A stretch of DNA of 32,133 nt from Thermoanaerobaculia bacterium (GTDB lineage Bacteria > Acidobacteriota > Thermoanaerobaculia > Gp7-AA8). Of the stretch, positions 1-32,133 are shown one piece after another. The translations under genes were made by a program, and so were the position numbers. Location of the stretch: the NCBI GenBank assembly GCA_017883235.1, contig JADGNY010000077.1, positions 1 through 32,133 of the forward strand, given 5' to 3'. Position 1 is the first letter of the stretch, and every line of letters starts with the position of its first letter. The notes under the pieces are model-generated. The model was not told the DNA's origin. It made no database searches and was given only the letters and a program-made list of their open reading frames with translations.

Positions 1-216
1 GAGAGTCCTTCTCCCCCCGCGGTTTTTTGCGGGGGGAGAAGGTGCCGAAGGCGGATGAGGGGGGCGTATACGCGACATGAACGATCTTGCAGCACGGGCC
101 TCGATACAGCCTAAAAGCACGAGTCGCGCGCAAATTACGCACTCGTGAAACGCCCCCTCATCCGCCTGTCGGCACCTTCTCCCCCAGCTGAAAAGCGCTG
201 GGGGAGAAGGACTCTC
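1..216. repeat. Pair of inverted REP-like units (BIME-like element)
   Basis: Two copies of a roughly 66-base unit face each other at 1-66 and 151-216. The reverse complement of the right copy aligns with the left copy almost throughout. Each unit contains its own C-run/G-run hairpin (about 9-42 and 171-210) followed by a conserved tail at 41-66 and 151-176. The spacer holds a further short hairpin (CACGAGT near 118 against ACTCGTG near 141). This layout is typical of REP/BIME elements, which are non-coding and spread by a transposase encoded elsewhere. No transposase is visible here. The left unit begins at base 1 and may extend outside the window. Confidence 0.75.
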
Positions 217-278
217 GACGAGGTACAGGGTGCCGACGATTCCGGTGAGAGTCGCGCTAACGGATTCGCGCATCGTCC

Positions 279-335
279 ACGCGCGCCGCAGCGCGCAGAC
301 AACTGACAACGCGGCGAAGCCGCAGACAACGCGCG
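279..335. repeat. Single arm of a dispersed hairpin repeat
   Basis: This stretch is nearly identical to the right arm of the element at 4992-5157, differing by a few bases over more than 50. It lies just beyond the stop codon of the M23 peptidase gene. The matching opposite arm is absent, so this is a solo arm of the same repeat family. Confidence 0.65.
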
Positions 336-340
336 GAGCG

Positions 341-1216
341 CTAAAACGCGTTGAGGATGTACTCGAGCGGATTCACCGGATTGTTGTTCAGGCGCACCTC
401 GTAGTGGAGGTGTGGTCCGGTGGAGCGGCCGGTGGAGCCGACGTAGGCGATGATGTCGCCCCGTTTGATGTGCTGGCCGGGTTTGACGGCGTACGACGAA
501 AGATGACCGTAGCGCGTCGAGTAGCCGTAGCCGTGCGAGACGTAAATCACGTTGCCGTAGCCATTCGCCCACTCCGCCTTGACCACGATGCCGTCGGCCG
601 GCGCGCGGACGGCCTGACCGGCCGCGGAGGAGATATCGATAGCGTTGTGCGTGCCCGGCTCACCGGTGAATGGATCGGAGCGGCCGCCGAAGCCGTCCGT
701 CAGGATTCCGCGTACCGGTGCGATCGACGGCGTCGACGCCAGAAGCTGTGACTGCGCCACGAGCTTCTGCTCGAGCACGGAGAGATCGCTCTCGATGCGG
801 TGCGACCGGAAGGCCATCTTGTCGATGTCATCGCGATACGGGTTGTTGCCGAGGTCGGGCGGACGAAGGCCGCCGACACCGCCCTGGGCGCTGTCATCAA
901 GGCTGCTGATGCCGGCGTAGATCGCCAGCTTGCGGGTGCGGTCTTCAACGGTACGGAGCTGGCCGCGGAGCGACTCGACCGACTTGCTGAACTGTTCGTT
1001 GGCTGTCTGAAGCTCTTTGTTTTCGTGACGCAGCTTGCTGAGCTCGTGGGTCTGGGAGAGCGAGGTGAAGTACTGAACCGAAAAGAACGTCGAAAGGCAG
1101 AGCGACGAGGTGACCACCGAAAGAAGGGAGAAGAGCAGGCGGTGCGACACCTTCAACTTCCGGAACTTCGCCCGCGCGTGCGGGACAAAGATGATTGTTG
1201 AATATCGTGGATCCAT
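341..1216 (-). CDS. Membrane-anchored M23 family metallopeptidase (LytM/murein endopeptidase)
   Basis: A predicted zinc-dependent endopeptidase that cleaves peptidoglycan cross-links in the periplasm during growth or division, or an EnvC/NlpD-like amidase activator. A short cytoplasmic N-terminus is followed by one membrane segment (about residues 26-48), a coiled-coil stretch (about 53-100), a linker and a C-terminal M23 domain. The domain has the HNAID metal motif (H190, D194), a YGH histidine (H238) and the HLH motif (269-271), so the catalytic set is complete and activity is expected. The ATG at 1216 is preferred: AGGAG lies 5 bases upstream, whereas the GTG at 1222 overlaps that AGGAG. 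A near-consensus promoter lies at 1263-1290. The gene stands alone, divergent from the pyr operon. Confidence 0.92.
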   Translation of the reverse strand: MDPRYSTIIFVPHARAKFRKLKVSHRLLFSLLSVVTSSLCLSTFFSVQYFTSLSQTHELSKLRHENKELQTANEQFSKSVESLRGQLRTVEDRTRKLAIYAGISSLDDSAQGGVGGLRPPDLGNNPYRDDIDKMAFRSHRIESDLSVLEQKLVAQSQLLASTPSIAPVRGILTDGFGGRSDPFTGEPGTHNAIDISSAAGQAVRAPADGIVVKAEWANGYGNVIYVSHGYGYSTRYGHLSSYAVKPGQHIKRGDIIAYVGSTGRSTGPHLHYEVRLNNNPVNPLEYILNAF

Positions 1217-1262
1217 GCTCACTCCTAGACTCGATGTACCGACTGGGCGTTGGCGGAGCCGT

Positions 1263-1290
1263 ATTCTATGGAAAGGAGGTGCGGAGTCAA
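1263..1290 (-). promoter_or_regulatory. Sigma70-like promoter of the M23 peptidase gene
   Basis: On the minus strand TTGACT (1290-1285) and TAGAAT (1268-1263) are separated by 16 bases. Transcription would start near 1256 and leave a leader of about 40 bases before the ATG at 1216, which fits the presence of a Shine-Dalgarno sequence. Confidence 0.6.
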
Positions 1291-1408
1291 CGCAAAATCG
1301 ATCCGTAAGTTATGTGAAAGCAAGCACTTGCAGGCTCCTTTTATGTGGTTACGCCATATTCCATGAGCATGCGTTAGTGTTTCTGGTGCATAACGCGAAT
1401 AACTTATT
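1291..1408. other. Intergenic stretch upstream of the pyr operon
   Basis: No gene is recognised. The stretch is more AT-rich than its surroundings. It contains a perfect 7-bp inverted repeat with one central base at 1396-1410 and a GCGTTA/TAACGC pair just before it. It could hold the pyr operon promoter or an operator, but no confident -35/-10 pair is visible. Confidence 0.3.
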
Positions 1409-1573
1409 CGGGAGTCGGGAGTCGGGGGTCGGGAGTCGGAGTCACGGAGGGTCGTGGGGGGACGCGGTTTCACGGTCTCGCGGTCTCTCACTGTGCGACC
1501 GCGCAACCGCGAGACCTCGCAACCGCAACCCTGGGCAAGCTCCGACACCCGACACCCGACTCCCGACTCCCGT
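1409..1573. repeat. Word-repeat hairpin with GTCGGGA-type arms
   Basis: The left arm (1409-1443) repeats GGGAGTCGGG-like words. The right arm (1541-1573) repeats the reverse complement, CCGACTCCC and CCGACACCC. Nested inside (about 1455-1527) is a second inverted pair built from a different word, CGGTCTCGCGGTCTC against GCGACCGCGCAACCGCGAG. The same GTCGGGA family recurs at 3225-3300 and as a solo arm at 13623-13655. Confidence 0.75.
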
Positions 1574-1636
1574 CACTCATGCTATCCTCCCGCCGCCCTT
1601 CCCAACGACGACAAATCCACGCTTCTCAAGGTCAGT

Positions 1637-2173
1637 ATGAACGTCAAAAAAAGGCTGCTCGACGGTCCCCGGATGAATCGCGCCATCCGGCGCATGGCCA
1701 TTGAAATCCTCGAGAAAAACCGAGGCATCCAGGACCTCATCATCGTCGGCATCCGCAGCCGCGGCGTCCCCATCGCCGAGCGGATGTGCAAAGAGATCGA
1801 GGAGATGGAGGGTCATCCGGTCAGCTCCGGCATCCTCGACATCACCCTCTATCGAGACGACCTGACCACCATCGCCCCGCAGCCGGTGGTGAAGCCGACC
1901 AAGCTCCCGGAGCCGATCGACGACAAGATCGTGGTGCTGGTCGACGACGTGCTCTACACCGGCCGCACGGTTCGCGCCGCCCTCGACGCGCTGATCGACT
2001 TCGGCCGCCCGAAAGCAGTCATGCTGGCAGTCCTCATCGATCGCGGCCACCGCGAGCTCCCCATCCACGCCGACGTGATCGGCAAAACCGTCCCCACCGA
2101 CGCCAACGAGGTGATCAAGGTGAAGCTGGTGGAGACCGATGGAGAGGATGAGGTTTTAATCATGGAGAAGTAG
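1637..2173 (+). CDS. pyrR: PyrR bifunctional regulator / uracil phosphoribosyltransferase
   Basis: A 178-residue type I phosphoribosyltransferase. PyrR proteins bind pyr mRNA in response to UMP to control attenuation, and many also convert uracil plus PRPP to UMP. The PRPP-binding loop VVLVDDVLYTGRT is at 99-111, and the length matches the family. An in-frame extension upstream runs into repeat sequence, so the ATG at 1637 is chosen; an AAGG lies shortly before it. It is the first gene of the pyrR-pyrB-pyrC run. I looked for the conserved PyrR RNA-binding loop of Bacillus in the leader and did not see it, so the control mechanism here is uncertain. A -10-like TATCCT lies at 1583-1588. Confidence 0.93.
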   Translation: MNVKKRLLDGPRMNRAIRRMAIEILEKNRGIQDLIIVGIRSRGVPIAERMCKEIEEMEGHPVSSGILDITLYRDDLTTIAPQPVVKPTKLPEPIDDKIVVLVDDVLYTGRTVRAALDALIDFGRPKAVMLAVLIDRGHRELPIHADVIGKTVPTDANEVIKVKLVETDGEDEVLIMEK

Positions 2174-2261
2174 ATCAGTGGATTAGTCGATTCGTGGATC
2201 AGTTGACCTCGTGAATGTTCTGATCTACTGATCAACTAATCTACTAATCTACTAATCCACT
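2171..2261. repeat. Word-repeat hairpin between pyrR and pyrB
   Basis: The gap from the pyrR stop to 4 bases before the pyrB start is built from words such as GATCAGTGGATTAG on the left and CTAATCTA/CTAATCCACT on the right. AGTGGATTAGT near 2177 pairs exactly with ACTAATCCACT at 2251-2261. The right arm consists of tandem CTACTAATCTA-type words. The words differ from those of the other elements, but the architecture is the same. Confidence 0.7.
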
Positions 2262-2265
2262 GCCG

Positions 2266-3216
2266 ATGCGTACCTCAACCTCCGCGCTGAAATCCAAAGA
2301 CCTCCTCGGCATCGAGCCGCTTCTTCCGGAAGAAATCGATCTCATCCTCGATACCGCAGAAGGGTTCAAGGAAGTGAGCGAGCGGCCGGTCAAGAAGGTG
2401 CCGGCGTTGCGCGGACAGCTGGTCATCAATCTCTTCATGGAAGCGTCGACGCGCACGCGGGTCTCCTTCGAGATCGCTGAGAAGCGCCTCTCCGCCGATA
2501 CGCTCAACTTCACCGCCTCCGGTTCTTCCGTCGAGAAGGGCGAGACGCTCATCGACACGGCCGAGAACCTCGTGGCCATGCACCCCGACATGATCGTCAT
2601 CCGCGCCAAACATCCCGGCGCGCCGAAGATGCTGGCCGACCGGCTTCCGAACGTCTCGATCATCAACGCCGGCGATGGCTCGCACGAGCACCCCACCCAG
2701 GCTCTGCTCGACGCGTTCACAATCCGCGAACGTCTCGGGCGGCTGGCCGGGGTCAATGTTTCCATCATCGGCGACATCGCTCATTCGCGCGTCGTCCGCT
2801 CGAACATCCATCTGCTGACGAAGATGAAGGCCAACGTCACCGTGGCCGCGCCGCCGACGCTGATCCCGGCCGAAGTGGAGAAGATGGGAGTGCGCGTCGT
2901 CCACTCCCTCGATGAGGCCGTCGAAGGCGCCGACGTGATCATGATGCTGCGCATTCAGCTCGAGAGACAGGGAAAGCTTTCGTTCCCGTCGCTGCGGGAG
3001 TATTACAACACCTTCGGCCTCACGCCGGAACGGCTGAGACGCGCCAACAGCGAGGCCATCATCATGCATCCCGGCCCAATGAACCGCGGCGTCGAGATCG
3101 CCAGCGATGTCGCGGACGATCCTCGCCGCTCGGTGATTCTCGAACAGGTCACGAATGGAGTGGCGGTGCGGATGGCAGTGCTGTATCTCATCGGCGGAGC
3201 ACACAACGTTGAGTAA
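2266..3216 (+). CDS. pyrB: Aspartate carbamoyltransferase catalytic chain
   Basis: Joins carbamoyl phosphate to aspartate to give carbamoyl aspartate, the second step of pyrimidine synthesis, in the cytoplasm. At 316 residues it has normal length for the catalytic chain. The carbamoyl-phosphate loop STRTR is at 61-65, the catalytic Ser/Lys loop SSVEKGET at 87-94, and HPTQALLD at 142-149. No regulatory pyrI gene is adjacent, so the enzyme may act as a trimer or together with PyrC. The ATG at 2266 is the natural start, yet there is no Shine-Dalgarno: the preceding bases are the arm of an inverted repeat ending 4 bases away. Confidence 0.96.
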
Positions 3217-3224
3217 AAGACTTT

Positions 3225-3300
3225 CGGGAGTCGGGAACCGGGTGTCGGGTGTCGGAGACCGCGAAATCTCCGACCCCCGACTCCCGACCCCCGACTCCCG
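3225..3300. repeat. Word-repeat hairpin between pyrB and pyrC
   Basis: The left arm 3225-3258 and right arm 3268-3300 are near-perfect reverse complements made of CGGGAGTCGGG, GGGTGTCGG and their complements. The loop is only about 9 bases. The right arm ends 3 bases before the pyrC ATG. It belongs to the same family as 1409-1573. Confidence 0.8.
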
Positions 3301-3303
3301 CCA

Positions 3304-4605
3304 ATGAACATGAACCTCCTCATCACCAACGCCCGCGTCATCGATCCGAGCCAGGAGCTGGACGCGAAACTCGACCTGCTCATCGAGGATGGCCTGATCG
3401 CCCGCATCGACAAGCGGATCAAGGCCAGCATCGAAACCATCGACGCCGGCGGCCTGATCCTCGCTCCCGGCCTCATCGACCTCCACACGCATCTTCGCGA
3501 GCCGGGGCAGGAGCACAAGGAGACCATCGCCACCGGGACGCGTGCGGCGGTGGCCGGCGGCTACACCGCCGTCTGCGCCATGGCCAACACGCTTCCGCCG
3601 AATGACGAGCGGGCCGTGACGGAGATGATCATCGCCGAGTCGCGGCGGAACGGCGCTTGCCGCGTCTATCCGATCGGCGCGGTCAGCAAAGGCTTGAACG
3701 GCGAAGCGCTCGCGGAGCTGGCCGACCTGCGCGCGGCCGGCTGCGTCGGCGTGAGCGACGACGGCAAGCCGGTCTGGAATGCGCAACTGATGCGCCGCGC
3801 ACTCGAGTACTGCACGATGCTCGGCATCCCCGTGATCGCCCACGAAGAGGATGCGAACCTCTCCGACGGCGGCGTGATGCATGAGGGCTACTTCTCGACA
3901 TTACTTGGTCTAGGCGGCATCCCGGCAGCCTCGGAGGAGACGCTCGTGGCGCGCGATGTGATCCTGGCCCGCATGACCGGTGCGCACGTCCACATCGCAC
4001 ATCTCTCCACGGCCGGCGCGGTCGACTCGGTGCGCCAGGCGCGCGCCGCGGGCGTTCACGTGACCTGCGAGGTGACCCCGCACCACATCGCCCTCGGCGA
4101 CGAGAGCGTGCAGTCGTTCTCGACGAATCTGAAGATGAATCCCCCCCTTCGATCGGCAGCGCATCGCCAGGCCCTCATCGCCGGCATCGCCGACGGCACG
4201 GTGGACGCGATCGCCACGGACCACGCACCCCATCATTTCGACGAAAAGAACGTCGAGTTCGACATCGCGCCGTTCGGCGTGATCGGCCTGGAGACCGCCT
4301 TTCCCGTCTGCTACGACCGCCTGGTGCGGGCGGGCGTGATTGGGATCGATCGCCTGATCGACCTCATGTCCTGCGGCCCTGCGCGGATCTTCAATCTCCC
4401 GGGCGGCACGCTGCGGCCCGGGGCACCAGGCGACGTGACGCTGCTCGATCCCGATGCGCCCTTCAAGGTCGCCGCGACCTTTCAATCCAAGGCCTCGAAC
4501 TCACCGTTCGTTGGTCAAGCACTACGGGGCCGCGCCATGACCACGATCGTCGGCGGCGCGATTCGCTACGACATCCGCGCGCCGAAGCGGAAAACGAAGA
4601 AATGA
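3304..4605 (+). CDS. pyrC: Dihydroorotase, class I
   Basis: Cyclises carbamoyl aspartate to dihydroorotate, the third pyrimidine step. This is an amidohydrolase-superfamily enzyme of 433 residues. The zinc motif DLHTHLREPG begins at 59 (H61, H63), SDDG at 151-154 supplies the acidic ligand usual in class I enzymes, histidines lie at 180 and 233, and the catalytic Asp is in ATDHAPH (D306). Start at ATG 3304, with a second ATG two codons later. In Aquifex, class I PyrC binds PyrB; adjacency here is compatible with such a complex, but that is inference. The stop overlaps the next start as ATGA. Confidence 0.95.
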   Translation: MNMNLLITNARVIDPSQELDAKLDLLIEDGLIARIDKRIKASIETIDAGGLILAPGLIDLHTHLREPGQEHKETIATGTRAAVAGGYTAVCAMANTLPPNDERAVTEMIIAESRRNGACRVYPIGAVSKGLNGEALAELADLRAAGCVGVSDDGKPVWNAQLMRRALEYCTMLGIPVIAHEEDANLSDGGVMHEGYFSTLLGLGGIPAASEETLVARDVILARMTGAHVHIAHLSTAGAVDSVRQARAAGVHVTCEVTPHHIALGDESVQSFSTNLKMNPPLRSAAHRQALIAGIADGTVDAIATDHAPHHFDEKNVEFDIAPFGVIGLETAFPVCYDRLVRAGVIGIDRLIDLMSCGPARIFNLPGGTLRPGAPGDVTLLDPDAPFKVAATFQSKASNSPFVGQALRGRAMTTIVGGAIRYDIRAPKRKTKK

Positions 4606-4991
4606 GCGAGCTCAAACCGAAACGGGTCGTCATCGTCGACGACTCTCCGGCGTTCTGCGACCTCTGGTCGAACTTCATGACCGAGCGCTACGCCGCCACC
4701 GCGCACGTCGAGACCTACTCTCACCCCTACGACGCGTTGCCGAAGATCGACGACTCGATCGACCTCCTCATCGTCGACCTGGAGATGCCCGGGATGGACG
4801 GCAAGAAGTTCGTCGAGTACGCGCACGCCAAAGGCCTTCCGGCCCGCCGCATCGTCGTCACCTCGTCGCACTCCGCCGACGAGCTCCACGAGCGTTTCCG
4901 CATCGGCGAAACGATCGCCGTCATCAACAAAACGGAGGCCAGACAGCAGGAGGCCTTCCTGATGATTCTCGATTCGGTGATGCGTCGGTAA
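4602..4991 (+). CDS. Stand-alone CheY-like receiver protein
   Basis: A single-domain response regulator of 129 residues with no output domain. All phosphotransfer residues are visible: acidic pair D13-D14, phospho-acceptor D59 in LIVDLEMPGMDG, T87 and K110. Such proteins act by protein-protein contact, for example on motility or pilus machinery or as phosphate sinks. Its ATG overlaps the pyrC stop (ATGA), so it is translationally coupled to a pyrimidine gene, an unexpected partner. The next gene downstream encodes a pilus retraction ATPase, which hints at a role in surface motility, although a 190-base gap with a repeat element separates them. No kinase gene is adjacent. Confidence 0.9.
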   Translation: MSELKPKRVVIVDDSPAFCDLWSNFMTERYAATAHVETYSHPYDALPKIDDSIDLLIVDLEMPGMDGKKFVEYAHAKGLPARRIVVTSSHSADELHERFRIGETIAVINKTEARQQEAFLMILDSVMRR

Positions 4992-5157
4992 CTGCGCCTT
5001 CGGCGCGTTGTCTGCGGCTCCGCCGCGTTGCCGGTTGTCTGCGCTGCGGCGCGTGGTCAGTGACCGGAAAGCACGCCGAGCCTCAACATCCGGCCACGCG
5101 CGCCGCAGCGCAGACAACTGACAACGCGGCGAAGCCGCAGACAACGCGCGACAGCGC
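4992..5157. repeat. Word-repeat hairpin with GTTGTCTGCGGC-type arms
   Basis: The left arm (about 4992-5056) and right arm (about 5093-5157) are reverse complements built from GTTGTCTGCGGC and ACAACGCGGCGAAGCCGCAG words. The right arm recurs nearly unchanged as a solo copy at 279-335, showing that the unit is dispersed. Confidence 0.75.
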
Positions 5158-5166
5158 ACCGCCGCA

Positions 5167-5172
5167 TATAAT
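5167..5172 (+). promoter_or_regulatory. Perfect -10 hexamer just before the pilT start
   Basis: TATAAT ends 7 bases before the GTG at 5180. A transcript from it would begin at or next to the start codon, so the message would be leaderless. No good -35 is visible at 16-18 bases upstream because the repeat arm occupies that position. Confidence 0.45.
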
Positions 5173-5179
5173 TACCGCC

Positions 5180-6640
5180 GTGACAGTCCAGGCACCCGCG
5201 GCCGAGCAGGCTCCGAGCTTCACGCTCAACGACCTGCTGGTCTACATGGCCAAGCAGCAGGCTTCCGATCTTCATCTGAAGCCGATGCGGCCGCCGCTGC
5301 TGCGCATCCGAGGAAAGCTCGTACCGGTCAAGAGCGATCCGCTGAAGCCGGCCGATATCGAGAAGATGCTGCTGCCGCTGCTCAACCAACATCAGCAGGG
5401 AAAGTTCGAGACCACGCAGTCGGTCGACTTCGGCTACGGCGTTGCGGGCGTGGCCCGCTTCCGCGTCAACGTCTACAGGCAGCGAGGCACGGTCGGTGCG
5501 GTCTTCCGCCGCATCCCCATCAACGTGCTGACCATTGAAGCGCTCGAGCTGCCGGACGCGGTCCGCGACCTGACCCAGATTCCCGACGGCCTCGTCCTCG
5601 TCACCGGCCCGACCGGCTCCGGCAAGTCGACCACGCTGGCGGCGATGATCTCGCACATCACCGAGACCGAGCCGCTGCACATCGTCACCATCGAAGATCC
5701 GATCGAGTTCCTCTTCGTCGACAAGATCGCCGCCATCTCCCAGCGGGAAGTCGGCAGCGACACGCCGAACTTCAAGGAAGCACTCCGCAATGCCATGCGC
5801 CAGGACCCGGACGTCATCATGGTCGGCGAGATGCGCGACACCGAGACCGTGGAGACGGTGCTGACTGCCGCCGAGACCGGGCACCTGGTCTTTTCCACGC
5901 TGCACACCAACAACGCCGCGCAGACCATCGACCGCATCATCGACACGTTCCCGGCCGATCAGCACAAGCAGGTCCGCTCGCAACTGGCCCTGGTCCTGCG
6001 CGGCATCATTTCCCTGAAGCTGATCAAGACCACCACCGGGACCTTGACGGCAGCCGTGGAGATTCTCAAGAACTCGCCGCGCATCGCCAGGCTCATCGAA
6101 GACGGGCACACCAAAGACATCCTCGAGGAGATGGAGAGCTCGGTCGGACTCTACAAGATGCAGTCGATGAATCAGTCGCTCATCGCGCTGCTCGTACACC
6201 AGAAGATTTCCTATCAGGATGCAATGGCACTCTCCAGCGACCCCGACGACCTGTCGCTCAAAGTGCGCAAGCTCTTCCCGCAGATCGAAGAGCGCGTCCG
6301 CCAGGGGGGAGAAATGGCTCCGAGCGATTCCGATTACTCGCAGATCACCGAGCTGATGGACATCAAACGGCTCTACGAAGAGCAGGAAGTGCATTGGCGG
6401 CACCGCGTGTCCGTGAAGGAAGAGGAGATCGCGAACCTCCATCACGACACGGAGCTCCTGCGGCAGCAGATGCAGCAGACATCCGCCGCGCGCTCGCAGC
6501 ACGATGAGGAGGTCGTCCGTCTGCGCGGTGAGAACGAGCGCCTCCGCGCCGACGCCCAGGCCAAGATCACCCAGCTCCAGGAGAGGATCAAGGAGCTGAA
6601 TCAGAAGCTGATGGTGGCGGGGGCGGGGGTGAAGAAGTAG
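5180..6640 (+). CDS. pilT: PilT-family type IV pilus retraction ATPase with C-terminal coiled coil
   Basis: A hexameric secretion ATPase at the cytoplasmic base of type IV pili that powers pilus retraction and twitching. The protein has 486 residues. The N-terminal PAS-like domain is at about 15-120, Walker A GPTGSGKS at 143-150, the Asp box VTIEDPIE near 169-176, Walker B VIMVGEMRD at 212-220 and the His box STLHTNNA near 239-246. Ordinary PilT proteins are about 340-380 residues. Here a charged heptad-rich coiled coil of roughly 80 residues (about 395-475) is appended. GTG 5180 is chosen because the open frame upstream is repeat sequence and the homologous region begins after it. PilU or a PilT paralogue is an alternative name. 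Confidence 0.88.
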   Translation: MTVQAPAAEQAPSFTLNDLLVYMAKQQASDLHLKPMRPPLLRIRGKLVPVKSDPLKPADIEKMLLPLLNQHQQGKFETTQSVDFGYGVAGVARFRVNVYRQRGTVGAVFRRIPINVLTIEALELPDAVRDLTQIPDGLVLVTGPTGSGKSTTLAAMISHITETEPLHIVTIEDPIEFLFVDKIAAISQREVGSDTPNFKEALRNAMRQDPDVIMVGEMRDTETVETVLTAAETGHLVFSTLHTNNAAQTIDRIIDTFPADQHKQVRSQLALVLRGIISLKLIKTTTGTLTAAVEILKNSPRIARLIEDGHTKDILEEMESSVGLYKMQSMNQSLIALLVHQKISYQDAMALSSDPDDLSLKVRKLFPQIEERVRQGGEMAPSDSDYSQITELMDIKRLYEEQEVHWRHRVSVKEEEIANLHHDTELLRQQMQQTSAARSQHDEEVVRLRGENERLRADAQAKITQLQERIKELNQKLMVAGAGVKK

Positions 6641-6726
6641 GTTGCTGAGTTTGGGTTGCAGAGTTGCTGGGTTGCAGAGTTGCTCAGCGTGATTCAGCAA
6701 CCAAGCAACCAAGCAACTCAGCAACC
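6640..6726. repeat. Word-repeat hairpin exactly filling the pilT-queF gap
   Basis: The element runs from the last base of the pilT stop codon to the base before the queF ATG. Bases 6640-6651 pair exactly with 6715-6726. Between them are further GGTTGCAGAGTTGCT words on the left and CAACCAAGCAACC words on the right. No Shine-Dalgarno sequence is present before queF. Confidence 0.75.
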
Positions 6727-7077
6727 ATGTCCACACCTTCACAAACCCTCGCCACCTTCCCCAACCCCAACCCCGAGCGCGATTACGAGATCGCCTTCGA
6801 GGCGCCGGAGTTCACCTGCCTCTGTCCGATGACGGCGCAGCCGGACTTCGCCACCATCCGCATCCGCTACGTCCCCGATCAGAAGTGCGTCGAGCTCAAG
6901 TCGCTCAAGCTCTATCTCTGGTCGTACCGTGACGAGGGAACGTTCCACGAAGCGGTCACGAACAAGATCGCCAACGATCTCATCGCCGCACTCGATCCGC
7001 GTTACCTCCACGTCGAAGGCGACTTCTACATCCGCGGCGGGATCAAGACCGTGGTGAAGGTGGAGCACCGGAGGTAG
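6727..7077 (+). CDS. queF: NADPH-dependent 7-cyano-7-deazaguanine reductase
   Basis: Reduces preQ0 to preQ1 in queuosine tRNA modification, in the cytoplasm. It is the short, single-domain (YkvM-like) type, 116 residues. The catalytic cysteine lies in [13 protein letters not shown] (about 30-42), and the family motif [17 protein letters not shown] with a following FHE is at about 57-77. The ATG at 6727 directly abuts the arm of the preceding hairpin. The frame is open further upstream but codes only repeat words there. No other queuosine genes are nearby. A damaged second copy of the last 33 or so codons lies at 7432-7528. Confidence 0.93.
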
Positions 7078-7113
7078 GTTCGGCGTTGCGGTCTCGGGGT
7101 GGCCAGTCTCGAC

Positions 7114-7365
7114 TCACCGCATCCAGGAATCGATGATGTGCATTCAGAGATCCTGGATGCGCATTCAAGGATTCTGGATGTGCATTCAAAAACCTTGGAT
7201 GCGTATCCAAGGATCCTGGATACGCAGTCAAGAAGCTTGGATACGTATTCAAGAACCTTGGGTGCGCAGTCAAGAACCTTGGGTGCGCAGTCAAGAAGCT
7301 TGGATACGCATTCAAGGATCCTGAATGCGCAGTCAGGAATCTTTGATGCGCAGTCAAAAATCGAT
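7114..7365. repeat. 21-bp tandem array, 11 clear units plus one degenerate
   Basis: Units of exactly 21 bases start at 7135 and run to 7365, with a degenerate unit at 7114-7134. A typical unit reads GATACGCATTCAAGGATCCTG. Variation is concentrated at a few positions (GATG/GATA/GGTG, CAGTC/CATTC, GGATCCTG/GAACCTTG/GAAGCTTG). Many units carry a small inverted repeat of the form CAAG...CTTG, so the array could fold into a row of short hairpins. Because the period is a multiple of three and lacks stops, open frames exist on both strands, but none has a credible start signal. Confidence 0.85.
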
Positions 7366-7431
7366 CAAAACGGGCCCCGAACCGCCACCAAACAACCAAA
7401 AATGGTCATTCAGCCACACCAGGAATCGCAG

Positions 7432-7528
7432 GCCAACGATCTGATCGCCGCACTCGAACCGCGTTACCTGGACGTGAGAAGGCGACTTCTACGTCCGCGG
7501 CGGGACCGTGGTCAAGGTCGAGCACAGG
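7432..7528 (+). pseudogene. Frameshifted duplicate of the queF 3' end
   Basis: This segment repeats queF bases 6976-7074 at high identity: both encode NDLIAAL(D/E)PRYL, then GDFY(I/V)RGG and VVKVEH. An extra base in the middle breaks the frame, and six bases corresponding to two codons after the RGG motif are missing. There is no upstream part and no start. It looks like a relic of a tandem duplication, separated from the intact gene by the 21-bp array. Confidence 0.85.
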
Positions 7529-7567
7529 AAAAATGCTCATGAGGCCGTCTAATCTGGCGGAGGTCAC

Positions 7568-8917
7568 ATGCCGCCCAAGCCAGCCATCTTCCTTCCGGGA
7601 TTTCCTTCCAGCGAGCTGCTCGATCCGGCCGGCCATGTCGTCTACCCGCCGCCGTCGCCGCTTTCGCTTTTGAATCCGACGAACAAAGCAGCCTACCTCG
7701 CCAGGTTGTCCGACGTTCCTGGTGATCTTGTGGCCGGAAGCCCGGTTCCATCCCTCTTCGGTCTCGTACCGGAGGCACAGTCGCTCTATGACATCCTCGC
7801 TACGTTTGGCTACGACATCACTCCCGCCAGCACGAACTTCAAGCCCATCGGGTGGGATTGGCGGCTTGGAGTCGGCGCCGCCGCAACGATCAACCGTATC
7901 CGCGCCACGCTCGACGCACTCTCGCCGAACAAGGATGGGAACGTCATTGCCATCCTCCACTCCACCGGAGGCCTCGTTTTCCGTGCCTTCCTCGAGCAGG
8001 AGCCCGCGTACGCGAAGTGCTTCGAGCAGGTTCTGACGTTCGGCATCCCGTGGGCAGGGACGCTCGAGGCGCTCCACGCCGTGGTCGTCGGTGTGGGTAT
8101 CGGCATCGGTCCGATCAAACTGATTTCCGAAGCTGAAGGAGCGAGTATTTTCGGCCACGCGCAAGCCGCGTACGACCTCTTCCCGACCGATCCGTCGCTG
8201 AACCTCTTTATTTCAACGGGCGTACCGACGACTCCCAAGGCCGATCAGTCGTGGACGACCGAACAATATCAGCGCGATCTGCTTGCGACTGCCCACGGCC
8301 CGTTCCCGCAGCAGTTCGACGACCTGCCTCTGACGAATGTTTGCGGCTGGGGTGGAGCGACGTGGCCGGTGGTGACGCTCGTCGGCGGAAAGATTACCTG
8401 GCTTGCTCCACACAAGGAGGCAGGGGATGGTACGGTGCCGTTCGTCTCGTCTTCGTGGCTTCAGGGAGCGAAGGTACGGCCGGTCTACGTTCCGATCGGA
8501 ACGTTCGCCGAAGATATGCTGCCGAGAATTCACGGACAGCTATGGGGCTCGGTGGCCATTCAGCAGATTTTTCGTGAAGTTCTCGGTGGCGCAGCGCCTC
8601 AGCCATTCATCACGGCTGCCGCCGATAGCGATCAAAGCATTGACTTCAACAGCAATGTAAACGTTCGAATGACAGCGTTGGCGCCCGACGGCTCGGCACT
8701 TCCGAACTGCGTGGCCACCGTGGACATCGGCGGAAAGAAGACGAAGGTGCCCTTTGATCCTACCGCGATGCTGCACGGCGATCGCCGCGCCGAGGTTTCG
8801 ATCAAGCGCGCGGGCATCAAACACAACATCGCGAACGACCTGTTCCGTTTTGAGATCACATTCACCTGGGACGGAGGCGTGCCGGTCGTGGTGCCGGTGA
8901 TCATCCATTCGGTGTAG
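7568..8917 (+). CDS. LCAT-like alpha/beta hydrolase with C-terminal beta domain
   Basis: A 449-residue protein resembling lecithin:cholesterol acyltransferase and related phospholipases or acyltransferases. It opens with the FLPGFPSSEL strand-loop typical of these enzymes. The nucleophile elbow is LHSTGG (S132), the acid is in GDGTVP (D287), a hallmark of the family, and the likely catalytic His is in RIHGQ (H322). The elbow has Leu where the usual pattern has Gly. Residues from about 345 to 449 look like an added beta-sandwich domain. No signal peptide is apparent, so its cellular location and lipid substrate are unknown. GGAGGT sits just before the ATG. It converges on purC with no bases between the two stop codons. 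Confidence 0.75.
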   Translation: MPPKPAIFLPGFPSSELLDPAGHVVYPPPSPLSLLNPTNKAAYLARLSDVPGDLVAGSPVPSLFGLVPEAQSLYDILATFGYDITPASTNFKPIGWDWRLGVGAAATINRIRATLDALSPNKDGNVIAILHSTGGLVFRAFLEQEPAYAKCFEQVLTFGIPWAGTLEALHAVVVGVGIGIGPIKLISEAEGASIFGHAQAAYDLFPTDPSLNLFISTGVPTTPKADQSWTTEQYQRDLLATAHGPFPQQFDDLPLTNVCGWGGATWPVVTLVGGKITWLAPHKEAGDGTVPFVSSSWLQGAKVRPVYVPIGTFAEDMLPRIHGQLWGSVAIQQIFREVLGGAAPQPFITAAADSDQSIDFNSNVNVRMTALAPDGSALPNCVATVDIGGKKTKVPFDPTAMLHGDRRAEVSIKRAGIKHNIANDLFRFEITFTWDGGVPVVVPVIIHSV

Positions 8918-9814
8918 TTACAGATCCGGCTCCGATCCGGTGATCGTCCGAAACGCCTCGATGTACTTCTCGCGCGTCTTCATCACCACATCGTCCGGCA
9001 GCTCAGGCGGCGTTGATGCCTTGTCCCAGCCGGTCGTTTCCAGCCAGTCGCGGACGAACTGTTTGTCGAACGACGGCGGGTTCCTGCCGACGGTGTAACT
9101 CTCGGCGGGCCAGAAGCGGGAGGAGTCGGGAGTCAGCGCTTCGTCGATCCAGACGACGATGTTGCCGCGGGTGGCGTGTTCGTCGATACCGAACTCGAAC
9201 TTCGTGTCGGCGATGATGATGCCCCGCGTCTCCGCGTACTCGGCGGCGCGTTTGTAGATGCGCAGCGTCAGGTCGCGCAGCTCCGCGGCGAGGTCGTCGC
9301 CTACGAGCGCGCACATCCGCTCGAACGAAATGTTCTCGTCGTGGCCACTCTCTTCCTTGGTGGCCGGGGTGAAGATCGGTTCGCGCAGTTTGCTCGCTGT
9401 CGTCAGGCCGGCCTCCAGCTCGATGCCGCAGACCTTCCCCGTCTCGTTGTACTCCTTGAGTCCCGAGCCGACCAGGTAGCCGCGGGCGACACATTCGACT
9501 GGTACGACGCGGCACTTCCGCACGATGACGCTACGCCCGCGCAGCTCGGCATGCGCACGCACCTGGGACGGGAAGCTCTCCCATTCCGTTTCCAGCAGAT
9601 GGTTCTCGATATCGCCAAAGTGCCGGAACCAGAACGTCGACATCTGCGTCAGGATCTTCCCCTTGTCCGGAATGCCCGGCGAGAGGACGACGTCGAATGC
9701 GGAGATGCGGTCGGTGGCGACGAAGAGGAAGGATTCGCCGAGGTCGTAGACATCGCGCACTTTTCCGCGTCGGGCCAGAGGAAGAGGAAGGCTGGTTTCG
9801 AGAAGGGCCGGCAT
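8918..9814 (-). CDS. purC: Phosphoribosylaminoimidazole-succinocarboxamide synthase
   Basis: Joins CAIR and aspartate with ATP to give SAICAR in purine synthesis. At 298 residues it belongs to the longer, yeast-like form. Visible family marks are LARRGKVRDVYDLG near the N-terminus, ATDRISAFDVVL, VECVARGYLVGSG and the late IIIADTKFEFG segment, all expected for ATP and substrate binding. The ATG at 9814 is preferred to the TTG at 9823. No other pur gene is adjacent. A large inverted repeat lies upstream in the gap to the next gene. Confidence 0.95.
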   Translation of the reverse strand: MPALLETSLPLPLARRGKVRDVYDLGESFLFVATDRISAFDVVLSPGIPDKGKILTQMSTFWFRHFGDIENHLLETEWESFPSQVRAHAELRGRSVIVRKCRVVPVECVARGYLVGSGLKEYNETGKVCGIELEAGLTTASKLREPIFTPATKEESGHDENISFERMCALVGDDLAAELRDLTLRIYKRAAEYAETRGIIIADTKFEFGIDEHATRGNIVVWIDEALTPDSSRFWPAESYTVGRNPPSFDKQFVRDWLETTGWDKASTPPELPDDVVMKTREKYIEAFRTITGSEPDL

Positions 9815-9850
9815 GATGAGCAAAAGTCTATCCTGACGCGCAGCGGAAAT

Positions 9851-9977
9851 CGGAGCGCTGGCGTCTCGCCGGCTGGACGGGCGGCGTCTCGCCGCCCGTC
9901 TGCCGCATACGATACATTCGCTCGTAACCTCGGGGGCGAGACGCCCCCGAGCCAGCCGGCGAGACGCCAGCGCTCCG
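9851..9977. repeat. Cloverleaf-like inverted repeat with GGCGTCTCGCC words
   Basis: A perfect 26-base outer stem pairs 9851-9876 with 9952-9977. Inside are two more perfect hairpins, at 9877-9899 (10-bp stem, TCT loop) and 9931-9949 (8-bp stem, AGA loop), joined by a short unpaired stretch. All stems contain variants of GGCGTCTCGCC. It lies between the purC start and the end of the secreted-protein gene and could act as a bidirectional RNA or DNA structure. Confidence 0.85.
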
Positions 9978-9985
9978 ACCGGGTT

Positions 9986-10924
9986 CTACCGTACCCGGCT
10001 ATTCACCACCGTCGCCTCGCCGAGGTGTGTCGCCGTGTCGCGAATACCCCGGGCGAAATCAGAGTCGATCTTGCGGCCGAGGGTAAGGGGCTGCGGCAAT
10101 CCCATCTTGAAGAGGACCTTGGCGCTGGCGAGCAGCATCGGGCCCTGATAGGTCGGGTCGCCGGAGAGATCGTCGATCGTCGATGAGTAGGGGAAGACGA
10201 CCGCCGTGTTGGCCGGATCGTCGACGAAGAACTCGACGGAGCCGCCGTCGACCTCGATCGGCAGACTGGCCTGGCGATGGCCGAGCGGAGGGAGGTCGAG
10301 CGTGGCGTCCTTCATGATCGTCGCGCCGGCGGCGTTATAGACGTTGATGCGAAGCGTGACATTCGACCGGCCGAGGTTCACCGCGCCGACGTTCGTGCGC
10401 CAGCCGAGACGGGCAACGTTCCGCACCCCGTGCGCGACCGAGCTGATGCCGTCGTGCTTGAAATCCTGCAAACCCGCCCACACGCCGGGGATCGTCTGAC
10501 CGTACGTCCCGCTCTTGACGTTGTTGTACGTGCTGGTCGTGACGAGGAACGAGCGCGAGAGGACGTCATTCGGTGCCGTCGGATTGTCCTCCGGGAAGGT
10601 GGCCACGAGGAGCGCTCCCGATCCATCCTTGATGTTGAACAGATCGTTGAGGATGTTGTCCGATAGCACGGTGCCATTCGCCGGAACGGTGAAGGTGCGC
10701 TCGAGCCCTACGCCGCCCCCGGTCGGGAGGAACGTGACGCTGACGGTGAGTGGGTAATCGAGCTGCGGATTGAAGACGCTGAACTGCGTCAGCCACCGCG
10801 TACCGAAGTTCCCGCCGGTGTTGGCCGAGGCCGGGATGACATAGGTGTCGTTGATCTGCGCGGCGAGAGGAAGTGAAACGACGACGAGAAGCAGGGCGAA
10901 GAAAATGTACCTGGAAGTGTTCAC
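9986..10924 (-). CDS. Secreted protein of unknown function
   Basis: A 312-residue protein with a clear signal peptide (about residues 1-22, ending LPLAAQ). The mature part is rich in beta-strand patterns, Thr, Asn and Val, with no cysteines, and reads like two immunoglobulin-like or beta-sandwich repeats (about 30-135 and 165-265). No catalytic motif is recognised. The GTG start has GGAGAG upstream at good spacing. It lies downstream of gltA on the same strand but is separated by a hairpin element. Export to the periplasm or cell surface is likely; function is unknown. Confidence 0.75.
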   Translation of the reverse strand: MNTSRYIFFALLLVVVSLPLAAQINDTYVIPASANTGGNFGTRWLTQFSVFNPQLDYPLTVSVTFLPTGGGVGLERTFTVPANGTVLSDNILNDLFNIKDGSGALLVATFPEDNPTAPNDVLSRSFLVTTSTYNNVKSGTYGQTIPGVWAGLQDFKHDGISSVAHGVRNVARLGWRTNVGAVNLGRSNVTLRINVYNAAGATIMKDATLDLPPLGHRQASLPIEVDGGSVEFFVDDPANTAVVFPYSSTIDDLSGDPTYQGPMLLASAKVLFKMGLPQPLTLGRKIDSDFARGIRDTATHLGEATVVNSRVR

Positions 10925-10985
10925 GGTGAAATCTCTCCGGGTACCGGCATCGGAAGGAACGGCTGCGCGAGCGCTGTCATTCCTG

Positions 10986-11087
10986 AGAAAGGCAGAAGGC
11001 AGAAAGCAGAAGGCAGAAATGCTCCGCTATGCCCACATCTCGACGTAGCGGAGCACTTCTGCTTTCTGCCTTCTGCTTTCTGCCTTA
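10986..11087. repeat. Word-repeat hairpin with GGCAGAA arms
   Basis: The left arm (10986-11029) consists of GGCAGAAGGCAGAAAGCAG words followed by ATGCTCCGCTA. The right arm (11046-11087) is the reverse complement of both parts. The loop is about 16 bases. It starts 3 bases past the gltA stop and could terminate gltA transcription. The same word builds the element at 15203-15290. Confidence 0.8.
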
Positions 11088-11090
11088 TGT

Positions 11091-12380
11091 CTACCGCTGC
11101 CCGATCTCTTTGTAGTCCCGCTTTCGCGATCCCGTAAAGATCTGTCTCGGGCGGGCAATCTTCTGATCGGGATCGTTCAGCATCTCGCACCACTGCGCAA
11201 GCCAGCCGGAAACGCGCGGGATGGCGAAGAGGACCGGGAACATGTCCATCGGGAACTTCATGGCCTGGTAGATGAGTCCCGAGTAGAAATCGACGTTCGG
11301 ATACAGCTTGCGCTTGACGAAGTACTCATCCGCGAGCGCGATCCGCTCCAGCTCAACGGCGATCTCGAGCAGCGGGCTCATGCCCGTAACCTCGAAGACG
11401 CCGTACGCGGCCTTCTTGATAATCGTGGCGCGCGGGTCGAAATTCTTGTAGACGCGGTGGCCGAAGCCCATCAGCTTCACCCCCTCGCCCTTCTTCACCT
11501 TTTCGATGAAGGCGGGGATGTTCTGCTTCGAGCCGATCTCGGTCAGCATCCGGATGACCTGCTCGTTCGCCCCGCCGTGCAGCGGTCCATAGAGCGCCGC
11601 GCACGCGGCGGCGACGGAGGAGTACGGATCGACGTGCGAGCTGCCGGCGACGCGCATGGTGCTCGTCGAACAGTTCTGCTCGTGATCGGCGTGGAGGATG
11701 AAGAGGACGTCGAGGGCATGCACGAGAGCCGGATCCGGCTCGTACTTCAACTCCGTCGTCCTGTACATCATGTTCAGGAAGTTGGCCGGATAGGACAGCT
11801 CGTTGTCGGGATAGGCGTACGGCATGCCCACCATGTGCCGGTAACCGAAGCCGGCGATGGTGATCATCTTGGCGATGAGACGTTCGATCTGCCGGTTGCG
11901 CACGTCTTCGTCGAAGATGTTCTTGGCCTCCGGGTAGAACGTGCCGAGGGCGCTGATCATCGCGATCAGCATCCCCATCGGATGCGCGTTGTAGCGGAAC
12001 GAGTCGAGGACGAACTTGAGGTTCTCGTTGATGAAGGTGTGGTACGTGATCGTATTCGTCCACACGGTCAGCTCGTCCTTCGTCGGAAGCTCGCCGTGGA
12101 GAAGCAGCCATGCCGTCTCGAGATACGTGCTCTTTTCGGCGAGCTGCTCGATGGGATATCCGCGGTATTCAAGGATGCCCTTGTCGCCATCGATGAACGT
12201 GATGGCGCTTCGGCAGGCGGCGGTGTTCATGAAGGCCGGGTCGTAGGTCATCATGCCGAAATCGTCGTCATCCACTTTGATCTTGCGCAGATCGGTGGCG
12301 CGAATGGTGTCTTCGTTGATCGGGACTTCGTACGTTTTGCCGGTGCGGTTATCTGTGATCGTGAGGCTGTTGGTTGGCAA
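11091..12380 (-). CDS. gltA: Citrate synthase
   Basis: Condenses acetyl-CoA with oxaloacetate to citrate, entering the TCA cycle. The protein has 429 residues, the usual length for the large (type II, hexameric) bacterial enzyme, including the N-terminal beta-rich segment of about 50 residues. Active-site residues are visible: H268 in GPLHGGANE, H308 in MGFGHRVYKNFDPR and D364 in PNVDFYSG. The TTG start at 12380 is supported by GGAGGGAG upstream at proper spacing. The upstream gene rsmE ends 38 bases earlier on the same strand. A hairpin element follows the stop. Confidence 0.96.
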   Translation of the reverse strand: MPTNSLTITDNRTGKTYEVPINEDTIRATDLRKIKVDDDDFGMMTYDPAFMNTAACRSAITFIDGDKGILEYRGYPIEQLAEKSTYLETAWLLLHGELPTKDELTVWTNTITYHTFINENLKFVLDSFRYNAHPMGMLIAMISALGTFYPEAKNIFDEDVRNRQIERLIAKMITIAGFGYRHMVGMPYAYPDNELSYPANFLNMMYRTTELKYEPDPALVHALDVLFILHADHEQNCSTSTMRVAGSSHVDPYSSVAAACAALYGPLHGGANEQVIRMLTEIGSKQNIPAFIEKVKKGEGVKLMGFGHRVYKNFDPRATIIKKAAYGVFEVTGMSPLLEIAVELERIALADEYFVKRKLYPNVDFYSGLIYQAMKFPMDMFPVLFAIPRVSGWLAQWCEMLNDPDQKIARPRQIFTGSRKRDYKEIGQR

Positions 12381-12418
12381 GAGAGACTCCCTCCGATGCT
12401 ATAGAGCGCGTGAATCTA

Positions 12419-13102
12419 TCAAATGTCGCCACTTCGCGCAGTGACAAGCGCGGTGGCGACGATGGCGGCGGTCTCCGCGCGAAGGCGCCGGACGCCGAGG
12501 CGTGCAAAGGCACAACCATTCTCACCGGCAAGGCGCAGCTCGTCCTCGCTCCAACCACCCTCGGGACCGATGAAGAGGGTTGCCGGCTCGCCGGGTTGCC
12601 ACGTTGCCGGTTCGGCGTCGGCATCGAAGAGGATTTTCAGTCCCGCGCGCCTGATGACATCCCCGAACGGGGCGGGCTCTTCGATCGTGGGGATGACCGA
12701 CCGGCCCGACTGCTTGACCGCCTCGAAGACGATCTTCCGCCATCGCTCCGCTTTGCCCCGATAACGCTCGGCGCGAATCTCCACGCGCTCGGTGACGAGC
12801 GGGATGATGGAACGAACGCCCAGCTCCGTCGCCTTCTGCAGGACGATGTCGAACTTGTCGAGATTGATGATGGCCATGGCCAGATGCAGCGCTGTCCGCG
12901 CCTCCCTGTCCGGCGCCGGATCGTTGATCAGCAAGCCATCGGCTGAGTACTTTGCGACGAACGAGATGCCGCGGCCGTTGAAAACCTCGACCTCTTCGCC
13001 GTCGCGAACGCGCACGACATGTGCGTGATGCTGCTCATCGCGGCTCAGCGCGACGGCAGTTCCCGACACGAGGTCGGCGTCGATGAAGAAGCGGTGTTTC
13101 AT
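12419..13102 (-). CDS. rsmE: 16S rRNA m3U1498 methyltransferase
   Basis: A SPOUT-family enzyme that methylates N3 of U1498 in 16S rRNA using SAM. It has 227 residues, typical of the family. An N-terminal PUA-like part (about 1-70) is followed by the SPOUT knot with FIGPEGGWSEDE (GPEGG at 179-183) and LGVRRLRAETA (202-212), where the family usually has ILRAETA. Its ATG overlaps the stop of the upstream lipoprotein gene (ATGA), so the two are translationally coupled. Confidence 0.94.
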   Translation of the reverse strand: MKHRFFIDADLVSGTAVALSRDEQHHAHVVRVRDGEEVEVFNGRGISFVAKYSADGLLINDPAPDREARTALHLAMAIINLDKFDIVLQKATELGVRSIIPLVTERVEIRAERYRGKAERWRKIVFEAVKQSGRSVIPTIEEPAPFGDVIRRAGLKILFDADAEPATWQPGEPATLFIGPEGGWSEDELRLAGENGCAFARLGVRRLRAETAAIVATALVTARSGDI

Positions 13103-13587
13103 CGAGAGTACAGCGTCACCGGGAACCGCTTCTGTCCGAACGGCGTGTGGTAGTAGGCATTGCCGTGGATTGCGTAGTGGGCGCGGTTGCCCTGAACCAC
13201 GTCGGCGATCTGGCGAAAGAGCGCCTTCAGGTTCCCATAGCCGACGCGCGTACGGAGGTGAACGTCACCCATTCCGTGCGCGGGGATGTGGACGCCCTGC
13301 TCGGCACGGACGCTGGTGAGGATCGGGGTATCGTTGATAGCCAGGTCGAAGTCGAGCCAGTCGAGGCGCAGGCCGATGGCGTTCGGATTGTCGACGACGA
13401 TCGTAATATCGAAGTCGATCGCCGATGCCGAGAGTGGCAGCGCGATAGCGACATGCGGCACGACGCTTCGCAGCGCATAGCTGGGGTTGACGATTTCCCC
13501 GGGCAGCAGCGACCGGCATCCGGAAAGCGCCGCCAGAACGATGCAGCCAATGGTCAGCAGGGTTGCTGGAATCAACGCCCGTTTCAT
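13099..13587 (-). CDS. LEA type 2 family lipoprotein
   Basis: A 162-residue lipoprotein with a hydrophobic signal and lipobox LSGC (Cys24), so it should be membrane-anchored on the periplasmic side. The mature part matches the water-stress/LEA14 pattern: a VDNPNAIGLRLDWLDFDLAIND core with alternating strands. Its cellular role is not known. The open frame continues far upstream but only as the shadow of the divergent glycosyltransferase; ATG 13587 (MKRAL) is chosen, and ATG 13599 is an alternative. A TAGAAT at 13603-13598 could be a -10 that gives a very short leader. It is coupled to rsmE by a 4-base overlap. Confidence 0.82.
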   Translation of the reverse strand: MKRALIPATLLTIGCIVLAALSGCRSLLPGEIVNPSYALRSVVPHVAIALPLSASAIDFDITIVVDNPNAIGLRLDWLDFDLAINDTPILTSVRAEQGVHIPAHGMGDVHLRTRVGYGNLKALFRQIADVVQGNRAHYAIHGNAYYHTPFGQKRFPVTLYSR

Positions 13588-13622
13588 CGCAACCGCCATT
13601 CTATGCAATGCCCCCGCCGTCT

Positions 13623-13655
13623 CTCCGACCCCCGGCTCCCGACTCCCGACCCCCG
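13623..13655. repeat. Solo arm of the GTCGGGA-type hairpin family
   Basis: CCGACCCCCGGCTCCCGACTC-type words match the right arms of the elements at 1409-1573 and 3225-3300. No complementary arm is present within this intergenic gap. Confidence 0.65.
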
Positions 13656-13713
13656 TTTTCGCTGTGGTATGGTCTGGCTGTTGCAATCCCACCACCGTGC
13701 TCAGGAGAGTTGA

Positions 13714-14418
13714 TTGATCTCGGCCATCATCGCGGCGTACAACGAGGAAAAGACGCTCGCTGAGGTTCTCGGCGTTCTGACGAAAAGCGCCCTGATCGAC
13801 GAGATCATCGTGGTCAGCGACGGCTCCACCGACCGCACCGTCGAGATCGCACGCTCTTTCGATGTCACCACCATCGCCCTGCGCGAGAATCGTGGGAAGG
13901 GCTTCGCCATGCGGCTTGGCGTCGACTACGCGCGGCACGACGTCCTCTTCTTCGTCGACGGCGACATGTTCAACCTCACCGACGAGCACATCGAGTCGCT
14001 CGTCCGGCCGGTTCTGCGTAACGAGTGCGACATGAATATCGGAGTCCGCAGCCGCGGCCCGATCCGCAACTTCTTTCATCTGCAGATGAAAGTCGGCCCG
14101 GTCCTGTCGGGCATCCGCGTGATGCGCCGGGCCGTCTGGGAGACCGTTCCACTCCGTTATCAGGAACGTTTCAAGATCGAGGCAGCGCTCAACTTCTTCT
14201 GTTCGCGCGCCAGCTATCCGCAGCAGCAGACGGTGATTTATGACCTCGGCCATCTGATCAAGGAAAACAAGCGCGGACTTGGTCCGGGCCTGACGGCGCG
14301 TTGGGAGATGACCCGCGAGGTGTTTCTGCTGCATTGGGATCTCTACCTTTTCGAAATGTGGCGCTCGGACGTCGAGCCGGAACCGCTTCCGGTCGCCGAG
14401 TACGATCTGTTCGAGTAG
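13714..14418 (+). CDS. Family 2 glycosyltransferase
   Basis: A 234-residue soluble GT-A fold enzyme of the polyprenyl-phosphate (dolichol-phosphate-mannose-like) type that transfers a sugar from a nucleotide donor. The start SAIIAAYNEEKTL and the VVSDGSTDRT segment (D36) bind the nucleotide. FFVDGDMF provides the DXD metal site (D82, D84). No membrane segments are seen, so it works on the cytoplasmic face. The TTG start at 13714 is supported by AGGAG 7-8 bases upstream. The next gene begins inside its stop codon. Acceptor and donor are unknown. Confidence 0.85.
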   Translation: MISAIIAAYNEEKTLAEVLGVLTKSALIDEIIVVSDGSTDRTVEIARSFDVTTIALRENRGKGFAMRLGVDYARHDVLFFVDGDMFNLTDEHIESLVRPVLRNECDMNIGVRSRGPIRNFFHLQMKVGPVLSGIRVMRRAVWETVPLRYQERFKIEAALNFFCSRASYPQQQTVIYDLGHLIKENKRGLGPGLTARWEMTREVFLLHWDLYLFEMWRSDVEPEPLPVAEYDLFE

Positions 14419-15206
14419 TGAGCACGCGGACCGTCGTTCTCGTTCTTCTTCTCGCGGCGCTGGCGTCCTCCGGCTGCACCAGCCACTCGCAGTTTCTGGA
14501 ACGCGAGATCAGGCTTGGCGATCACTCGTACAAATACCGGGTCTGGCTGCCGCACCACTACACCAAGCTACGTCGCTGGCCGGTCGTGCTCTACCTTCAC
14601 GGCAGCAGCGAACGCGGCTCGGACAACATCAGCCAGTTGAGCACCGGCCTCGGCCCCGCGCTGGAGCGCTACGGCGAGCGGTACAAAGCCGTCATCGTTT
14701 TTCCTCAGGCTGATTCGGGACAGGAGTGGTACGGCGAGATGGAGACGATGGCGCTGGCGGAGCTGGATGCGGCCATGCGCGAGTTCCACGGGGACCAGCG
14801 CCGCGTTTACCTGACCGGCATTTCGATGGGAGGCGCAGGCACCTGGTACATGGCCCGGCACAATCGGAAATGGGCCGCCCTCGTGCCGGTCTGCGGAGAA
14901 GTGGCCCGGCATCCCGACGATCCCTTTCCGAGTGATCCACCGCCGGACATCGCCCGCATCGTCGGCTCCCGCGATCCGTACGCAACGCTGGCCGGTCAGA
15001 TCGGCAACACGCCGGTCTGGGCATTCCACGGCGCGACGGATGACATCGTGCCGGTTACCGAATCACGGTCGATGGTGAAAGCGCTCCGCCAGGCCGGCGG
15101 CAACGTCCAATACACCGAGTATCCGAACGGCAGCCACGACGTCTGGGACGCGGCCTACGGCGACGCGACACTGGTGCACTGGATGCTGCAGCAGAAGATG
15201 AAATGA
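14418..15206 (+). CDS. Lipoprotein alpha/beta-hydrolase (predicted esterase/peptidase, COG4099-like)
   Basis: A 262-residue lipoprotein with a signal and lipobox ASSGC (Cys20). The mature part has YLHGSSERGSDN (about 59-70), the nucleophile elbow GISMGG (S136), the acid in FHGATDDIVP (D208 or D209) and His in NGSHDVWD (H240), so a full Ser-Asp-His triad. This matches the polyhydroxybutyrate-depolymerase-like or predicted-peptidase esterases; the substrate is unknown. The GTG shares its first base with the TAG stop of the glycosyltransferase (TAGTG), and there is no separate ribosome site, so expression is coupled. The two could act together on a cell-envelope glycan or lipid. Confidence 0.85.
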   Translation: MSTRTVVLVLLLAALASSGCTSHSQFLEREIRLGDHSYKYRVWLPHHYTKLRRWPVVLYLHGSSERGSDNISQLSTGLGPALERYGERYKAVIVFPQADSGQEWYGEMETMALAELDAAMREFHGDQRRVYLTGISMGGAGTWYMARHNRKWAALVPVCGEVARHPDDPFPSDPPPDIARIVGSRDPYATLAGQIGNTPVWAFHGATDDIVPVTESRSMVKALRQAGGNVQYTEYPNGSHDVWDAAYGDATLVHWMLQQKMK

Positions 15207-15290
15207 AGGCAGAAGGCAGAAGGCAGAAGCAAAAACCAGTCTCCTTCTGCCTTCTGCCTTCTGCCTTTCCTTCATCCTTCATCCTTCCAT
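15203..15290. repeat. Word-repeat hairpin between convergent genes
   Basis: The left arm overlaps the esterase stop codon and reads ATGAAGGCAGAAGGCAG onward to about 15230. The right arm (15241-15275) is its reverse complement, CTTCTGCCTTCTGCC. It is followed by CTTCATC words up to 15290, two bases before the convergent stop. It shares the GGCAGAA word with 10986-11087. Confidence 0.8.
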
Positions 15291-15291
15291 T

Positions 15292-15753
15292 TCACTCCCC
15301 GTACTGACTCAACTCCTTCACGAACACGTGCCGAAAGTTCCCGCCCGGCGATTCGAAATAGAGCGTGCCGCGGATGGTTACCGGCTCGGTCGTGCGTCGT
15401 GACTGGCCAACGCTGGACGCCTTCGCCCAGAACTCGACCGAAGCGATCTGGTGCGCGTCGATGACATTGTGAAAGTAGTAGGCGCGGCGGTCGAGCGAAT
15501 AGGCGCCTCCCGGCGGATTCACCGTCACCAGTTGCACCTGGCTCAGCGTGATCGGAACGTCGGCACGATTGCCGATGTCGAGCCGGAACTTCATATCGAA
15601 GTTCCCCTCGGGATAATCGAGCTGCGCCGGCCCGACGACCTGATGGATTTCGAAGTCCGGCGGAGGGATCCGTGCATTTTGCGGCGGCGTTGCCGGAGCT
15701 GACGAGGAGCATGCGGCGAGAGCGATCGCGGTGGCAGCCATGAGGATTCGCAT
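15292..15753 (-). CDS. Small lipoprotein of unknown function
   Basis: A 153-residue protein with an N-terminal lipoprotein signal ending ALAAC (Cys15), then a Pro/Ser-rich linker and a single beta-rich domain (about 35-150) with alternating strands such as FDMKFRLDIGNRADVPITLSQ. This looks like an immunoglobulin-like or LEA-like fold; no enzyme motif is seen. Start ATG 15753, with a second ATG four codons on. TAGAAT lies only 6 bases upstream, so the message may be leaderless. It is divergent from the GGDEF-EAL gene with a 55-base shared upstream region. Confidence 0.75.
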   Translation of the reverse strand: MRILMAATAIALAACSSSAPATPPQNARIPPPDFEIHQVVGPAQLDYPEGNFDMKFRLDIGNRADVPITLSQVQLVTVNPPGGAYSLDRRAYYFHNVIDAHQIASVEFWAKASSVGQSRRTTEPVTIRGTLYFESPGGNFRHVFVKELSQYGE

Positions 15754-15759
15754 CAGACG

Positions 15760-15788
15760 ATTCTAATACCCTACCGAGACGCTATGAT
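15760..15788. promoter_or_regulatory. Back-to-back -10 elements between divergent genes
   Basis: On the minus strand TAGAAT (15765-15760) precedes the lipoprotein ATG by 6 bases. On the plus strand TATGAT (15783-15788) lies 20 bases before the TTG of the GGDEF-EAL gene. Matching -35 hexamers are poor on both sides. Confidence 0.35.
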
Positions 15789-15808
15789 CCCCCGAGTGGG
15801 GATTTTGA

Positions 15809-18800
15809 TTGACTGATGTAAAGCCTATCGACGTGCGTGCCGGCCCGAAGCAGACTCAGGAACTGCTGGAGCATCGCCTCGCCTTCGAAACGCTCGTCTC
15901 CGGGATTTCGACAAACTTCATCAACGTCGCCGCCGACGACGTCGATTGTGAGATCTCAGCCGCGCTCGAAAGCGTGGGCCGCTTTATCGGCGCCGACCGC
16001 GCCTACATCTACAAGCTCACCGAAGATGGAAGCGCCGCCGCGCTGGCGCACGAGTGGAATGCCGATCCCAATGCCGTGCGCGGCCCTGAAACGCTCGTTC
16101 CCTTGTCCTCGTTCCCCTGGACCAGCGAAAAGATCAACGAACTGCAGTATGTGATGGTCTCGATCGATGACCTCCCGCCGGAAGCGGAGGCCGAGCGCGA
16201 ACGGTTCAGGCAGGCCGGAAACCACTCCGTCGTCGTCGTCCCGATGACCTACAACCGCGTCTTTCTCGGCGCACTGGGCGTAGCGTCCGCCGTTCCACGC
16301 ACCTGGAGCGATGAGGTGGTGTCGCTGCTTCGCATCAGCGGGGAGATCTTTGTCAACGCCATGCAGCGTCATCGCGCCGAGGCAGCGTTGCGAGCGAGCG
16401 AACAATGGCATCGCCTCCTCTTCGAGCGCAATCTCGCCGGCGTTTATCGCACCACGATCGATGGCCGCATCCTCGATTGCAACGGAGCCATGGCCCGGAT
16501 CCTCGGCTACTCCTCTCGCGAGGAGCTCATGGAGCAATCGGCGAGGGATCTCTACCAGAATCCATCGCATCGCGACGGCTACATCGCCATTCTCCGCCGC
16601 GAGCGGATGATGACCAGCAACGAAATCTCGTTGCGCCGGAAAGACGGCAGCCCCTGCTGGCTCATCGAGAGCGTCCATCTGCTCGACGGCGATCCCGAGA
16701 TCCAGGAAGGGACGGTCATCGACATCACGGACCGCAAGCTCGCCGAAAACGCCCTTCGGGAGAGCGAGGAGCGATACCGCCTCCTCGTCGAACGGATGCG
16801 CGAAGGGCTCGCGCAAGCCGGCAATGACGGGGTGCTTCAGTTCGTCAACGACCGGTTCTGCGAGATGGTCGGCTACGAGCGCGAAGAGCTCGTCGGCATG
16901 CAGGGGGACATCCTCCTCGCCTATTCCGAAGACATCGCCCTGATGCGCGAGAAAATCCGGCTGCGTATGCGGCATGTGGCCGACCAGTACGAGATACGCA
17001 TTCGCCGCAAGGACGGAACGATCATCTGGCTGGAAATCGGTGGTGCACCGGTGGTCGACGCGGCAGGCAATGTGGTCGGCTCCATCGGCGTGCACAACGA
17101 CGTCACCGAGCGGCGCATGGCCGAGGAGGCGCTGCGCGAGAGCGAGGCACGCTATCGGCTCATGGCCGAGAACTCCACCGACATGATCTCGCGGACGTCG
17201 AACCGCGGCATCCTCCTCTATGCCTCCGACGCCTCCCGCCGCCTCCTCGGATACGAACCGTCCGAGCTCGTCGGCCGCTCCTTCTACGATTTCGTGTTCG
17301 ACGCCGACCGCGAAGAGGTGCGCCATCTCTCCTCCTTGATCCACGAGTCGGGACCGACCACGTTCGCCTACCGGGTCGAGAAGAAGGACGGTTCGCTGGT
17401 CTGGTTCGAAACGACCAGCCGCAGCGTGCACGACGTCTTCACCGGCAGGATTCGCGAGATTGTCGGCGTCTCTCGCGACGTCACGGAGAGGAAGCGGGTC
17501 GAGGAACAGATCGAGTATCAGGCGTATCACGACGCGCTGACCGGACTGCCGAACCGGCGACTCTTCCGCGACCGGCTGACCGTCGCTCTCGCCCACGCGC
17601 GGCGCATGAAACATCCCCTGGCCGTGATGTTCCTCGATCTCGACCGGTTCAAGGTCGTCAACGACACGCTCGGTCACTCGACCGGCGACGAGTTGTTGAA
17701 GACCGTCGGCACACGGCTCCAGGCATCGTTACGGGAAGAGGACTCGATCGCCCGCATGGGCGGCGACGAGTTCACAATCCTGCTGGCCGATCTCAAGACG
17801 ACGGACGATTCCGCCAAGATCGCGCAGAAGGTCCTCGACACGGTCGCGCAGCCGCTGAAGGTCGACGGGACGGAGCTGTTCGTCACCACCAGCATCGGCA
17901 TTGCTCTCTTTCCCAGCGACGGCGACACCGCCGAGGCCCTGCTCGCCAACGCCGACCGCGCCATGTACCGCGCCAAGGACGCCGGGCGGAACTCGTATCA
18001 GATGTTCACGCCGGCAATGAACAACCGGGCGCTGGAGCGGCTGTCGCTCGAGAACGATCTGCGCCACGCGCTCGATCGTGGCCAGCTGGAGCTCCATTAC
18101 CAGCCGCAGATCAATATCGCCTCGGGACGGGTGACGGGAGTGGAAGCGCTGCTGCGATGGAACCGCCCGGGCTTCGGTCTCGTCGGCCCGAAAGACTTCA
18201 TCCCCATCGCCGAGGAGACGCAACTGATCGTGCCGATCGGCGAGTGGGTTCTGCGAGAGGCCTGCCGCCAGGCCATGGCGTGGCAGAGCGATCGCCCAAG
18301 CGGCTTCCGCATGGCGGTGAACCTTTCCCCGCGCCAGTTTCAGCACAGCGATCTCCCGCACGTCATCGCGTCGGCGCTGGAGCTCTCCGGAATCGCGCCG
18401 CATGACCTCGAGCTCGAGATCACCGAGAGCCTGGCCATGCAGAACACCACGCGCACGATCGCCACGCTGCAGCGGCTGCGCGAGATGGGCGTGCAGATCG
18501 CCATCGACGACTTCGGAACCGGACACTCATCGCTGAACTATCTGCGCAGCTTCCCGATCGACAGCGTGAAGATCGATCAGGAGTTCGTGAAGGAGATCGA
18601 AGGGAGCGAAGCCGACCGCGCCATCGTTTCGGCGGTCATCGGCATGGCTCGCGGCCTGCGCCTGCGCGTCACCGCCGAAGGCGTGGAAACCGAAAGCCAG
18701 CTTGCCTTCCTGCGGGAGCAGGGATGCGAAGACGTGCAGGGCTTCCTCACCGGCGAGCCGGTTCCGGCGTCCGCGTTCCGGCCGAAGAACGAAGTCAAGT

Positions 18801-18814
18801 CGCCAGTGGATTGA
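15809..18814 (+). CDS. GAF-PAS-PAS-PAS-GGDEF-EAL cyclic-di-GMP signalling protein
   Basis: A 1001-residue cytoplasmic sensor predicted to make and/or break cyclic-di-GMP. Order: a GAF domain (about 20-190), three PAS domains (about 198-312, 318-440, 444-565), GGDEF (about 570-735) and EAL (about 750-995). The diguanylate cyclase motif GGDEF is intact near 651-655, and so is the phosphodiesterase motif EALLRW near 779. The later ELEITES, IDDFGTGHSSL and KIDQEFV motifs are also present, so both activities are possible. No membrane segments are seen. A TTG start is used. The gene's last 20 bases overlap the end of the convergent vapC. It may set pilus or biofilm state together with the PilT gene, but that is inference. 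Confidence 0.95.
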   Translation: MTDVKPIDVRAGPKQTQELLEHRLAFETLVSGISTNFINVAADDVDCEISAALESVGRFIGADRAYIYKLTEDGSAAALAHEWNADPNAVRGPETLVPLSSFPWTSEKINELQYVMVSIDDLPPEAEAERERFRQAGNHSVVVVPMTYNRVFLGALGVASAVPRTWSDEVVSLLRISGEIFVNAMQRHRAEAALRASEQWHRLLFERNLAGVYRTTIDGRILDCNGAMARILGYSSREELMEQSARDLYQNPSHRDGYIAILRRERMMTSNEISLRRKDGSPCWLIESVHLLDGDPEIQEGTVIDITDRKLAENALRESEERYRLLVERMREGLAQAGNDGVLQFVNDRFCEMVGYEREELVGMQGDILLAYSEDIALMREKIRLRMRHVADQYEIRIRRKDGTIIWLEIGGAPVVDAAGNVVGSIGVHNDVTERRMAEEALRESEARYRLMAENSTDMISRTSNRGILLYASDASRRLLGYEPSELVGRSFYDFVFDADREEVRHLSSLIHESGPTTFAYRVEKKDGSLVWFETTSRSVHDVFTGRIREIVGVSRDVTERKRVEEQIEYQAYHDALTGLPNRRLFRDRLTVALAHARRMKHPLAVMFLDLDRFKVVNDTLGHSTGDELLKTVGTRLQASLREEDSIARMGGDEFTILLADLKTTDDSAKIAQKVLDTVAQPLKVDGTELFVTTSIGIALFPSDGDTAEALLANADRAMYRAKDAGRNSYQMFTPAMNNRALERLSLENDLRHALDRGQLELHYQPQINIASGRVTGVEALLRWNRPGFGLVGPKDFIPIAEETQLIVPIGEWVLREACRQAMAWQSDRPSGFRMAVNLSPRQFQHSDLPHVIASALELSGIAPHDLELEITESLAMQNTTRTIATLQRLREMGVQIAIDDFGTGHSSLNYLRSFPIDSVKIDQEFVKEIEGSEADRAIVSAVIGMARGLRLRVTAEGVETESQLAFLREQGCEDVQGFLTGEPVPASAFRPKNEVKSPVD

Positions 18815-19226
18815 CCACGGTGAGGCCGGCGAAACGCCGGAAGTCGTTGTCCGTTGAGTAGATCGCGTATCCCTGTTCGATCGCCAGCGCGGCGAGGTGC
18901 GCGTCCGAGGTCAGGTTTCCGCTGGTTCCCGTGGCTTTAAGAAGGTTGCGCAGAATGGGCCAGTGCTGCTCTCCGGGACGTACGAGAGCAACATGCGGCT
19001 GCGCCAGCCACGAATCCACATAGTCAACAGCGCGATCAGGGGGCAGGGGGTTGTGCATGACGCCCGAACGAGTTGTGACCCTCAGGAATGCGAGCGCCAC
19101 GATCCACGCGAGACCTACCGGAGTGGTATTCGAGAGGATCGCTTCAAGCCAGTCGTGCGCTTTCCTGTGGTGAGGTGAATCCCGATCGATGGCGTAGATG
19201 AGCAGGTTCGCATCGACCAGGATCAT
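18795..19226 (-). CDS. vapC: VapC-type PIN-domain ribonuclease toxin
   Basis: A 143-residue PIN domain. The first acidic residue D5 sits in ILVDANLLIYA, and the C-terminal acids D108 in TSDAHLA and D126/D128 in STDNDF are present. The central segment reads ALAFLRV, a variant common in one VapC branch, where a Glu is often found instead. VapC toxins cut tRNA or rRNA when their antitoxin is degraded. The ATG overlaps the end of the antitoxin gene. The 3' end overlaps the end of the convergent GGDEF-EAL gene by 20 bases. Confidence 0.92.
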   Translation of the reverse strand: MILVDANLLIYAIDRDSPHHRKAHDWLEAILSNTTPVGLAWIVALAFLRVTTRSGVMHNPLPPDRAVDYVDSWLAQPHVALVRPGEQHWPILRNLLKATGTSGNLTSDAHLAALAIEQGYAIYSTDNDFRRFAGLTVVNPLAT

Positions 19227-19489
19227 TTTCGCAATTCCAGCTTCCGGGCAATTTCCTCGTCTTCGATCGCATCGGCGAGGCTCAATGCCTTGTCGAGGTT
19301 TACGCCCGCCCGCACACCGCCGAGGGAAACCGTGGCCAGGCGGTACGCCTTCGGCGGCCGGGCGTGTTTCGCGCAGAGACCGTTGCGAAGCGTCTCGTTC
19401 ACGACATCCTTGAACGGTTTGCCGGCGCGATGCGCAACTTCCTTGAGCTCCTTCGCCACCTGGTCATCAAGAGTCAGCGTTGTTCGCAT
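19223..19489 (-). CDS. vapB: VapB-like antitoxin
   Basis: An 88-residue protein starting MRTTLTLDDQVAKELKE, a ribbon-helix-helix DNA-binding start, followed by the helix-helix KPFKDVVNETLRNGL (about 24-38) and a C-terminal tail that should bind and block the toxin. It overlaps vapC by four bases, the standard arrangement. By analogy it would repress its own promoter, whose elements lie within 35 bases upstream. Confidence 0.9.
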   Translation of the reverse strand: MRTTLTLDDQVAKELKEVAHRAGKPFKDVVNETLRNGLCAKHARPPKAYRLATVSLGGVRAGVNLDKALSLADAIEDEEIARKLELRK

Positions 19490-19495
19490 GAAAGC

Positions 19496-19523
19496 ATCAT
19501 AGCATCATCGATGAAAGCATCAA
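19496..19523 (-). promoter_or_regulatory. vapBC promoter with repeated operator words
   Basis: On the minus strand TTGATG (19523-19518), a 16-base spacer and TATGAT (19501-19496) form a good promoter only 6 bases before the vapB ATG, implying a leaderless message. The region is built from repeats: GATGAAAGCATCA-type sequence occurs at about 19488-19499 and 19510-19522, with extra ATCATC words between. This is suitable for cooperative binding by a ribbon-helix-helix antitoxin. Confidence 0.6.
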
Positions 19524-19767
19524 TACATCAATTACTGGCGTTCGTTCCGATCGGAGCAATCGCGGCCGTCCGCTCGACATTTCTTGACCCACCCCCTCCC
19601 TTTCACTGGGTCATCTTTTGACTTCCCGACCGTTGTTGACCCATCTGTAACAGCAACTCATCCTCATCATTCCTTTGTTATCAGCAACTTAGCAATTCAG
19701 ACGTCCTGGCATCCCGATTGCCTTACTGACGGACCCACACCGAAATCGGCCGAAAGGATAAATTTGA
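19524..19767. other. Intergenic region upstream of the S53 peptidase
   Basis: No gene is seen. The words TGACCCA and TGGGTCA recur near 19580-19645, making weak inverted repeats. A possible weak promoter is TTGACC (19636-19641) with CATCCT 17 bases later. AAAGGA at about 19755-19760 is the ribosome site of the peptidase gene. Confidence 0.35.
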
Positions 19768-22700
19768 ATGCGCTACCGCTATGTCCCCCTGATTCTGGTT
19801 CTCTCTCTCTTTTGCAGCACCGCGGTCCTTGCAGCCAATAACGGCCACAGCAAGCGAAACGTCGACGACAACGACACCGTTATCCTCCACGGAAACGTTC
19901 CGCCGCAAGGCGAAGCAAAACACGATCGCGGCCCGAGCGACCGCAATCTCAAATACGAGAAGATGATCCTTCTCCTCCAGCCGCGAAACAACGCGCGGGA
20001 CTCCATCGAGCGGCTGGTCGCCCAGCAGAACGACCCGAAGTCGCCGCTCTATCATCAGTGGCTGACGCCGGATCAATTCGGCAAGCGCTTCGGAATCACC
20101 GACGATGATCTGAGCGACATCACAGACTGGTTGCAGAGCCACGGCTTTACGATCGAGGAGATCGCGCCGGGCCGCGGCTGGATCAACTTCAGCGGCACCG
20201 TCAGCCAGGTGGAGCGTGCGTTTCATACGACGATCCACGACTTCGACGTCGACGGCAAGCAGTTCCACGCGAACGTCAAAGATCCCGAGATCCCGCGCGC
20301 GCTGGCTGACGTCGTGAGCGGCGTGGTCACGCTGCACAACTTCCCGAAGAAGGCCATGAATCACGGCTTCAAACCGGTGCCCTTCTACACGTCCGGGACC
20401 AGCCACTACGTCTCGCCGGCGGATTTCGCCACGATCTACAACGTCAACCCGCTCTACACCGCCGGAATCAACGGAACCGGCAAGACCATCGCCATCGTCG
20501 GCCGCACCGACATCGCTCTAGCCGACGTGCAGTACTTCCGCAGCTTCTTTGGTCTCGTGGCGAACGATCCCGTATTCGTGCACAACGGCACCGACCCGGG
20601 CAACCTCGGCAGCGGTGAAGAGGGCGAAGCCGATCTCGACGTGGAGTGGTCGGGCGCCGTGGCACCGAATGCCACCGTGAAGTTCGTCATCTCCATGTCG
20701 ACCACCAGCACCGACGGCGTCGACCTCTCCGCGCAGTACATCGTCAACAACAACGTCGGCGACGTGATGAGCACGAGCTTCGGCCAGTGCGAATCATCGA
20801 TGGGCACGACCGAAAACACGTTCTACAACAACCTCTGGTCCCAGGCGGCCACGCAAGGCATCACCTCGTTCGTCTCGTCCGGCGACAGCGGCGCGGCCGG
20901 CTGCAACGGCGGCAGCGATACCACCGGCAGCGGCGCGGCGGTGTCGGGCCTTGCTTCGACCCCGTTCAACGTCGCCGTCGGCGGCACGCAGTTCAACGAC
21001 ACGGCCTCTCCCTCGACGTGGTGGAACACCACCAACGCCGCGAACCAGAGCTCGGCCAAAAGCTACATTCCGGAGATGGCCTGGAACGAGAGCGGCAACG
21101 TCAGCGGCGGTTCGGGGCTGTGGGCCTCGAGCGGCGGCGCGTCGAGCGTTTACACGAAGCCGTCGTGGCAGGTGTGCGTCGGCGTTCCGGCGAACAACGT
21201 CCGCTACGTTCCCGACATCGCCCTGACCGCGGCGGGTCACGACGGCTATCTCGTTATCCAGGGCCACACCGGGACGGTGTCCGGACTGGGCGCTGTCGGC
21301 GGCACCTCCGCTTCCTCCCCCTCCTTCGCCGGCCTGATGGCGCTCGTCGTTCAGAAGACCGGACAGCGCTGGGGCAATGCCAACACGAAGTTCTACACAC
21401 TCGCCAACGCGCAGTACGCGAGCGGCGGAACGGTGATGTTCCACGACGTCACCAGCGGCAACAACAGCGTTCCGGGCGTGACCGGTTTCAGTTGCGGAAC
21501 GGGATATGACGCCGTCACCGGCGTCGGCACCGTCGACGCCACCGCCTTCGTCAACAATTTCGCCGGCACTCCGACGCCCGACTTCACGATCGCGGCATCG
21601 CCAACGTCCGTCACCCTCGTCCAGGGTACCGCAGGCCCGTCGACGATCACGACGACCGTATCGGGCGGCTTCAACAATGCCATCTCGCTGAGCGCCACCG
21701 GCGCGCCGGCCGGCACGACCGTCAGCTTCAGCCCGGCGTCGATCGCCGCACCGGGAAGCGGCTCATCGACGATGACCATCACCGTCGGCGCATCGACCGC
21801 CACCGGTACGTACACGATCACGGTGACCGGAACCGGCGGCACGAAGACCCACACCACTACGGTCTCCCTGACGGTAACGCCCGCGGGCGGCGGAGGCGGA
21901 TCGGAACTGTTCGTCGATGGTGGATTCGAGCAGGCCACGGCCAGCGGCAACAGCGCTCCCGGCTGGACCGGTACGCCCAGTCCGACCGGCCGCAATCTCA
22001 TCATCAAAGGCGGTTCCTTCCCGCATGCCGGCACCGCCTACGCGGAGCTCGGCGGCGGCACAAACCAGACCGACCTCCTGACGCAGAGCCTGACCATCCC
22101 GGCAAACGCCACCGCGGCGTCGCTGACCTTCTGGACGAACATCGTCACGCAGGAGAGTGGCAGCACGGCATTCGACTTCCTCTTCGTCAACATCATCTCC
22201 GGCACCACCACCACGAAGCTGACGCTGAGCAACGCCAACTCGACATCGTCGAGCAACACCAACGGCGTCTACTTCAAGCCGGCGGCGATCGATCTCCTCA
22301 GTTATAAGGGCTCGACGATCACCGTGCAGTTCCGGGCCACGACCGACGTCTCTCTGCCGACCTTCTTCCGCATCGACGACGTCTCGTTGCAGGTGACGAC
22401 CGGCACGGGCGGCGACACGACGCCGCCGACGACCTCGATCACGGCTCCGGCGAACAACGCCACGGTCAGCGGCACGATCAACGTCACCGCCACGGCGTCC
22501 GACAACGTCGGCGTGACGAAGATGGAGATCTATATCGACGGTGCGCTGAAGACGTCGAACACGAACCTGACGTCGATCACGTACTCCTGGAACACCACCA
22601 CCGCGGCCAACGGCGCTCACACGATCACGTCGAAGGCGTATGACGCCGCGAACAACGTTGGGACGTCGACGACGGTCAACGTCACCGTCTCCAACGGCGG

Positions 22701-23178
22701 AGCGCAGCAGCTCATCGGCAATCCCGGATTCGAAAACGGTTCGACGAATACCGCGCCGTGGACGACGACCTCGGGCGTTGTCGACAGCTCGACCGGCGAG
22801 GCCGCGCACAGCGGCACGTGGAAGGCCTGGCTGTGCGGCTACGGCTCGACCCACTCCGACAACATCGTGCAGACGGTGACGATCCCATCGACGGCCACCA
22901 CCGCCACCCTCACCTTCTGGCTGCATATCGACACGGCGGAAACGACCACCACCAGCGCCTTCGACACGCTCCAGGTGCAGATCCGCAACAGCAGCGGCGC
23001 CGTTCTGACGACGCTGGCCACGTACTCGAACCTGAGCAAGAACACCGGCTACGCGCAGAAGTCGTTCGATGTCAGCGCGTACAAGGGTCAGACCATCCAG
23101 GTCTACCTGGTCGGTGCTGAGGACAGTTCGTTGCAGACCTCGTTCGTGGTCGACGACTTCGCGTTGAACGTTCAGTAG
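19768..23178 (+). CDS. Secreted S53 (sedolisin/kumamolisin-like) serine-carboxyl peptidase with C-terminal beta domains
   Basis: A 1136-residue secreted protease of acid-active type. A signal peptide (about 1-22, AVLA) is followed by a pro-kumamolisin activation domain (about 50-190), the peptidase (about 210-600), an Ig-like domain (about 604-700), a jelly-roll-like domain (712-880), a second Ig-like domain (884-975) and another jelly-roll copy (978-1136). The catalytic Glu and Asp are E287 and D291 in EGEADLD, the oxyanion Asp is D373 in SSGDSGA, the nucleophile is S514 in GGTSASSPSFAG, and the calcium-site Asp is D560 in FHDVTSGN. Activity is therefore expected. The tail probably binds polymer or cell surface. 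It is transcribed alone and ends in a strong terminator. Confidence 0.95.
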   Translation: MRYRYVPLILVLSLFCSTAVLAANNGHSKRNVDDNDTVILHGNVPPQGEAKHDRGPSDRNLKYEKMILLLQPRNNARDSIERLVAQQNDPKSPLYHQWLTPDQFGKRFGITDDDLSDITDWLQSHGFTIEEIAPGRGWINFSGTVSQVERAFHTTIHDFDVDGKQFHANVKDPEIPRALADVVSGVVTLHNFPKKAMNHGFKPVPFYTSGTSHYVSPADFATIYNVNPLYTAGINGTGKTIAIVGRTDIALADVQYFRSFFGLVANDPVFVHNGTDPGNLGSGEEGEADLDVEWSGAVAPNATVKFVISMSTTSTDGVDLSAQYIVNNNVGDVMSTSFGQCESSMGTTENTFYNNLWSQAATQGITSFVSSGDSGAAGCNGGSDTTGSGAAVSGLASTPFNVAVGGTQFNDTASPSTWWNTTNAANQSSAKSYIPEMAWNESGNVSGGSGLWASSGGASSVYTKPSWQVCVGVPANNVRYVPDIALTAAGHDGYLVIQGHTGTVSGLGAVGGTSASSPSFAGLMALVVQKTGQRWGNANTKFYTLANAQYASGGTVMFHDVTSGNNSVPGVTGFSCGTGYDAVTGVGTVDATAFVNNFAGTPTPDFTIAASPTSVTLVQGTAGPSTITTTVSGGFNNAISLSATGAPAGTTVSFSPASIAAPGSGSSTMTITVGASTATGTYTITVTGTGGTKTHTTTVSLTVTPAGGGGGSELFVDGGFEQATASGNSAPGWTGTPSPTGRNLIIKGGSFPHAGTAYAELGGGTNQTDLLTQSLTIPANATAASLTFWTNIVTQESGSTAFDFLFVNIISGTTTTKLTLSNANSTSSSNTNGVYFKPAAIDLLSYKGSTITVQFRATTDVSLPTFFRIDDVSLQVTTGTGGDTTPPTTSITAPANNATVSGTINVTATASDNVGVTKMEIYIDGALKTSNTNLTSITYSWNTTTAANGAHTITSKAYDAANNVGTSTTVNVTVSNGGAQQLIGNPGFENGSTNTAPWTTTSGVVDSSTGEAAHSGTWKAWLCGYGSTHSDNIVQTVTIPSTATTATLTFWLHIDTAETTTTSAFDTLQVQIRNSSGAVLTTLATYSNLSKNTGYAQKSFDVSAYKGQTIQVYLVGAEDSSLQTSFVVDDFALNVQ

Positions 23179-23188
23179 GCGTTACAGG

Positions 23189-23225
23189 AACGCCCCGCGG
23201 TGGCAACACCGCGGGGCGTTTTTTG
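23189..23225 (+). terminator. Rho-independent terminator of the S53 peptidase gene
   Basis: A perfect 14-bp stem (23189-23202 against 23207-23220) with a GCAA tetraloop is followed by a run of T. It begins 11 bases after the stop codon and also marks the left edge of the accessory island. Confidence 0.93.
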
Positions 23226-23480
23226 TTTTGGAGAGGGCCTTCGATCAACTTGGAAGATTCGCGCCCGTCGGACATGTCCTTCAATCTCCGCGGCTGGAGA
23301 CTGCGCCGATCTCAATCCCGCAGCTCACGCTGACGGCTTTGAGCCGGGGGAAAACGAGCATCGCCAGGTTGGCAGCCCGCTCGATCGGGCGAAGCTCCTG
23401 CTCTTTGTCGGGCTCCGGAGAAGTGTTCGCGGAGGTTAGCGAAACGAAGGTTTAACCCCAAGAACATGCAATGATCTGTC
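23226..23480. other. Gap at the left edge of the accessory island
   Basis: A 75-codon open frame at 23228-23455 with a TTG start and no ribosome site cannot be assigned, and the opposite strand is also open for about 55 codons. Either might be a fragment of a lost gene. No promoter is recognised with confidence. Confidence 0.3.
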
Positions 23481-23933
23481 ATGCCGCCAGCGTGTCCTCG
23501 ACGTGACAGAAAGCCGTTACGACATGATCTGGTGATCGACGCAAAGACCTCGGCGCGCCTTGGCCGCGTTCGGCAACACGGCACATCGCCAGAGCTTACG
23601 GTGCGTAGAGCGCTACATTCGCTCGGACGGAGATTTCGTGTCCACAACCGCGACCTTCCCGGTTCACCCGATGTGGCAAACCGCTGTCGGAAGTGGGCCA
23701 TTTTTGTTCATGGATGCTTCTGGCATCGCCACGCAGGCTGCAAGCGCGCCACGACGCCGTCGCGAAACCGCGAATTCTGGCTGTGCAAGTTTGATGCGAA
23801 CCTGGCTCGTGATGCACGTGTGCAGGCCGCTCTACGTGAGCAGGGCTACGGTGTACTTGTGATCTGGGAGTGTGAAACACAAGATGCGGGGGCCATGACG
23901 ATGGTTCGGCGACGGCTACAGCGCCTCGCCTGA
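23481..23933 (+). CDS. vsr: Vsr-type very short patch repair endonuclease
   Basis: A 150-residue nuclease of the Vsr family, which nicks next to T:G mismatches formed when 5-methylcytosine deaminates; related proteins also act as restriction nucleases. Visible marks are GTSPELTVRRALHSLG, the catalytic Asp in LPGSPD (D64), the zinc/active-site block AIFVHGCFWHRHAGC (73-87), FWLCKFDANLARD and VLVIWECE (126-132). The family usually begins about 20 residues before the TSPE segment, so the GTG at 23532 is a serious alternative to the ATG at 23481; neither has a clear ribosome site. A C5-cytosine methyltransferase, the normal Vsr partner, lies 5.9 kb downstream in the same island. Confidence 0.92.
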   Translation: MPPACPRRDRKPLRHDLVIDAKTSARLGRVRQHGTSPELTVRRALHSLGRRFRVHNRDLPGSPDVANRCRKWAIFVHGCFWHRHAGCKRATTPSRNREFWLCKFDANLARDARVQAALREQGYGVLVIWECETQDAGAMTMVRRRLQRLA

Positions 23934-24178
23934 TTGCGCAGCAGGCCCGGCCGCCCGCAGCCGCCGCGCGCCCACCGACCCGACCGCCCACGTTACGCGC
24001 AAATAGAGCCCACCGTTCAGCGCCATTGCGCACCAGCGAGGTTCGCTGATCTGAACCCAGGGCGAGCATCCTGACGACCACATGAACATCTTCCTCCCGC
24101 CGAGCTCGCCTTCCGAGGTAACATCATGAGCGCGGGGAGCACAGCGCCGCATTTCGACTGCCAGCTCCCTAACTTGCG

Positions 24179-26431
24179 ATGCCTACAGAGAGCTTCATCG
24201 TTGATGCGGCGATTCTCCAGGAGCTCGGCGAGCGACTGATCGGCCGCCCTGCGATCGCGCTTGGCGAGCTGGTGAAGAATGCCTACGATGCTGATGCAAC
24301 AGTCTGCCGCATCGAGTTTCATTCGGACAAGATCATCGTATTCGACAACGGCGACGGCATGACCGATGACGACTTCGCGAAGCATTGGATGCGAATCGCC
24401 ACGACGCACAAGGTAGATGAGCGCATATCGTCGAGCTTCAGGCGGCCCCTAACAGGCTCCAAGGGCATTGGACGCCTATCGGCTCAATTCCTCGCCAATG
24501 AGCTTGTGCTCGACAGCACCTCAAGAAAACACCGTAAGCGCGGCGTCCACGCTGCGGTGGACTGGCGGACCGCGGTGAGAGGCACCGATCTCAGCAAAGT
24601 GACCGTCAGCTGGAGTTCCGAGAGTCACGCGGAATCTTACGCGGATGACAGCGAGTTCGGTACACGGATCGAGTTGACGGGCCTGAAAACGACTTGGGAC
24701 GCCGTAGCTCTCGAAGAGCTCGGAAACGACGTCTGGATGCTGCGGTCACCCTTCAATCAGCCCTCGAGACGACCCACTGCCTCGAAGCGCGACGAGTTCA
24801 GGGTCGATATTGAAGCGCCCAACATTGCCGCTGCACGTGAAGCTTTCGACCGCACGATCAAGGCGGTCTTTTCAAATTGGAAGGCGCGCATACGAGGTAA
24901 TCTCGACAATGGTCGAGCTGGGGGAAAGGCAGTAGTGACGGTCGAGTTTAGAAAGGGTTATCCGACCGTTCATGACGCGGCGAAACAATACCAAACCACC
25001 GTTCAAATCCCTGTTCGAGCCACTCCGCAAACAGTCCATTCGTTGATCGATCGCACGGCGTTCGAGATTCTCATCTTCAAAACAGTCGGCAGGCAACCGG
25101 GTGGCGTCTCCGTAACAGATCTGCGTGAGTACCTCGGACGCTTTGGGAACGTCTCGATGTATGACGTTGGCTTTCGGCTTCCATACTACGGCTCCAAGGC
25201 CTATCGTGTCGGCGAGGATTGGCTCAACATTGCCGCGGACCAAAGCCGAAGGCTCAACCAATCCGACCTTCTGCCGGAAAACCTACAGATGCAAAACCGG
25301 TATATGTTGGATCTTCCTGCAACTGGGCGGATCTTTGGCGCTGTCGAGATCGACACCAATCACGAGAGGTGGGTCTCGCGTCGATCTTCAAAAAGCAAGG
25401 CAGTCCACCTCGGGCTTCAACCTGGCCGCGATCGATTACATGACAATGCGGCGTTCTACCAACTCCGTGATCTCGTTCGCTTTTCGATAGATTATTACGC
25501 CAACCGGTATCGCGCTCGGCACCTTGAGTCTCTTGAAAATCAACGACCGACTGAACCGTCATCCACGAGATTGGAGCGAGCGGTCGAAGTATTCGAAGAC
25601 AGCAAACGCGACATATCTCCTTCCGTCTACCGGATCGTCAAGCGCGAGTTGGATGATGCTGTCAGGGCTCGACGGACAGAGGAGGAGCTAGCAGATGAGC
25701 GGGCGGCGCTGTTGGCTCCCCTCGCTTCAGCAGGGATGACCGCACTCGCGTTGAATCACGAGATCTCGCGGGAGAGCGCGTTTCTGCGAAGAATCGGCCG
25801 TCGACTACGGGAGTTGGCCAAGAAGCACGCCCTCGTGGAGTTGGCGGATCTCGCAGAAGAGTTCGATGAAGGCAAGAATCGCCTCGATTCACTGCGCGAG
25901 CTGTTTGCTCCCCTACTTTCTGGCGAGGACAAGTTGGCGACAGACCGCCTCCGGGTGCATGCGGTCGTCAGACAGACGGTCAAGGGAATGAGCGTGCTCA
26001 TGCCGGGCGTGCGGATCAACTTGGATCAAGTACCGGTCGACCTTCGTTTTCCCGTCGGATCTCTTGCCGAGTGGTCTGCCTTGCTCCAGAACATTCTGTC
26101 AAACGCATGGAACGCCCTTTTGGACAGCACGAGGCGCGAGATACTATTCACAGGAGGGCGCGATGGACGTGGGCGCGAATGGTTCCAAATGAGCGATACA
26201 GGCCAGGGTCTCGGAGTACCGCTTTCCGAATCAGACAGACTGTTCGCGCCGTTCGAGAGGGCGTTGCGGCTGAGTCCAGACAAACGGTCTATCGCGATTG
26301 GAGGACAGGGACTCGGGCTGGCCATCGTTCGCATGCTTGCGCGCCGACGACTCGCCGACGCGCGGTTCGTCGAACCAATCGCGGGATTTTCAGCGACGTT
26401 TGAGGTCTCATGGAGAGGGGCGAAGAAATGA
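24179..26431 (+). CDS. Double-GHKL protein: MORC/HSP90-like ATPase fused to histidine-kinase-like module
   Basis: A 750-residue cytoplasmic protein. The N-terminal GHKL ATPase has the N box GELVKNAYDADA (29-40, with E30 and N34), FDNGDGM (55-61) and the lid loop TGSKGIGRLSAQ (92-103). A middle region to about 460 includes LGLQPGRDRLHDN, resembling the second (S5-like) domain of such ATPases. A helical dimerisation-type segment follows with a candidate phospho-acceptor H527 in LALNHEIS. The C-terminal histidine-kinase ATPase has an N box with N642, DTGQGLG (about 672-678) and GGQGLGLAIVRM. Known MutL/MORC-like ATPases occur in restriction-modification loci; a fused kinase module suggests nucleic-acid-triggered signalling (inference). 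Its stop overlaps the next start as ATGA. The 245-base gap upstream shows nothing firm. Confidence 0.85.
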   Translation: MPTESFIVDAAILQELGERLIGRPAIALGELVKNAYDADATVCRIEFHSDKIIVFDNGDGMTDDDFAKHWMRIATTHKVDERISSSFRRPLTGSKGIGRLSAQFLANELVLDSTSRKHRKRGVHAAVDWRTAVRGTDLSKVTVSWSSESHAESYADDSEFGTRIELTGLKTTWDAVALEELGNDVWMLRSPFNQPSRRPTASKRDEFRVDIEAPNIAAAREAFDRTIKAVFSNWKARIRGNLDNGRAGGKAVVTVEFRKGYPTVHDAAKQYQTTVQIPVRATPQTVHSLIDRTAFEILIFKTVGRQPGGVSVTDLREYLGRFGNVSMYDVGFRLPYYGSKAYRVGEDWLNIAADQSRRLNQSDLLPENLQMQNRYMLDLPATGRIFGAVEIDTNHERWVSRRSSKSKAVHLGLQPGRDRLHDNAAFYQLRDLVRFSIDYYANRYRARHLESLENQRPTEPSSTRLERAVEVFEDSKRDISPSVYRIVKRELDDAVRARRTEEELADERAALLAPLASAGMTALALNHEISRESAFLRRIGRRLRELAKKHALVELADLAEEFDEGKNRLDSLRELFAPLLSGEDKLATDRLRVHAVVRQTVKGMSVLMPGVRINLDQVPVDLRFPVGSLAEWSALLQNILSNAWNALLDSTRREILFTGGRDGRGREWFQMSDTGQGLGVPLSESDRLFAPFERALRLSPDKRSIAIGGQGLGLAIVRMLARRRLADARFVEPIAGFSATFEVSWRGAKK

Positions 26432-27705
26432 ATGTGCTCATATGTGACGACCAAGAGACTAGCCGGCAGAGTGTCGTCGATCGTCTTCATGCTGTGGGTT
26501 TAGAACCCACGACGCTGATCGGCTCGGCCCTCCTGGACGCGTTGAAAACACTCTTTGCAAGAGTCCGCGCGTGCCGAGAAAACCCCGGAAGCTACGAGCA
26601 CGCGGGAAGCGCGTTCGACAGAGCTGACATAGTCATTCTGGACAACAACCTCACTTATCTTGATATTGCGGATGCTCCACCTCTAACTGCTGAGGCCATC
26701 GCCGGTTACGTGAGAGCATTCACTCGCTGCGGCTACATCGTGTCTTTGAACATGAATCCCGATGTCGACTTCGATTTGCGGTACCTCGTTGGTGACTTCT
26801 CCACGCGTGCGGACCTCGCCATTAACGCCGATCATCTCGAGAATAAGTCGTTATGGACAGGCGACCCGAAGGATGCGCGTGACAGATTCTGCCCTTGGTA
26901 CTGGCCACGCTTAGATACGTCCGCCGCGCGCCGAAAGGCACAGGTCGAGTTCCTGAAGACACGCCTCGGCGACTCCGTATTGGACTCCTTTGGCTTTGAC
27001 GACGCCGGAGAGGATCTCCTTTCACTTCATGCGCGAGGTGCGCTGTCACCCGACGCGATTTCGGAAGAGGGCCAACCAGCTAGCCTTCGCGGTGTTACGT
27101 TTCGGCGCGTGTTCCTCACAAAGGACAGATCCTTGCCCTTCAAGGATGATCGGGAACTGCTCGACAAAGCCGCGCGCGAAGGGAACGGGAACGACGCCTT
27201 GCACGAAATGATCTGCCGCGTGGTAGCAGCCGACATCGATCTGTGGTTCCGCCGCGACGTGCTAGGACCGCAAGAACCGTTGGTGGACGTACCGCACTTA
27301 CTGACGAGATTTCCTTTCCTGCTGCTCGATCGAGCTGGCCAGATCGATGATTGGAACTCAGTCATCAACTCTGCGCCACCGTTTGGATTGGATCCTCGAC
27401 TTTATGAAAAACACTTGTCTCCCGCCAAGTTCGCACATCAGGAATGGGTCCACACGGACTCCTTTTGGTGGCCCCGCCTGAAGGCCGACGAACTACTGAA
27501 TGACTATTTTCTCAAGTCACAGGACGAGCTGTGGGCCGACGTCGTGTTTTGCGAAGATGAGTCTAGGTTTCGGTATCGGCTCGGATCTGATGGGAGTGAA
27601 TCGCCTATCGAATTCTCTGCTGAATTCGAGAGTTCTTGGAACCGGCGCTACATCTCGGACCTGAACGGCATACGCTACGCTCCTCGGACAAGGCTCGCAA
27701 GCTAG
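26428..27705 (+). CDS. Receiver-domain protein with large unassigned C-terminal region
   Basis: A 425-residue partner of the double-GHKL protein, coupled by a four-base ATGA overlap. Residues 1 to about 130 read as a receiver domain: acidic pair D7-D8 in VLICDDQETS and a phospho-acceptor candidate D72 in ADIVILDNNLTYLD. The later Thr/Lys positions are not canonical, so the domain is divergent. The remaining 290 residues show no helix-turn-helix or enzyme motif that I recognise. They include aromatic patches (FCPWYWPRLD, DSFWWPRLK) and several conserved-looking acidic segments. The start at ATG 26428 is chosen over 26410 because of the overlap. It is probably the relay or effector of the system; its output is unknown. 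Confidence 0.75.
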   Translation: MNVLICDDQETSRQSVVDRLHAVGLEPTTLIGSALLDALKTLFARVRACRENPGSYEHAGSAFDRADIVILDNNLTYLDIADAPPLTAEAIAGYVRAFTRCGYIVSLNMNPDVDFDLRYLVGDFSTRADLAINADHLENKSLWTGDPKDARDRFCPWYWPRLDTSAARRKAQVEFLKTRLGDSVLDSFGFDDAGEDLLSLHARGALSPDAISEEGQPASLRGVTFRRVFLTKDRSLPFKDDRELLDKAAREGNGNDALHEMICRVVAADIDLWFRRDVLGPQEPLVDVPHLLTRFPFLLLDRAGQIDDWNSVINSAPPFGLDPRLYEKHLSPAKFAHQEWVHTDSFWWPRLKADELLNDYFLKSQDELWADVVFCEDESRFRYRLGSDGSESPIEFSAEFESSWNRRYISDLNGIRYAPRTRLAS

Positions 27706-27719
27706 TGAACGGAAGATCC

Positions 27720-28337
27720 ATGCCGCTCGATGACATCATCGATCTGATGCAGGCGTACGCGCGCCGCGGGATCAGCGACTGGAGGTCGGCCAAGTGCACC
27801 AGTGACCAGACGAAGCAACGGGTGCGAGTGCTGCTAAAGAACCAGGTCGCTGAACGGGAAGAAGAGGCAGTGCATGCAATCGCCTCGATTACAAGCGCGA
27901 ACCCGCGCCAGTTATTCATTCCAATGCCGAAGGTTCACCATAAACACATTGAACAATGCTTGTTTCTCCCGTTCCGCGATGGCGCAAATAACGCCTCTTT
28001 CGATCTCCTGTTGCTGTGCGGCGGGAAGAACTGCCTGGGATTTCGCTTTGAGCCTCCGCAGCGTGGGACTCACAGGTATGCTCACATACAGATGAACCAG
28101 AAGATGCTTCGCGGCGATAACCTGTTGAAGATTGCCGGCCTTCCGGACTGGGTTCCGACGAGTTATCCGGCATTCCCAATGTGCACATCTGATCCCGTCG
28201 AAATGTTTCTGGCGATGACGACTTCCGTGCACGGTTATGAAGGCGGGATGACTGATATCCTCCAAGAGGCGTTGGCCAGCAAGCCCGGTCCGCTACGGCT
28301 ATATTTGGACAGGCTAGCGTCCCATCTCGACGTTTAG
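27720..28337 (+). CDS. Protein of unknown function in the methyltransferase/kinase island
   Basis: A 205-residue protein that I cannot assign. The first 70 residues are helical and charged. A central strand-rich part follows (PKVHHKHIEQCLFLPF, FDLLLLCGG, CLGFRFEPP, THRYAHIQMNQ), then LPDWVPTSYPAFPM and a helical end. Several histidines and acids in the middle could form an active site, but no nuclease signature such as PD-(D/E)XK is convincing. The ATG at 27720 has GGAAG 4 bases upstream. A GTG at 27705 that shares a base with the preceding TAG is an alternative. It is in line with the receiver gene, so it is likely co-transcribed. Its stop overlaps the end of the convergent methyltransferase gene by four bases. 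Confidence 0.65.
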   Translation: MPLDDIIDLMQAYARRGISDWRSAKCTSDQTKQRVRVLLKNQVAEREEEAVHAIASITSANPRQLFIPMPKVHHKHIEQCLFLPFRDGANNASFDLLLLCGGKNCLGFRFEPPQRGTHRYAHIQMNQKMLRGDNLLKIAGLPDWVPTSYPAFPMCTSDPVEMFLAMTTSVHGYEGGMTDILQEALASKPGPLRLYLDRLASHLDV

Positions 28338-29725
28338 AAGCGTGCCAGCATCAGAAAACGCTTGTAACAGCGGATGAAACTGCTACCGACCCGTGGCGAC
28401 AAACCCTCCAGCGCTGACGCCAGCCTGCCCCCCTTCAGCTTCGCATAAACCGCGTCGATATCATCATCAGCAGCAAAGATCGCGTAGACACCGTGAGATG
28501 GCACAGCGCCGGAACGATCAATCGCGACCCGCGGCACCCTTGCGAGCTCGGGAACCAGGAGCTTGGGACGGGACCAGTCTGACGCAAGCAGCCGGTCGAT
28601 TGGGCGATACCAAACTGCGCCATTGTTCACGATCGCTCGTTGCGTCAGTTGAATTCGGAACCGTTCTAGTCTTTTCTGAAGCCGCGGGAATTGGCAGAGA
28701 TCGAGCAGCTTGCCGCCCTGGTACATCACAATCACTCGCCGCCCAGTCCACAGGACCGTGCCCTCGCCGATCTCTGAACCGTCTATCCAGGGACGCAGCA
28801 GCTGAGATTCGACATCTTTCTCTTCGGGCCTCAGGACATATGCTGGCGTATGACCCAGCGCGGGACCTACTTTCACACTACACCCGAGCTCAGCGAGAGT
28901 CTTGCCGTGAGAGCGTGTAACGACTGCCGGCGCCGTGCCACGAATCGGCAGAATCTTGGACGCAATGAGAATGCTGGGGTACGATCCCACTGAAGCGGTA
29001 AATGCCTCCGCGGCCGGCAGCGAACGTTCGGAGCGGATCTTTAACTGCGGCAGCCACTTCGTCCGGAATCCCTCTGCGAACGCCATGTAGCGCCACCGGT
29101 CAGAGCAAATAAAACCACATCGGCCACCAGGCGCCAGCGATGCGAGCGCCCGATCGAGGAAAGGCAACATCAGGTCCCCGCCCGTCATGGTTCGCGAGAG
29201 GACGCGCTCGTAACTTTCCTTGAGCTGTATGGGAACGCGTGACCATCTTACGTACGGCGGATTTCCTACCGTGTGCGTGTAGCCGACCGCGGCTCCCTCC
29301 AAAAGCAGGAAATCGCCTTCGATCACCCACGCGGCGGCGCAAGCAAGCGCCGTTCGATGATGTACACCTAGCGTTCGCAGAGTATCAACCACGCGTTCCC
29401 GCGCTCGTCGAGCTTCGCCGGGATGCAGTTCGAAAGCGGTGATGCGCTCGCGGAGCGTGGACGCCGTCAGTTCCACACTTCTGGCAGCCAGCGCCGCGAC
29501 TAACCGCCGCGCCGCCTCGGTAACGAACGCCCCGTCACCGCAGGCGGGCTCCAGAAGACGCGCTGACGAGAGGTCTGCATCTGCTTTCCAACCCACCGCA
29601 TCGAGGATTCGGCGGACCACCGTCGCTTTCGTGTAGACTCCGCATCGTCGATGGAGCGCCTCGACCTCTGCCGACACCTCCGGCGACTTGATGAGACTAG
29701 CGGACAGCGATGGTCGAGCATCCAC
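28334..29725 (-). CDS. N6-adenine DNA methyltransferase (TaqI/Eco57I-like)
   Basis: A 463-residue class I SAM-dependent enzyme that should methylate adenine N6 in a specific DNA sequence. Motif I is LLEPACGDGAFV (57-68) for SAM, and motif IV is VGNPPYVRW (153-161). The order I then IV marks the gamma class, as in M.TaqI. Residues from about 240 onward match a TaqI-C-like target-recognition region with the WTGRRVIVMYQGG strand-turn. Start GTG 29725 has no obvious ribosome site; a GTG 16 codons later is possible. It runs opposite to its neighbours, divergent from the cytosine methyltransferase. It may protect host DNA against a nuclease in the cluster or mark sites read by the GHKL protein. Confidence 0.88.
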   Translation of the reverse strand: MDARPSLSASLIKSPEVSAEVEALHRRCGVYTKATVVRRILDAVGWKADADLSSARLLEPACGDGAFVTEAARRLVAALAARSVELTASTLRERITAFELHPGEARRARERVVDTLRTLGVHHRTALACAAAWVIEGDFLLLEGAAVGYTHTVGNPPYVRWSRVPIQLKESYERVLSRTMTGGDLMLPFLDRALASLAPGGRCGFICSDRWRYMAFAEGFRTKWLPQLKIRSERSLPAAEAFTASVGSYPSILIASKILPIRGTAPAVVTRSHGKTLAELGCSVKVGPALGHTPAYVLRPEEKDVESQLLRPWIDGSEIGEGTVLWTGRRVIVMYQGGKLLDLCQFPRLQKRLERFRIQLTQRAIVNNGAVWYRPIDRLLASDWSRPKLLVPELARVPRVAIDRSGAVPSHGVYAIFAADDDIDAVYAKLKGGRLASALEGLSPRVGSSFIRCYKRFLMLARF

Positions 29726-29808
29726 CGGTGCATATTGGTGCGATACGCTGCCCGCGTCAAGTCCCTAAACATGAGAGGTTTACGATCGATGCGCGGATTT
29801 CCCAGCTG

Positions 29809-30933
29809 ATGTCGGTGACCGGTCTGTTTTCAGGCATCGGAGGCTTCGAGCTGGCCTTCGCCGAAGCCGGTTTTGATTGCCAGTCTCTCGTCGAAATCGA
29901 TCCCGCGGCGACAGCTGTTCTGAAAACTCGCTTTCCGGACGCGGAGGTGTTCGGCGACATTCTCGACGTGAAACACCTGTCGTCGGCGACCTCACTTTTG
30001 ACGGCGGGGTTTCCGTGTCAGAACCTCAGCATGGCTGGTGACAAAACCGGCATCTCTGGAACCAAATCGGGGATCGTCGGAAAGATGTTCGAGCTCATCG
30101 AAGATTCGCTCGTGCCGACGGTCGTCATCGAAAACGTGTACTTCATGCTTCAACTCAACTCCGGTAAAGCAATGAGCTGGCTGGTCAACCGCTTTGAGCA
30201 ACTTGGATACAAGTGGGCATATCGCGTCTTGGATTCAATGGGTTTCGGCCTACCACAACGGCGACGGCGTGTCTATTTCATCGCCAGCCGGGAGATCGAC
30301 CCACGAACCGTACTGTTCGCAGATGAACAGCCGGCAGAACATGCACTACATCGCGATCTATTACTACCACTGGGCTTCTATTGGACAGAAGGACGTTCGG
30401 GTATCGGTTTGACAGTAGACGGCATACCGCCGCTAAAAGTAGGGTCGTCGCTCGGAATCGCGTCGCCGCCCGCGGTCTTGTTTCCGGATGGCGAGGTTCT
30501 GACGCCGAGTGTGGAAGCCTGCGAACGATTGCAAGGCTACGATATCGGATGGACCACGCCGGCTGACAAATCGACGGCCACTCGCAATCCACGTTGGCGG
30601 TTGGTCGGCAATGCCGTCTCCGTACCGGTGGCGAAATGGGTCGCCGAACGAATCAAGAATCCAGGTGACGTTCTGGATTTCCCTATGGTGCCAAAGGGAA
30701 CGCGCAGAGCGTGGCCAGACGCGGCCTGGAACGTCGGGGGTGGACGGGCGGATGTTGTTGCGTCTGACAAGCCGGTGGCGTTCGAACGTTCTTCGATCGT
30801 GGACTTTCGCGACTCCAGTTGGTCTCGTCTCTCGAATCGAGCCTTGAGCGGCTTCATCGATCGGCTAGTGGCCGGCGGACTCCGAACTCCCGAGGGATTC
30901 CTAGAGGCTCTTCGCGCGGCGAAGCCAAAGTAA
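29809..30933 (+). CDS. DNA (cytosine-5-)-methyltransferase
   Basis: A 374-residue C5-cytosine methyltransferase. Conserved motifs in order: I LFSGIGGFELAF (6-17), IV GFPCQNLS with the catalytic Cys70, VI VIENVYF (107-112), VIII QRRRRVYF (150-157) and X RLVGNAVSVPVA (264-275). The target-recognition region lies at about 175-255, and there is a C-terminal extension of roughly 80 residues after motif X. ATG 29809 starts right before motif I; the open frame goes further upstream but no homology is seen there. With Vsr in the same island, the pair fits the classical Dcm-Vsr logic: the methylase creates deamination hot spots and Vsr starts their repair. Confidence 0.94.
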   Translation: MSVTGLFSGIGGFELAFAEAGFDCQSLVEIDPAATAVLKTRFPDAEVFGDILDVKHLSSATSLLTAGFPCQNLSMAGDKTGISGTKSGIVGKMFELIEDSLVPTVVIENVYFMLQLNSGKAMSWLVNRFEQLGYKWAYRVLDSMGFGLPQRRRRVYFIASREIDPRTVLFADEQPAEHALHRDLLLPLGFYWTEGRSGIGLTVDGIPPLKVGSSLGIASPPAVLFPDGEVLTPSVEACERLQGYDIGWTTPADKSTATRNPRWRLVGNAVSVPVAKWVAERIKNPGDVLDFPMVPKGTRRAWPDAAWNVGGGRADVVASDKPVAFERSSIVDFRDSSWSRLSNRALSGFIDRLVAGGLRTPEGFLEALRAAKPK

Positions 30934-31111
30934 TCGGCGCGAGAACGCGTAGAGGTGATGACCGCCAGAAGCTACTGAGTTGTAGTTAGTGTGACGCGTT
31001 CACGTTGCTTCCGTTCAGTTCGGCAAGATGGGCTGACAATGCCTTGAAGCGCATACGGAATTTGAACCCCTGTTGCCGCCGGGGGAGCGGTTGGGTATCA
31101 AAATCACGAGG
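30934..31111. other. Gap at the right edge of the accessory island
   Basis: No gene is recognised. It contains the tRNA-Glu-like fragment described separately. A 7-bp inverted repeat, CAACTCC/GGAGTTG, lies just beyond at 31124-31145, without a T run. No clear terminator for the cytosine methyltransferase gene is visible. Confidence 0.35.
31057..31092 (-). pseudogene. Degenerate tRNA-Glu-like 3' fragment
   Basis: Read on the minus strand, 31080-31057 matches 21 of 24 bases of the anticodon-stem-to-T-arm part of E. coli tRNA-Glu as I remember it: GGCGG, AACAGGGGTTC, then AAT and CC. Just before it an ACCGC half-stem is kept, but the anticodon loop is altered (no TTC). The acceptor stem, D arm and CCA are missing, so this is not a functional tRNA. 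It may be a relic of a tRNA used as an integration site. The comparison sequence is from memory. Confidence 0.4.
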
Positions 31112-31360
31112 CTAACGCGGGTACAACTCCCATTCACAGGAGTTGAGAAAACGTCCGCGCCGCTTTCCGGGAACCGGCGCCACTCCGGGGCTCCCGTGGG
31201 TCAAGACCTTCCTTTTCGTTTCGAGCCAGAAGTCGCCGAATCGGATGAGCTTTGCGTCCTGAAGGTGCGACCCCATTTCTTCGTCCTCGGCCGTTGAAGT
31301 GCCCAGGTAGCGGGTGCTTTCGGATAGCCCGACTAATGAGAGAGGCGCAGCGACGGGCAT
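31112..31360 (-). CDS. Small ORF downstream of the XRE regulator, unassigned
   Basis: An 82-codon frame whose ATG starts two bases after the stop of the XRE gene on the same strand, as expected for an operon partner. The product has mixed composition with a charged middle (AEDEEMGSHLQDAKLIRFGDFW) and no recognised domain or signal. There is no strong ribosome site, so translation would depend on coupling. It may be a real small protein or chance. Confidence 0.4.
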   Translation of the reverse strand: MPVAAPLSLVGLSESTRYLGTSTAEDEEMGSHLQDAKLIRFGDFWLETKRKVLTHGSPGVAPVPGKRRGRFLNSCEWELYPR

Positions 31361-31362
31361 GC

Positions 31363-31617
31363 TTACTTGGGCAGGAGCTTGGAAAGGTCTTCCCTATCGA
31401 AGACGCTCACGAGCGCGCTGACTTTGCAGTTGAGTGCCGCCGCGAGGCGGAACAGGGTCAGGAGGTTGGGCAGCATCGCGCCGCGCTCGATCGAGCTCAT
31501 GTGACTCTGGGGGATGCCGCTCGTTTCGGCGAGCATGACCTGCGTGAGACGGCGCTTCTTTCGCATCTCACGGATGCGCGTCCCGAGCAGTTCGGCGGCG
31601 TGCGTTACTTCTGACAA
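31363..31617 (-). CDS. XRE-family helix-turn-helix regulator
   Basis: An 84-residue DNA-binding protein formed almost entirely by a Cro/C1-type helix-turn-helix: LGTRIREMRKKRRLTQVMLA (helices 1-2), ETSGIPQSHMSSIERGAMLP (recognition helix and turn), then LFRLAAALNCKVSALV. This size is typical of controllers of restriction-modification, toxin-antitoxin or phage genes. The TTG at 31617 has GGGAG about 8 bases upstream. It is divergent from the HTH/RHH-like gene at 31690, and the intervening palindromes are its likely operator. Confidence 0.88.
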   Translation of the reverse strand: MSEVTHAAELLGTRIREMRKKRRLTQVMLAETSGIPQSHMSSIERGAMLPNLLTLFRLAAALNCKVSALVSVFDREDLSKLLPK

Positions 31618-31632
31618 AGGCGCCGGCTCCCC

Positions 31633-31662
31633 TTGACATGATCGTGATCAGAATATATATTC
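31633..31662 (+). promoter_or_regulatory. Near-consensus promoter with palindromic operator
   Basis: TTGACA (31633-31638), a 17-base spacer and TATATT (31656-31661) make a near-consensus sigma70 promoter for the gene starting at 31690. The -10 lies within GAATATATATTC (31651-31662), a perfect 12-bp palindrome. The spacer contains GATC-GT-GATC (31640-31649). The symmetry suggests binding by the divergent XRE protein. Confidence 0.75.
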
Positions 31663-31689
31663 GTCTTACTATTCGCGAGGTGCCTGAAC

Positions 31690-32133
31690 ATGCTCGACCC
31701 CACCGTCACCGAACGCATTCGCTCCATCTTCCTACATGACGAGGCGCGCGTCACTATCGAGGACGCGGCGCGGCTGCTCGGGAGGCCGGGCGGGGAGATC
31801 GCGGCGGCGATCGAGGACGGTGAGATCGAGACGACGTCGGGGTGCGGCGGGGCGATGATCGACATTCATGAGCTGGCGGAGCAGGCCGTGCATGTCTGGC
31901 CGATCGACGCCATCGAGGAGGCGCTGGGGAGGGATGCGGCGCTCGTCCTGCCGGCGGGGGTTCGGACGCGCAGGTTCACGGCGCGGCTGCCGCGCTACGT
32001 CGTCGCGGCGCTGGAGTGCCTGGCCGAGGAGAACGGCGAGAGCGCCGGCGCGCTGCTGACGCGCGAGCTGCACGGGCTGGCCTACGCGCACCGCGAGCGC
32101 CTCGGCGCGTCGATCGCCGGGTTCGCCGAGGCC
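31690..32133 (+). CDS. Helix-turn-helix / ribbon-helix-helix-like protein, cut by the window end
   Basis: The frame is open from the ATG at 31690 to the last base, giving 148 residues with no stop. GAGGTG lies 7 bases before the ATG. The N-terminus (VTIEDAARLLGRPGGEIAAAIEDGE cut around residues 21-45) resembles an excisionase/MerR-like winged helix-turn-helix. The part from about residue 95 (RRFTARLPRYVVAALECLAEE) resembles a ribbon-helix-helix with its strand and two helices. A DNA-binding regulator or antitoxin-like protein is likely, but the missing end prevents a firm call. Base composition is very GC-rich, unlike the island before it. Confidence 0.6.
   Translation, partial: MLDPTVTERIRSIFLHDEARVTIEDAARLLGRPGGEIAAAIEDGEIETTSGCGGAMIDIHELAEQAVHVWPIDAIEEALGRDAALVLPAGVRTRRFTARLPRYVVAALECLAEENGESAGALLTRELHGLAYAHRERLGASIAGFAEA

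Follow-up and report, generated by a model that had tools for sequence, protein, structure and literature searches.

The locus described here raises the question of why a run of palindromic 21-bp units should stand between an intact queF and a decayed copy of that gene's own 3' end. It lies in a stretch of 32,133 nucleotides from contig JADGNY010000077.1 of a Thermoanaerobaculia bacterium (assembly GCA_017883235.1, genome G000 below), and this whole stretch is hereafter called the window. The features concerned are the following, in window coordinates:

6727-7077, plus strand: intact queF, NADPH-dependent 7-cyano-7-deazaguanine reductase (Pfam QueF, E 1.6e-35; one protein match in its own genome).
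7099-7542, plus strand: open frame through the array, with heptads SRxLDxH, judged to be a by-product of the stop-free 21-bp unit and no gene.
7118-7369, no strand assigned: solitary array of 12 units of 21 bp, consensus CGCATTCAAGAATCTTGGATG, of a type shared (18/21) with arrays on contigs C37 and C1.
7432-7529, plus strand: decayed copy of the queF 3' end, sitting where the queF 3' end of relatives abuts the LCAT-like gene.
7568-8917, plus strand: LCAT-like acyltransferase/lipase gene, outside the array (Pfam LCAT, E 3e-9).

The first-pass annotation of the window had described a frameshifted queF 3'-end copy of 97 bases, 360 bases downstream of the intact one, and our alignments confirm a frameshifted copy of 98 bases that starts 355 bases past the last base of the queF stop codon. 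It is composed of three ungapped pieces, which pair 6970-7013 with 7432-7475 (91%), 7015-7042 with 7478-7505 (96%), and 7047-7072 with 7504-7529 (88%); a single gapped alignment, which needs a 1-base insertion and a 6-base deletion, spans 104 columns at 84.6%, and the two flanks of the array, queF tail and copy, align at a blastn E of 4e-29. Elsewhere in the same genome the best other match to the tail copy reached only E 0.18. The LCAT-like gene adjoins queF on the same strand and within ~110 bases in four other genomes from three genera (G003, G007, G008, and G015), and in G008 it starts three bases past the queF stop. Because this gene is an old neighbour of queF in relatives, the extra material in the window amounts to the array and the tail copy only, and the idea that the LCAT-like gene formed part of an insert was dropped. 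The other two genus members, G001 and G002, gave no match to it at E <= 1e-10, and there queF is followed by the opposite-strand gene, named purC by eye, that is found behind the LCAT-like gene of the window. Of the two queF ends, either the tail copy or the intact one may be the original and the other the later arrival; identities to relatives fit both orders. Repeats also lie on the other side of queF: at window positions 6640-6727, between a PilT-like gene and queF, short repeats occur in direct (16 bp) and inverted (12 bp) orientation, and other simple repeats were seen at the same PilT-like/queF position in G017 and G009 (L024, L029).

The first-pass annotation linked the array to a tandem duplication of the queF tail, in which it would probably have arisen or which it would have stabilised, a view favoured by the tail copies that flank the window's array. 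It was proposed there to look among relatives for the array without any queF duplicate and for the reverse, and both situations were encountered. Direct repeats spanning the array, searched over 700 bp per side, were found for only two of 49 arrays (the window's and that of L224), leaving 47 arrays without one. A search of 18 genomes of the taxonomic family turned up clear additional pieces of the queF tail in this genome and in G011; G004 has a short match of 31 bp (E 5e-4) and G009 one of 38 bp (E 1e-3), and weaker ones look chance-like. In the last ~600 bases of contig C226 of G011 (L048), four queF-tail fragments alternate with a different repeat, the inverted-repeat element GTGTCATCCTGAG...GAAGGATCT, and the 21-bp array is absent within the 3.2 kb examined there. 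Within the taxonomic family this makes a second case, independent of the first, of a multiplied queF 3' end. The array was hence rejected as a mark of queF duplication, a joint origin of the two being highly improbable in our estimation, and as far as these data go their pairing is accidental. The simplest origin of the tail copy is a local duplication of the queF tail itself, separate from the array.

The array was then considered on its own. Tandem Repeats Finder reports 7135-7362 with period 21 and 10.9 copies, periods 42 and 63 scoring better; read in phase, the 11-12 units of the earlier description become 12 units at 7118-7369, which take up 252 bases of the 354-base gap that separates queF from the copy. 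The units are contiguous and have no spacers, unlike CRISPR repeats, which are split by unique spacers. A coding role is judged unlikely as well: the array is open in one forward and one reverse frame, and sister arrays have periods of 20, 22, 41, 43, and 44, which break a reading frame. Its predicted RNA folds far better than shuffled sequences, with z -10.8 for one strand and -10.2 for the other, as is automatic for symmetric units. The window further contains, by eye only, a PIN-toxin/antitoxin-like pair (18795-19489) and a possible defence island with a Vsr-like nuclease, an ATPase, two DNA-methyltransferase-like genes, and an HTH gene (23481-31617). Paired inverted 7-bp tandem repeats of the AAGGCAG/CTTCTGC type, predicted to form hairpins, are present at 10986-11086 and 15205-15267, and a similar repeat was found behind a gene of the protein family introduced below, in L120.

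When the array was used as a query against its own genome, the check for the 21-bp unit elsewhere that had been suggested earlier, likenesses were found on nine other contigs, the weakest on C10 at E 0.44, while G002 was the sole match among 39 relatives. We also sampled 40 stretches of the genome, 576,433 bp in total, and identified 24 arrays by one criterion. Nineteen of the 24 have a period of 20-22 or 41-44 bp, or ~33 per Mb, a density that may be high because 34 of the 40 stretches include a contig end (23 whole contigs and 11 starts); the remaining five have other periods. The unit sequences are numerous and differ from locus to locus, with several unit families in one genome, and the best period falls at 20-22 or 41-44 whatever the unit sequence. 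Smaller samples gave three arrays in 64 kb of G002, two in 100 kb of G009, two in 80 kb of G010, both of which also fit lags 28, 35, or 49 and are probably a 7-bp repeat, and none in 85 kb of G001 or 20 kb of G012. G000, G001, and G002 are draft assemblies of 246, about 250, and about 110 contigs, respectively, and contigs often end in arrays. One unit type, GAGGCAGTTAACACGCTCC, recurs in L222, L227, L228, and L196; in the first three of these loci the arrays are embedded among other palindromic repeats of the GCCGGCTTCGCCGGC and GCCGCGTTAGCGGC types, and 31-bp inverted repeats border those of L222 and L227.

The neighbours of the related arrays on contigs C37, C1, C143, and C59 are genes or gene remnants of one orphan protein family. 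At E <= 1e-3 this family has 37 matches in the window's genome, 41 in the sister species G002, four in G001, ten in G009, and one in G016, and no match in the 13 other genomes of the taxonomic family. Across a sample of 297 genomes from the phylum (the class Thermoanaerobaculia belongs to Acidobacteriota), it was met at E <= 1e-6 only in G000, G002, and G009, with at most nine candidates scored per genome. Nothing above cut-off was found in Pfam (two members), NCBIfam (five), or PHROGs (five), nor in the viral contigs searched; a PDB profile search returned a best E of 0.54, with no match above threshold. A tblastn search with one member against 72,556 plasmid and 50,697 phage records found nothing at E 1e-5, so that carriage on plasmids or phages, as for arrays of the parC or iteron type, was not seen for this member. 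An AlphaFold model from a 4-sequence alignment was unusable (pLDDT 41). Across 32 sequences only two residues, P50 and L138, are fully invariant, and 21 of the 32 proteins have a pI > 8 (median 9.2).

To quantify the linkage between arrays and family genes, tandem periodicity at lags of 15-45 was scanned over 1 kb on either side of 45 members in the examined loci, the scanned regions being 20 in G000 and 20 in G002 drawn from the higher-scoring of their 37 and 41 matches. Among the 39 members with at least 300 bp of upstream sequence, 32 (17 in G000 and 15 in G002) carry an array within 1 kb upstream, and the best lag is always 21 or 42. Downstream flanks contain some array in 4 of 41 cases and one of period 21 or 42 in none, and 80 control pieces around queF of relatives other than the window's own genome contain no array; by arithmetic from 33 per Mb, an array would be expected in a few per cent of random 1-kb stretches of the genome. 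Three loci (L052, L054, L059) and the first gene of L122 were first reached via their arrays, and without these four genes the upstream count is 28 of 35; the near-identical paralogs L052/L054, L118/L119, and L136/L137 are moreover not independent. For seven of the 39 members no array lies in the 1 kb upstream; among these are two genes of the L122 cluster (G002, C2:37000-43500), in which a single 21-bp array is followed by three consecutive family genes. Only the first of these genes has the array at the threshold applied, and the other two have a promoter-like motif alone. The same array-then-gene order was observed in four other genomes of two genera. In G001, G009, and G016, an array lies within 1.5 kb upstream of 14 of the 16 members and downstream of none, at lags of 21, 22, 41, 42, or 43, three of the 14 (L082, L083, L086) being barely over threshold. 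Array and gene have also been duplicated together, as seen for C37/C1, where the flanks are 95% alike, and for C188/C193 (L118/L119; 94%).

Most sampled arrays are nevertheless solitary within the sequence examined, given that the 576-kb sample includes a single family gene, and no family member was found within 4 kb, where the contig allows, of the six solitary arrays of our first search. The L225 array may precede a gene past its contig end, because its flank resembles the promoter region of L104. Unit likeness to gene-linked arrays was compared for 15 arrays, eight of them from the genome sample. The window's array matches C37 and C1 at 18/21, L053 matches C37 (19), L060 matches L059 (17), and L056-L058 match the gene-linked array of L122 in G002 (19-21); such matches of solitary arrays to the window's type are partly selection, because these arrays were found by similarity to it. 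Within the genome sample, L218 matches L107 (19), L193 matches L109 (18), and L225 matches L105 (16), and five of the eight (L190, L192, L205, L210, L212) match no examined gene-linked unit above 14/21. By its unit, the window's array is a solitary copy of the type found beside two orphan-family genes, those on C37 and C1.

Between array and gene, many loci share a promoter-like motif, TAACC-N-CGTC, at a spacing typical of ECF sigma factor promoters. The strict form, TAAC[CT]-N14..18-CGTC, a pattern written after the upstream sequences had been viewed, occurs upstream in 19 of 42 cases against 1.6 expected from shuffles, and downstream in 2 of 42, both on locus L122; a loose pattern occurs upstream in 25 of 42. 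In 18 of 21 members, which were picked after viewing their sequences and counted without a shuffle control, a hairpin with arms like CAGC/GCTG lies in the 5'-UTR, 38-94 bases before the start codon, and it is kept through two-sided stem changes in L129 (CGGC/GCCG) and L135 (CAAC/GTTG). An Rfam scan of ten family loci revealed no family at the gathering threshold, and the 17 matches obtained in the window all fall below gathering scores, the best (E 4e-5) being to a microRNA family. The arrays precede the promoter-like motif and fall outside the predicted mRNA.

The window's units had been described earlier as keeping CAAG...CTTG symmetry while varying elsewhere, which was taken to suggest selection or conversion for structure. 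The consensus is indeed palindromic beyond chance: 18 of its 21 positions are self-complementary, against 11.2 in shuffles (p 0.008), and CAAG..CTTG is the inner part of a longer palindrome. The changes among units of the array, in contrast, are mostly one-sided, with 35 one-sided pair breaks against two compensatory changes, so that the claim is supported in part. Across 44 arrays, the mean best unit self-complementarity is 13.0/21, against 10.8 when shuffled, and dyad symmetry reaches p < 0.05 in ten, four of which (the window's, L052, L053, and L054) are of the window's own type; our earlier idea of an inverted repeat in every array was corrected accordingly. The same 44 arrays show 736 one-sided and 57 compensatory changes, with 40.7 of the latter expected if changes were independent, and units within one array are not visibly selected for pairing. 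Between species the picture differs. Nearest paralogs from different species have a unit similarity of 12.5/21, compared with 10.2 for other pairs (n = 16 vs 224; Mann-Whitney p 1.7e-4), and mirrored changes in both arms were read by eye in three cross-species pairs, L052/L123, L110/L130, and L111/L137. Such a pattern fits a dyad of importance to the unit type as a whole, perhaps because a protein binds there, better than it fits pairing of individual units as RNA, although shared descent of array and gene accounts for part of it.

We tentatively favour, at rather less than even probability, the reading that the arrays are protein-DNA recognition platforms for the orphan family and that the queF tail copy arose apart from them, by a local duplication. 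In its favour stand the upstream position of the arrays in five genomes, their constant period despite free sequence, the promoter-like motif, the related units of nearest paralogs, the sampled arrays that match a gene-linked unit, and the mostly basic family proteins. Each orphan protein would recognise the dyad of its own unit type and, the units being about two DNA turns long, would assemble along the DNA on one helix face. At its home array it would regulate its own ECF-type promoter, and at solitary copies such as 7118-7369 the chromosome would be marked or folded. An extended form, which we regard as unlikely but conceivable, sees here a lineage-specific, many-channel system of chromosome marking or folding, in which dozens of paralogs would have private ~21-bp array specificities, one ECF-like promoter type, and solitary cognate arrays across the chromosome, and which would supply the missing partner of the enigmatic 20-23-nt satellites. 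Counting against the platform reading, no DNA-binding domain was recognised in the protein-family and PDB searches, dyad symmetry is significant in only ten of 44 arrays, and joint duplication of array and gene also gives related units; furthermore, five of the eight sampled arrays compared have no gene-linked match above 14/21, seven of the 39 members have no array within 1 kb, five of the 24 sampled arrays have other periods, and the sample contains a single family gene.

A possible, if somewhat less probable, alternative is that the arrays are functionless, neutral satellites, grown in intergenic DNA by slippage and cruciform-prone sequence and carried along with a duplicating promoter module. 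The joint duplication of array, promoter region, and gene at C37/C1 and C188/C193, the mostly one-sided changes within arrays (736 vs 57), and the majority of sampled arrays that lie away from family genes are all in keeping with this, whereas slippage leaves unexplained the period of 20-22 or 41-44 in 19 of 24 sampled arrays of unrelated sequence, the absence of period-21 or -42 arrays from all 41 downstream flanks, and the mirrored changes between species. It is quite unlikely, in our view, that the arrays act as RNA, as long transcripts or processed hairpins with the family protein as RNA-binding partner. Folding beyond shuffles on both strands, the recurrent UTR hairpin of the 18 among 21 chosen members, and the transcription of 52-nt repeats reported for Bacillus coagulans in the available parts of PMC8625621 would accord with such a role, but the strong folding follows automatically from the symmetry, the arrays lie outside the predicted mRNA, and the Rfam scans gave no match at gathering scores for either the ten loci or the window.

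REP types have a cognate transposase gene, and mobile repeats of the REP/RAYT type would make the array-plus-gene loci masters and the solitary arrays their mobilised copies. Certain solitary arrays do resemble gene-linked units. This origin appears very unlikely nonetheless, as only two of nine Y1 transposase matches have an array within 1.5 kb, one of them of period 20/40, a count near the expectation from array density; the two family members scanned have no Pfam match above cut-off, the invariant residues of the family number two, and target sequence is not duplicated as a rule, with a direct repeat across 2 of 49 arrays.

Subirana and Messeguer (PMC8161180) have described bacterial tandem repeats that vary in sequence but keep a constant size of 20-21 or 52 nt, and whose function is unknown. 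In the available parts of that paper they remark on the two helical turns, suggest an unknown polymerising protein or small RNAs, and discuss Hfq; the word Acidobacteria is absent from its main text. The accessible portion of PMC6749651 puts the median satellite density of the various prokaryote groups at 0-3 per Mb and lists up to 89 per Mb in Methanosarcina, and by these figures ~33 arrays per Mb is high for bacteria, yet not unheard of among prokaryotes. Our search of open-licence papers returned nothing relevant on Acidobacteria or Thermoanaerobaculia together with tandem repeats, and no tie between arrays and a protein family in the literature on such repeats, so that the gene linkage appears to be new as far as these papers go.

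Similar to REP elements with their RAYT (IS200-like) transposases, the repeats described here are palindromic and intergenic, fall into several types per genome, and in some cases lie beside a gene; unlike them, they are arranged in tandem at a fixed ~21-bp step, and the two scanned members of the associated family have no Pfam transposase match. The arrays likewise recall parC/ParR and plasmid iterons, where helically phased tandem sites stand upstream of the gene for the binding protein (binding being inferred in our case), and differ from these in the many paralogous loci per genome, in a family without plasmid match (one member searched) and without a recognised NTPase or replication domain in Pfam (two members) or NCBIfam (five members). 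With the constant-size repeats of 20-23 nt they share short arrays, a unit of about two DNA turns, the presence of several unrelated unit families in one genome, and an apparent location mostly outside genes, and they are of this known, enigmatic kind. What sets them apart is that many arrays here precede one expanded orphan family with a shared promoter-like motif, no demonstrated partner being named for the 20-23 nt repeats in the available parts of PMC8161180. Position thus ties a specific protein family to 21-bp arrays in five genomes, and promoter motif and unit relatedness do so as well in two of these, which makes the family a candidate partner for the enigmatic repeats, and the question of their suspected partner protein, as raised in those parts of PMC8161180, becomes a binding experiment.
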